Source: Henricia sp. BOLD:AAB3569
Taxonomy: Eukaryota > Echinodermata > Asteroidea > Spinulosida > Echinasteridae
Length of the DNA: 64,000 nucleotides
NCBI GenBank assembly: GCA_037783545.1
Contig: JBBELK010000620.1
Span: 2,294,001 to 2,358,000, forward strand
Direction of reading: 5' to 3'
Every line of letters starts with the position of its first letter. The first letter of the stretch is position 1. A program made the position numbers and the translations under genes. The notes beneath the pieces are model-generated. The model was given only the letters and a program-made list of their open reading frames with translations, was not told the origin of the DNA and did not search any database. This document shows positions 1 through 64,000 of the stretch, piece by piece.

Positions 1-503
1 TTCGGTAATAACGAACACTCGGTAATAACGAACGCCCTGTTTGGCTCCCGATTTGTAGGTCTACGATGTGCCGAACACGGCTCACCGAACACCCTGCTAA
101 ATAAAGTTGCCTGGTGCAACTTTTGAAAAAAAATTCTTTCAATCTATGGTTGCATTTCCCCAGTATAAACTGCAAAATAAATCAGCAATTAAAAGATTTC
201 ACAAATCAGGTTTAGGCAAAATATCTCGGGTAGTAAACTAAAATTAAATAAATATACAATTTTAATACCACAGCAAGGTTTATTACAACTTCTAAACGAT
301 ACACTTAGACTCCAAAAAGTGCAGTCGAAAATGGACAAAAGAGGGCGCTCTAGGGCATAAACAGACAGATGGTGCTCAAGGGTGTCAATAGAGGGCGCTC
401 TACCATTTCGTGTCTGACAAACACGCTGGGCGAACGGATGTATGATTGTCAAATCGCTATAACGAACGATCGCCGTGTTCGTTATAGCGACGTTCTACTG
501 TAT
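1..503. mobile_element. Pogo/Tc1-like element end, truncated by window edge
   Basis: The right end reads CGTTATAGCGACGTTCTACT, typical of pogo/Tigger-like inverted repeats, and repeated GGTAATAACGAAC motifs lie at the left edge. A small relative is at 30796-30954, sharing GGCTCCC and the same end. The interior carries no transposase. Confidence 0.45.
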
Positions 504-556
504 AATTAGAAACAGAAAAACAGACTTCACAGTTAGTTTCAAATTTCAATGCTTAC

Positions 557-679
557 CAAGTATCTTATGAGGTTTTGGAAGACCATGGGAAAGTACTCAT
601 CAATGATCATTTTGCATTCACTCTTTGGAAGTCCAAAATCTTGATTACACACTGTGATGAGCTCGTTGAAAATAAATTG
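557..679 (-). CDS. Saposin gene exon 7: middle of saposin-B domain 2
   Basis: One hundred and twenty-three bases, residues 180-220, with C190 and C201 and the motif ECKMIIDEYFPMVFQNL. It is the counterpart of exon 4. Acceptor TGTGTGCAG, donor GTAAGC, phase 0. The exon with the last two Cys of this domain is not seen in bases 1-556, so the gene continues to the left. Confidence 0.87.
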
Positions 680-3600
680 CTGCACACAAAATAGTAAAAA
701 AGGCAAATCATTTCTTATTTAATAATATTTAATAGTCAAAATTAATTTTTAATGGATTGATGAACTTTCAATTTTCAATCCATAAGCTGAACTACATGAA
801 GCTTTCAAGTGTCAATTTAGAACGTCAAACGTCGCGCTTATGCCGTGTCAAAATAAATTCAACTTGGCACGACGTTGGTACGACGTTAGCACAGCAGTGG
901 CTTCAAACGTCGAACTTAATTGCAAACTCCCAGTCGAGCTTAAATACATCCAACATGGCCGATGAGTATTGTGCACGTCATGCACGTGCGTTTTCCATTC
1001 TGTCCTTGTACGTCGCCATTTTATTATTTTGATGCACTTGTTTGTTGGTTATTTCTTTACTCACATACGCGCTGCGAGCATGCGCATTCCTAGTCGGAAC
1101 AAAATTGCGGACCAACTTCGAACTGGAATTAAATTCGACACGGCAGAAGCACGACGATTGAAGCCAATCCATGTTTGTGCCGCACTAAATTGAGTTAGCA
1201 CGGCAGACCCTGTCGAGCTAAAATCTTCTGCCGTGTCAAACTCATTTTGCCGAGACAAATGGCTTCAAACGTCGTGCTTGTGCCGTGTCAAAAAATCAAG
1301 TTAAATTTAATTCGACACAGCATAAGCGCGACGTTTGAAGCGGGCCTAAGAATGCTACACTTGAGATATATATATATGTGGGTGGCACCATTGGCAGACA
1401 CTGGGGAATCCCTTTACTCTTCATGAAAGAATGCTCTAGGATCTTTTTAAGTGCGTTACAGAACACACTGGACCAAAGGGATCTTCCAAAGGATGGAGCA
1501 ATTGTGGTTAAATGCCTTGCTTAAGGGCACTTGTGAAAACCTGAATATTGCCAGTCGACATAAATGGAAATTGATATGAAAATTATTGTTATGATTCTTA
1601 AAGGCAGAACACATGATTGGTAAACCATTACAAATTGTTTTATCTCCCTGTGTGATTGAAGATAAGAATGATTAAAACCAACCTGAGCAAAATAAATCAG
1701 CTCCGTACTTCGTCTAACTTTTGAGAAAACAGTCAAAAAATGCTTACGCCACGGTCACTTCCCCCAAAACCATTTCGCCCGAACCACTTCGCCCTGAACC
1801 ACGGCCTGTGCACGAAGTATTTTGGGGCAAAGTGGTATTCGGACTAAGTGGTGTAAGGACGAAGTGGTTTTGAGGCAAGGTGGCTTTTGGGGCGAAGTGG
1901 TTCACGGCGAAGTGCGAAATGGTTTTGGGGCGATGTGAATTGTTTTGCTCATTTCTCCAAGACTATAGCACTTCAGACAAAACCATTCCAAGGGAAGTTT
2001 ACTACCGTCATAATGTTTATATTGTGTAAGTTATGTGTAAATCTGTGAACCTTTCGGATTTTCGAAATTACCAATGATGTGTTCTAACTTTAAATGAATT
2101 TTACAATATACCGTTCACCCGTTTTCTTTTTGTGTACGAGTGTGTGAAACAAACAGTCTTTTTTCTCTCTGTACCTGGATAGTTTTGTTGCTCAGTATGT
2201 CTTTGAGATTGGCAAAGATCTGTTTGCAATCTGCACAAGGGTCAGCCTGGAACTGGGGAAGCTACAAAAGAAAGCACAAAAAAATGCATCATTGTTTTTG
2301 TTTGCGAGGGGGGGGGGGTGGGGGAGCGACATACTCTTGAACAAAAGGAAAAACAATTTTCTGTCATTTTTATGATGGCCCATGTTTTATTACAACATAA
2401 ATTGCTTCCTTCAATATACACCAGGCAGAGGAATTTGGAGTGTGTGGCCGTCGTGCATTATCTACATCACCTTTCACACAATTACCCATTGAAACCATCT
2501 GCATGAAACCGATATATATGTATTTAATACAAGGAAATTGTTACTTTTGAAGTAAATTTTTATTGTCTGTTGGTTTCTAATCATGACCAAAACAAGCCAG
2601 CTTGCTTAAAAAATAAATGTATAATACATGTACATGTATAATGTATTTAGCCCTAATTTGAAACTGAAACTTGTCAGCATCTACAACGATATGGTGTAAA
2701 CAAACAAATGTGACCCGCTCTGGGAAAAGGTAGCATAAGTAGCGCTGGATAGTATTCTTTTTGCGTCCATAAGAAGAAATCTGTGGCATTTCTACGCTCA
2801 TTAAAATACCAAAACACAAAGGGAATTCCAGGCGTAACACAGACATTCCAGGCAGAATCTGGGCACCGGCAGGAATTTCCATTGTGTTTTGGTATTTTAA
2901 TGAGCGTGGATTTGCCGCGGATTTCTTCTTATGGTCGCAAAAAGAATACTAGCCAGCGCAACTTATGCTTCATTTTCGCAGAGCGGGTCACATATAAGTC
3001 TGTTTCCAATACTGGAGAGACTTTTTCACCAGGATCATAACTCTGTGCAATGCCAGTTATCTTCTCTCAAAACAAAAGAAATATCTTAAGAGAGATCTAA
3101 GGAGATAACTTAAGCAACAAATAGTGCAACAACATAACTTTCTGAAAACCCTGTGTACAAATTTCCTATTTAACGTATGTAACATTGGACACATACGGTA
3201 TATTGGAAATTTGCACATAGGGCTTTCAGGAAGGTATGTTGTGGCACTATTCGTTGAAGTTCTTTAGCAGAAGTTATCTACTTAGATCTATCTTAAGATA
3301 TTTCTTTTGTTTTGAGAGAAGATGAATGACATTGTACAGAGATACCGGTATAATCCTGGAGGAAAAGGTCTCTCTAGTATTGAAAACAGACGCATATATA
3401 CCGTATGTGGCCACTAAAATCTCTTCACATAGCACATTTAAATAAATAAAAAAAATAAAAATAGTTTTCATTTCCATAAATAAATCAATCTTTATCCAAA
3501 AGGTAATTTGACTTGATTAGGAAAAACAAATGCTGTTCATTAATTAAATTTGCCCCATTTATTGCCTATTGTGCTGTGTACACTATATCTAGAATCACTC

Positions 3601-6600
3601 AAATTTAGTGTACTCATCAGGAATGCATAATAGACCGATCCAGTAAGCTCCGCCCATTTTGGAATTGACCAATCACCGCCTCAGGTTCAGGTAACCAAAA
3701 GGTGGATCTCCATTTCGGTTACCCGAGTCCTCAAAATTTTGTGCACAGAGCATCGGCAAATGCAGCACGAGTGACGCAAAAACACCATAAACATCATTTT
3801 TATCAGCGCAGAGGAGGCTAGCGGGTTTAAAACGAATTGTATAAGACTATCCTAACCTACTTTTAATCCCTTCATAAATGTGTTTTCGTGTAAACGTGAA
3901 AAACTTACAAAAATTAGCTTGTCGTTTTGCTAAGTTGTGCATTCACTTCGTTTTAGATGTGTGTCGAGATGTTTTTGTTTGATGGCGCACGTTACGCGTA
4001 TTGCAGACGTGTTGTACGTGCACGCATACGACTGGATACTTAAGTCGACATTTTGTTTTCGAGTGTGCAGTTTCTATGTGCGTGTGCGTGTTTCAATACG
4101 CGCTGACCAGGGCGCAGACGCTGACGCACGGCACGGCCACGCGACTCTACTGCACACGTGCATGGCACGTGTGGCATGTTGCTAGGCAATTTCTAAGTGG
4201 GCGGAGCTTACTTGATCGGTCTATTACAATCATCATGAATATTTACCAGTGTTAAAGCAGCCATGTTCTTAGTGGGCGTGGCCTCCTTGCATAGATCTAG
4301 TACGGTGCAGACTTTGGAAGCGTCCTGAATGATGAAAACATGAGAATAAGAACTAATAAGAACATAAATACATGGGGAAAAAATAATCAGCATTCTATTT
4401 GGGTCTGTCCACAGTAATGGGGTACATTTGAAAAATAAGTCAATAAATTCTTTCAGATCTTTAATTTATCTCAGAATTAAGGAAATGTCATTGTTTTGTT
4501 CTCATGAGATAACTTTTGCCCAAAAAGGTAAGAAATTGCTGCCACAACATACATTTTTGAAAAGCTTGTGTACAAATTTTCCTATTATGTATGTAACGTG
4601 GACAGACAATTTTGTGACTTTTTTTCTGTCTTTGTTACATGCGTAATAGGAAAATTTGTGCACGGAGTTTTCACAAATGTATGTTGTAGGACTATTTGTA
4701 GGACTATTATTTGCTCAGTTTAGCTTGATAATTTAAAGATAAAATTAAGACATTTGAAGTGAACTGGGACCTAAGATCTTGAATGTTACAGAAATGTACC
4801 CCATTACTGTGGACAGACCATTTGCATATCTTGCAGCATCTTGTGGAATAAAATGGTTTATTATTAGGTTGATGGAATAGGTTCAACACGATACATACCG
4901 GTACACAAAGAGAATAATGCATGCACAAAAATTCCACACATCAAAATCAATCAAAGTCACAGTGAACGATTTCGTTCTGAAACATTGGATAGCAGATTTG
5001 CTATGCAATATTTTTTTGGGGAGCAATTTTGTTAAGCAATCCAGTATTTTTGTATAGCAAATTCAAAATGGATGATTAAACGCTGCATACTGTATAAGGG
5101 CTTCTTTTGCGAGTTATTTTAATAACCATAACAATGTTGTTAATATTCACATTTTCAATTTAATGAAAGATTAAGTGACGATTAAGTTACCTGGGGTTAA
5201 TCACTATAAATAAAGCAAAAGCACACATTCATTTTAAACTTGCTCCACATGTTTTATTTCAGTACATGTAGTCTCTGAATAGTACAGTAAAATTGAAAAA
5301 AGGATTCTTAATACTTGCAGGCTGCACAGTAAGAGTAAGACTCTTGAGAAGCTCATCATAATTTGTCTCTTTTATTGACTAGGCCTAAAGCATCGGCAAG
5401 TGCAGATTTGATGGAAAAACTCCAAATTTTTAATATTTTGTGAGGAAACATTTACAAATTTTTTTTCAGTCTGCCTCATGTTTTGCACACAAGGTCTGAA
5501 GCCATAATCAACTACATTTACTCAATTCTTTCCCATACCGCGCCCATTGTCTATAGGCTGTAGGCCTCAGTCTTCCAGGTTCCCGCCCCGTTCTATCCCG
5601 CACCGCTCGTGCGCTGCATGCAGAGCTAATAAGTGGCAGGCTCGACACGGCCAGTGATTGACTGGTGACCGTGTTACTTTCAAAATATCCTCATTTCTCC
5701 CACACATTTTTACACTTTGTCCATGAGACAGAGTGGACGATGTTTCCAACAAAAATGACGATCAACTAAAACACGGTCGCTGCTATCATTCCTCCATGCT
5801 GGAATGCACGAAAAAACGATTACAAAAAAAACGATACGATCGACAGCCTAGCTGAGCTGATATCTCTATGCACATTCACAACCAGGTTTTGCAAGAAAGC
5901 GATTATGTTGTAAAACGCATGCTGATTGGCTGATAAAAATAATATGACTTGTTGCTACTAAATTCTGGCCAATGACGTTTAAGTTAACAAAACGGTGATC
6001 GGCAGTATGAGATACCAAGCCGCTGACTTGGATTTACTGTGTTCACGTGCAATGCTCTTTGCAGGTTTTTGTGCCGTTGCACAGAGAACGTATTGAAACA
6101 ACTTACCGCTACAGTACCACCGCTGCACGCGCCGTGCGAAGCGGATTAGCACCGCTATCGGACCGGGCTGCTGGCTGTGGACCTTAATCGAGAGCTGTTT
6201 TTGGCGGCTCGTGCAAATCAGAAGCAGTGATTGTAGTATTTTTTTTTATCAGTGCTCTCCGTGGTTCTTTTTTTCACGAAAGATAATTTATGTCAATTCT
6301 TTACTTAGCAGCACCATGTGTGATAATTTTGTTGTGCGTACGGTAATATTTCATGCATTTCGAACCGGAATTTCAGCGTATCGGGCTGATATGCACGTGC
6401 GTAGAAAGAACCCTGCCGTAAGCCGTCGCGATACGTTAGTCTGGTTAGTTTTCTATTTTCGTTTTTTCATTTCTCACTAACATTTACAAAACTAATCTGG
6501 AAGTGCAAGAATAAGGACAAAATGTTGAACAAAAATGTGTTGTAAATTGCATCGCTAAATCAAGTCAAAAATTGCGATGCACTTTGAAAAGTGGCATCGC

Positions 6601-9600
6601 AGATTGTCAAAAACGCGTTGCATTTTGCGATGCGATACAGGGGAAATCATTCACCGAGTCATTTTGTAAACTTTCCACCACGGCATATTTCAACACACTC
6701 ATAAAAATGAGAAAATGAGAATTTGAAACAAATGTCCTATAAAAACTCTGCCATCTTTCACTTTCTAGCTTATGCAACATTTATAAACTCCTCAAACAAA
6801 GTTCGGAAACTCAAGTTTGACCGACAATTTCTCTCCTGTTACTAAGTCATTTTCCTTGAATTTGTTATCATTGGAAAGCCCCGTTATTCCTCTTTACAAT
6901 GATGTGTCATAAAATTCACTATTACTGTCATGGGAATGTGTCAATACACTTTTTGACAATAGCAATGCATTTTGTGACATTTCACTTTACACCCGCCCCC
7001 GTATTCAGCTGTGCTGCACATCCCCCAATTGCTGAATCATAACAAATGACACATCATTGTAAAAAGGAATAACAGGGCTTTTTAATGATAAAAAATTCAA
7101 GGAAAATGACTTGGCAACAATAGAGAAATTGTCAGTCAAACTTGAGTTTTCAAACTTTTTTTGGAAGAGTTTATAAAGTAGGTGAAGCTTGCAACTTCAA
7201 AATTGTCATTTTTAAAAAGAATTTTCTTGCAATATTAAAATATTTTATAAATTTATTTCATTCTTACAAACATTTTTTCATTATTTCAAACATAATGGCG
7301 ACATCAGATAGTAAAAAAATAGGAAAACCTATTTTTTTTATTGAACTTTTCCCTTGAAACGACTCAGCCGACAGTGAAAGATACATCATTGCACAGATGC
7401 TAATCTTATGAACGTACTCAAACTTGACAATCGATAATACATGTCTGGCCATGGGGTGGGGTCAATGAATTTTATAACAGTCATAGATATGTAGTCCAGT
7501 GTTGCAATAAAAAATCAAACGTAGAAGGTCACATGCATTAAGTAGGATAAGATAGCACACAAGTGGCCATTTCAAAATTAAAAATAGTAGTAAAAAACAG
7601 CAAGGTAAGAGTTTAATACTATTTACACAAGGCATGTGATCATCACATGACTTATCGTATCTCATTTGTCACTGAACTTTGAACGAGTGTATAGAATGAT
7701 GAAACCATCAGAACCATGGGTCATGAGACTAAACGTACAGGGCTGTTAATAATTAAAAATCAGGTGATACAAATTTTTGTTCAAGGCAACCTACCAACTT
7801 TGCCGAGTAAAAAATCGGACTGTAGTGAAACTTGCAACGGTCGAGTTGGTGCAACGGTCGAGTTGGTGCAACGGTCGAGTTGGTGCAACGGTCGAGTTGG
7901 TACAACGGTCGAGTTGGTAAAACGGTCGAGTTGGTAAAACGGTCGAGTTGGTAAAACGGTCGAGTTGGTAAAACGGTCGAGTTGGTAAAACGGTCGAGTT
8001 GGTAAAACGGTCGAGTTGGTAAAACGGTCGAGTTGGTAAAACGGTCGAGTTGGTAAAACGGTCGAGTTGGTAAAACGGTCGAGTTGGTAAAACGGTCGAG
8101 TTGACCTAGTACTGCACCCGTTTTCATGTGCACAACACATGCGGCGCTGGCGGGGAGTCAGGTCAAGTCGACCGTTTACAAACTCGACTCAAATACTACT
8201 TCGCCTAGCCCAGGTTGGACGTCGTTGTCTTCACTGCATTACGACCATCCGCTATGTAGTATGCGGTAATTATAAGGAGTCCAACCTGAGCTACACTTCA
8301 TCATTCGTGCAGCACGGTATATTATGTGATTCATTATAACAGCGCTAAGAACGTCTTGAATTGGACAGTACTAATGTTGTAGCAATATGCCTGGTCGCCT
8401 TGCACGGCTGCTGCATGCTGTACGCACAGCCAGTGTGGCAGAAACCAGATACCATCAGAGTTGTGCTTCGCAGTTGGGTTGTTTCTGGTACACCGGTACG
8501 GTTGGTGGATAAGTGCTCGACTCGGTCAGCGTTGGCCACGCGCAATGCATGGTGAATAAACCGTACATTTTGTGTGCATGCGGTATTCTCGGTATTTTTT
8601 TTTTTTTCCTCATGTTTTCAAAAATCTCACTGTTCCGATTTTCAACACTTTTAACACTTAAAAATCGGAACAAATACGATTAAATCGGACTAGTTGGCAG
8701 GTATGCAATGGACATGATTTGTAATACAATTCTGTACAAGTCTGTTTACACAAGATTTAGGACACATTTGTAAGAAAAGTGCTTTGTAATAGCTTTGTGG
8801 TTGCGCAATAAGGGCAATATTACTTCAATACACTTTGACAAGCTTTTCAGAGGGCAATAAACTACTCAATTAATTGGACACAATGCACCATTTTATCTTT
8901 TTAACTTTAATTACATCTAGATGTTATCTACTTGCATCTGCAGCCAGACTTGCGTAATGGTCCGATGAGTGAGGTCAAAAAGTGCATGCCTTTATCATCA
9001 CTAAACTTAAAGAGGAAGAATCCCCCTTGACGAAAATCCATCATTTAGGATTTTTTCGATAGTCCAAACATCCCTCTTGCCGACGTGGATTTTTATTATT
9101 TTTTAATTGTCGGTTTTAAGTGGATAAATTGCAAGCAAAAGTGCGCTTTTCGAAAATGAGATTTTCGCGATTTCTGAAACGCTTATTAGGTATTCATGAT
9201 ATGCACGTGACCCCGTGACGCAATCCTGAGAAAGAGAAGTCAACACGATTGTTAGCTCCATACGTTTACACGCAAACAACTTGGAAAACCGTCTCTGTTA
9301 GATGGTGTTTTTTGAAGAATTTTGTTGGTCCAAAAAGCCAGAGATATGCCCAGTACCTAGCTGCGTGGTTGTATGTTTTACCAGACACTATGAAAAAAAA
9401 AGAGCAGAAAGATTTTCTTTTCTATTACCAAAAGAGAGAAAAATGAGTCGCTCATTCTAACTTGTACCGGCCGATGTTCAAACACGTGGGTGACTACGGC
9501 CCGCAGGGAACCGTTCTATGCTGTACACAGACCGCTGTGAATGCCGTTCGTTCCGTGACAAAACCACCCGTCGCAATGCACCAGTATTTACTTCAAAAGA

Positions 9601-12600
9601 GCTTCATTGTGAGCCACAATTTCACCGTTTTTTCACAAAATAGGTAATAGTAGATTGTTGTCATATTACATGAAGTGTTTTTCACGTTTGTATTTTGAAT
9701 TACAAGAACAAAACAGGCATGATAAACATTCACTTCGTGTATTTTCCATTCAATACTGCACAGACCGTTTTGTATGTTTCTCAGGATGACGTCAAAACCC
9801 TGTTGATAAACAACCAAAGTGACCTCGAGCGTTTCAGAATTTCGGGTGAAGAGGGTTGGAACTGCTTTACGTTTTAAGCAAAAGCCTGTCGATTTTTTGT
9901 GAAAAACAAGTTGTTATGGTGTTGTAGACACATACACCTCCATGATAAACAAAACAATGTGGACGGGGGGGATTCTAGCTGTTTAAGGGTCGAACTATTT
10001 AGACAAATACTTAAAGTTTTATACATTTGGTTATAATTTTCAGCAAATGGCAAAATCAACAAAAATGTATTTAGCACTGCATAAAAATGTATGCACTTGT
10101 AGAAACTTTTCTTTTGCTAAAACTTGGCAATTATTTCAAATTTGCCAGATGAAAACCTGAATTACAGGTACATTTAGCACATTCAAGACCACTTTTGTAC
10201 CAGACCCCTTACTGTATACAGCATCTGAACATATCAAATTAATAAAATAAAAAATCGGTGAAATGATTTTATCAACTTACTAATTTAGTCACAAGTTTCT
10301 CCAATAAGTCTTTTCCATAGAGGTCAACAATCAGCTTGCAGGTCGTGGCCTTTGACCCCAACTTGTCACACAGGTCTCTAAGAACCCTAGTAATGTCATC
10401 CTGCAAAGAAAAGAAGAAAACAAACATTTTGACAAAGCTAGTGTTTTATGGGATTTGAATTTTTAAACATGCCCTTATCTGTTAACAGGATTTAGTTGGA
10501 CATCAGGTTGACTTTCAAAAGTTCATGCAAACAACATCCAATATTAGGAAGTTTGGCATCTGTTAAAGGAGCGTGACCAGAGTTTCTGAAAAATAGTTTT
10601 CGATGTAACTTACCAATATTATCAAGTAACTCCCATACACACCTCCCATGTCCCAAAAACCCGAAAACATTCGCGATTTCCAGTAAAAAATTGAACAAAA
10701 CTATCGAGTCGGCTTTCAGTGGATAAACGTTGATACTGGAAAATTAGTTTACAAATAAACGGTGGATTTTCGACGATATCCTCGGAAATATGCGGCCTAG
10801 AAGCGCGGGAGTTTCAGTTTCGTAATTAGAAAAATATAACGGATGTTATGATATAAAAATCTCATGACCCATAAGGTAAGTCCCGGGGAGTTATGGGTCA
10901 AAAAAAGTGATCTGGTCACACTCCTTTAAACCATGGAGGAAGGTTGTTTCCTTCCTCATTGGTTAAACCCATCTGCATTATCAGGGGATACACTCTAAAC
11001 TCACCATACAATTATCAGCGATTTAATGCAGAGAATGGTTCAGCACACTGAGAAAATTGGGCAGTGGGCGCACCCCTCAGATCCAAAAATTACTGTATTG
11101 AGGGCCGGGGGGGGGGGGTGGGGGGGGGGAGAGGGGATGGTGCAATAGCATCATGCCTCCACCCCACCCCCAATCAGTACGCCACTGATTTTAATCTTTT
11201 GTTTTATTTTATTCAGCACAAGTCTTTCTCAAATGTGAGGAATGTAGACCGAGTGTCATTGCTGTGGTTTATTTCGGGGAAACTTTAATTCTATTAAAGG
11301 GCTGTGACATGCTAAACAACTTTGTGCCTAAGCTTTGCTTCATAATGACGGATTACTTGTTCAGCAAGACATACTATTGTTCGTTTGTATGTAAAATCAA
11401 TAAAAGGTAGCCTTTTTCAGCTTTGAAGATTTCATTGCAATAAACCACAGACAGAGGGCACTGTTTGGAGTGCATCACGTAAGGAAGACAGAAGGGAGAA
11501 GTTAAGAAAAAAACATAAGACTTCAAGTTGAACTTGTGGCAAATTTTTGCAGTTTTCTCCCCCAGTTTCGACATGGCTTACAACAGGAAACACGTAGAAC
11601 AAACTAAAACAGTCATGGATTACAAAAGTTCCAGGACGTTTGAGAAAAAAAGGTGGAATATTTTGTGCACAGTTGAATGTGATTTACCTGTGTTTGCCTC
11701 TTGTGACATGACCTTGGTCATGTGCATATTTGCATTAGCATAAAAACTCAAAACCGTTGTTTTAACCCCCAAAACAAGCTCCAAATAAGACTTTTATGAA
11801 TGTAACCGAGTATATTGGTTTTATAGCATATATTTAATTGATAAAAATCCCAAATAAGGGGCCCTTTAAGCAGCTCTATGAAATTGGCCCCAGGTTGACT
11901 TTCAAATGTTTATGCTAACAACACTCAATATTAGGAAGTTTGGCATCTGTTAAACCATGGAGGAAGGTGGTTTCCTTCCTCCATGGTAAACCATCTGCAT
12001 TCTCAGGGGATACACACTCTAAATTCACCATACAATTATCAGCGATTTAATGCAGAGAATGGTTCAGCATACTTAAAAAATTGGGCAGTGGGCGCACCCC
12101 TCAGATCCAAAACGTACTGTATTGGGGGCCGGGGGGAGAGAGGACGGTGCCATAGCATTATGCCTCCACCCCACCCCCACTCAGTACGCCACTGATTTTA
12201 ATATTTTGTTTTATTTTATTCAGCACAAGTCTTTCTCAAATGTGAGGAATGTAGACCGAGTGTCATTGCTGTGGTTTATTTCGGGGAAACTTTAATTCCA
12301 TTAAAGGGCCTGTGACATGCTAAACAACTTTGTGCCTAAGCTTTGCTTCATAATGACGGATTACTTGTTCAGCAAGACATACTATTGTTCGTTTGGATGT
12401 AAAATCAATAAAAGGTGGCCTTTTTCAACTTTGAAGATTTCACTGCAATAAATCACAGACAGAGGGCGCCGTTTTGAGTGCATCACATAAGGAAGACAGA
12501 AGGGAAAAGTTAAGAAAAAACATAAGACTTTAAGTTGGACTTGTGGCAAATTACTGCAGTTTCTACCCTTAGTGGAATCTTTTGTGCACAGTTGAATGTG

Positions 12601-15600
12601 ATTTTCCTGTGTTTGCCTCACATCGTGACCTTGGTCATGAATATGCATATTTGCATTAGCATAAAACCTTTGTTTTAACCCCCAAAGCAAGCTCCAAATA
12701 TGATTTTTATGACTTTAAAGGAGTGTGACCAGATCACTTTTTTTTACCCATAACTCCCCGTTATATTTTTCTGATTACGAAACTGAAACTCCCGCGCTTC
12801 TAGGCCGCATATTTCCGAGGATATCGTCGAAAATCCACCGATTATTTGTAAACTAATTTTCCAGTATCAACGTTTATCCGCTGAAAGCATACTCGATAGT
12901 TTTGTTCAATTTTTTACTGGAAATTGCGAATGTTTTCGGGTTTTTGGGACATGGGAGGTGTGTATGGGAGTTACTTGATAATATTGGTAAGTTACATCGA
13001 AAACTATTTTCCAGAAACTCTGGTCATGCTCCTTTAACTGAGTAGAGTGGTTTTAAAGCATAGATTTCATTGATAAAAATCCTAAATAAGGGGCCCTTTA
13101 GAGTATAAAAACGTATTGCATTAACTGTGAAATTTAGGATTGGGTCAAAGCCTCATGTACAAAACAAATAGAAATCAAACCTGGACTTCTCCGTTGTTGA
13201 GGGCGCTCTTGAAATCGCTGATTAGTCCCTTACAATCTTCACACATTGCCTCATCCTGGATTGACGAACGAAACGGAACCATCATCAGAAATGGAAAACT
13301 GCTAATAATTTATTTAGTGAAGTACTAGGCCTACACAATGGAAACTTTGCACGGATGTGGTCTACTGCCAATTTGAAAAAAAAGGTTAACATCTGTGATG
13401 GATCTGTGTATCTTTAAAGATAGTATACATGATTGGTAAACTGTTCTAAATAGTTTTATCCCCCTGTGTGATTGAAGATATGCATGATTAAAATCAACCT
13501 GAGCAAAAACCAGCTCCGTACTTCGTCTAACTTTTGAGAAAACAGTCAAAAAAGGGTTTGCAGTAATTTCGCCCCAAAACTGTGCACGAAGTGGTTTTAG
13601 GGCAAAATGGCACTCGGGCGAAGTGGTTTGGGGCAAAATGGCACTTGGGCGAAATGGTTTTGGGGCGAATTGAAATTTCGTCTCATGAGACGAAAACTAA
13701 TTGATTGGAACATGATTTTAAAAAAAAGACTTACAGAACCGTTTTTGAAGCCAAAATTTCCTCTCGCGTGCAATTCGGACGAGCATTTTCTTCGTAACTG
13801 TAAATTCTTGACGCGAGAGGGCGCTGTTACAAATTAGTGGCTTTGGCTGTGGCTATGCTGTTGCCATGGGCAGACAATAAAGGTCCTTAGAAACAGCATA
13901 GTAACAGCCACAGCCAAAGCCACTAATTCGTAACAGCGCCCTCTCGCGTCCAGAATTTACAGTTACGAAGAAAATCCTCGTCCGAATTGCACGCGAGAGG
14001 AAATTTTTGCCTCAAAAAAGGTTCTGTAAGTCTTTTAAAAAAATCATATTCCAATCATGGACATCTCAAACCACTACAGGACACAACTAGGAGGAAATTT
14101 TTGGGTGTGATTCTAATTTCGAGGCAAAATGACAACAATCCACTTTATGAAAGGGGTTCCTTCTGTCCCTACGGGAAATCCCGTAGGGACAGAATAATTC
14201 TGTCTAGTAGTAGGAGTGCAATACTTGCCTTGACTACAAGATTAGCCCAATCATTCTCAATACAGTATTGCGTTGCCCCCTCGCCACACTCTTTAGCTTT
14301 CAGTGGATGGTCACACCAGTATGCAGGCCCCCACGTACAGCGTTCCGAACCAATGGCAGCAGCAGTGGCTGAAATAAAGACCACAGCCCCAGACGTTTTA
14401 ATTGCAACATAACATTTATCACTAAAATGTCCGTAAAGAGTTGAGACGTTGATCAGAATTTTGTCTTTAAAATGACTCATCAAGCATCGGTAAACTGTTC
14501 AGATTTGATGGAAAAACCAACAATTTTCAGTGGGAAAAATTTAGAATTTTGTGAGGAAACACTTAGAAATTGTTCAGCCCGTCTCATGTTTTGTACACAA
14601 GGCCTGAAGCCCTGATCAACTTCTCAATTCTTTCCAAAATGTCATTTTAATTTTTAGGAGCATGAGAAGATGAAGTGGGAAAGCAGTCTTATCTTAAAAA
14701 TGTCGGCACAGTCGCCAGGTCCGTGACAATGCCACCCTATTGTTTGATCAGGATTGTTGATGAAAAGTGGCTAATGAATAGGGTGGCGACCTCACGGACC
14801 TGGCAACTATGCCGACAATTACGTCAGTCACTGATCCTTTACCAGCCATTTTAATGACCCTCCCCGCCCCTCCCCACCCCTGTCCCTCCCCGCACCTGCC
14901 CCTGTCCCTCCCCGCACCTGCCCCTGCCCATCCCCGCCCCTCCCTACCCCTGCCTGCCCCTCCTCCCCTGGCCCTGCCTGCCCCTGCCCTCTCTCTGCAC
15001 CTGCCCCTCCCCTGCCCCTGCAACTCCCCCTGCCCCTCCTGTTCGGCCAGTCCCATAAAATTTGTCAACCGTCCATTGTCAACATGGTCGGACATGGGTG
15101 TCATGGTCTGGTCAATAACTAGCCCCGCGAGTAGTGCTTCGGGAAAACCCTCAGCCCTGTCGTCTAATGTATCCACGAGGAAGGTATAATGTTGCACTTA
15201 AGAGTTTCTCCTGAAAATTTCGGAAAAATAATGAATGTATTGATACTTTTACATTATATTTCTTTTCAGTAAAGTATCATCTCGTATCACGAAGATCTTC
15301 CGAGCTCAAGCTCATCTAGTTTCTGCTGCACAAGCGAAGTTTTGCATCGTGCGCGTTCAGCTGTGCACGGAAGTTGGGCATGTATAATGACGCACCGTAC
15401 TATCAGGCTGAAAACTACGGTGGCCAAGACAAGCTACTTTCTTCATAGAAGCAATTTTGATTAAATAATAGTCTTCTGTCAATAAAACGTGCAATTTATG
15501 TGTAGTTTTTAGCACTTGTAAAGTTTTATTTGCTGTTATATCAGACGACTTGATAATATGAAATCAAACAGTTATAACTTTAAAACCATGAAGCTACATG

Positions 15601-17115
15601 TATGGTATAACCTAAACAATTATCAATGTGCAACTTTTATATATTTTCGTAGAAACAAAATAATTATTTTACAAGTTCCACTGGTTCTCCTAAAATAATT
15701 TTTAAAATTACAATTTAGAATTAATAAAACAATAATACAAATTGTACATTAAACTTGCAACACGGCTCTTTGCATAACTTTACAATTAGGAGCTGCTTTT
15801 AGCACCACTTTACATAAGAAACAAGTGCCACTTGGGGACCTGTATTAAATTAAAAAGGACAAAATGGACTCCATTGTCATTATAATAACGCATGGTTAAA
15901 TACTGGCCGGCAGAGGGCCGCCTTCTAGAGTTTCTTATGGCCGATGATTACCGTTTTATGAGCAAAAATTGTCTCGCATTATTTGTATCTTGTAAATTGG
16001 CTACTAAAATAACCAAATTATCAATTTTATCATATCTCGCCGGAAAATCCTTGACTTTCTTCATTTTTATGCGAGTGAATATTTCATTTAAGTGATACTT
16101 TCAAGGTCGAGGTGAAATCGTGGGGAAAGTTTGAGACCCGATCCGTCGATGAAATACCGACTTTCACCATGCGCGAGAGCGGAGAGGTCAACACAATCTA
16201 GACTGGTTCGCTGTCCTCATATTTACTTCCCTTCATCTTACGACGAAGGGGAGTAAATTGAGGATGTGGAACCAGTCTAGTGTTGACCTCTCCGCTCTCG
16301 AGCATTTGATTTTTGGTGAAAGTCGGTATTTCATCGCACTGGGTCTCGAACTTTCCCCACGATTTCACCGAAACTAGACATCGGATCGATGCGTACTCTT
16401 CGGAATATTTGCAAACTGGGGTGAGTGCACCTATTGAGCAAATAGAGTACAGAAGCGATGACGTCACAAAAAAACTTTTTTACATTTCAGCGTTTTGGAT
16501 ACCATGTATCGGTGGAGCATGATGAAAAACATCCACAGCCCAAATTTGGTGGGAATCGGTTCAGTGGGGCCCGAGATATGGCCGCATGAATACATATTTA
16601 GCCCCATTGAAATCAGTGTAAATTGGCCTGGTTCCAAAAGTTACGATCCAGGCCAATTTACACTGATTTCAATGGGGATATTTAGGTATTCATGCGGCCA
16701 TATCTCGGGCCACCATGAACCAATTCATGTCAAATTTGATGTGTGAGGGTTTTTCATCATGTTCTACCGAAATATGGTCATGAAAATGCTGAAATGCAAA
16801 AAAGAAAATTTGATGACGTCACACTTCGGCTGTCTATATCAGAGCCGTGGGACAAATTTAATTTGCGTGAGTTTGCCACATATTTTGGGTATATTAGACG
16901 ACAGGGCTGAGGGTTTTCCCGAAGCACTGCTCGCGGGGCTAGGTCTGGTCCTTCCTCCATGCCATGGTCTGGTCATGGAGTCTTTCCTTCCTCCATGCAT
17001 GGTCTGGTCAACATGACTGCACACACTTCGTCTTCAGTTTTAACAAAAAGTCACAAGCTTCAGGACAAAAGTAATTACCTGCCGCCACAAACGTGAAGAG
17101 CAGCAAAATCTTCAT
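557..17115 (-). CDS. Prosaposin-like secreted saposin-domain protein, 3' part beyond window
   Basis: Seven exons join in frame (minus strand, 5' to 3'): 17115-17079, 14368-14229, 13255-13181, 10400-10281, 4324-4247, 2261-2175, 679-557, giving 220 residues with the C-terminus off the left edge. Order: signal peptide (about 1-17), SapA domain (about 22-58, CTWGPAYWC plus three more Cys), saposin-B domain 1 with all six Cys (C64, C67, C95, C105, C130, C136), and saposin-B domain 2 with four Cys seen (C159, C162, C190, C201). SapA followed by SapB repeats is the prosaposin layout. In vertebrates prosaposin is cut in lysosomes into activators of sphingolipid hydrolases. Invertebrate relatives also include membrane-active antimicrobial saposin-like proteins, so the exact role is open. 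All introns after the SapA exon are phase 0, as expected of a domain-repeat gene. Introns are 1-6 kb and mostly transposon sequence. Family assignment is firm; orthology to PSAP is inference. Confidence 0.88.
822..1341. mobile_element. Terminal-inverted-repeat element with internal repeats
   Basis: Left end GTCAAACGTCGCGCTTATGC is inverted at the right end (GCATAAGCGCGACGTTTGA). The interior repeats GCCGTGTC/GACACGGC several times in both orientations. It lies in a saposin intron and codes for nothing recognisable. Confidence 0.6.
1602..2089. mobile_element. TTAA-flanked MITE, AGGCAGTATACAT family, copy 1
   Basis: Inverted ends (AGGCAGAACACATGATTGG and its complement) sit between TTAA at 1598-1601 and TTAA at 2090-2093. 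The interior holds the family's repeated GAAGTGGTTTTGGGGCGAA modules. Other copies: 13418-13703, 54658-55161, 62376-62894. Confidence 0.75.
2175..2261 (-). CDS. Saposin gene exon 6: first helix of saposin-B domain 2
   Basis: Encodes DPCADCKQIF and then NKT, a sequon at the position commonly glycosylated in saposins. Three in-frame acceptors are possible. The one ending at 2262 has the best pyrimidine tract and is used here; AGs giving starts at 2252 or 2246 would remove 3 or 5 residues. Donor GTACAG, phase 0. Confidence 0.82.
2711..2990. mobile_element. Foldback MITE (TGACCCGCTC ends)
   Basis: A 280-base near-palindrome beginning TGACCCGCTC and ending GAGCGGGTCA. The arms include ATTAAAATACCAAAACACAA and its complement. 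A diverged relative lies at 54389-54592 with the same core. Confidence 0.7.
2992..3400. mobile_element. Foldback MITE related to the GGGTCTGTCC family
   Basis: Arms around TTCTCTCAAAACAAAAGAAA fold onto the complement at 3303-3325. The centre has AACCCTGTGTACAAATTTCC, also seen in the elements at 4401, 37753 and 40183. Confidence 0.65.
3631..4223. mobile_element. TIR element TAGACCGATCC, copy 1
   Basis: 593 bases, ends TAGACCGATCCAGTAAGCTC and complement; a second copy is at 50445-51029. The internal TGCACACGTG-rich stretch and open frames are not conserved as protein between copies. It lies 23 bases from the splice donor of saposin exon 5. Confidence 0.75.
4247..4324 (-). CDS. Saposin gene exon 5: end of saposin-B domain 1 and linker
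   Basis: Seventy-eight bases, residues 125-150, beginning DASKVCTVLDLC. This supplies Cys5 and Cys6 (C130, C136) in the family pattern xVCxxLxLC, followed by a Lys/Thr-rich linker. Acceptor CATCATTCAG, donor GTAAAT. A terminal-inverted-repeat element (3631-4223) begins 23 bases into the next intron. Confidence 0.87.
4401..4819. mobile_element. TIR element GGGTCTGTCC, copy 1
   Basis: Ends GGTCTGTCCACAGTAATGGG and complement. A second copy in the opposite orientation lies at 40183-40618. The centre is a shorter palindrome around GTACAAATTTTCCTATTA. Confidence 0.75.
4990..6770. other. Saposin intron, largely unassigned
   Basis: About 5390-5540 resembles a dispersed repeat also present at 14480-14640 and 25780-25820 (GCAGATTTGATGG then GTGAGGAAACA). 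The GC-richer stretch 5540-6470 has short open frames on both strands but no domain or splice pattern I recognise. Confidence 0.4.
6781..7177. mobile_element. Foldback MITE
   Basis: Arms TTATAAACTCCTC and complement, with a second inverted block AAAGCCCCGTTATTCCTC. A one-armed relative lies at 39688-39893. Confidence 0.65.
7834..8103. repeat. 17-bp minisatellite
   Basis: About 16 copies of GGTCGAGTTGGTAAAAC, the first few with GTGCAAC. Since 17 is not a multiple of 3, every frame cycles through the same 17-residue peptide repeat, explaining two overlapping minus-strand open frames that are not genes. Confidence 0.95.
8206..8293. mobile_element. 88-bp deletion derivative of TAGCCCAGGTTGGAC element
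   Basis: Ends TAGCCCAGGTTGGACGTCG and GAGTCCAACCTGAGCTA, with TATGTAGTATGCGGTA just inside the right end. It matches both ends of the 732-base element at 19287-20018 with most of the middle missing. Confidence 0.7.
8294..10280. other. Saposin intron with no assigned feature
   Basis: Open frames at 8361-8555, 9249-9446, 9462-9647 and 9695-9877 are short and start at non-ATG codons or are broken. The plus strand near 9350-9500 has a frame-broken stretch that might be the relic of a transposon protein, but I cannot name it. Confidence 0.35.
10281..10400 (-). CDS. Saposin gene exon 4: middle of saposin-B domain 1
   Basis: One hundred and twenty bases, residues 85-124, with Cys3 and Cys4 of the domain (C95, C105) and the motif CKLIVDLYGKDLLEKL, typical of saposin helices 3-4. 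Acceptor CTTTGCAG and donor GTAAGT are both strong, phase 0 on both sides. Confidence 0.88.
10567..10925. mobile_element. TTAA-flanked MITE, AGGAGYGTGACCAGA family, copy 1
   Basis: 359 bases between TTAA 10563-10566 and TTAA 10926-10929. The sister segment at 11943-11960 reads CATCTGTTAAACCATGG with no insert, proving the boundaries and the TTAA duplication. Confidence 0.93.
11298..11865. mobile_element. TTAA-flanked element, AGGGCCTGTGACATG family, copy 1
   Basis: Flanked by TTAA at 11294-11297 and 11866-11869, ends AGGGCTGTGACATG and GGGGCCCT. Copy 2 is 12305-13097 (with a nested MITE) and copy 3 is 63160-63616. Confidence 0.75.
12305..13097. mobile_element. TTAA-flanked element, AGGGCCTGTGACATG family, copy 2 with nested MITE
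   Basis: Tandem-duplicate partner of copy 1. Left flank TTAA, right flank TTAG (one change). Contains the 12719-13033 element. Confidence 0.75.
12719..13033. mobile_element. TTAA-flanked MITE, AGGAGYGTGACCAGA family, copy 2
   Basis: 315 bases between TTAA 12715-12718 and 13034-13037, opposite orientation to copy 1 and lacking about 45 internal bases. The matching point of the sister segment (around 11796-11806) has no insert. Confidence 0.9.
13181..13255 (-). CDS. Saposin gene exon 3: first helix of saposin-B domain 1
   Basis: Seventy-five bases, phase 0 at both ends, residues 60-84 starting DEAMCEDC. The CxxC pair (C64, C67) opens saposin-B domain 1. The usual N-glycosylation sequon of saposin domains is absent here (sequence reads SALNNGEVQ). 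Donor is GTTTGA, weaker than the other donors. Confidence 0.85.
13418..13703. mobile_element. TTAA MITE, AGGCAGTATACAT family, truncated copy
   Basis: Left end at TTAA 13414-13417 is intact. The copy stops after CGAAAACTAATT where the foldback at 13704 begins, so its right third is missing. Confidence 0.7.
13704..14207. mobile_element. Truncated foldback element, TCTGTCTA-end family
   Basis: Arms fold around 13870-13885 (GCTTTGGCTGTGGC and complement). Only the right side extends to the family end with TCCCTACGGGAAATCCCGTA and ATTCTGTCTAG, shared with 26140-26837 and 27216-28105. Abuts the GC splice donor of saposin exon 2 by 21 bases. Confidence 0.7.
14229..14368 (-). CDS. Saposin gene exon 2: SapA domain
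   Basis: Acceptor TTTATTTCAG. The 140-base exon encodes residues 13-59 with the SapA signature: Cys, Trp-Gly-Pro, Tyr-Trp-Cys, then Cys40 and Cys48. To stay in frame with exon 3 the exon must end at AAG followed by GCAAGT, a strong-consensus GC donor. A GT donor 9 bases earlier (CTT/GTAGTC) would also keep frame but is a poor match. A foldback-element end lies about 21 bases into the following intron. Confidence 0.85.
14702..14816. repeat. Short inverted repeat
   Basis: GTCGGCACAGTCGCCAGGTC is inverted at the right end, flanking a loop around 14745-14775. The arms also share a block beginning CCACCCTATT. Confidence 0.7.
14850..15048. repeat. C/T-rich low-complexity tract (CCCCTGCCCCTCC-like)
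   Basis: About 200 bases built from CCTGCCCCTCCC units, C-rich on the plus strand. Open frames on both strands here (Pro-rich, Gly/Arg-rich) are compositional artefacts. Confidence 0.85.
15200..16110. other. Saposin intron 1, AT-rich, nothing recognised
   Basis: Mostly AT-rich sequence in the first intron of the saposin gene. No inverted repeat, tRNA motif or exon signature stood out apart from the short GC-richer piece near 15300-15420. Confidence 0.3.
16115..16373. mobile_element. Foldback element with AGACTGGTTC loop
   Basis: Arms AATCGTGGGGAAAGTTTGAG and its near-complement flank internal copies of TCTAGACTGGTTC, a word also dense at 17350-17470, 18165-18300 and 49205-49260. Confidence 0.6.
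16457..16822. mobile_element. Foldback element with GATGACGTCAC ends
   Basis: Both ends read GATGACGTCAC. Long arms including TGGCCGCATGAATAC fold about 16640. First intron of the saposin gene. Confidence 0.65.
17079..17115 (-). CDS. Saposin gene exon 1: start codon and signal peptide
   Basis: Encodes MKILLLFTFVAA and the first base of an Ala codon, then a GTAATT donor. Basic residue 2 followed by a hydrophobic run is a signal-peptide core, and cleavage probably falls in the Ala-rich start of exon 2. Another ATG lies 5 bases upstream but meets a stop after one codon (ATGCAATGA), so this ATG at 17115-17113 is chosen. It joins exon 2 in phase 1. Confidence 0.8.
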
Positions 17116-17260
17116 TGCATTACGATGGTGTATCTGTTAATTGCCCAAAATCATGAAAATGTTCTGCCAAAAACACGACCCAACTTCACGACGACTTGAG
17201 AGAAAAGGGAGTGTGTGCGCGTTATCAAGTTTGTGTTTATATACGTAAGTAGGAAATAAT
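17116..17260 (-). promoter_or_regulatory. TATA-type core promoter of the saposin gene
   Basis: On the minus strand TATATAAA (17243-17236) lies about 120 bases upstream of the chosen ATG. A TATA box normally sets the start 25-32 bases downstream, which would put the cap site near 17205-17215 at a pyrimidine-rich stretch and leave a 5' UTR of about 90-100 bases. The UTR contains a minimal upstream ATG overlapping the start region. No splice signal is needed between the two. Confidence 0.55.
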
Positions 17261-17349
17261 CTTTTTGCTGTTTCAGGAGGGAGGTCCCCGGGTGTTTGGT
17301 CCCGCTAGGTAAGTAGAAAACACAATCTGACACCACTCAGAATCACGTG

Positions 17350-18450
17350 CCTCGGAGCTAGACTGGTTGCCTGTCCCATTACAATTACATGGTACCGGGT
17401 TAAGTAGGGACCGGAAACCAGTCTAGTATCAACTTTAGACTGGTGTCCCTGTAGTCTGGTACCCGGACCAAAAATCTTTTGACTAGACTGAATTTAAGGT
17501 CCGGCAGCCGCCAATTTCGCCATTTTGAAACAGGAGGTTCCCGAAGTTACCCTAATGCACGTCCGGACGTTAATCGTCGGGTACACTTCATCATTGTTCA
17601 GAGAATTTGAATTGACGTCGCGTGCACGTACGGGTGCTGCTGCGTGTGTATTTATGGTGATGATGCCACGGATTCAAAACTATACCCAGTAGCTATAGAA
17701 AATTAACGGTTATATGTGCTTCTAAAAATAAATGCATGACGTAATGCTTAAATATGGCGTAAACGTTGCAATACTAGTATTCGATAATGCACAAATATAT
17801 GTGCGATGTTAAATATATATGTACGATGTTTTTTCATATGTGCGATGTATTTTTCATATGTGTGCGATGTTTTTTCATATGTATGCGATGTTGAAAATAT
17901 ATGTGCAATAATTTGACATATGCAATGTTTTTTCATTCGCGCACTAATTACGTCAACTTGGTCAAATCCGTAACCGAAGTTTGCAAGCTTGATAGACTGC
18001 TGCGTGAAATTGCACTTTAGTTTCTGTCATTTAATCTGCCAGGCTGATTTATTTTTGGTACAGGCCTATTGGGGCTGGTTTTCTTTGTATTTGTGCCAAA
18101 TATCACGCACGCAAATCCACTTCTCATAGTCAGTCGTTGTATGTGGAATATGTGGAGCGGGAACCAGTCTACGCACATACATTGAAAGATCTAGACTGGT
18201 TCCCGTCCACATATTCCACACAGGAGAATAGACTGGTTCCCGTCCACATATTCCACACTTTCGCAATAAGCGAACCAATCTATAGGGATCGGGAACCAAT
18301 CTATGAAAGATCACGCCCATATATCACGAACACCGCGACCCCACACATTGAAATATCCCACATATATGTCGAAATATCCCACATATATTTTTAACATTGC
18401 ATATATATGTCAAATTATTGCACATATATTTTTAACATCGCATACATATT
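17350..18450. repeat. AGACTGGTTCC palindromes and GCACATATAT arrays
   Basis: Inverted AGACTGGTTCC motifs alternate with roughly 24-base units such as ATATGTGCGATGTT, in one orientation at 17800-17945 and the other at 18340-18445. A rearranged copy of the same assembly lies at 48470-49260. Confidence 0.7.
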
Positions 18451-18862
18451 AAGCCGCCTTCTAGCTTAGATAAATTATGAAATAAGAAGGGTCTTAAAAT
18501 CGATTTATTCAGACAAGTAGGCACTTTTTGTTACGATTTTTCAGCTGTAATATAAGAAATATTCATGTAGAATCATCATCAATCAGCTTTATCGTCATAG
18601 CAATCGATTTAATTAGTCAAACAAATTAATTGCGAAGTTGTATCCAGTGCCGGAATTAAGCCGCCTTAATCTTAGAGAAATTGGGAAATAAGAAGGGGTC
18701 TTAAAATGCGATTTATTCAGACAAGAAGGCACTTTTAATTTATATTTTTCAACTGAAGCATAAGAACAACTCATATAGAATCACAATCAACCAGCTTTAT
18801 AGTCAAAGCCATCGATTTAATTAGTCAAACAAATTAATTGCGAAGTTGTATCCAGTGCGCGA
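18451..18862. repeat. Tandem duplication, unit about 205 bp
   Basis: Two copies of a segment beginning TTAAGCCGCCTT and containing GAAATAAGAAGGGTCTTAAA and ATTGCGAAGTTGTATCCAGT, at about 18451-18653 and 18656-18862. Confidence 0.85.
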
Positions 18863-19286
18863 AGCCGCCTTAGATATGTTTTGTGCACGCACATGCGTCG
18901 CTTGAGGGCGCTCTTTGCACCTCCTTCAAAATGGCCGCGAAAATGTCGAAATGGCCTTACGAGCAAAAACAATGAACAACAAAGACACGTTTTGTGTCAA
19001 ATTTGGTGATTCCGTGGCCTGCTTTTTGGAACAAGAGATGTTCGCCTGCTCGTCTGTTCACGCCAAACTGAGGCGCGCCGAAGCCAGTTGGCACGATCGA
19101 TTTTGCTTGCATTAATAAATTTCGTCATGAATCTTTGTGAACAACGTCGGCGCATGGACGGTGGGTCGGCGCCTAGTTGTGGCCGGCTGTGCAGCTTCGC
19201 CGCCGAGTGGCTACCGGTATACGCCTATAGTTAGGTAATGTTATGCACCTTGTACTAGTGATAGTGTATACCTATCGGTAAGAGTA
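18863..19286. other. GC-richer stretch with a 66-codon open frame
   Basis: 18915-19115 is open on the plus strand and ends near AATAAA, but no family is recognisable and nothing shows it is transcribed. Left as unassigned intergenic DNA. Confidence 0.25.
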
Positions 19287-20018
19287 TAGCCCAGGTTGGA
19301 CGTCGTCTTCATTGCATTACGAGTGACGTCCAGGTCACGATGTCTCAAAACAGGGGGACTGAAAGTTCCACATAATTTTTAAGCTATATATTACCTTTTA
19401 ATGGACGTCGAATTTATGTCCATATATGCTTGACGTCTTCATTTACAGGAACGGGAGGTTTAAATGTCATATACCAAATTTGATGAACAAAATAGTGAAA
19501 TCTAAAGGCACAACCTAACGTTAAAGTTCAGAGAAATAAATAACAGCTGCCGTCGCGTCACGCTTCGTGAAGTTTGGGTAGGCTTGCGCGTGCGGCGCCA
19601 CGATGTCAGGCACGCAATGCGCCGAGGCCATGGCCTAGTTTAGTTGCGACGCGCGCACGTACGGCCGGCACGCGTACGCGGGACTACGCGCGCGCGGTTA
19701 GAACAAAATAAGCTGAACGTAACTTGGCTGGCTGTAGTACTAGTAGTGGATTATTTGTGCACAAATATATAGCAAATTAGCGTGACTTTTTGCCGTTTTC
19801 CTCCGGAATATGCAGTTCGGTGATGTGTAGTGGATTTCTAAACCCGGCAATCCCAAAGATTAGGACACATGCAACTTTGTTAGCACATTGCCGGCTTCCA
19901 GCACAAGGTAGAAATATTGATTTTTTCTGTTACAAAAATTTTCACCCTGTTTTTGGAACTTCATATCCTGGACTCCGTATCCCCATGTAGTATGCGGTAC
20001 GGAGTCCAACCTGGGCTA
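19287..20018. mobile_element. TIR element TAGCCCAGGTTGGAC, 732 bp
   Basis: Inverted ends TAGCCCAGGTTGGACGTCG and GAGTCCAACCTGGGCTA. Interior is CpG-rich and non-coding. An 88-bp relative lies at 8206-8293. Confidence 0.7.
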
Positions 20019-20086
20019 GGTAAGAGTAACTAGTGAGTTCAGTGGATTTTAGATTCTTTACCCAAATCATAACAAATATGGTATTA

Positions 20087-20813
20087 GGCCATCAGAATGA
20101 AAGTCATAGAATACCGTCCTCCGCCCGCATGACCAAATGGCCACCGCCGAAATTTTTCATTATTCAAAAATTGTTCATTATTTCAAAAAATTTAGAACTT
20201 CAACGTACTTTCAATACTTGTTCATGAAAAAAATCGATATATATGGCGCCAACCTGAGAAATTCCGACCAATCAACCAGATTTTTCGAAATCAGACGGCA
20301 GACGATAGTCTTGAGCGCGAGATCCAAGTGCTGACACACAATTCCACTGTTCGTGTTTCAGTGTAGCCGCGCGAGACTGCAAATCCGACTGAAGTCCTGG
20401 GGCGCGTTCAATAGCGCAATACGTATGCATACCGACAATACCTTCAACGGTGAAGGTATAGGAAAATACCTATACCTGGCATATGTATGTATTGTGTTAT
20501 TGAACGCGCCCCCCGATCTCACTTCGGCAATCATCGGACGTTCTGTACACGTATGTATTCCGTCATCTGATTGGCTGTTACCATCGCGACATCGAATTTT
20601 GGCCAATGAAAAATTACGTCTCATCGGTGTCTGCCTGTCATGCAATGATGGCAGACGTGAAAACGATCTGAAGACGGAAGTGCACCTCTATCATTGTCTA
20701 TGTACCCCTCGGGCACCTGTTTTACAAAATAATGAAAAATGAATAATGAAAAAAAGCCGCGTGTGTTTTTGAAATCTTCCGGACAGTATTCTATGACTTT
20801 CATTCCGATGGCC
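20087..20813. mobile_element. TIR element with TTA duplication, Harbinger-like
   Basis: Ends GGCCATCAGAATGAAAGTC and near-complement, flanked by TTA at 20084-20086 and 20814-20816, as in PIF/Harbinger insertions. Contains a second palindrome at about 20399-20514 (GGGGCGCGTTCAATA and complement) that may be an independent insert. Confidence 0.7.
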
Positions 20814-21333
20814 TTAATGGAAAGCTCGTTCCAAGAGAAATCCAACGGTGTTTGAATCAGCTTCATATCTCAAACCATTATTGAGTTATGCCATTTTTTA
20901 CATTAAAATTTGACCACTTCCTGTCTGTAAATTTTGATTTGACATCGCTCTCCTAATATTATCACAAGTTACTATTTTGTCCTTTTATGAAAGCCAACAA
21001 GTTTAGTATCATTAAAAAACTCTTTTAAAACTCTAGTCGTTGATGTTGGAATCAAATCCATACCTTTTAATATAGAAAAGATATGGTTTGTTTAAAAATG
21101 GAGGTTTGACCGTCTTTTTCGACACACTGACTGGACGGTGCTGCACTGATGGATAGTTGGGTTGCTACATGGCATTTAAAAAAAAACCAGAATTGTACTA
21201 CCAGCCCCGCCCATCAGCCCCATCCACCAGCCCTGCCCATGAGCTCCAGCCCCACACACCAGCCCTACTATTCAATCCAGCCAATCAGGCCCAAGCATCA
21301 ACCCCACCCAGCCCCACCCTATGGCATCAGCCC

Positions 21334-22208
21334 TACTTCCAAATACTGAAAGCCACCCAGACCAAACTGGGTGGCTTTCAAGAACAGCATTTTTCCCCCC
21401 ATCAAAACAGTTGGCAAAATGGAATCTTTAGTTTACTCATTTTACAGGAAATTGCTATTTTTGGTAAAATCAAAATCTCTACACGTTCTACATACCTTCC
21501 TGGCCGTAATTTTCTCAAAACTTACGTACACACCTCCGTTTTTAACAATTTGACGATCGAATTCAACTTCATAAACTTCACCTCGTGCTGACTCGTGGCA
21601 TCGTTATCTTCAGAGCAATGGCGCTCGCCTCTGACAATTTCAAGCACCAGACCAGTTCCAGCACGTACCATTTTTGGACGAGGGGGGGATTTGTTTTAGT
21701 GTGCCACTGTGTGGTCGCTGAATGAAGGATTCACGTCAAATTACCACCAAACGGCTTTTTGTCAAAGCGACCCGCGTGGCAACTTTACGAGTGAAAAGTC
21801 ATTTGACGTGAATCCTTCATTCAGCGACCACACAGTGGCACACTAAAACAAATCCCCCCCTCGTCCAAAAATGGTACGTGCTGGAACTGGTCTGGTGCTT
21901 GAAATTGTCAGAGGCGAGCGCCATTGCTCTGAAGATAACGATGCCACGAGTCAGCACGAGGTGAAGTTTATGAAGTTGAATTCGATCGTCAAATTGTTAA
22001 AAACGGAGGTGTGTACGTAAGTTTTGAGAAAATTACGGCCAGGGAGGTATGTAGAACGTGTAGAGATTTTGATTTTACCAAAAATAGCAATTTCCTGTAA
22101 AATGAGTAAACTAAAGATTCCATTTTGCCAACGGTTTTGATGGGGGGAAAAATGCTGTTCTTGAAAGCCACCCAGTTTGGTCTGGGTGGCTTTCAGTATT
22201 TGGAAGTA
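21334..22208. mobile_element. Foldback A, TACTTCC family (Mutator-like)
   Basis: Long inverted arms (about 400 bases each) start TACTTCCAAATACTGAAAG. The 9-10 base target duplication GCATCAGCC(C) lies at 21324-21333 and 22209-22218. A unique loop of about 60 bases at 21741-21800. Confidence 0.9.
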
Positions 22209-22243
22209 GCATCAGCCCCACCCTATGGCATCAGCCCCACCCT

Positions 22244-23121
22244 TACTTCCAAATACTGAAAGCCACCCAGACCAAACTGGGTGGCTTTCAAGAACAGCAC
22301 TTTTTTTCCCCATCAAAATCATTGCTCAAAATGGAATCTTTAGACAAGTCATTTTACAGGAAATTGCATTTTTTGGTAAAATCAAAATCTCTACACGTTC
22401 TACATACCTCCCTGGCCGTAATTTTCTCAAAACTTACGTACACACCTCCGTTTTTAACAATTTGACGATCGAATTCAACTTCATAAACTTCACCTCGTGC
22501 TGACTCGTGGCATCGTTATCTTCAGAGCAATGGCGCTCGCCTCTGACAATTTCAAGCACCAGACCAGTTCCAGCACGTACCATTTTTGGACGAGGGGGGA
22601 TTTGTTTTAGCGTGCCACTGTGTGCTCGGTGAATGAAGGATTCACGTCAAATGACTTTTCACTCGTAAAATTGCCACGCGGGTCGCTTTGACAAAAAGCC
22701 GTTTGGTGGTAATTTGACGTGAATCCTTCATTCACCGACCACACAGTGGCACGCTCAAACAAATCCCCCCTCGTCCAAAAATGGTACGTGCTGGAACTGG
22801 TCTGGTGCTTGAATTTGTCAGAGGCGAGCGCCATTGCTCTGAAAAAACGATGCCACGAGGTCAGCACGAGTTGAAGTTTATGAAGTTGAATTAGATCGTC
22901 AAATTGTTAAAAACGGAGTTGTGTACGTAAGTTTTGAGAAAATTACGGCCAGGGAGGTATGTAGAACGTGTAGAGATTTTGATTTTACCAAAAATTGCAA
23001 TTTCCTGTAAAATGACTTGTCTAAAGATTCCATTTTGAGCAACGATTTTGATGGGGAAAAAAAAGTGCTGTTCTTGAAAGCCACCCGGTTTGGTCTGGGT
23101 GGCTTTCAGTATTTGGAAGTA
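22244..23121. mobile_element. Foldback B, TACTTCC family
   Basis: Same family as A but with the loop in the opposite orientation, so inserted the other way round. Target duplication CCCCACCCT at 22235-22243 and, beyond foldback C, at 24903-24911. Confidence 0.9.
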
Positions 23122-23124
23122 CCC

Positions 23125-24896
23125 TACTTCCAAATACTGAAAGCCGTCCAGATCAAACTGTACGGCTTTCAAGAGCAGCATTTTTCCCCCCATCAAAACC
23201 GTTGCTCAAATGGAATCTTTAGTTTACTCATTTTACAGGCAATTGCTATTTTTGGTAAAAATCTGAATCTCCACACGTTCTACATACCTCCCTGGCTGAA
23301 ATTGTCTGAAAAGTGGCGTACACTGGTCCGTAAAACCCGAATCTTTCAGGAGCAATCATACCGCATGTCTTGTTAATTTTTTCCCAATAAACAAGATGGC
23401 GGATGTAGACTCGGCGCAGTTGTTCTTTCGGCCACCAGCACGTACTAGCACGGTACAGACAAGGGGGGCGCTGTTCACATTTATTCGCTCTTGCCTGTGG
23501 GCATGTACCGTACCGCCGTCCGGCGCTCCGCTGGCGAATCCACAGTCACTGACGCGAGTACACGTTAAAAATGTGATATATTTCCTCATGGCTTGCATCT
23601 CTGAATTGTTTATATATTTTTGTAAATTAATAGTTAGTTAGAAAACCTACAAGCTGTTTAATTATCGACCAATTACTCTCAAAATGATTGTCCATGTATG
23701 ACAATTGCGTTGTTTACACGGTTGCCAATGTCTCAACTACGAATGAAGTATGATTTTTTCTTCAGCAATTCCGTTAGATGACGAAAAATATTGCCACCCA
23801 ACTCCCCTTCCCTCCCTCCCAATTAAACAAATTGTAAAACAAAAATCAGAAAGGACTCGATGAGAACCACAGAACCTCTGGAAATTATACAATTCCATGC
23901 CTATAGCTTTTGAGTAAGGATGCCGCCAACTTTTTTAAGCACCTGCAGCCGATTTCACGAATCCTAACGCACTGCGTAAGTCCGCTTGCGCAACATTTTA
24001 TTGCGTAGGCTGCGCAACATTCCTGTGAAAATTACACGCAAGCTATAGGGCTTGCGCCATTCGTGAAATCGGCTGCAGGTGCTTAAAAAAGTTGGCGGCA
24101 TCCTTAATCAAAAGCTATAGGCATGGAATTGTATAATTTCCAGAGGTTCTGTGGTTCTCATAGAGTCCTTTCTGATTTTTGTTTTACAATTTGTTTAATT
24201 GGGAGGGAGGGAAGGGGAGTTGGGTGGCAATATTTTTCGTCATCTAACGGAATTGCTGAAGAAAAAATCATACTTCATTCGTAGTTGAGACATTGGCAAC
24301 CGTGTAAACAACGCAATTGTCATACATGGACAATCATTTTGAGAGTAATTGGTCGATAATTAAACAGCTTGTAGGTTTTCTAACTAACTATTAATTTACA
24401 AAAATATATAAACAATTCAGAGATGCAAGCCATGAGGAAATATATCACATTTTTAACGTGTACTCGCGTCAGTGACTGTGGATTCGCCAGCGGAGCGCCG
24501 GCCGGCGGTACGGTACATGCCCACAGGCAAGAGCGAATAAATGTGAACAGCGCCCCCCTTGTCTGTACCGTGCTAGTACGTGCTGGTGGCCGAAAGAACG
24601 ACTGCGCCGAGTCTACATCCGCCATCTTGTTTATTGGGAAAAAATTAACAAGACATGCGGTATGATTGCTCCTGAAAGATTCGGGTTTTACGGACCAGTG
24701 TACGCCACTTTTCAGACAATTTCAGCCAGGGAGGTATGTAGAACGTGTGGAGATTCAGATTTTTACCAAAAATAGCAATTGCCTGTAAAATGAGTAAACT
24801 AAAGATTTCATTTGAGCAACGGTTTTGATGGGGGGAAAAATGCTGCTCTTGAAAGCCGTACAGTTTGATCTGGACGGCTTTCAGTATTTGGAAGTA
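23125..24896. mobile_element. Foldback C, TACTTCC family, 1.77-kb near-perfect palindrome
   Basis: Arms of about 870 bases fold at about 24010. Flanked by GAAGTACCC (23116-23124) and GAAGTGCCC (24897-24905). Each arm has the same 81-codon frame (23396-23641 plus, 24380-24625 minus) and its antisense, which are mirror images and not evidence of two genes. Confidence 0.9.
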
Positions 24897-24902
24897 GAAG
24901 TG

Positions 24903-25790
24903 CCCCACCCTATGGCATCAGCCCCACCCTATGGCATCAGCCCCACCCTGGCATCAACCCTTATACATGACATGTCATGCCTACCCACCTCGCCCATCAC
25001 CCATCCCCGCCGGCGCCGCCAGGTATAGGAGGCCCGCAATTTATACACACCGGCCCCATGAGCTCCTGCTAGTGATACGCTACGTTTTGAAGTAGGTCTC
25101 GGACTAAGTTACATGGCGTTGAAAATTTATGTGTCGCCATTTTTCGCTAGCGCTAAACTGTCATTTTTTATGTCATTCTGAACTAAAAATATCCATTCTT
25201 TTCATTTATAATGGTTTCAGATGGTGTCTCAAATTCCTTTAGTACTAAAATCCATCATTTTCTTTACAAATTGAACATGAAAATTACCCGTTTTTAGTGC
25301 AAAATAAACAGACTAGACGATGGTGTCCCCTCCACCAAAATACAACAAACATGGTATCAATCGAGAGCGTGTTTCGTAATCTTCACGATGAAAACGGAAC
25401 AAAGGTCATAAGTCAAAAGAGAAAGGTCACAGAGGCCTTTTGATGACGTCTGTCTGCAACGTCATCAAGCAAGATGGCCGCACCCTTCGGCAACCCACAA
25501 AAATAATTTGCCGAGTATGTCAAATTGGAAGGTAAATTTTACAGTGTTAAACTCGGCATTTCGTACAATTTGAGACATCACTTGAAAAAGGGATCCTCCA
25601 TCTCTTCAAAAATTATTTTAAAATCGAATTTGAGCAACTAGAACTATTCTAAATATCGCAAAGTTTTGGGCCATTTTCCCCACGCTTCCAGATACAATCG
25701 TCAATTTTACGTTTTTCACTGAACTCGCTAGTAAGAGTTGAGAAGCGGACCCTGTTGACTTATTAAGCATCGTTAAAAGGGTTAACCTGT
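24903..25790. other. GGCATCAGCCCCACCCTAT repeats then unassigned DNA
   Basis: A few copies of a roughly 20-base CCACCCTATGGCATCAGCC unit continue the target sequence of foldbacks A-C. Beyond 25050 nothing is recognised. Confidence 0.5.
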
Positions 25791-25820
25791 TATGCCTGTG
25801 CAGATTTGATGGGAAAAACC

Positions 25821-27161
25821 TACTTTTAGAAGGCTAAAAGTGATTTTCTGATGTTTACATTGGGTCGTGATGAATCACTTTTAGCCCCTTACCAATTGAA
25901 CCCCATTCGCCCACGTTGAACAAAGCTGCACGACCAAGATGGCGGCCGTTCTCCAAAGTGAAATTTGACCCGACAGTCAAAATTAAACATTGAAAATCTC
26001 ACCATGGAAGTCCCTGGAATCTCCAGAATCTAGTACCGTGGTCTATTTTCCCCGATGATTCTTCTAAACAGGGCAAAAACTAGTCCAACATCATTTTTCT
26101 TCACATTTTCCGAGTTTACTGTTCAGAACAGCTTGACGTAGTCAGTCAGCTGTCCTTTCATACAGTGGATTGTTGTCATTTTTCCTCCAAATTAGAATCA
26201 CACCCAAAAATTTCCTCCTAGTTGTGTCCTGCAGTGGTTTCAGATGTCCATGATTGGAAAATCATTGAAAGAAAATACTTACAACACCGTTTTTGAAAAA
26301 TTCGAAGTTTTTCCATGACCAAATCTTTCGGGGCGCTTATAAAATAAACTTGAGGATATTCTTTACCGATTAGAAGGAAAAAAATTGTGGAATTTTTCCT
26401 TTTTCGATTTTACAAAATCATTTGAAAAGCGCGGCATCTGTGCGTGGAATTGTGCCTAACTTTCCATCGACCTTTCGAGCATTTCCGGAAACCGTAAAAT
26501 TAACAATATGTACAAAATCCGGCCAGCCGAAATTCCGGCCCGAATTTCGTGCTAGGTTCCGGCTGGTTCTCAACTCCAGAATTATTAACACGTCAACGAG
26601 GAAATCTGTCGGTCAGTTTGCATTTGGGAGAACATTTTTGCTTCAAAAACGGTGTTGTAAGTATTTTCTTTCAATCATTTTCCAATCATGGACATCTGAA
26701 ACCACTGCAGGACACAACTAGGAGGAAATTTTTGGGTGTGATTCTAATTTGGAGGCAAAATGACAACAATCCACTGTATGAAAGAGGTACCTTCTGTCCC
26801 TACGGGAAATCCGTAGGGACAGAATTATTCTGTCTAAGCTTGACGTTGACGTAAAACTAGCACAGCAAATGAGGATCGAGATATACCGCCCTCTTGTGGT
26901 CACCTCATTGTACTGCAGTGACGTCATAGATTCAGTGCAGTGACGGTACTAGATTCTGGAGATTCCAGGGACTTCCATGGTGAGATTTTCAATGTTTAAT
27001 TTTGACTGTCGGGTCAAATTTCACTTTGGAGAACGGCCGCCATCTTGGTCGTGCAGCTTTGTACAACGTGGGCGAATGGGGTTCAATTGGTAAGGGGCTA
27101 AAAGTGATTCATCACGACCCAATGTAAACATCAGAAAATCACTTTTAGCCTTCTAAAAGTA
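25821..27161. mobile_element. Foldback D with 9-bp target duplication, host of foldback E
   Basis: Ends TACTTTTAGAAGGC and complement; target duplication GGAAAAACC at 25812-25820 and 27162-27170. Arms of about 220 bases; the loop contains another complete element. Confidence 0.9.
26140..26837. mobile_element. Foldback E nested in D, TCTGTCTA-end family
   Basis: Target duplication GCTTGACGT at 26131-26139 and 26838-26846. Arms include TCCTAGTTGTGTCCTGCAGT. The asymmetric right end carries TCCCTACGGGAAATCCGTA. Confidence 0.85.
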
Positions 27162-27215
27162 GGAAAAACCAATATTTTGGGTGAGAATAGTTTAAGATTT
27201 TGTGAGGAAACACTT

Positions 27216-28105
27216 AGTCAGCTTTCCTTTCATCAGGTGGATTGTTGTCATTTTGCCTCGAAATTAGAATCACACCCAAACAATTCCTCCTAGTTGTGTC
27301 CTGCAGTGGTTTTAGATGTCCATGATTGGAAAATGATTGGAAAGAAATACTTACAACACCGTTTTTGAAGCCAAACGTTGCTCTCACATTGAAACTCAAC
27401 AGCAGTTCCTGTCGTGCAATGTGTAAATCTCGACGTGAAATCTCGCAAGAATGTACACTAGTTGGGCATGCCCAATTGCAGACAGACTGTATCAAGCCTT
27501 ATCGTTAATCGGGCACAAATACATTTACACGTACGCAGTCCTTTCCGTGCCGCTAGCGCTGTACGCACTGAGGAAATGACTTGGCTGCTCTTTCCGACGG
27601 CTATTTCATTACTTAACACTTAATGTCAACCATGTCACATTGTTGACATTAAGTGTTAAGTAATGAAACAGCCGTCGGAAAGAGCAGCCAAGTCATTTCC
27701 TCAGTGCGTACAGCGCTAGCGGCACGGAAAGGACTGCGTACGTGTAAATGTATTTGTGCCCGATTAACGATAAGGCTTGATACAGTCTGTCTGCAATTGG
27801 GCATTGGGCAGGCCCAACTAGTGTACATTCTCGCGAGATTTCACGTCGAGATTTACACATTGCACGACAGGAACTGCTGTTGAGTTTCAATGTGAGAGCA
27901 ACGTTTGGCTTCAAAAACGGTGTTGTAAGTATTTCTTTCCAATCATTTTCCAATCATGGACATCTAAAACCACTGTAGGACACAACTAGGAGGAAATATT
28001 TGGGTGTGATTCTATTTTCCAGGCAAAATGACAAAAATGCACTGTATGAAAGAGGTACCTTCTGTCCCTACGGGAAATCTCGTAGGGACAGAATTATTCT
28101 GTCTA
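27216..28105. mobile_element. Foldback F, TCTGTCTA-end family
   Basis: Duplication GGAAACACTT at 27206-27215 and 28106-28115. Centre at about 27635 is CACTTAATGTCAACC facing its complement. Arms of about 400 bases. Confidence 0.88.
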
Positions 28106-28269
28106 GGAAACACTTAGAAATTTTCCAGTCTGTTTGTACACGAGTTCTGAAGCCATAATAAACTTCTCAATTCTTTAAAGATGAGCACAATTTTTTTTTG
28201 TATTTGTGAATATATACTCTACAATTCTTTAAAGATGCTCGTCATACTATAGGGACTGCTAACCCAATC

Positions 28270-28945
28270 TACCCCTAGAACTATGGGGGATAATGTATCC
28301 CCCATAGGTACCGGTAATGTTTTTTTCTTTCCAATATGGCGGCGCCTGAACTTTAAGATCGGACAGAAACGTTTTTGGCTAGCGCAATAATCCGCTGCCC
28401 AATCGCCACCAAACTCCGTCTGATAGTTCTTGAGACACTCACCTTGCGTGTGTCTACGGAATTTCTGTACCATTTGTCCATTAAATTCTCCTAAAAAATG
28501 TTGGGAAATGAACGGGAACATGTGCGATGCATCCACATGCGTGATCCAGGCATTTGGTAAAAGCCGGAGTTGCCGGAACTCCCGGAGTTGCCGGATCAGC
28601 TGGGACCAATAAAAAATCCAAGCAGTTCCGGCAACTCTGGGAGTTCTGGCAACTCCGGCTTTTACCGAATGCCTGGATCTCGCATGTGGACGCATCGCAC
28701 ATGTTCCCGTTCATTTCCCAACATTTTTTAGGAGAATTTAATGGACAAATGGTACCAAAATTCCTTAGACACACGCAAGGTGAGTGTCTCAAGAACTATC
28801 AGACGGAGTTTGGTGGCGATTGGGCAGCGGATTATTGCGCTAGCCGAAAACGTTTCTGTCCGATCTTAAAGTTCAGGCGCCGCCATATTGGAAAAAAACA
28901 ACATTACCTATGGGGGATACATTATCCCCCATAGTTCTAGGGGTA
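28270..28945. mobile_element. Foldback G with 9-bp duplication
   Basis: Ends TACCCCTAGAACTATGGGGG and complement; perfect duplication AACCCAATC at 28261-28269 and 28946-28954. Centre near 28600 in a GGAGTTGCCGG-rich loop. Confidence 0.92.
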
Positions 28946-28954
28946 AACCCAATC

Positions 28955-30000
28955 CACATACATGCCCAGGATTCGAAAGGGGTACGCCAGAGGAAAGGCG
29001 AGGAAAGAACCACTACGCCAACCGGACCGCCCTTAGGCAAATTAAATTAAAAATGATCAACGGGGGTTTTACTGCAGGTTGTTTCTTTCTTATTTGTTTG
29101 TTTGAAAGAAGAAATACAAATAAAGCAAACTAACAAAACAGACAAAGTGAGAATTTTATCAATATAAATTTCTTTATATTATTGATAACAATTTAAAACA
29201 ATGTAACGGTACAATTCCAAGATTTTGGGTATTAGGCTATAAATAGTTTCATTATGTAATAATGTACGACTAACTAATTTTGACAAAATTAAAACCTCCC
29301 AGATATAGATGTTTAAAAATCATACACCTCAGGCGACAGACAAAAAAAGGAACATAGTTAGTCACACGAATGTGGTCACGTGACGTCTGACTGTCACGTT
29401 CCTACATAATCATGATAATGCCGTATTCCACTCATGCTCGGGAGATAACTAATATTATCTTCAAGCAAAATTGACGCACTAATAACACGCGCACTCTGCA
29501 AGTACTACATGTACTCCGCGCATATGCGTAGGGACACAGTTATCTTGGAATACCATGGTGCATTTACCGGTACGCAGAGTGCAATATGAGAATCGGAAGA
29601 GTATTATGAAACATTATCACACTGTTGGTTGCCTTGGATCCACCAATCAAAACGACGGATTCAAGTTTGCTTGAAGATATATTAAGTTATCAACATTTGA
29701 AGTTATACAGGGTGTATCAGAAAAAGTAGACACTCATAAAATTGTAGATAAAATGAAAATTGTAGTATTTTTAGAAAATTGGCTCACAAATATTGAAATA
29801 TCGGTAGACATAGGTTTCGAGTTTTCATTAACGTCGTCATCATGTTGGGAATTTCACACCTGGCTGAACAGGGGCTAGTTTTGTAAACAAAGCTAAAATT
29901 AACTTGCGCATAAAAATGGAAGATGCAAAACAGGATCAAGGAGCACGAGAGGTCAATTTGACATGTCCTTTTTTTGCTATCAGCTTATCAGAAAGTATAG
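28955..30000. other. Intergenic, nothing recognised
   Basis: No gene. ACAGGGTGTATCAGAAAAA at about 29709 resembles a common DNA-transposon end and recurs inverted at about 48448-48465, but no matching partner is adjacent. Confidence 0.35.
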
Positions 30001-30024
30001 CTTTACAGAAAGTGTGTACCTTGA

Positions 30025-30600
30025 AGGGGCATCGGGGCCAACTCAGCAGGGCATGAGGCCATTGGCCTTGGAGCCTTGGTTAATGTCAAGGCCTGGGATA
30101 GGGTATGCTGGCCAAGTTGGCCCCAGAAAGTGTATATCTTGAAGGGGCATCGAGGCCAACTCAGCAGGGCATGAGGCCAACTCAGCAGGGCATGAGGCCA
30201 ACTCAGCAGGGCATAAGGCCATTGGCTTTGGTAGCCTTGGTTAATGTCAAAGCTTGGGATTGAACCCTTTCGAACACGTGCGAATATGCCATTTTGGGAG
30301 TCAAATAATGCTGAGTCATTGTGGAAGCAATGTGCGTGCGCGTTGTGTGTGTCTCTTGTGGGCGTAACGCGGTTTAGTTCACCAATGGGAGCCTCATCAT
30401 AGCGCGTTACGCGCGCTATGGACACACACAACGCGCACGCACATTGCTTCCACATTGACGCAGCATTGTTTTACTCCCAAAATGACGTCATTGGCACGAG
30501 CTCAATAGGGCATGATGGCCAAGTTGGCTTCAGAAAGTGTATCTTGAAGGGGCATCGGGGCCAACTCAGCAGGGCATGAGGCCATTGGCCTTGGTGACTT
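30025..30600. repeat. GGCCAACTCAGCAGGGCATGA repeats with an inserted palindrome
   Basis: Several imperfect copies of CAACTCAGCAGGGCATGAGG. They are interrupted at about 30285-30487 by an inverted repeat with arms CGCGTTGTGTGTGTC and complement. Confidence 0.75.
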
Positions 30601-30795
30601 TGGTTAATGTCAAAGCCTGGATTGGTTGCATTTCTGTCACAGTTGCTAATTTTTTTTCATTATGTATTCACAGATTGGAGATGGAGCCCACAGACTGTGG
30701 AGCTTCATATTACACACTACAAAAATGGACGTGTTGCCATGGATACTGAAAACACAGGAGAGGTGAGTTTTTGGCCATCATTCCAATTTTATTAC

Positions 30796-30954
30796 AGTGG
30801 AATTTCGCTATAATGAACACCAAAAAGAACATTCAGCTACAGTGAACATCGCTCATGGCTCCCAATCATTTGTTCGCGTTAAACGCCACCAAAACAAACA
30901 CTTGTATGGTTCAGATACGATGCCCATTTATGGTGACTTTCCACTGTATTAAAA
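30796..30954. mobile_element. Small TIR element, pogo-like ends
   Basis: Left end ACAGTGGAATTTCGCTATAA and right end TTCCACTGT. It shares GGCTCCC and GTTCGCG-type motifs with the element at the left edge of the window. Confidence 0.5.
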
Positions 30955-31203
30955 CTTGTCTAGCTTCCGCTTATAGGCATGCATGGGTAGGGCTTCCTCA
31001 AAGATGATATAGCAGCAAAAGTGCAAGATAGCCCACCCATGCGAAATCAATTCAATAAAGTGAAGTATGTAAAGGCACCATTTTAGTAATAAGCAAACTA
31101 GACGCGCCTTGTGTCTGTTTGACATGCCTCTCGTAGTGTAATCTGTGTCGCGGCGAATAGTTACAGCGGCATCCACACTTGGGATGAGAGAAAAGTCGTA
31201 AGG

Positions 31204-32828
31204 GCTTTATCGGGATTCCAACCTGACACCTGTGACTCACTGGGCAGAAGCTCTACCATCTGAGCTATAAGGCACAGTGGTATACTCCCTCAGATTTTCC
31301 CCAAGACCTCTGCCACACCAGGCAGATGCTCTACCAGCTGAGCCATAAGGCACAGTGGTATACTCCCTCAGATTTTCCCCAAGACCTCTGACTCACCAGA
31401 CAGACACTCCACCAGCTGCTGAGCTATAAGGCACAGTAGTATACTCCCTCAGGTTTCCCCCAAGACCTATGACACACCAGGCAGATGCTCTACCAGCTGA
31501 GCTATAAGGCACAGTGGTATACTCCGTCAGGTTTTCCCCAAGACCTCTGACACACCAGGCAGATGCTCTACCAGCTGAGCTATAAGGCAAAGTGGTATAC
31601 TCCCTCAGATTTTCCCCAAGACCTCTAACTCACCAGACAGACGCTCTACCAGCTGAGCTATAAGGCACAGTGGTATACTCCCTCATATTTTCCTTAAGAC
31701 CTTTTACACACCAGGCAGATGCTCTACCAGCTGAGCTATAAGGCACAGTAGTATACTCCCTCAGATTTTCCCCAAGACCTCTAACTCACCAGACAGACGC
31801 TCTACCAGCTGAGCTATAAGGCACAGTGGTATACTCCCTCATATTTTCCTTAAGACCTTTTACACACCAGGCAGATGGTCTACCAGCTGAGCTATAAGGC
31901 ACAGTAGTACATGTTATACACCCTCAGATTTTCCCCAAGACCTCTGACACACCAGGCAGATGCTCTACCAGCTGAGCTATAAGGCACAGTGGTATACTCC
32001 CTCAGGTTTTCCCCAAGACCTCTGACACACCGGGCAGATGCTCTACCAGCTGAGCTATAAGGCACAGTGGTATATTCCCTCAGGTTTTCCCTAAGACCTC
32101 TGACACACCGGGCAGACGCTCCACCAGCTGAGCTACATGTATAAGGCACAGTGGTATACTCCCTCAGGTTTTCCCCCAAGAGCTCTGACACACCGGGCAG
32201 ATGCTCTACCAGCTGAGCTATAAGGCACAGTAGTATACTCCCTCAGGTTTTCTCCAAGACCTCTGACACACCAGGCAGATGCTCTACCAGCTGAGCTATA
32301 AGGCACAGTGGTATACTCCCTCAGATTTTCCCCAAGACCTCTGACACACCGGGCAGATGCTCTACCAGCTGAGCTATAAGGCACAGTGGTATACTCCCTC
32401 AGGTTTTCCCCAAGACCTCTGACACACCGGGCAGATGCTCCACCAGCTGAGCTATAAGGCACAGTGGTATACTCCCTCAGGTTTTCCCCCCAAGACCTCC
32501 GACACACCGGGCAGATGCTCCACCAGCTGAGCTATAAGGCACAGTGGTATACTCTGTCAGGTTTTCCCCAAGACCTCTGACACACCGGGCAGACGCTCCA
32601 CCAGCTGAGCTATAAGGCACAGTAGTATACATGTACACCCTCAGATTTTCCCCAAGACCTATGACACACCAGGCAGATGCTCTACCAGCTGAACTATAAG
32701 GCAAAGTGGTATACTCCCTCAGGTTTTCCCCAAGACCTCTGACTCACCAGACAGATGAGCTACAGGGCAGACGCTCTACCATCTGAGCTATAAGGCACAG
32801 TGGTATACTCCCTCAGGTTTTCCCCAAG
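31204..32828 (-). repeat. Tandem array of about 20 tRNA 5'-half-like units
   Basis: On the minus strand each 76-82 base unit reads TTATAGCTCAGCTGGTAGAG, a perfect pol III A box and D-arm, then an anticodon-arm-like segment ending CAGAGGTC, then a spacer AACCTGAGGGAGTATACCAC. No B box or T-arm is present, so these are not tRNA genes. Overlapping open frames of 65-124 codons across the array are repeat artefacts. Confidence 0.85.
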
Positions 32829-33277
32829 AACCCAATTGTTCTCTTATTGTTGCATGGGACCGCAACTGAGCAAAGTAACAAACACAATATTTGGTATGGT
32901 ACCTAATCACCATTGAAATGAAACGACCAAACTATAGGATGAAAACAAAATCAGCAACCGTGAGAGTCATGTCAAACGGACATGAGGCGCATCTACCGGT
33001 AGTTTGCTTACTAAAATGGCACCTTGAATTTCTACGGAGGTCCGCCCCTGGTAGAGTAGTCTACCGGTATCTTGCAGCAGGCATTTTACTTTAATAGTTT
33101 GTGTAGTATTCAATTGTTCGTATTCAAATTTATGCAAATAAATGCTTAATTTACATATTACTGCACCATTAATTAATACTGACATATTGATGTACTGTTC
33201 TTGCCTTAATCAAAATTATGCAAATCTGGCTACTTATTTACATGTCACTGCAGCATGCTAAATTTACTATTTTGCCC

Positions 33278-33836
33278 TTGCTCATGTATGGTGTTCCCCT
33301 GAAGCGGAGTTCCAGTTTTGTTTTTTAGAAGTCACATCATGGCCATGGTTTCATCATGATGTTACCCAGAATGCCCCAATATTTTCTCATGTTTATTCAT
33401 GCATGGTGTCCCTCTGAAACTGAGTTCCAGTTTTGTTTTTTGGAAGGCACATCATGGCCATGGTTTTATCATGATGCTACCCAGAATGCCCCAATATTTT
33501 ATCATGTTTATTCATGCATGGTGTCCCTCTGAAACCGAGTTCCAGTTTTGTTTTTTGGAAGTCACATCATGGCCATGGTTTCATCATAATGTTACCCAGA
33601 ATGCCCCAATATTTTCTCATGTTTATTCATGCATGGTGTCCCTCTGAAACTGAGTTCCAGTTTTGTTTTTTGGAAGTCACATCATGGCCATGGTTTTATC
33701 ATGATGCTACCCAGAATGCCCCAATATTTTCTCATGTTTATTCATGCATGGTGTATACCCCTGAAACTGAGTTCCAGTTTTAGAAGTCACATAGTGGCCA
33801 TGGTTTCATGATGCTACCCAGAATGCCCCAATGCAT
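33278..33836. repeat. 115-bp tandem repeat, about five copies
   Basis: Units contain GCATGGTGTCCCTCTGAAAC and ACCCAGAATGCCCCAATATT. Because 115 is 3n+1, successive copies are open in successive frames, giving three overlapping frames with identical peptide motifs. Confidence 0.93.
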
Positions 33837-34059
33837 TGAATGAAATGAGTTAATACTGACATCAGGTGTACTATCCTTATCAAAATGTTAATTTTAAAAA
33901 TTGCTCATTTACATACCATATTTCCCAAATATGTTTGTTTCTACTACGGCATGTTACTCACAGTGGCTCAAGAGTCCAAAAACATTTACTTCCAGCCAAA
34001 AAGCTACAAGAGTTGAATACAGCTTTCAAAGATTTTTGCAAACTTTTTTTGTTGATCAT

Positions 34060-34520
34060 CATGTCTCTGTTAGGGGCCGTCCATAAAGGAGAGGGGAGGG
34101 GGTTGTTGACATTGCGTACAGGGTGGCAGGGGGGAGGGTCTAAGCCAATGCGTATGTACGCAAACTGAAAATTTGCTTTTACTAAAACGAGAAAGGAATT
34201 GGACAAGTTGAAAAACATATTAGACAGGCCACACATTTATGTCACTCATCTCACATTTTTTTTAACTCCTCAATTTAGGTTTTTCCCATTAAATCTGCAG
34301 TTTGTGTAAACAAAAATGCAAAAACAATCTCATTTATTTCAGATTTTGGAGGCGACATGCGAATCGTTAGTAGTATATAGCACTATACATACATGTAGTA
34401 CTGAACCATTTACCAATGCTTACTAATGCTGAGGTATATGGAATGCGTATGCGTACAGGGGTGAAGAGGTTGGAGCCACTGTGTACGCCATGCGTACAGG
34501 GGGGGGGGGGGGGGGTCTAA
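34060..34520. other. GGGGCCGTCCATAAAG-type repeat and G-run
   Basis: 34074-34150 begins with the GGGGCCGTCCATAAAG word and a GCGTACAGGG motif repeated at about 34445-34500. A run of about 18 G lies at about 34499-34516. Function unknown. Confidence 0.4.
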
Positions 34521-34704
34521 AAAGTTACTGTATTTCTAGCATTGTGTGCTATGATATAATTGGAAAGCCTGTTTATTTCTCTAACAGTTTGTCCCGTTCG
34601 TTATGAACATAATTTGTGGGATGAGCACCATCAAACAAATTTGTCAGTATGTTTTCCTCATTTCTGTTACTTAGAAAGTTGGTTTTTCTGTTGAACACTG
34701 TTAA

Positions 34705-35167
34705 GCCTAGCGTCCATCGACATTGCAACTGAAAGCAACTCGACCATCAGTTGCTGTCGATGTGTGCAGCAACTGGGAACATCCAGTTTTCAAAGCGCAC
34801 ACATCGACACGGCAAATTGGTAAAGCCTACAGTACATTGACCTTTCAACTGGAAGCAACTGTTGCTGTCGATGTGCGCGCACGTATTCAGACACACGCGT
34901 GCAACTGACAGCAACTAGTTGCAACTACGCGTGCATGTACATTGACGCAACTGACCGCAACTGGGTACAACTACAGTTGCCAGAAGGTAGAACATGAGCA
35001 ACTCGCGGCAACTCCAGTTGCCAGTAGTTGCAAGTACGAGCACATCAACCTTTTTGAGCAACTGATCAGTTGCTCCCAGTTGCCGCGAGTTGCTTCCAGT
35101 TGCCGGAAACACCAGTTGCCACTACAGTGTAGTTGTTTCCAGTTGCAATGTGGATGTACGCTAGGCT
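34705..35167. mobile_element. TTAA-flanked element built of GCAACT/AGTTGC motifs
   Basis: Ends GCCTAGCGTCCATCGACATT and near-complement between TTAA 34701-34704 and 35168-35171. The interior has more than twenty GCAACT or AGTTGC words in both orientations, so it can fold in many ways. Confidence 0.7.
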
Positions 35168-35489
35168 TTAAAGACCCACCCACATTCACAACAGAGTAAT
35201 TAAGTAAACTTTACATACTCATGCATTTCATTTGATTTCCTTTTAACAGGACCAATTTATGAAGCTCCCTTGTGTTGCTGCCCATGCTTGGCCTCACCTG
35301 GACTATTGGACTCCACATACATGTCTCTCTCTTGTTGGAATTCATTTGTCATCATGAGCAGCTTTTAGGTATTGTAATCATCAGCTTGTTACTACTTCTC
35401 TACATTAGGAATAGCTTGCTCTTTCCCAATATAATCTTACAGCACTTTTGCTCAGCGCTTTCCCAAGAACTATCATTATGTTAACAATT

Positions 35490-36485
35490 TGTGCTTGGGT
35501 GGGATTCGAACCCACAACCTTCTGCATTCTGAAGCAGTTTCCTTAACTACTCAACCTCTCGGTGTGCTGGTGTCAAAGGGCCTGTTTGATTCTTGCAACA
35601 TTTAGTATCAAAACTAATCCCTTGCCCTTTTCCGACAAATGTGCTTGGGTGGGACTCGAACCCATATCCTCATTCTCCTACATTGTACTACAACAGTTGA
35701 CTTGACCACTCGGTGTGCTGGTTCAAATCATGGAGCAGTTGGGACTGGAACCTAGAACAGTTGCCTCACTCATTCGACCACTGAGTGTACTGGTCTCAAA
35801 GAGCCAGTTGGTTTCACAACTAATCCCCTGCCCTTTTCTGATGCAATTTATCAGCACTTTATGCTCGGAGCTTTCCCAAGAACTCTGTTAAAACCTGTGC
35901 TTGGGTGGACTTGAACCCACAACCTTCTGAATTCTAGAGCAGTTGTTTTTAACCTTTCAACCAATAATTACGCAGGTGTCAAAGGGCCAATTTGAATCAT
36001 GGAAGTTGGTATCACAACTAATCTAGAGTAGTTGCCTCAACCACTTGACCACTCAGTGCGCTGGTATCAAAGGGCCAGTCTGAATCATGGAGCAGTTGGT
36101 ATCACAACTGCCCTTTCTTGGTAAAATTAATAAGAACTGCTAAAAACATCAAAATGTGGTTGGGTGGGACTTGAACCTAGAGCAGTTGTCTCAAATTATT
36201 CAACTACTCAGTGCATTGGTGCAAAAGGGTCTATTTGAATCGTGGAGCAGTTGGCATCACAACTAATCCCTTGCCCCTTTTGGACGATATTTATTTTTGC
36301 TATGTGCTCAGCGCTTTCCCAAGAACTATGTTAGAACCTTGTGCTTGGGTGGGACTCGAACCCACAGCCTTCTGCATTGTAGAGCAGTTGTCTTAACCAC
36401 TCGCCAACTCAGTGAGCTGGTGTCGGACTGTCAGTTTGAATCATTAAAAACCAGTGCTTGGGTGGGACTCGAACCCACAGCCGAG
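35490..36485 (-). repeat. Dispersed-tandem array of tRNA 3'-half-like units
   Basis: Minus-strand units end in GGTTCGAATCCCACCCAAGC, a B box plus acceptor-like tail, preceded by GAGTAGTTAAGG resembling a Ser/Leu-type D-arm. Clear copies end near 35493, 35642, 35897, 36342 and 36456, with degraded ones between. They look like a tRNA-derived SINE or pseudogene cluster. Confidence 0.7.
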
Positions 36486-37752
36486 CAGATCTTTTAAGCA
36501 CTTTTGTAAGGCACATTTTTGTATTTTCTTTTTTAATTACTAAAACATCTTTGAGCAAATTCCGCTCAAACTCCATAACATTTTCGGGCCTGTTGTCTGT
36601 TTTGGCACCATCATATTTAGTTAGATGATAGCATTGCTGCGGTTGTACCAGTGTGGATGAACTAGCTAAAATAAACCATCTTTTGTTTGGATCAATTCTG
36701 CTTTCATAAAATGCATTAGGTTTATTCATACCTCCACACATTTTCCACTTTAGTGTTAGATATTTGGTTTGAAGTAAGATTTGTAAGTACCGTAACTTAG
36801 TTAACTTATATATTTTCTTTCCCTTTTAGTCTGTGGCTACTGTTCATATGCACCACCCATCATGTTGAGATTTGCTGGGAGAAGAAATCTGGCCAGTGTT
36901 GACCTACAGTATCAGTAAGTCCATTGTTCTGTTCATCTTTACTGCAAATCCATTTTGGGTCAATTTTATGACAATAATTTTTTTTTTAAATCACAAGGGG
37001 TTAGTCCAGCAGTTATTTGCACAAATCGGCATAAAAATATATGACTTTTTAAAAAATGTCTCAGAAATTATCAGGAAAACAATTTTTGCCCTTTTCCCAA
37101 CCTGTTTTGGTACGTTTCAAAGTTAAATTCTGAATCTTTTTTGTCTTTGCTGAAAATCCATACTGATGTACCCCGGTAGGGTCGTCTCTACCAATCAACT
37201 CTGATTGTGAATGTAGCCTGCAGTTTATACAGTGAACACTCATTGGGGAAGATTCCACTACACATTCAAATATTTGCGGAAATGCCTCTCATCTTGCATT
37301 TTAATTGCTCTACACTTCACGTTAATTTCTCCAAAGCAGTTTATTTATAAACTCCACCATGCGTGAGGCAGTCCATGATTTTAAACAAATCAGATGTGAA
37401 TCTTTGTAAGCAACCTAACGTGTCTTCATTTTTCCAGCCAAATTGAAAAATTCATCAACTTTTAATTTTCTCTAAACTTGCAGCATTTTATAACGTAGTC
37501 GTTATGTTTTCTTAATTTGTGACAGGTGACAAAGACGTGTGTGCCAAGCGATGTCGACCAGGAGCTGAATATTTTCAAGATCTGTTTTGGCAGACCTCAC
37601 TGCATCGTCTTCAGAGTGGCCAAGATTGACCCACGGTGAGCCCCAATATACTGGCATTTTCCACGGTAAGGGGGGAATTTTGGCAACACATACCATATTT
37701 TCCAGAAAATACCTTTGTCTGGTCTCAAAATAAAAGAAATAAGTTTCAGTTG

Positions 37753-37969
37753 TCTGAAGAGATAACTTGGGCCCAAAAAGGGTTACAAATAGTGTGACAA
37801 CATGCCTTTCTAAAAACCCTGTATACCAATTTCCAATATACACAGACGGCCTAAAATGTAACACAAGTGTCCGTCCCGGTTACGAGCGTATATTTGATCA
37901 CAGGGTTTTTAGAAAGGCATGTTGTCACACTATTTGTAACCCTTTTTGGGCCTAAGTTATCTCTTCAGA
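37753..37969. mobile_element. Foldback MITE related to GGGTCTGTCC family
   Basis: Arms TCTGAAGAGATAACTT and complement, then GTGACAACATGCCTTTCT and complement, similar in layout to 2992-3400. Confidence 0.65.
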
Positions 37970-38282
37970 ACAAAATGCCCTCTTTACTGTATAAAGTATC
38001 TCCAGTTTTCGAAAAATGACCATTGGGCCTTCAGGAGTTGCAGTTTACAGGCATGCAACTTTTCCTCATCTGCACCATCGAAAATTAAAAAACACTGTAC
38101 AAAGTCGGAGATTTGTTTGCATTTCCCTTGTAACACAGTTGCATGCCTGAGTTTACAGCATAGAAAAACATTATCTGATTCAACAAATATGGAAATGTTG
38201 CATTGCCATCTGTAGATTTACTATACTGTTTAAAAACTTTTTACTTTTCCCCCGCAGACACAAGTTGAAGAAAACAGGATGA

Positions 38283-39480
38283 TTGAACCTTCTGCCACAG
38301 AGTTCCCAAAAAAATTACTATCTGTTTGTAAACAAACCAAAACTTGCTCAATTTATTCTTTCAAAAAATTACTATCTGTTTGTAAACATTGACTTGTACT
38401 AAATATTCTTGTCTTATTTAACAACCAATTGTATTTATTTCTCTTGTAGCATTGTTTAATGTACTTTAAACAAATATAGTAAGTTGTTTGTAAACAATCT
38501 TATTTAAATAGTGTTATATAGTTAAAGTAACTTTCAAAATAAAAGTCAGTGACAACAAAAGTTTCATTTGTAAACAAGTCTCATTTTATTCTGTACTCCA
38601 ATAAGTAAACCAAGTAATATATTCAAGTAAAATGTTCATTAACTTAATTTATGCAAGGTCCTAATTGCTATTGTCTTTACAGATAGTCCAGGGTTCGGTG
38701 GTCCAAATTTATAATTTGAAAATCGAACAGGGGTTGCCCCCCTGTACGATTTTCTAACATATTGAAGTGGAGGTTTCCCTCCTCTACCTGTTAAAGAAAA
38801 AATTAATAAAAATGGTGTACAAAGAAATACAATTAAAATGATTTATTAAACATTCACTGTAAAACAAGAAAATATAATTACAAACGATAACTGCAATTTC
38901 AAGAAACACAACATTTGTAACTTGGTAAATCACAATTAAGTTACATATTGTCAGTGACGATAAACTGAAAATTGGTTTTCTGTCTACATACCCAATTGAC
39001 TAAAAATACCATCGGCAATTTGTTCCAGATTACGACGTACCACGGCACAAAGACATCACTCGCGAAAAGATTTAAAAACTATTCCGTCTGGAACCGAGGT
39101 TGTAGTCGAGTCCGTCAAACGTCCACAAGCAAAGGATGAGCATGCACAAACGAATGCCTTTGTTGGAGTTCATTTGAGTAGCCTGTGACTTGAATTAAGA
39201 CTGGTGGACTTGACTACAACCCTGCTTGCAGCCTCATGAGCTCCGATTTCTGAAAAAGAAAATTACAAAAATTAATTTCAGATCAACACAATTTACAATG
39301 CATTTCATACCAAAACAAAATGATTTTTGAGTTAAATTTCTCATAACTTATTCCATTTGCCTAAAACAATTTACCAGTCGTACAAAAAAGTACCTTTTAG
39401 CTGGAAATCATGTGTAGCTTTTTGAACTGTATTATGTTCAATAAATTTCCTGTTGGTGAATACTTTTGCATTTTATGGAA
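38283..39480. other. Intergenic, AT-rich
   Basis: TGTTTGTAAACA is repeated at 38325-38580. A small inverted repeat at 39108-39222 (GTTGTAGTCGAGTCC and complement) has a relative at 56592-56790. No gene found. Confidence 0.4.
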
Positions 39481-39678
39481 GTCGTCTACAGGGGTCACCT
39501 TATATAATAATACAGCATTTGTCTCAAATTTACTTGAAAATTTCTTTTTACAGGGAAAAAATTTCTGTGACATTTCTGACGTCACACACGTAACATACAT
39601 TTTCCCCCTGTAAAAAGGAACTTTCAGATAAATTTGAAACAAATGCTGTACTATTATAAGGTGCCCCCTGTAGATGAC
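39481..39678. mobile_element. Foldback MITE
   Basis: GTCGTCTACAGGGGTCACCT is inverted at the right end. Arms are about 90 bases and the loop contains GACGTCACACACG. Confidence 0.65.
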
Positions 39679-40182
39679 TACCATGCTAAACTCCTCAAAA
39701 AAAGTTCGGAAAGTCAAGTTTGACTGACGATTTTTCTCTTGTTACTAAATCATTTCCCTTGAAATTTGTGTCATTGGAAAGCCCCGTTATTCCTCTTTAC
39801 AGTGATGTGTCATTTGTTATGATTAATCGATTGGTGGATGTATAGCGGAATACAGGGGTGGGTGGAAAGTGAAATGTCACAAAATTCTAAAATGAGTTGG
39901 ATGTTGCACAGCCCGAGTCAAGTTTTTGCAAGTATAACTGGAAATCAGTGGCGGTTCTAGGCTTATGGACATTTCAAGCACTACCCAGATAGTGCCTGGA
40001 TCCACTGCCAATTTCTAGTCATGATCACAAAAACCTGGCCCAGGCTCATGGACATTTCAAGCACTACCCATGCACATGCACAACATGGAAACTTCCGACT
40101 TTTGACACAGATTCATGTAGCCTTTTCGCAAATTCAACTTGATGTGCACAGGTTTCAGGATGATATACGGATACTTACAAAT

Positions 40183-40618
40183 GGGTCTGTCCACAGTAAT
40201 GGGGTACATTTCTGTAACATTCAAGATCTTAGGTCCGTGTTCACTTCAAATGTCTTAATTTTATCTTTAAATTATCAAGCTAAACTGAGGAAATAACTTT
40301 TTCACCAAGGAGTAAGAAAAATAGTCCTACAACATACATTTCTGAAAACCCTGTGCACAAATTTTCCTATTACGCGTGTAACAAAGACGGAAAAAAATGT
40401 CACAAAATGGTCTGTCCACGTTACCTACGTAATAGGAAAATTTGTACACAAGCTTTTCAAAAATGTATGTTGTGGCAGAATTTTTTTACCTTTTTGGGCA
40501 AAAGTTATCTCCTGAGAACAAAACAAGGAAATTTCTTTAATTCTGAGATAAACTAAAGACATCTGAAAGGAATTATTGACTTACTTTTCAAATGTACCCC
40601 ATTACTGTGGACAGACCC
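40183..40618. mobile_element. TIR element GGGTCTGTCC, copy 2
   Basis: Opposite-orientation copy of 4401-4819 with the same ends and the GTTTTGTTCTC-type internal arm. Non-coding. Confidence 0.75.
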
Positions 40619-42079
40619 AAATACATTGCTATATTTTCTTCTTTAATAGCATAGTGCAGGTAATTTGCAGAATGAGTTATAAGTATCGTGGCAGTTTGGG
40701 TCATTAACTTACAAACTTCAGGTGGAAACACCCGAAGGTTGTGGTTTTCAGACTACTTGAGGTACTTGTGCCCTTGAGCAAGGCGCTTTACCCAATTGCT
40801 TCATCCTGTGGATGGGATGTAAAGCCCTAGGTCCAGTATTGTGTAATGCATCTTAAAGATCCTAGAACATTCCTTCAGAAGAGAAGGGGAATTTTCCCAA
40901 TGTCTCTGGCTTAGCCGCCACTTGCCGATCTATGTATCAATATTGAGGTGGTTCGCATTGAGATGTCAAGAGACATGAAATGCGCTATTAAAGGACACCA
41001 GAAATTTATCAGTAAATTTATTTGTGTACACTGATTTTGCCACTGATTTCTCAAGCAATGAAATTGCGAAAAGGCCAATAATTTAGTTATTTTCCTAACT
41101 TAATTAGTTTTAAAATTATCAAAAATTAATGGTTTCCGAAAAATGCAGGTATTGATTTTCATCATCTCTCAAGCCAAGTTTCTTTCATGTCACTGCAGGG
41201 CCACATATTCCAATTTTGTTTTAGTTTTACTTTTTGCCACAAGATTTAAATTTGGAGGTTAGTTCTTTCCTTCAAAATATACGTGGGGTTCATTACCATG
41301 CACGGACACCCAGGATTTGCCTTTTTATGATCAATAAACCAAGTAAAAACAAAACAAAATGTCTGGGCCAATTTTAAAATGAAATTTAGATATCCAAACA
41401 GTCAAGTGTCATGTACTCAATACCTTGGTTAATTCAAAAGGTTGTAGATGTGCCTTTGGGCAAGGCATTTTACCATAAATTGCCTCTCCACACAGAACAA
41501 TATAGGTACCTACTTTGGTGGTGAATGTATAAAACTCCAGTACTATTTATATCATTAACATCAACCTAAGAATTGCATGCCCAGATATTCATGGTAAAAT
41601 TGGCTCCAAGCTCAAACAATGCATCTTTAAAGTTACAATAGAGGCTATATGATACTTACATTTAAACTGGACCCTTGGCTGGTGATCAAAAACCTGAGGA
41701 GAAAAGACAAAGTATTGCTGTTAATGAAATAAATAAAACGGTTCCCAAAACCCTAACCATGATCGGCACAACTATAGAAGGGCCCACTATACTTCAATCT
41801 TAACGTCTCCGGAGACGGAGTCACCGTCACGCACTGACGCACATTCATATATTGCGCCCTCTCTAGAATGAAATCAAAACATTCACAGACGTCTCCCGTC
41901 TCCGCGTCTCCGCGTCACCAGATACCCTCTTGCCCAGAATAATCGAGTCACACACGTCACGCACTTACACATTCATATATTGCGCCCTCTTTGGAATGAA
42001 CTGTTCAAGCGGCGCGCTCGGAAACGATCCCGTCGCCGGAGACGCGCACTTCTTTTATTTTAATTACCGACGAACTAAT

Positions 42080-43665
42080 CACACCCCCCCCCCACCCACC
42101 CCCCATGGCGGCACGAGAGAGATGTTTTAAAAAAGGTAAATAAAGACCGGAAACAGTGACGTTTTTATTCAAAGTATTTTGGTGTCCAGAGAGGGCGCTT
42201 TTCTTTTAATTACCGACCAGATACCCCCCTCGAATTCAAAACATTCACAGCCGTCTCCCGTTTCCGCGTCTCCGCCTTTCCAGAGACACTCTTGCCCAGA
42301 AAAATGGCAGCACGAGAGGGATGTTTTTAAAAAGGTAAATAAAGACAGGAAACAGTGACGTTTTTATTCAAAGTACTTTGGTGTCCAGAGAGGGCGCTTT
42401 TCTTTTAATTACCCACAGTGGATACCCCCCTCGAATTCAAAACATTCACAGCCATCTCCCGTCTCCGCGTCTCCGTGTCTCCAGAGACACTCTTGCCCAG
42501 AAAAATGGCGGCACGAGAGGGATGTTTTTAAAAAGGTAAATAAAGACAGGAAACAGTGACGTTTTTATTCAAAGTACTTTGGTGTCCAGAGAGGGCGCTT
42601 TTCTTTTAATTACCCACAGTGGATACCCCCCTCGAATTCAAAACATTCACAGCCATCTCCCGTCTCCGCGTCTCCGTGTCTCCAGAGACACTCTTGCCCA
42701 GAAAAATGGCGGCACGAGAGGGATGTTTTTAAAAAGGTAAATAAAGACCGGAAACAGTGACGTTTTTATTCAAAGTATTTTGGTGTCCAGAGAGGGCGCT
42801 TTTCTTTTAATTACCGACCAGATACCCCCCTCGAATTCAAAACATTCACAGCCGTCTCCCGTTTCCGCGTCTCCGCCTTTCCAGAGACACTCTTGCCCAG
42901 AAAAATGGCGGCACGAGAGGGATGTTTTTAAAAAGGTAAATAAAGACAGGAAACAGTGACGTTTTTATTCAAAGTACTTTGGTGTCCAGAGAGGGCGCTT
43001 TTCTTTTAATTACCCACAGTGGATACCCCCCTCGAATTCAAAACATTCACAGCCATCTCCCGTCTCCGCGTCTCCGTGTCTCCAGAGACACTCTTGCCCA
43101 GAAAAATGGCGGCACGAGAGGGATGTTTTTAAAAAGGTAAATAAAGACAGGACACAGTGACGTTTTTATTCAAAGTAGCCTACTTTGGTGTCCAGAGAGG
43201 GCGCTTTTCTTTTAATTACCGACGGGATACCCCCCTCGAATTCAAAACATTCACAGCCGTCTCCCGTCTCCGCGTCTCCGCGTCTCCAGAGACACTCTTG
43301 CCCAGAAAAATGGCGGCACGAGAGGGATGTTTTTAAAAAGGTAAATAAAGACCGGAAACAGTGACGTTTTTATTCAAAGTATTTTGGTGTCCAGAGAGGG
43401 CGCTTTTCTTTTAATTACCGACCAGATACCCCCCTCGAATTCAAAACATTCACAGCCGTCTCCCGTCTCGGCGTCTCCGCCTTTCCAGAGACACTCTTGC
43501 CCAAAAAAATGGCGGCACGAGAGGGATGTTTTTAAAAAGGTAAATAAAGACAGGAAACAGTGACGTTTTTATTCAAAGTACTGATCGGTGTCCAGAGAGG
43601 GCGCTTTTCATTTAATTACCGACGGGATACCCCCCTCCAATTCAAAACATTCACAGCCGTCTTCA
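42080..43665. repeat. Tandem array of about eight 200-bp units
   Basis: Each unit holds AAAATGGCGGCACGAGAGGG, GTAAATAAAGACAGGAAACA, TTGGTGTCCAGAGAGGGCGC and AACATTCACAGCC. Units alternate between two variants (CCGACCAGATACC and CCCACAGTGGATACC), suggesting duplication of a dimer. Upstream 41800-42080 is a diverged beginning of the array. Confidence 0.93.
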
Positions 43666-43771
43666 GAGTGTCCCTTCTCGGACACTTTGTACTTCGGAGA
43701 TTTTTTATAAAAGTAGAATAAAGCCCGATAACAATTCCGGTAACGAATTCACGGCACATTGGTGCTTTCGA

Positions 43772-43785
43772 CCACCAGAGGGCGC
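43772..43785 (+). promoter_or_regulatory. CTCF-type core motif
   Basis: CCACCAGAGGGCGC matches every position of the vertebrate CTCF core consensus CCASYAGRKGGCRS. It lies just after the 200-bp array, whose units carry the AGAGGGCGC half. Binding is not shown. Confidence 0.4.
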
Positions 43786-44531
43786 TCATCTCCCGTCTCC
43801 CGTATCGCCGTCTCTGCTAGATGTTCGATCACATCGTCTACGACGTCTCCATTCAACTTTGAAAAGGTGCCGTCGCGTGGGCCCTGTATTCTATAGTTAC
43901 TCCCCATGATCATTCAAAATGGCCTCATTTTGTTGAATTATTGTTTTGTGGTAATTTTATTGTTCCTATGTGGATTAAATAAGAGAATTCTAGTTAAGAG
44001 TTGAGAAGTTAATCAGAATTGTTTTCCTTTAAAATAACTTATGTCGCGCTTATGCAATGTATTTTCAATGTTTAAGGGAAAAAATACCGGGAATTATTCC
44101 CAGTTGTCCGATGGGTTTAGTGCAGGAAATTTAAGCTTATGTGATGTCTGACTTTCTTTCCAAAATTACACTATCCACTATAAAATTCATGTTTCGGTAA
44201 AAGTTGAGAAGATGATCAGAATTTGTTTTGGTATGAATTTCGTTCACTGGTTGCCACTGAGACGCCGTGTGTTAAATCTATGGAACAGGGCAGTATTTTC
44301 AAGAACATTTTTGAATGTTTGTTAACTGCTCAATTCACTTCTCTTTCAAATATTTTGATGGTTATTAAGTCATAAGGAGAATAAGTGGCAGCCAGTAAAC
44401 AGAATTCTTTCCTATTTTACTTAAATACCTGCATTATTTCATTCATACAGCTTATCTTCCGCTAAAAAAGTGAAATTTTGTTGTGAAAATATTATTTTAG
44501 CCTTAATAAAAAAAAAGTAATTTTTTTCGTT

Positions 44532-44906
44532 TAGGTTGAACAAAGATTTTAAGGAAATTACCTCTTGGAATCAACAGATTATCCAATTCTAAGATATACT
44601 TTCCAGTTTACACATGCAATTTTGTCGCAAATGTTACTTTTCTAAAGAAAAATGACATTTTCTTCTTCAAAAATTGCATTTAGTTGGTGCACAAGATGAA
44701 CCATGTCTGCTTGCATGCAGCGGCCTCTATTGTCGCGCTTACTCGCTGTGATTTTGTCTTACTCTCTGCAGTACCGGTAGTTTTATTATTTATTTATCTC
44801 AGAAATGCAACATTTCCGACAAAAGTGCAAGTGGGAAGTATATCTTAAAATTGGATTATCTATTGATTCCAGGAGGTAATTTCCTTAATTGTTCAACCTA
44901 AACGAA
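44532..44906. mobile_element. TIR element
   Basis: Left GGTTGAACAAAG...GGAAATTACCTC and right GAGGTAATTTCC...GTTCAACC are inverted. The interior has ATTGGATTATC-type pairs. Non-coding. Confidence 0.6.
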
Positions 44907-45173
44907 TAAAATAACAAAAAACCTTAATTTTGTTAATGTAGTCCATAAGACTTGTACAAAGAGTTGAAAGTGCAGGTATTAAAGTAAAATCTTTCAGGAA
45001 TTTCTTCCAATTAAGAGTTTTAACAGATCCGCAATTTACCTTTTCCAAGAAGCCGCCGTCATACGGTAGTATACGACTCCATCCTGAAAGCGAAAACAAC
45101 AATCAGATTAGAAGGATGGTTACTTGATTAAGCCCCATTATAAGCAAGGAATCATAACAAGTTCATTTCACTC

Positions 45174-45320
45174 AACCCTAGACAAGGTTACCTCGGCTCG
45201 AAATTTTTCATGTGGTAATCTTTTAGACAATACCTCGGCTCGAAATTTTTCATGTGGTAGCCTAATCTTTTAGAGATTACCACATGAAAAAATTCGAGCC
45301 GAGGTAACCTAAGCTTGTCT
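45174..45320. repeat. Inverted repeat with a duplicated left arm
   Basis: ACCTCGGCTCGAAATTTTTC occurs twice on the left and once inverted on the right (45284-45307), enclosed by GACAAGGTTACC/GGTAACCTAAGCTTGTC. Confidence 0.7.
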
Positions 45321-45689
45321 AACCATAGAGCAAGGAACTGTTCCTTGCTGACTATGGTCTAACTCAACCCACGTATTTTAAATCCCGAACCCCACATAAC
45401 TACTTTTCCCTTCTTCAAGCATGTCGAGTAGGTAAAAGACCCAGAAAAACTTTAATCTTTACCATTCCCACATACTAGTTAGCATGAAAACATAGGAATA
45501 GGATAACCGTTACAATCGTAGTTTACGTACCTAAAAATCCCACTAGCGTAGATTGTCGAGGACGTCCCGTATCATCACCAGCATCTTGACCGGCCGTCGG
45601 CAGTTCGTCTGTTGCAAAATCTACCTGCTGCTTCCACGGTTCATTGCGTCCGGAATGCGGTGCATGGTTAAGTAACCGAAGAATGGAAA

Positions 45690-46140
45690 CGCGGGCTTGG
45701 GCGACTCTGGACAGCGTTTTTGGAATCGATTCCGATTCCAATCGATCGCAATTCTAGCTACCCGGATTCGATTCCATAAGTGGCACTGAGCGGTACTGAA
45801 CGTTTATGATATGATATCAGAACCAAGCCGAGTACTCTTGCAAAACCCCATCTTCCTTTCGCAAGAGTCTTTGCTGCACACCGGAAACTCGGTAACTCGG
45901 TGTGCAGCGTGCAGCAAAGACCCTTGCGAAAGGAAGACGGCAAAACCCGTGTATTTTGGTTCCGAAATTTCTAAGAATCGGCATTCGGCAACCTATCACT
46001 GGGGATCGAATCTAGATAAAAGGAATCGATTCCTGAAAATTTGGAATAGTGACTCAGATTCTTAAAGTTGAATCGATTCTACTCGACTCCAGCGTGGAAT
46101 CGATTCTACTCGACTCCAGCGTGGAATCGCCCAAGCAGAC
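45690..46140. mobile_element. Inverted-repeat element with GAATCGATTC motifs
   Basis: Ends GCTTGGGCGACTC and GAATCGCCCAAGC, an inner palindrome around 45888 (CAAAGACCCTTGCGAAAGGA and near-complement) and a duplicated ATTCTACTCGACTCCAGCGT at 46076-46124. Confidence 0.5.
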
Positions 46141-47200
46141 GCCCACATAGCATCTGAGAGTACACCTGTTCATATCGTTATTTAAACATCTTAGGAATGT
46201 ATATGCAGCACGATGTGGCAGATGGTATGCCCTTCCCCCTACCATTGTGTCTCAAACATCCAAGGAATTCCTTTGTTTTTAGGGGAGTGTGTGTGTTAAC
46301 AGAAGGGAAGGGAGTGTTAATATAAGGGGAGCTCGACGAGGGGTTTGGGGGTGGGGGAACGGGGTGGGGGAGGGGTGGGATCCGTTTGTCACATATCGTG
46401 CTGGATATAGTGTGGGGTTGATAGACTACCGAAGTGAATACGTCATCTTTTGTTAGTTGCCTAGGCAATGGCTCTACACTAAAAATCACTGAACCGTGTT
46501 CCTGTGCTTTTGAAATGGTAATTTTTCCAACGGTCACGGTGTTCGACCCCTAGGGATTAAGTGTTATGGCCCGGTCGCTTAATTTTTTTTTACACCACTG
46601 CGAGGGGAGAACAATGGGGTTTGTACATTTTTAGCGTCTTGAGAGGAGACTATATAATAGGTTAGGGTTCAGGGTTAGGGTTTAGGGTTGTTTATTTAGG
46701 CGTGACATAATTGAATAAACCATACCACACCATAGGCTACGCGCCGGATGAAGGTCACCCGCAAGGGTGACTCGCCGTTAAAGGAAAGTTTTCAGTAAAA
46801 AATGGGTTTTGTTTGTCTGTTTTAATTTAGCAATCATACAATACCTCCCAAAAATAATATCGACGGGGAATTTTTTTTAAGGCAATCCCCAGTTTGGATG
46901 TGGAAGCAAAAAGGTGAATTACGTTTGGAACCAGATAAATTATTTTGCAAAACATCGGTCGATCTATTTCCGGCGATATCCTTAAAATATATACAGATAT
47001 TTGAGAACGTGAAATTTCTTAAGTTATGGTAACGAGAAAAATTTGACAGACACTAAAATATCAAAATATCAATTTCCATGGGAAAAATGGGTCGCGCCCC
47101 CCCCCCCCCCCCCAGCCCAATAGAGGTTGAAATGTTGATACCATATAATTGTTCATATTTTTCTCATGACCATTCTGAAAAATGTAAGCTGAACCATTGT
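46140..47200. other. Intergenic with short telomere-like tract
   Basis: 46660-46690 reads GGTTAGGGTTCAGGGTTAGG and GTTTAGGGTT, four imperfect TTAGGG-type units. A C-run lies at about 47097-47113. No gene recognised. Confidence 0.5.
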
Positions 47201-47284
47201 GATCTCAGGTACACACACTGTCTGAAGGCCTGTCAGAGCTCTTAGGCTTATCCACAAGTGGTTGCACAATCAGCAAAGACATTT

Positions 47285-48132
47285 CAGTGAATGAGCAGTG
47301 AATGAGAAGTGAATGAGCAGTGGATGAGAAGTGAATGAGAAGTGAATGAGAAGTGGATGAGAAGTGAATGAGCAGTGGATGAGCAGTGAATGAGCAGTGA
47401 ATGAGCAGTGAATGAGAAGTGAATGAGAAGTGAATGAGCAGTGAATGAGAAGAATGAGAAGTGAATGAGAAGGATGAGCAGTGAATGAGAAGTGAATGAG
47501 AAGTGAATGAGAAGTGAATGAGAAGTGAATGAGAAGTGAATGAGAAGTGAATGAGAAGTGAATGAGAAGTGAATGAGAAGTGAATGAGAAGTGAATGAGA
47601 AGAATGAGAAGTGAATGAGCAGTGAATGAGAAGTGAATGAGAAGTGAATGAGCAGTGAATGAGCAGTGAATGAGCAGTGAATGAGCAGTGAATGAGCAGT
47701 GAATGAGCAGTGAATGAGCAGTGAATGAGCAGTGAATGAGCAGTGAATGAGAAGTGAATGAGAAGTGAATGAGAAGTGAATGAGAAGTGAATGAGAAGTG
47801 AATGAGAAGTGAATGAGAAGTGAATGAGAAGTGAATGAGAAGTGAATGAGCAGTGAATGAGCAGTGAATGAGCAGTGAATGAGCAGTGAATGAGCAGTGA
47901 ATGAGCAGTGAATGAGCAGTGAATGAGCAGTGAATGAGCAGTGAATGAGCAGTGAATGAGCAGTGAATAAGCAGTGAATGAGAAGTGAATGAGAAGTGAA
48001 TGAGAAGTGAATGAGAAGTGAATGAGAAGGATGAGCAGTGAATGAGAAAGATGATGAGCAGTGAATGAGCAGTGAATGAGAAGAATGAACAGTGAATGAG
48101 AAGAATGAACAGTGAATGAGAAGGATGAGCAG
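47285..48132. repeat. 11-bp minisatellite, over 70 copies
   Basis: Units AGTGAATGAGC and AGTGAATGAGA in alternating blocks. Eleven is not a multiple of 3, so minus-strand frames of 310 and 323 codons (Ser/His/Leu/Ile/Phe repeats) arise purely from the repeat and are rejected as genes. Confidence 0.97.
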
Positions 48133-48469
48133 TCCACCTTATATGGGGTGGGGTAGCGCGGGTGGGGTAGCGCGGGTGGGGGGGGGGGGGGGGGACAATT
48201 GATAGGTGCATTACACCCAAATCAATTATGAAAGGAGCCACGTTGATTTCATTGACCTGGAAAGTGAGCCACGTCGAATAATTGACCTAAATTTCAAAAC
48301 GCTGGTGCTCAGTGATGCGTAATCTTAAATTAATGTGTGAGGTATCACCGGAAAGCATTTGTTGTCTACTTTTGGATGGTAACATGGTTGATGCTAGAAA
48401 ATGTATATCTTTGCCACACTAGCTAGTTAAAGTTGGGTTTCCTTTTTTTTTGATACACCCTGTATAGGG

Positions 48470-49260
48470 ATCGGGAACCAATCTATGAAAGATCATGCCC
48501 ACATATCACGAACACCGCGACCCCACACATTGAAATATCCCACATTTATGTCGAAATATCGCACATATATTTTTAACATTGCATATATGTCAAATTATTG
48601 CACATATATTTTTAACAACCTGCCTTTCCCGTATTAGGGCGACCGGTTATGGGTAAAAAAGGCGTATTAGGACGACCGACCGCATTAGGGCGACCGATAG
48701 CCGGTCGTCCTAACGCCAAGTGCTTCAAAAACCATCTTTATTAGGTCAAAAACCATTTTTATTAGGTTTCTCAGCATTTTTATTAGGTTTGTAACCATTT
48801 TTGTCTAGGTTGAAAAACATTTTTATGAGAACTTTAAGTCGAAAAAATGGGTGTCAACGGCAGAGTTTCTTGCCGACAAATTTGCCGTTTTAGTGGTTCC
48901 CCAGAGCACTCTTTCCAAAACGGTCGTCCTAATACGGGAAAAGTAGTTATTTAACATCGCATACATATGAAAAAACATTGCATATATATGTCAAACTATT
49001 GCATATATATTTCAACATCGCATACATATGAAAAAACATCGCACATATATATTTAACATCGCACATATATGTCAAACATCGCACATATATTTGTGCATTA
49101 TCGAATATTGCAACGTATCACACGCCATACTTAAAGTGCTATTTTAAACACGACAGTAGCCGGTCCTCATATTCAGTCGTTGTATGTGGAATATGTGGAG
49201 CGGGAACCAGTCTAGTGTCCCTGTTTCAGGGTTTTCATTCAGCTCAGACTGGTTCCCAGT
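48470..49260. repeat. Second AGACTGGTTCC / GCACATATAT assembly
   Basis: Rearranged relative of 17350-18450. Interrupted by the element at 48625-48941. Confidence 0.7.
48625..48941. mobile_element. TIR element TTTCCCGTATTAGGGCGACC
   Basis: 317 bases with inverted ends, inserted within the GCACATATAT array. The interior repeats CATTTTTATTAGGTTT. Confidence 0.75.
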
Positions 49261-50440
49261 CCATGGAGCTGCGTATTTCGTGGCACGAATTTGGCGCTCG
49301 CACATTGCTTACGAGCCTGTGCCTTTAAGCACCCTTTTGCCGCCAAACATCTTTATGAAATTGGCCCCAGGCCAAGACCCATAACCTTACAAATGGCCAG
49401 GGATATACCCAGCGCGATATGGGGCCTAAGGACTCCCCCCCCCCCCACCCCCTAATGCCCATATATGACTCAACACGCTCTTCCCTTTTGTTACGCACCA
49501 ACTCCCAACACACTCTTCCCTTTTGTTAACGCACCAACTCCCCTGAGACACAATGGCGGAACAATGGTAGGGTGATACCTTCGGCCCCCTATCACGCTGC
49601 ATATGGCCAGGGAATCAGCACAAAAGACGCACATGATGAGGTCATCCAATGACAGTGGAGTGGCCAGGGAATAAGTACAAATTATCCACAGCAGGCAATT
49701 TCAAGCTGCATCATTTATTAGCCTTCCTAACTTCATGATATTTTGCAGAAGTTGTTATTTACAATATATTACAAGTTATTAAATAATGAATATCCATGTA
49801 CTTGAGTGATATGATTTTTTTCTTCCCAAATTAGCGAACTGAATACTTTCAAGTTCACCGTGTTGACGAACATTTTACTTGATTTACTGTAAGTATACTA
49901 AGACATACCCTATCCATAGTTCTTAAGATTTTGTTTTCTGTTCTATCCCAGGCAATGTTAATCAACTTTATGTCTTTTTGTAAGCATCAAATTCATGACC
50001 TTGAAAATGACTAATTCTTCCCCAATAATTTGAAGTCTCGTTCCAGAAATCCTTTATACATACATCATAAGACTCTGATTTGCCACCTTAGAAGTTTCAC
50101 ATGGTCAATATTGGGCGGTTATACGCTGTCACGGGTCACTAAACCCTACTGTGTTTGTCCTTCAGATTGGGGAGAGAACAATAGAGCCACGTGTAGAAAT
50201 GCACATGGCTGATAGCAGAAAAGCACGAGACTCTATTGTTCTCTTCCCGATCTGGAGGACAAACACGGGAGATGTTTAGTGACCCGTGACAGTGTGAAAC
50301 CGCTCTATAGTGAAAACGCACAGGGCATTAGAACTGGACATACATGTACATGTATTCAATTTGAAAGACTTTTGGATTCACAGAAAAACCTGGAGTAAAC
50401 AGTAAAAGCTCAAGGGAAAAAGCTTACTCAAAGCCATCTG
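49261..50440. other. Intergenic, one foldback
   Basis: About 50108-50310 is an inverted repeat (CTGTCACGGGTCACTAAAC and near-complement). The rest has no recognised feature. TTTATGAAATTGGCCCCAG at 49352 is a common repeat end also at 11876 and 51330. Confidence 0.5.
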
Positions 50441-50444
50441 AGAA

Positions 50445-51029
50445 TAGACCGATCCAGTAAGCTCCGCCCATTTTGGAATTGACCAATCACAGCCTCAGGT
50501 TCAGGTAACCAAAAAGTGGATCTCCATTTTGGTTACCCGAGTCCTCAATTTTGTGCACAGAGCTACGGCAAATGCAGCACGAGTGACGCAAAAACACCAT
50601 AAACATCATTTTTATCAGCGCAGAGGACCCTAACCGGTTTAAAACGGATTGTATAAGACTATCCTAACCTACTTTTAATCCCTTCATAAATGTGTTTTTG
50701 TGTAAACGGAAAAAACCTCACTAAAATTAGCTTGTCGTTTTGGTATGTTGTGCATTTACTGCATTCTAGATATATGTCGAGATGTTTTTGTTCGACCGCG
50801 CGCGTTACACGCATTGCAGGCGTGTTGTACGTGCATGCACACGACCGGATACTTAAGCGCACATTTTGCTTTTGTGCGTGCAGTTTCGGTGTGCGTGTTT
50901 TAATACGCGCTGACCAGGGCGCGGCACTGACGCACGGCACGGCAACGCGACTCTACTGCACACGTGCCTCACATGTGTTTCATGTTGCTAGGCAATTCCT
51001 AAATGGGCGGAGCTTACTGGATCGGTCTA
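50445..51029. mobile_element. TIR element TAGACCGATCC, copy 2
   Basis: Same ends and interior as 3631-4223, about 585 bases. Internal reading frames differ between copies, so the 163-codon frame here is not a conserved gene. Confidence 0.75.
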
Positions 51030-52450
51030 TTAACCCTAAACCACATCACTTATGTGTACAGATGCACCGACACAATCACTTGCTGTCCAAGTTAAAAATT
51101 GTGGTCTTCAGTACATGTATGTCGTTTCACTCCAATTTCTCTCCAAATCAAAAAATTGTTTGCGTTATAAAAATGGGTTAATAGTCAAAATTGTACGTCA
51201 ACTTGTGTTCTTAGCAAGAATAGCAGAACATCAGTCAATTGTAATACACATCATATAAGATTTTGACTGCTAACCATTTTTATAAAGCAAACAAGTTTTG
51301 GATTAAGCGAATTTTTTTACTAAACAACTTTATGAAATTGGCCCCAGCAGTCCAGGAGTACAGTCAGGTAAACTTTTCAGAGTCCATTCAGTCTGCAACA
51401 ATTCAGTGTAAAAAAATAAAATTACAAAGTGGAATATTGACAAATCAAATCTGGCTTACTGTTAGCAAGGTCAATTCATTCTCCTGAAAGTCTTGACAGA
51501 ATTATTTATAAGGAAAGAATTGAGAAGTTGATCATGCCTTTAGACCTTGTGTGCAAAAACATATGAGACAGGCTGAAAAATATCCTCACAATTTTTTTTT
51601 TCACTCAAAAGTTTGGATTTTTCCATCAAATCTGTACATTCCAACGCTAGAGGAGTCATTTTAAAGAAAATAAATTCTGACCAACTTCTCATCTCTTACC
51701 TTCAATTAATTTGACTTTTTGTCAAATTTTTCTTTGATCTTCGTAATGAAATGTGCATTTACATACTTAAATAATGATGATTAACTAATTAATCTTAAAT
51801 TAAACTAATTAAATGTGGACAGGGTCTATGTTTAGTTCAAAATTTAACGGATGGAAATAAACTGTATTTTTACATCGTTGGGTTTGTTACTTGCATGAAA
51901 TCTTCTGTTCTTTAAATCAAAAATAAAATGTCATCAGTTCATCTTAAAATATAAGAAAAAGGAAAATAGAGCATTTCAAATATTGTATACACCACACAAA
52001 ACTGTCTGTGTATCTTTTTGAGGTGAAGAGTTTTTGTGGAAAAATATTGAAAGAAAGGCAAATTTTCACGAGATAAAGACAAAAAACGTCTGAAATAAAG
52101 TTGCAGTTTTTTAGATCTCACAAAGAATACACAATAGACTGCAAGAAAAATAAATTTGAAAATATACTTTCAGTCATTTTCAAATGATAAAGCCATCTGA
52201 TCTAAACTCTGAATACACGTAAAATCTCATATATACATAAGACTATGTCCAAATAAGGAAATGTTCACATCCACAATTATTTCTTCTTCATTTTTGTGTT
52301 CTCATGTTGGATCAGTTTAGAAAAACTGCTAAATTCTGACATGTTTAGCCATGGGGAGTTTTGCCTACACACCTTGCCCCACTGTTTGCCTTATGTGGAT
52401 TGTCTCAAAGGTACACAACTACAGTTGAGCAGTGGGAATACAAGCAACAT
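51030..52450. other. Intergenic, AT-rich
   Basis: 51520-51690 is a reverse-oriented relative of the dispersed repeat at 14480-14640 (GAATTGAGAAGTTGATCA). Nothing else recognised. Confidence 0.35.
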
Positions 52451-52452
52451 AA

Positions 52453-52525
52453 GGCTAGGCAGCTCGGCTGGTAGAGTGCTGGTTCTGCAAAGTAGAGGTC
52501 CTGGGTTCAACTCCCAGATTAGCCA
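52453..52525 (+). tRNA. tRNA-like sequence, TGC anticodon position, probably pseudogene or SINE head
   Basis: Seventy-three bases fold as a cloverleaf: acceptor with 6 of 7 pairs, D-arm GCTC/GAGT, anticodon loop TCTGCAA, variable loop AGGTC, perfect T-arm CTGGG/CCCAG with TTCAACT. The A box and B box (GGTTCAACTCC) are good. But position 33 is C rather than the near-invariant T, there is a mismatch in two stems, and the Ala G3:U70 pair is absent. Not a confident functional tRNA-Ala. Confidence 0.45.
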
Positions 52526-52688
52526 CATTTGTTTTTCCATTTTATTAGAATTTTGACAATTCTGACAAGCAGCGACATCAAACTGCACTGATCGACTCCT
52601 TTTCCATTGAAGCTGGATAGTAGATCTGGCGCCCTCTGCTGTTTCTTTTTAGAAAGTCAATTGGCAAGAGAACAGTGTTGTACATTTG

Positions 52689-53158
52689 GGCTGCGTTCGG
52701 GCATGCAGTTCTCGTTACTCGGGAGTAATGCGTGCACATTGCACTCGGGTCACATCACGCGAACGGCAAGTCCGCAGTCTGCGTGCGCGAATGGCAATCA
52801 GTGAAGATGGCCGTCTCTTGCCATCACTGCACAAAAAAATGCCGTTTCACTGCTCACAAGAAACTGAGGAAATACAGGCCGTAAGTCGTGAGAACCTTTG
52901 ATGCCGTTTAAAACAAACCTTAGTGAGTTATTGTTTCAGTTATTGAGTTGACACGTTGGGCAAATTCACCAAAAATCCCACCCATATTCCACCATCTTCG
53001 TACAAATCACATGACTCTCGTCAGGAGTAAGAGCACACTCCCCATTTGTTGGGGAGTACCGAGAGCATACTCTCACTGACCCGAGTGTCGTTAATCTTGC
53101 CGTTCACGCACGCAGGAGTATACTCGTGTTAACACGAGTACATGCCCGAACGCAGCCG
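52689..53158. mobile_element. TIR element GGCTGCGTTCGGGCATG
   Basis: Inverted 17-base ends; interior has further inverted ACTCGGGAGTA-type motifs. No clear target duplication, so the family is not assigned. Confidence 0.65.
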
Positions 53159-53571
53159 TAGTGTTCACAACCTCTGAATGTTTGCTCTGGCGCCCTCTCT
53201 TGGTCAACTTCAAACATCACGTCAGCTCAAGTTAGATGGAAAAAGGAAAATCATAAAGCAATCCCACAATTCAGTTTGTGTCTCGGCCGACTTGGCCAAT
53301 CTGTGGTCGATCCGTTGACGATAAAGTCATCTTGTGTTTAAAGTGGCCAATACGAAGTACAATGCATTCCGACTTGACCATATTTTGAACTCATGCCACG
53401 CAAGTTCTGTGCAGTTAGCAATGGTGGGAAATAGCACCCTCTGCTAGCGATTGAGGGTGAATCACAGCAACAAGTCCAATGCGGTATTTTCAGCCTCTTT
53501 AGTAACCACTGGCATCACGAGTCATACTCTTGTTCTGATGCGAGACGAACCATCTTTGAGGCGAGGTGAAT

Positions 53572-53599
53572 TTACTTGTTGGCCGCATTACACTGAAGC
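53572..53599 (-). CDS. RASGEF1: RasGEF1 probable last exon and stop
   Basis: After a strong acceptor (TTATTTCTGTTTCAG) the frame reads K-LQCNAANK and stops. Phase fits the previous donor. The sequence does not match the usual short SSLLGR-like tail of vertebrate RASGEF1, so this is a splice-signal call. The intron before it (53600-55413) contains several transposons. No AATAAA is obvious close downstream. Confidence 0.4.
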
Positions 53600-56500
53600 C
53601 TGAAACAGAAATAAGAGAAATGACAATTTATTTAAAATTCCTTCACGCCAACTGCTTTCTCTGGTTCAACCTTTTTTTTTATCATTCGAGTCTCTTCAGA
53701 ATATTTTGAGTAAATGTTACAACAAAATGTTGATATTAAAGGAGTGTGACCAGATCACTTTTTTTTACCCATAACTCCCCGGGACTTACCTTATGGGTCA
53801 TGAGATTTTTATATCATAACATCCGTTATATTTTTCTGATTACGAAACTGAAACTCCCGCGCTTCTAGGCCGCATATTTCCGAGGATATCGTCGAAAATC
53901 CACCGATTATTTGTAAACTAATTTTCCAGTATCAACGTTTATCCGCTGAAAGCCGACTCGATAGTTTTGTTCAATTTTTACTGGAAATTGCGAATGTTTT
54001 CGGGTTTTTGGGACATGGGAGGTGTGTATGGGAGTTACTTGATAATATTGGTAAGTTACATCGAAAACTATTTTCCAGAAACTCTGGTCACGCTCCTTTA
54101 AGTGGGCCCTCCCACTGTGCGATTTTTGCCACGAATTTCGTACGATTATGTATAGAGTATATAGACAGTTTCTGGCAATTTCACAAAATCGTACCTAATC
54201 GTTGAAAATTCGTGGCAAAAATCGCACAGCGAGAGGCCCGCTTTAAACAGATGCAGCTTTTTTCAAATTCAAAATGTCTTGTATCATCACGAGTCTAGTA
54301 TTTCTGAAGACGAACAGAGCGCACTGTTCGAAACGTTGAGTTCACACTCACCGGTTCTTTTCAGAACCACACATATGCACCCTCTGCAGTCGCGCAGGCT
54401 AGGTCGAGTTTTCGCGACCATAAGTAGAAATCTGTGGCGGATCCACGCTCATTGAAATACAAAAACACAATGGAAATTTCTGGCAGTGCCCAGATACCGC
54501 CTGGAATTTTCAATGTGTTTTTGTATTTTAATGAGCGTGGATCCGCTACAGATTTCTATTTATGGTCGCGAAAACTTGACCTAGCCTGTGCGACTTATAC
54601 TACCTTTTTGCAGAGCAAACCCATACACATGTTGATTTCCACCATGCATAGCCTTAAAGATAGTATACATGATTGGTAAACTGTTACAAATAGTTTTTAT
54701 CCCCCTGTGTGATTGAAGATATGCATGATTAAAACCAACCTGAGCAAAAACCAGCCCCGTACTTCATCTAACTTTTGAGAAAACAGTCAAAAAAGGGTTT
54801 GCAGTCATTTCGCTCCAAAACCACTTCGCCCTGAACCACGACCTGTGCACGAAGTGGTTTTGGGGCGAAGTGGCATTTGAGCGATGTAGTGTTTGGACGA
54901 AGTGATTTGGGGCGAAATGGCACTCGGGCGAAGTGGTTTGGAGGCGAAATGGCACTTGGGCGAAATGGTTTTGGGGCGAATTGAATTTTCGTCTCATGAG
55001 ACGAAAACTAATTGTTTTACTCATTTCTCAAAGACTATAGCACTTCAGACAAAACCATTTTAGGGGAAGTTTTCTACGGTCATAGTGTTTATATTGTGTA
55101 AGTTAGGTGTAAATCTGTGAACATTTCTGATTTTCGAGATTACCAATGATGTATACTGCCTTTAAGTCTTACTTATCGACATGTCTAGACAAAGTAGATG
55201 AATAAGTCAAAGTTTTGATGCTTAAGATTTATCATAGACCCTTTGCATGGTCGGCCATGACAGGGGGGCAGCTGCACAGTCACCATGCATCAAGCACAAG
55301 GAGGCACTCTGTAGATCTATTGTCACATCATTTAAATATGAAAACCAGCCCCCTGTCATGGCCGTCGGTGCAAAGCATCCATTGAAATGTTACCAAACCA
55401 ACAAGTAACTTACTTGAGACTCTTGTATTGGTCTCGTTCATAGTTTGTTTCTGGTCCTTCGCTCTCGTATGACGCCAGATAAAGTGCTGGATAGAATCAA
55501 AACAAAGATGAATAATCAAATTCCAATTAATTCTGAATAGTTACAAAACAACCTCAGCAATTCAAACCAATAATTGATTTAGTGGTTGTATTTCTCACAT
55601 AGCAACAAAAGAAACGCAGAAATTTTCTCCATTTTTTAATTAAAAAAAAACAGTAAATCTGAGAGTGGGAATTGTTAGCACACAGAAGCTTTATGCAGTC
55701 ATGCATAATGAAGCTTTTATGGGCAATTCCCAAAATTAGGGGTCCAAAAGTGTGACATGCTTTTTAAGATTTCCAAGTGTTTTTAATGATTGAAAGTGGT
55801 TTCCCAGCAGAAAATAATTAATGTTTGTGTGTAGATATGGCACCAAGGTTAATGCAAACTCATTCTACAGCCAATTTTCATCGGCGTAGGTAACCCGGGA
55901 CACCAAACTCCTATTCAATACCATGGAACAAATTATAAGCCTTTATGGTCTTTTGTTTTGAATATTTTTCAGGAATCAGAAAACAAAATATTGAAGAAAA
56001 TGATGCTGCCCCCTATAATCACAGGCCACAGTCCATTACTGAGAATTTGTGGTCATAAGTGGTGATTTTTGAAGCAGAGGGTTGTCGTACGTAACTAGGA
56101 CACTAAACATTTTGGACCCCTAATTTTGGGAATTACCCTGATTACAAAAGAAATTTTCAACTAAACTGAAAATGTTCATTCCGTTTGTTGCTCAGTAATT
56201 CTTTTGTGAACCAAACACGACTTGTTACGAGGTTTTCCATCTATCAATATGAACTTCAACAGCATTCTGACTGGACTCGTGATAAGCATACTATGTACAC
56301 AGGGGCATACTGGCTCATTATTCATATTAAGAAAGAACATCTCTCTAAATGTTCTTATCCACAAGAAAGCAGAAGTGTCCTAAGTTTGACTTACAATTTT
56401 CTGAGAATACTGGTGCTGTGAGTAGGTAGTTGAGAGCCTGCCTGTCTCTTGGGTATGGACATTCAACTTGCTTCCACGTCATGAATTCAGTCACCTGCTT

Positions 56501-59500
56501 CGCTGTTTGCCAGAATTTCTGAAAATAAGAGGAAAACGTCTAATTTCCACTCTATGCTTAATAGATGATGTTCAAATACTACCCGAAGCAGGGATGTAGT
56601 CGAGTCCTCACAAGTCCTCACAAGTCCACCACAAGTCCCTGGGTCTTAATTCAAGTCACAAGCCATTCAAATGAACACAAAAACAAAGGCATTTTTTGGT
56701 GTGTGTTCATCCTTTGCTTCTTGTTACTGGACTTGTGACAGACTTGTGTGGGACGGACCTTGTATCACAGACTTGACTACAACCCTGGTATGCAAGATGG
56801 GTTTAATAGATGTGTACTATAACCCCCCTACTCCAGTCAATATGCACTAACTATTGCCGCCTGGAATGTGATTGTCTATGAGCAAGCCTGTATGCAAGAG
56901 ATCTATGGGACATTGTTTATTACTGGTACCCATAACTCCAGTCAATATGCATTAACTATTGCCCACCTAGAGGGTGGTTGCTTTTTAGCAAGCCTGTATG
57001 CAGGTCTATAGGATACTCTGGACAAGTCAGGTTTTACTATTGCCCTTAACTCCAGTGAATATGTATTAACTACTGCCCACCTAGAATGTGGTTATCTATT
57101 AGCAGGTTTTACTATTGCCCTTAACTCCAGTCAATATGTATTAACTATTTACCCACCTAGAATGTGGTTATCTATTAGCAGGTTTTACTATTGCCCTTGA
57201 CTCCAGTCAATATGTATTAACTATTTACCCACCTAGAATGTGGTTATCTATTAGCAGGTTTTACTATTGCCCTTGACTCCAGTCAATATGTATTAACTAT
57301 TTACCCACCTAGAATGCGGTTATCTATTAGCAGGTTTTTACTATTGCCCTTAACTCGGGGCAATATGTATTAACTATTTACCCACCTAGAATGTGGTTAT
57401 CTATTAGCAGGTTTTACTATTGCCCTTGACTCCAGTCAATATGTATTAACTATTTACCCACCTAGAATGCGGTTATCTATTAGCAGGTTTTTACTATTGC
57501 CCTTAACTCGGGGCAATATGTATTAACTATTTACCCACCTAGAATGTAGTTATCTATTAGCAGGTTTTACTATTGCCCCTGACTCCAGTCAATATGTATT
57601 AACTATTTACCCACCTAGAATGTGGTTATCTATTAGCAGGGGTTACTATTGCCCTTGACTCCAGTCAATATGTATTAACTATTTACCCACCTAGAATGTG
57701 GTTATCTATCAGCAGGTTTTACTATTGCCCTTAACTCCAGTCAATATGTATTAACTATTACCCACCTGGAAGTTGATGTATCCGTTAGCTAGCTTGTTCA
57801 TGCAGCCTTCGTTGAGGAAGTACAGATCCTTGACATAGAGACTGAAGAATGGAATAACGATTCTATCGCACGCTCCCTCCTGGGCACCCAGCGCCCTCTG
57901 CATGGCCGCTCGCAACGATTGGCGATATGTGGTGAAGTTACTAGTAGGATCCATTTGGTGCTGCAAAAAGACAGATTATGACCTCGATTATAAGGACCAT
58001 TAATGCAATAGCATTCACTTGAAAGAAGGACTGAATCCTATTATTATTCCTCGGAGCTATTTGGTAATGTTCAGGGATGCCAGTGGCCCTTACCTTCAGG
58101 GCCGGGAAAAAATATACGGCCACGGCCACTATCATAACTGCATGTATGTGTGCACATGGACTCGCCAGCACAGTACACTGTACAGTATGTACATGTACAT
58201 TGACAGTACTATTATGAGTGCAATGCAATGGACATGTCAGTATCTACCACTGTTTTTAGGATACAGCGCCCTCTATGTACTTCGTTTTAATTCAAAACTG
58301 TGGTTTGTGGAACCAAAATCTAGCAGAACTGCGGTTCTGGAAAAAATCCATATTAAAAAAATGTTATCCAAAATTGTACAAATTGTTTCCCCCCGGACTC
58401 ACCTCAAGAATTTCAAACTTGTCCATGTTGACTTTGGCCCACGTCTTCTTCAATCTTGTGACTGGATTGAGGTTTAAACCAGCTGCATCCAACAAATGGG
58501 ACAGAAAAGGAGGAAAGGTTAGATAACAAGGTCGATGATTTATAAGAACTCTACAAGACACACTATGGTAAGTTTGAACAGGATTCGAACCTGAGCCACT
58601 GAAGTGAAAGCCAAGTTTGAGTAATGTCACATTGAATGGTTATAGACCGTAACGAATAGACCTTTATCACGGTGCGTCCATCTTTGTCTTGTTCCCCACT
58701 GCATAGTACGTGTACGCGTCGGGCATGATCAGTGCGTGTGCGTGTCTGCGCGATAGCGCGTGCAATCTTCCGTTGTCGTTTTGAGAGGACCACTGTCCGC
58801 GCTGCGCGTTTTCTTGATCGCACCGCGCGCATGTCATTGTGATGCACATAATGAACATTTTCAACACGGGACCAAACTATTTTATTTCGGCAATCCTCGC
58901 TTTGGTTACGTTCATTTTAATAGGGGAAAAGGGAAGATGGCCGCACCGTGATAAAGGTCTATAGCTGCCATCTCATAGGGCAACTTTTGACATTTAAATC
59001 AATTGGTCAACAATGAAAGCACAAAACGTCCTCAAGGAACAAAGAAACTGCCCTACAAGATGGCAGCTATTCGATACGGTCTATAGCATATAATCTCTGA
59101 CTTAGCAACTTACACATTATGGCCATGAGTGAGTTGAAATTGCCGATGTTGTAGCATTCTCTAGCGACATCGATGAAATACTCGATAAGTTTAGCTCGAT
59201 GTCTTTTCTTAATGTGCATACAGACTTCAGTAGCTACCAGATAGCTCAATCGGTTGAACCACTCTACGTAGGCTTCAAGATTCTTGGTTCTCTTCAGGTC
59301 TAACAACCGAAGCTGCAACGACAAAAACACAGGGACAGAATACTTATAACTATGATCGATAGGTCAATATTTGCTCGTCGATGCATGTCAAAGATGATTT
59401 TTGAACATAAAACCCTTCTCTTTGATTAAAGTGTTCCGAGAACTGTTAAACGAAAAACGTTGAGATTTTCTGAGAAAATGGATTTTGATCCAACTTAAAG

Positions 59501-62500
59501 GCCCAGTGGATCATTTGCAATGACCCAAAAAGTAATCGACGAGTTTACAGTGGAAAAGTTCTGAAAGTAAAGATTGAATTAATAGCAACTATCCAATGAA
59601 AGGTTTTCGCTCAAAATGATATAATTTTACCAGAAAATAATCCGTAAAGATGAAATTATTTAGATTTACTTATTTTTGGTTCGCATCTACGCGGTCCAGA
59701 ATGCATGGGCGCTGTGTACTGCGTGTGCGTGTTCCAACGCGATGCATTTTTAAGGATCGCGCGCACACGCAGTATATGATGTGCGCCACAGAGTGCATGA
59801 CGCAAGCCACATAGTACCCGATTAACTGAGAATGAATATTTGAAACACCCCGCCAAGACCAGGAAAACGCATATGGATTTTCATGTTTTTTTTAAAACGT
59901 GGTACATTTGACAAAGCTGAAATTTCTTCGGATGAGTTTGTTGATGTCTTTCTTTTGATTTATAATGGTTTTATTCGCAGAATCGCTCAAAAACAGATCA
60001 ACAAAACTCTTTTACCGTGGCTAACGCAACATCTGGTATGGTGCCTAACCACCATTGAAATAAAACAACTAATCTTGGTTTGTTTCTTACCGTGGTGTCA
60101 CTTTTCTCCTCTTTTATGAATGATTGCACAAACTCCTCAGGTCCAATATTCGCTAACCTCTCCTTCAAGTATCAAAAGACAGAGAAAATTTCAGGTTAGT
60201 CACATTTTATTTGTATAAGGGTCATTCCCAAAATTAGGGGTCCAAAAGTGTGACGTGCTTTTTAAGATTTCCAAGTGTTTTTAGTGATTGAAAGTGGTTT
60301 GCCAGTAGATAATAATTATTTTTATTTCAACAAATGCCACTTAAATTTAATGTTTGTGTGTAGATATGGCACCAAGGTTAATGCAAACTCATTCTACAGC
60401 CAATTTTCATTGGCGTAGGTAACCCGGGACACCAAACTCCTTTTCAATACCATGGAACAAATTATAAGCTTTTATGGTCTTTTGTTTTAAATATTTTTCA
60501 GGAATCAGAAAACAAAATATTTAAAAAAATGATGCTGCCCCCTATACAGGCCACAGTCCATTACTGAGAATTTGTGATCAGGAGGGGTGATTTTTGAAGC
60601 AGAGAGTGTCGTACGTAACTGGGACACCAACAATTTTGGACCCCTAATTTTGGGAATGACCCACATGTGTTTAAAATCAAACAGCTTGAATACGTATAGC
60701 ATTACAAGCCCTCAATGTCTCTAAAATGCAAATCTTAATTAATGGAATAGTCCAGCTACTTTTTGTACATTTCACATGCTGATTTTTCGTAACTTTCAAT
60801 AAACCATAAAATGGCTCAAGTAAACTGACATCAAACTTACTCAAAACTTAACCAAGCAATCTGTCAATGTATTAGGACAACGTTTTCTCCTATTTTCTTA
60901 CCAGCTCTATGTGTGTGAGTTGCTGGGCCAGTACATAGGCACTTGGGCACACATCGATGACGTTCGTTTGGAATGCGGCGGGGTTCGTCCGTAATGAATG
61001 CATTCGCTCCGTCGCGGCTGCATTGACTCGTGATAAGACGTCTTCGTACTTCTCTAACGTTGCAAGCTGTCGACAAGAAAATAACTTGTTTATTAAAACT
61101 CGTAGACAGGATTGGCAATGTCCCAAAAGTTTACTTTTAAAAAAATAGACCAGATAAACCTCAAATGGAAGATAGAAGTGGTTCCAACTGAAATTTTTTT
61201 GCCAGAGATGACATCTTTTTACAAGAAAATGATAACAGAAGCATAAATAGGACGGTGGCTTTGCACGATTTCTTGAAAACATGGGTTTTTCTGTTTTCTT
61301 GGAATGTAGCTGACTTATACACAGGTTGGTTTTTATCATACACATCCTCAATCAAACAGAGATAATGCAGTTTGTAATATACTGAAATGCAAAATAAACT
61401 TATCACTTGTTTAAAATGAAATTGTAACAGTTCAAAATGAAACAAACCAACAATTGCTAATTGAAACATTGGCATTTTATTGATGACATGTCAAGTTTTT
61501 GACCAAGATACACCATCTCATCAGTTTGTTCTACAGTAAAGAACAGAAGAGGGTGCAATGTCAGTCCCCTTTCAATAGCGTGTGTGGCCACCATTGATTT
61601 GGGTACAGGCAGTGCATCGACGGCGCATATTGCCGTTGATCCCCGACAATCGTGGCATGTTGCTTGAAATGCCCATTTTGCACTGGCTTTTTTAAAGCCA
61701 ACATTAAGACATCACGTGCAGCTCATTACAATCATCCCATACCCCTTGGCTAATCACCGACAGTCAAAACAGCTGTGCCATGAAGTGACCATTGAAGGTT
61801 CAAGTGACCTTCAGACACAGTTTGGTCCGACAGTGAGGACACTATTGTCCACAAATAAGTTCACTTTACTACATACACGCAGTGTTATTGTTGCTATTTA
61901 AAGGTTTAAAAGGTGGTAAGTTTCTTTTGCGTTTCAGTATAGTTTTCCAATCCCATAATCCATTCTCAAGAATTGCTCGCTTATACCCTTTGACAAAACT
62001 CTCTCAGGCCATAACATTTACAGCTTGTCCAAATAATACATTCATCAGGAAAATACAAGCAAAACAATATAACATTCAAAGTACATGTAAACCACAAATT
62101 GACCGATGTGAAGCTTATTATACCTTTCTAACTAACGCCTGCATGAGCTGTCCAACATTCTTCCTAAGACTGGCGTCCACAGCGACACATTTCTGTGTTA
62201 TGTCTCTTAAGTGTCTCATCATCCGTTCGTCTCTGAAGTCGTAAGGAAATGTTTCTGTCCACTCACTGAAAACAAAAATATAGACACCTCAGAATTATTC
62301 TTGTGTCTTACTGGCAAAACATTTTTGAAGGTTGGTCAGTACATTCTTTAAATGTGTGCATGGTTTTTGAGTTAAAGATATAGTCTACATGATTGGTAAA
62401 CTGTTACAAATAGTTTTATCCCCCTGTGTGATTGAAGATATGCATGATTAAAACCAACCTGAGCAAAAACCAGCTCCGTACTTCGTCTAACTTTTGAGAA

Positions 62501-63954
62501 AATAGTAAAAAAAGGGTTTGCAGTCATTTCGCCCCAAAACCACTTCGCCCTGAACCATTTCGCCCTGAACCACGGCCTGTGCACAAAGTGGTTTTGGGGC
62601 GAAGTGGCATTTGGGCGATGTAGTGTTTGGACGAAGTAATTTGGGGCGAAATGGCACTCGGGCGAAGTGGTTTGGGGCGAAATGGCACTTGGGCGAAATA
62701 GTTTTGGGGCGAATTTAATTTTCGTCTCATGAGACGAAAACTAATTGTTTTACTCATTTCTCAAAGACTATATCACTTCAGGCAAAACCATTTCAGGGGA
62801 AGTTTTCTACGGTCATTATGTTTATATTGTGTAAGTTAGGCGTAATTCTGTGAACATTTCTGATTTTCGAGATTACCAATTATGTATACTGCCTTTAAAG
62901 TTTTTGAGTACACCGCTACAGGAAAAACAAAAAACTTTGCATTTCTCATTGTAGACTACACTATACTAAACAACAGAAGAAAGAGGCAATAGACCGTTTG
63001 CATTTGTGGCCATGTAAGAGGGCAGGTTTTCATATTTAAATGATGTGACAGTAGATCCACAAAGTGCCTACTCATGCGAGACGCACACTGAAAATGTGAC
63101 TACTCCCTAAAATGGCCGCTGTGCTAAGAGTCTATTGATGGCAAAAGTGCCTTGCTTAAAGTGCCCCTGAAATGGTGTTTTTATCAATGAAATCTATGAA
63201 ACTAGTCCATTAATATACAATCATAAAAACCCTACTTGGAAGTTGTTTGGGGGTTAAAATCAATGCTTTTGATTTTTATGCTAATGAAAATTTACATATG
63301 CATGAGCAAAGTGGTGATGTCACTTTAGGAAAACACAGGAAAATCTCATTCAACTGTGCACAAAAGTCTCCACAATTTTCTCCAACTTGCTGAAACTTTT
63401 GTAACCCATGACGGTTTAGGTTTGTTTTACATGTTGCCTGTTGCAAACCATGAACAAACTAAGGCTTTAAACTGCAGCATTTTTCCACAATTCCAGTTTG
63501 AAGTCTTATGTTTTTTCTTTGCTTTTCGGCTGTGTGTTCCTAAAGTGACATGTCTTTCTACACAAGTAATCCATCATATGCAGCAAAAACTGTGCATTGA
63601 GCATTTCAGGGGCCCTTTAAGGGCACATGCAAAATGGATAGGCTGGGACTCAAACTTACAACATAGAGAATTAACCAGGGTCTTAATTTCGATACACTGG
63701 ACTTCTAAGCCATGGTATTTACTGTAGAGAAAAAAAGTTTATCGACTAGTTTTCTGAGTTTATGTTCAACACTGACGATTTACTCACATGAGGAGCTGTA
63801 GAAGGTTGAGAGTAAACTTTCTTGAAGACTCTCTGTCCATTTCAGGACTTCCAAGTTTCTGTTGCCTGATGCAGACTTGACAGACATCGTGTAGGAGTTG
63901 ATGAGGTTTGATGAAGAGACGGGAGTTGAGGAGGAAGGCAAACAGGTAAGTTCT
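53572..63954 (-). CDS. RASGEF1: RasGEF domain-containing family member 1 (RasGEF1-type) exchange factor, 5' end beyond window
   Basis: Ten exons join in frame (minus strand): 63954-63788, 62265-62124, 61066-60902, 60162-60091, 59312-59114, 58482-58403, 57960-57766, 56518-56395, 55486-55414 and a tentative last exon 53599-53572, about 414 residues against roughly 470-480 for vertebrate RASGEF1A/B/C. The first two exons are the REM/RasGEF_N region. The rest are the CDC25-type catalytic domain, with the conserved blocks LAQQLTHIEL, WFNRLSYLVATEV, NIGNFNSLMAI, VTRLKKTW, IPFFSLYVKDLYFLNEG and KFWQTAKQVTEFMTWKQVEC. RASGEF1 proteins are cytosolic nucleotide-exchange factors; mammalian RASGEF1A/B act on Rap2. 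Exon borders and phases agree throughout. The gene lacks only its N-terminal exon or exons in this window. Which vertebrate paralogue it matches cannot be settled here; a single pre-duplication gene is expected. Confidence 0.93.
53740..54097. mobile_element. TTAA-flanked MITE, AGGAGYGTGACCAGA family, copy 3
   Basis: 358 bases between TTAA 53736-53739 and 54098-54101, in the last RasGEF1 intron and in the same orientation as copy 2. Confidence 0.9.
54102..54242. mobile_element. TTAA-flanked MITE, GTGGGCCCTCCCACTGTGCG
   Basis: 141 bases with long inverted ends (TGTGCGATTTTTGCCACGAA and complement), between TTAA 54098-54101, shared with its neighbour, and 54243-54246. Confidence 0.8.
54304..54337 (+). 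ncRNA. Possible hammerhead-like core / Penelope-type signature
   Basis: CTGAAGA, a 7-bp hairpin (CGAACAG/CTGTTCG) and AAACG mimic the CUGANGA-stem II-GAAA core of a hammerhead ribozyme, as found in Penelope-like elements. The G12 position seems missing and stem III is unclear, so activity is doubtful. Confidence 0.25.
54389..54592. mobile_element. Foldback MITE related to 2711-2990
   Basis: Arms GTCGCGCAGGCTAGGTC and GACCTAGCCTGTGCGAC, core AGAAATCTGTGGCGGATCC. In the last RasGEF1 intron. Confidence 0.7.
54658..55161. mobile_element. TTAA MITE, AGGCAGTATACAT family, copy 3
   Basis: Intact copy of 504 bases between TTAA 54654-54657 and 55162-55165. Central modules of GGGCGAAATGGCACTCGG. Confidence 0.85.
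55414..55486 (-). CDS. RASGEF1: RasGEF1 exon: end of catalytic domain
   Basis: Seventy-three bases encoding LYLASYESEGPETNYERDQ and YKSL, the family's conserved C-terminal motif. Acceptor TCTATCCAG, donor GTAAGT, leaving in phase 2. Confidence 0.9.
55721..56138. mobile_element. TIR element GGGTCATTCCCAAAATTAGG, copy 1
   Basis: Inverted ends around CCCAAAATTAGGGGTCCAAA. The interior matches 60219-60662 closely (GTAACCCGGGACACCAAACT). Confidence 0.8.
56395..56518 (-). CDS. RASGEF1: RasGEF1 exon: C-terminal catalytic helices
   Basis: Encodes KFWQTAKQVTEFMTWKQVEC through LLTAPVFSEN. Acceptor CTTATTTTCAG, donor GTAAGT, leaving in phase 1. Confidence 0.92.
56592..56790. mobile_element. Inverted-repeat element GTAGTCGAGTC
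   Basis: TGTAGTCGAGTC is inverted at the right end (GACTTGACTACA). Relative of 39108-39222. Confidence 0.5.
56820..57765. repeat. Intronic 76-bp tandem array carrying splice-donor copies
   Basis: About ten units of ACTCCAGTCAATATGTATTA plus CTATTTACCCACCTAGAATG. On the minus (gene) strand eight units read CTAG/GTGGGTAAATAG, echoing the true donor CCAG/GTGGGTAATAG at 57766/57765. Confidence 0.9.
57766..57960 (-). CDS. RASGEF1: RasGEF1 exon: helical hairpin region
   Basis: Sixty-five codons from HQMDPTSNF to YINFQ, including IPFFSLYVKDLYFLNEG around the catalytic helical hairpin. Its donor GTGGGTAAT is immediately followed by an intronic tandem array whose units carry the same splice-site sequence. 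Confidence 0.92.
58403..58482 (-). CDS. RASGEF1: RasGEF1 exon: conserved region 3
   Basis: Eighty bases encoding SGLNLNPVTRLKKTW and VNMDKFEILE. Acceptor GGATGCAG, donor GTGAGT. The split Ser codon joins exactly with the previous exon. Confidence 0.92.
58641..59085. mobile_element. TIR element TATAGACCGTAACG, interrupted
   Basis: Left TATAGACCGTAACGAATAG and right complement with internal GCTGCCATCT pair. Only about 140 bases once the inner element 58657-58961 is removed. Confidence 0.75.
58657..58961. mobile_element. TIR element TAGACCTTTATCACGG nested inside another
   Basis: Inverted ends TAGACCTTTATCACGGTGCG and complement. It splits the left arm of 58641-59085. Confidence 0.8.
59114..59312 (-). 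CDS. RASGEF1: RasGEF1 exon: catalytic core
   Basis: Sixty-six codons plus one base. Contains KNLEAYVEWFNRLSYLVATE and the helix with DVARECYNIGNFNSLMAI, structurally conserved region 2. A nested pair of transposons ends about 28 bases into the next intron. Confidence 0.92.
60091..60162 (-). CDS. RASGEF1: RasGEF1 exon: catalytic domain, short exon
   Basis: Twenty-four codons with ERLANIGPEEFVQSF, continuing from LTHIEL. Acceptor is TACTTGAAG, a weak pyrimidine tract, but the reading frame and homology fix it. Donor GTAAGA. Confidence 0.88.
60219..60662. mobile_element. TIR element GGGTCATTCCCAAAATTAGG, copy 2
   Basis: Intact ends GGGTCATTCCC and complement. Slightly longer than copy 1. RasGEF1 intron. 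Confidence 0.8.
60902..61066 (-). CDS. RASGEF1: RasGEF1 exon: linker and start of catalytic domain
   Basis: Exactly 55 codons, LATLEKYEDV to LAQQLTHIEL. The last block is structurally conserved region 1 of CDC25 domains. Donor GTAAGA, phase 0 both sides. Confidence 0.9.
62124..62265 (-). CDS. RASGEF1: RasGEF1 exon: RasGEF_N (REM) region, part 2
   Basis: Encodes EWTETFPYDFRDERMM, a RasGEF1 hallmark, and ends ALVRK before GTATAA. Acceptor TTGTTTTCAG; 142 bases, entering in phase 2 and leaving in phase 0. Confidence 0.88.
62376..62894. mobile_element. TTAA MITE, AGGCAGTATACAT family, copy 4
   Basis: 519 bases between TTAA 62372-62375 and 62895-62898. Closely matches 54658-55161. Confidence 0.85.
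63160..63616. mobile_element. TTAA-flanked element, AGGGCCTGTGACATG family, copy 3
   Basis: Ends AGTGCCCCTGAAATG and CATTTCAGGGGCCCT between TTAA 63156-63159 and 63617-63620. Diverged relative of 11298-11865 (AAGTCTTATG region shared in reverse). Confidence 0.7.
63788..63954 (-). CDS. RASGEF1: RasGEF1 exon: RasGEF_N (REM) region, part 1
   Basis: Starts RTYLFAFLLNSRLFIKPHQL, the conserved REM helix of RasGEF1 proteins, after acceptor CCCTCCAG. Ends in phase 2 before GTGAGT. First exon visible in the window; upstream exons lie beyond 64000. Confidence 0.85.
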
Positions 63955-64000
63955 CTGGAGGGAATGGGAAAGATAAAAGAAGAACAGGCACGGTCATTTT

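Follow-up and report, generated by a model that had tools for sequence, protein, structure and literature searches.

What fills the 7.6 kb between positions 21334 and 28945 of the window (the whole stretch of 64,000 nucleotides that was analysed), which enzyme moved these elements, and why do they lie so close together? The seven elements, A to G, are non-coding, hairpin-shaped transposon copies and fall into four repeat families, the general kind of which is known. They and the repeats around them are listed below.

18448..32489, + strand: carrier, a large repeat that lacks long open frames and includes both G and the 19-bp array; the window copy has later insertions
21334..22208, no strand assigned: element A, 875 bp foldback with tips TACTTCC and the 10-bp target-site duplication (TSD) GCATCAGCCC at 21324-21333 and 22209-22218
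22244..23121, no strand assigned: element B, 878 bp, A/B/C family; TSD CCCCACCCT, the right copy of which is split by C
23125..24896, no strand assigned: element C, 1772 bp, A/B/C family; target GAAGT(A/G)CCC across the right tip of B
24902..24960, + strand: 19-bp tandem array GCCCCACCCTATGGCATCA, a remnant to the right of C; it likewise borders A and B, both of which had it as their target
25821..27161, no strand assigned: element D, 1341 bp counting E; ends TACTTTTAGAAGG; TSD GGAAAAACC
26139..26836, no strand assigned: element E, 698 bp, inside D; ends TAGTCAG / TAGACAG; TSD AGCTTGACG(T)
27215..28105, no strand assigned: element F, 891 bp, family of E; TSD GGAAACACT
28270..28945, no strand assigned: element G, 676 bp foldback; ends TACCCCTAG; TSD AACCCAATC

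The initial annotation had described seven foldbacks with readable TSDs of 9-10 bp, and the arms and TSDs, together with relatives and empty sites elsewhere in the genome, bear this out. Inverted arms and TSDs of this length are present in 7/7 elements; the two copies of the duplication of C differ by one mismatch, and the TSD of E (AGCTTGACG) is 9 bp long, or 10 bp if the T common to the element end is counted. The longest ungapped arms measure 839 nt in C, 412 nt in A and 143 nt in E (each 99% complementary), 285 nt in G and 250 nt in F (both 95%), 221 nt in D (100%) and 204 nt in B (98%). As expected of foldback elements, whose long arms enclose a short middle part or none, the gaps are small, with 53 bp in A, 96 bp in C and 11 bp between the inner arms of G; the loop of B is inverted relative to that of A. 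Three end families had been proposed (TACTTCC, TACCCC and one more), but there are four: TACTTCC (A, B, C), TACTTTTAG (D), TAGTCAG/TAGACAG (E, F) and TACCCCTAG (G). Two elements are nested, with E lying within D and C astride the tip of B; no D copy without E was found in the fetched loci. Pfam searches with five open frames of the window gave no match. Another six long inverted repeats in the window, an E-like copy at 13724-14036 and a repeat at 30290-30484 were scanned for terminal inverted repeats (TIRs) and TSDs, which gave no convincing 9-bp case. The 10-mer at 13727, which is A-rich, is situated within the E-like copy.

Relatives outside the window, drawn from the same 740.7-Mb genome, show an excess of 9-mer duplications at their ends, the lack of which had been named as the refuting outcome. 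Exact TSDs of 9-10 bp flank 24/26 C-family copies examined (11/12 + 2/3 + 10/10 + 1/1), 8/10 of the D family and 7/10 of the E family. Because duplicated loci recur among the copies, the TSD-bearing copies were also counted by distinct flanks, which gives 20/22 for C and 6/9 for E. Copies without a TSD are L038/L035 and L082 (C), L091 and L099 (D) and L078 (E). Of 20 flank pairs taken outside the window, 10 each for C and D, 18 have an exact TSD of 9-10 bp, as compared to 0/180 mismatched flank pairings that agree over at least 8 bp. Single-copy versions of the target were found at 18 distinct paralogous loci for D and 19 for F, with up to 5 mismatches tolerated over 40 bases; among the loci scanned, the site of F is occupied in the window alone, and that of D in just two places, the window and L049, where a different element fills it. 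Exact tip matches in the genome number 528 for C, 426 for D and 110 for E, with none for the reversed-pattern controls. Inverted termini, TSDs of fixed length and single-copy empty sites, the features of cut-and-paste DNA transposons of the TIR type, are all present here.

The elements did not all arrive at this locus in the same way. The carrier occurs in many copies, several of which contain other repeats. As to its ends, we can point to a possible left edge and nothing more: L070 matches the carrier leftwards no further than 20916, and 17943-18452 is inverted in L069 and L071. Since A and B lie within the 19-bp array, where a flanking repeat could mimic a TSD, a phase test was used. When one TSD copy was kept after removal of A, the 19-bp phase was held, whereas with both copies it was broken (lag-19 matches of 34/44 vs 29/54); removal of B likewise gave 53/60 vs 47/69. 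In three 10-kb sister copies (L069-L071) the array is uninterrupted by A, B or C. G, which had been counted among the locally inserted elements, is a different case. Among 30 fetched loci of 82 matches, the left flank is identical in 30/30 and the right TSD is present in 23/30; the common flank indicates that G moved within the larger carrier, not by a local event. An inherited insertion of this kind can mimic a local one, and a comparison with sister copies of the repeat around it is needed to tell the two apart.

Every family also has a hairpin just inside the tips, which is a new and unexpected observation. A stem of 12-14 bp that starts 10-14 nt from the tip is found at 12/14 ends of A-G, of which the following are representative.

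21347..21380, + strand: hairpin of A, perfect 14-bp stem, nt 14-47 from the tip
25832..25886, + strand: hairpin of D, perfect 14-bp stem, nt 12-66 from the tip; at both ends
26792..26824, - strand: hairpin of the right end of E, 14-bp stem, nt 13-45 from the tip
28279..28309, + strand: hairpin of G, 14-bp stem with one mismatch (12 bp perfect); at both ends

A, B and C each have an equivalent of this A hairpin at either end, with 12 bp at the right end of B and one mismatch in C, and the right end of F has a stem of 13 bp; the left ends of E and F lack the hairpin. Scores are at least 12 at the 12 ends, the observed score was reached by 0/100 shuffles of each, and 0/28 inner tiles reach 12. 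The stems covary: CCACCCAG-CTGGGTGG in A/B vs CCGTCCAG-CTGTACGG in C amounts to two compensated pairs and one lost pair, and GTGA-TCAC in D vs GTGT-ACAC in a D-like element to one compensated pair. Imperfect stems also occur, with 12/14 pairs at one A/B/C end and a broken pair at one D-like end of L040. The common hairpin is probably part of the signal by which the transposase recognizes the tips. A further-reaching idea is that the four families form one group whose transposase reads the tip hairpin or cruciform 10-14 nt in, and prefers such tips and repeated carrier sites, thereby building nested clusters; hairpin structure would then be conserved while its sequence was free to change. We regard this as doubtful. 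A weak target bias, T at -2 and A at +2, occurs at 38/66 half-sites of 33 targets (p 1e-6, uncorrected, for a position picked post hoc), distributed as 18/30 for C, 14/18 for D and only 5/16 for E; its presence in C and D and absence in E argue against a single common enzyme. The sample for this bias omitted three C sites whose TSDs are 10 bp long, the 10-bp site of C154, the A/B/C sites of the window, the sites of L049 and C62, loci that are duplicates and any copy lacking an exact 9-mer.

We consider it reasonably probable that A-G are non-autonomous cut-and-paste transposons of four foldback families, most likely mobilized by a Mutator (MULE) type enzyme, and that they accumulated as follows. 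A transposase encoded elsewhere would make the cut, whose stagger of 9 bp, at times 10 bp, and resulting duplication of matching length are shown by both the TSDs and the empty sites; the MULE type is the most likely one in view of the TSD length, the arm length and the MULE genes in the genome. G would have entered the large repeat, which then spread across the genome. A, B, D and F would have inserted independently into the carrier copy of the window, after which C landed at the tip of B and E went into D. Clustering of the families may stem from a tolerance of, or preference for, repeat DNA, be it the tips of one another or repeated sites within the carrier; counts are small here and the cause is our inference.

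The label Mutator-like given initially to these elements is plausible but unproven: the lengths of TSDs and arms fit, whereas transposases with these ends were absent from the loci examined. TSDs of 8-11 bp, mostly 9, and long TIRs (ungapped arms of 143-839 nt here) agree with MULEs. The genome has 19 matches to the MULE domain, one type with a FLYWCH finger, and at the 10/19 loci examined no MULE transposase with foldback ends was found. Among these, L006 and L007 have different ends of their own, of a tandem-repeat type. L001 encodes a FLYWCH+MULE protein and lies with three relatives, about 12 kb apart, on C504; the foldback ends are absent from the 3.3 kb read of each. The MULE locus L086 contains a single chance 9-mer, TACTTTTAG. 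The elements that were read, three longer members of the C family among them (L082, L083, L084), showed no transposase gene; L083 contains a fragment that by eye resembles reverse transcriptase. It is possible, if rather unlikely, that the mover is a non-Mutator DDE transposase, of the Merlin/IS1595 or an unrecognised group, which also makes 9-bp duplications, and that neither the foldback form nor the hairpins owe their origin to MULEs. Merlin-type (IS1595) transposons have TSDs of 8-9 bp. The genome has 20 matches to their transposase, three of which tie for the top score and have long open frames. The lack of these ends at the examined MULE loci also favours such an enzyme, as does the remark of the Tm1 authors, in the part of their paper available, that foldback-like elements are not necessarily a single lineage (PMC3169594). 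According to the available part of a study of maize and rice (PMC3903597), MULEs there favour low-copy or genic DNA, and few of them, 7-9% of the coding ones, insert into other transposons; the foldbacks described here, by contrast, cluster in repeats. On the other hand, L130, the one Merlin-type locus read of the 20, has these ends only as a chance 7-mer (nor were a TIR and TSD of its own found), and the 9-10 bp TSDs and long arms lie within the MULE ranges of 8-11 bp and 14-500 bp quoted in the accessible text of PMC6446971, with the exception of the 839-nt arm of C.

As to the crowding, the initial annotation had suggested a preferred landing zone or self-insertion, and asked whether such elements cluster above random. 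Clustering of the families beyond chance is likely. Within 3 kb, C-D neighbours were observed 4 times vs 0.19 expected and C-E neighbours twice vs 0.06, which is 20-30 times expectation, on small counts; for D-E alone, proximity does not reach significance (1 vs 0.07, p 0.07). For C and D the test drew only on the 100 places listed first, and its span, about 140 Mb, was an estimate. A Poisson value for seven elements in 7.6 kb (2e-5) is post hoc, and we place no weight on it. C-family copies are found at or near the tips of other foldbacks three times: at B in the window, at an E tip in C62 and 18 bp from a G tip in C246. The suggestion has partial support from these pairs and tips; the view of G as an independent local insertion is not supported. 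A less probable but still serious alternative is that the cluster reflects the spread of a carrier preloaded with foldbacks, combined with the usual tolerance that non-coding repeats show towards insertions and without any landing preference. G is such a passenger, and the many carrier copies, several of them with other repeats inside, agree with this. The sites of D and F, however, are empty at the 18 and 19 other loci and, among the loci scanned, filled in the window and, for D, also in L049; C-D and C-E neighbours recur at other places on a scale of a few kb, and in C45 a C-family element has used the 10-mer of A, GCATCAGCCC, as target in a similar array. An origin of the palindromes by inverted duplication or misassembly would suit arms of up to 100% identity and the adjoining positions of A, B and C, but is highly improbable in view of the TSDs and of the exact tip matches, hundreds of which are scattered over the genome; as an artefact it was rejected, being contradicted by the empty sites.

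Among known systems, the Tm1 Mutator/Foldback elements of root-knot nematodes, as described in the available part of their report (PMC3169594), resemble A-G in being foldbacks that are mostly non-coding and have 9-bp TSDs (8-10 bp in 45/53). Their arms consist of 13-15 bp tandem repeats, whereas A-G, to which no transposase is linked, have arms of unique sequence that include a subterminal hairpin; Tandem Repeats Finder (minimum score 50) gave no array inside A-G. Some Tm1 elements carry a histone hairpin, but between the arms and not at the tips, and their target consensus is not clear, as compared to the weak bias of C and D (PMC3169594, same part). Tm1 was found alongside a FLYWCH+MULE (Phantom-type) transposase. 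The same kind of protein, known from the portions at hand of PMC3169594 and PMC6446971, is encoded here by L001, with none of the A-G ends in the 3.3 kb read. Galileo, according to the excerpts available, also has foldback-like long terminal repeats and belongs to the P superfamily, so that foldback shape alone is insufficient for placement in Mutator. The TSD of Galileo is 7 bp. Tetris of Drosophila virilis is likewise a foldback with TSDs of 8-10 bp and no known transposase, and the accessible main text contains none of 'hairpin', 'subterminal' and 'palindrom' (PMC4079207). It was placed in Mutator by TSD and structure alone, which illustrates, as far as that text goes, how foldbacks lacking a transposase receive their superfamily from TSD length and shape (PMC4079207). 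With four families, many copies, empty sites and a covarying hairpin in one genome, tip recognition and target choice become directly testable.

The seven inverted-repeat elements claimed in the initial annotation are present at 21334-28945, and the observation is correct: they are transposons of a known kind, with one member (G) misread. Ends and duplications were located by script, giving these lengths:

A, foldback element, 875 bp, ends TACTTCC as in B and C
B, foldback element, 878 bp
C, 23125-24896, foldback element, 1772 bp
D, foldback element, 1341 bp with E included
E, 26139-26836, foldback element nested within D, 698 bp
F, 27215-28105, foldback element of the same family as E, 891 bp
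G, 28270-28945, foldback element, 676 bp
18448-32489, large repeat around the cluster (the carrier), holding G and a 19-bp tandem array

All the duplications named there can be found, with the corrections that the one of A is 10 bp long, that of C has one mismatch, and that of E is 9 or 10 bp depending on a shared base. Because the target of C, GAAGT(A/G)CCC, takes in the final bases of B, C landed on the tip of B, of which the right target-site duplication (TSD) is visible only once C is set aside. From the start of A to the end of G, only 1124 bp are pre-existing sequence. By eye, the loops of A (21745-21797) and B (22656-22708) are oppositely oriented and the arms alike.

A and B lie inside the 19-bp array, and flanking repeats alone are therefore no proof of duplication. 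Lag-19 matches over the junction of A are 34/44 with one TSD copy versus 29/54 with both, and 53/60 versus 47/69 for B; the 19-bp phase is kept when either element is removed with one TSD copy and lost with both. In three sister copies of 10 kb, A, B and C are absent and the array runs uninterrupted. The sites of D (GATGGGAAAAACCAATATT) and F (GTGAGGAAACACTTAGAAA) are unoccupied in sister copies of the repeat around them, which lack the element and have a single 9-mer. Scanning with 40 bases over the junction and at most 5 mismatches located the empty site of D in 18 distinct loci and that of F in 19. These totals come from 22 and 23 locus ids, of which three (L069-L071) duplicate other loci and two (L065/L066) belong to a single element. 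A diverged carrier fragment (ca. 76%) at 14473-14633 holds both the GGAAAAACC (14510) and the GGAAACACT (14555) site.

The genome searched comprised 740.7 Mb in 2104 contigs, the window included. The C-arm query gave at least 42 matches (40 of 1119 candidates scored), and the 30 loci cut out yielded 13 element pairs, four loci being left unpaired; an exact 9-10 bp TSD was found in 11 pairs, one with a mismatch in the window's C, and none in one pair, and distinct flanks number nine. Two of three longer C members have a TSD as read off the ends, and the C-family copy at C62, a place elsewhere in the genome, has GGGTTAGAC at both sides. Pairs from listed places showed exact TSDs in 10/10 cases for C and 8/10 for D, against 0/180 for mismatched flank pairings of the same pairs. 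Among ten of the 40 listed E-family copies, seven had an exact 9-mer (two of them on a common flank), one an 8-mer and one none, and one copy had no right end within 1.5 kb. Exact tips numbered 254+274 for C, 197+229 for D and 61+49 for the right end of E, with reversed-pattern controls at 0. The result that would have refuted the initial annotation, a lack of 9-mer excess at other members' ends, was therefore not observed. One C-family element (L083, C33:508661-512157) has a fragment in its middle that by eye is reverse-transcriptase-like, either captured or nested.

The reading of G as a local insertion is not borne out. The G query gave at least 82 matches (40 of 978 candidates scored), and all 30 loci fetched (the window being one, and two others being ends of a single element) have, on the left, the flank GCTAACCCAATC or the equivalent in reverse orientation; the right TSD was seen in 23 of the 30. 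G served as bait in fetching these loci, so its presence follows from the selection, but the common flank does not. G is also present in two copies of the carrier encountered without this bait (C246, L026/L032; C62, L127), and no G-empty site was found in the scanned loci. Flanks of G elsewhere match window positions 24902-25820 and 28105 onward at ca. 90-98%, and three 10-kb copies align partly to 17943-32489, with differing insertions. Since flanks are common among the G loci and copies, G occupies a single ancestral position within a large repeat that has multiplied. The leftward match of L070 stops at 20916, the segment 17943-18452 is inverted in L069 and L071, and TATGGCGTGTGG, the common start of the latter two, is a possible left carrier edge.

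Other repeats were also observed. A 78-bp tandem array (31228-32757), tRNA-segment-like by eye, lies inside the stretch matching L069; a single Rfam tRNA match (52453-52525) is separate from it. The 2.5-kb inverted-repeat element at 10563-13037 (ends AGGAGCGTGACC / AGGAGCATGACC) has TTAA at both sides and looks like a TTAA-targeting transposon; relatives of its end adjoin carrier DNA in L043 and L051. Positions 47286-48123 hold 77 copies of the 11-bp unit AGTGAATGAGA.

The packing had been ascribed to a landing zone or to self-insertion, and a clustering signal is probable. The first 100 listed tips each of C and D, restricted to contigs C1-C96, plus the listed E tips there, represent 60 C, 72 D and 23 E elements over ca. 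140 Mb (estimated from the listed fraction), the window's own cluster lying outside this list. Among these tips, pairs within 3 kb were 4 versus 0.19 expected for C-D (p 4e-5), 2 versus 0.06 for C-E (p 0.002), 1 versus 0.07 for D-E (p 0.07) and 1 versus 0.11 for D-D; a 10-kb radius added one D-E pair and no C-D or C-E pair. C-C pairs numbered 6 versus 0.08 expected, and the C96 group, evenly spaced at 546 bp, may be a tandem duplication. The cross-family pairs are not independent because three of the seven come from C62, where a D copy lies within a G arm and the C copy's target extends into the start of an E tip. A further C copy, at C246, is separated from the tip of G by 18 bp, and in L101 a D copy is 15 bp off another D-like tip. 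Another tip lay within 40 bp in 5 of 43 events scanned: two in the window (one the A-B neighbour), C62, which was picked for proximity, and L032 and L101, which were not (among 36 others). In locus L049 a different D-like element sits exactly at D's target in another carrier copy, and at C45 a C copy has the 10-mer of A as its target, within an array of the same type; with the pair excess, these make some preference likely. The L049 element matches D at 73-76% over the outer 100 bp and is elsewhere unlike it, and an ancestral insertion followed by arm replacement could also account for it.

Hairpins scoring 12-14 (first 90 nt of each end; stem with at most 1 mismatch, loop 3-40) occur at 12 of 14 ends in the window, with stems beginning at nt 10-14. 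The observed score was matched by 0/100 dinucleotide shuffles per end, and 0/28 inner-arm tiles reached 12 (best 9). The left ends of E and F show no hairpin in the first 90 nt and seem to be without the hairpin stretch; their right ends have one. The L049 left end fails the scan (score 6), its stem having, by eye, a one-base bulge and a loop over the limit. Compared with A/B, C has two stem pairs altered in both partners and a third pair lost; D-like ends differ from D in one pair, again altered in both partners. One other A/B/C end keeps 12/14 pairs, and one L040 end has one pair broken. Stem counts of several G and E variants and one C row are no test: these G and E variants, scored as unpaired, look displaced by indels relative to fixed columns, and another insert interrupts the C row. 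In the literature searched, mostly without subscription papers, no report was seen of a tip hairpin common to foldbacks with 9-bp TSDs, and this common feature deserves follow-up.

Mutator-type mobilisation of the foldbacks is likely but unproven. PF10551 has 19 matches in the genome, and the ten loci of Mutator-like transposases (MULEs) examined (L001-L008, L085, L086) have no foldback ends. L001 encodes FLYWCH and MULE domains, L006 and L008 MULE alone, and L085 and L086 MULE with another domain. Outside the tandem-repeat ends of L006, the 10-bp sequence CCTGCATGGC is, by eye, duplicated; duplications of ca. 10 bp thus seem to be within the reach of a MULE in this genome. The MULE genes L006 and L007 are related, at 98% over 2.1 kb, and their ends consist of 16-bp repeats GGTCGTTTCGTACCCA. 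L001, L003, L004 and L005 (C504:607-644 kb) are four related MULE genes ca. 12-13 kb apart, the scanned one with a FLYWCH finger. IS1595/Merlin domains have 20 matches, with no link to foldback ends at the one locus read. The T/A target bias in C and D, absent in E, counts against Mutator. So does the comparison with maize and rice, where MULEs are reported to insert only seldom into other transposons (PMC3903597).
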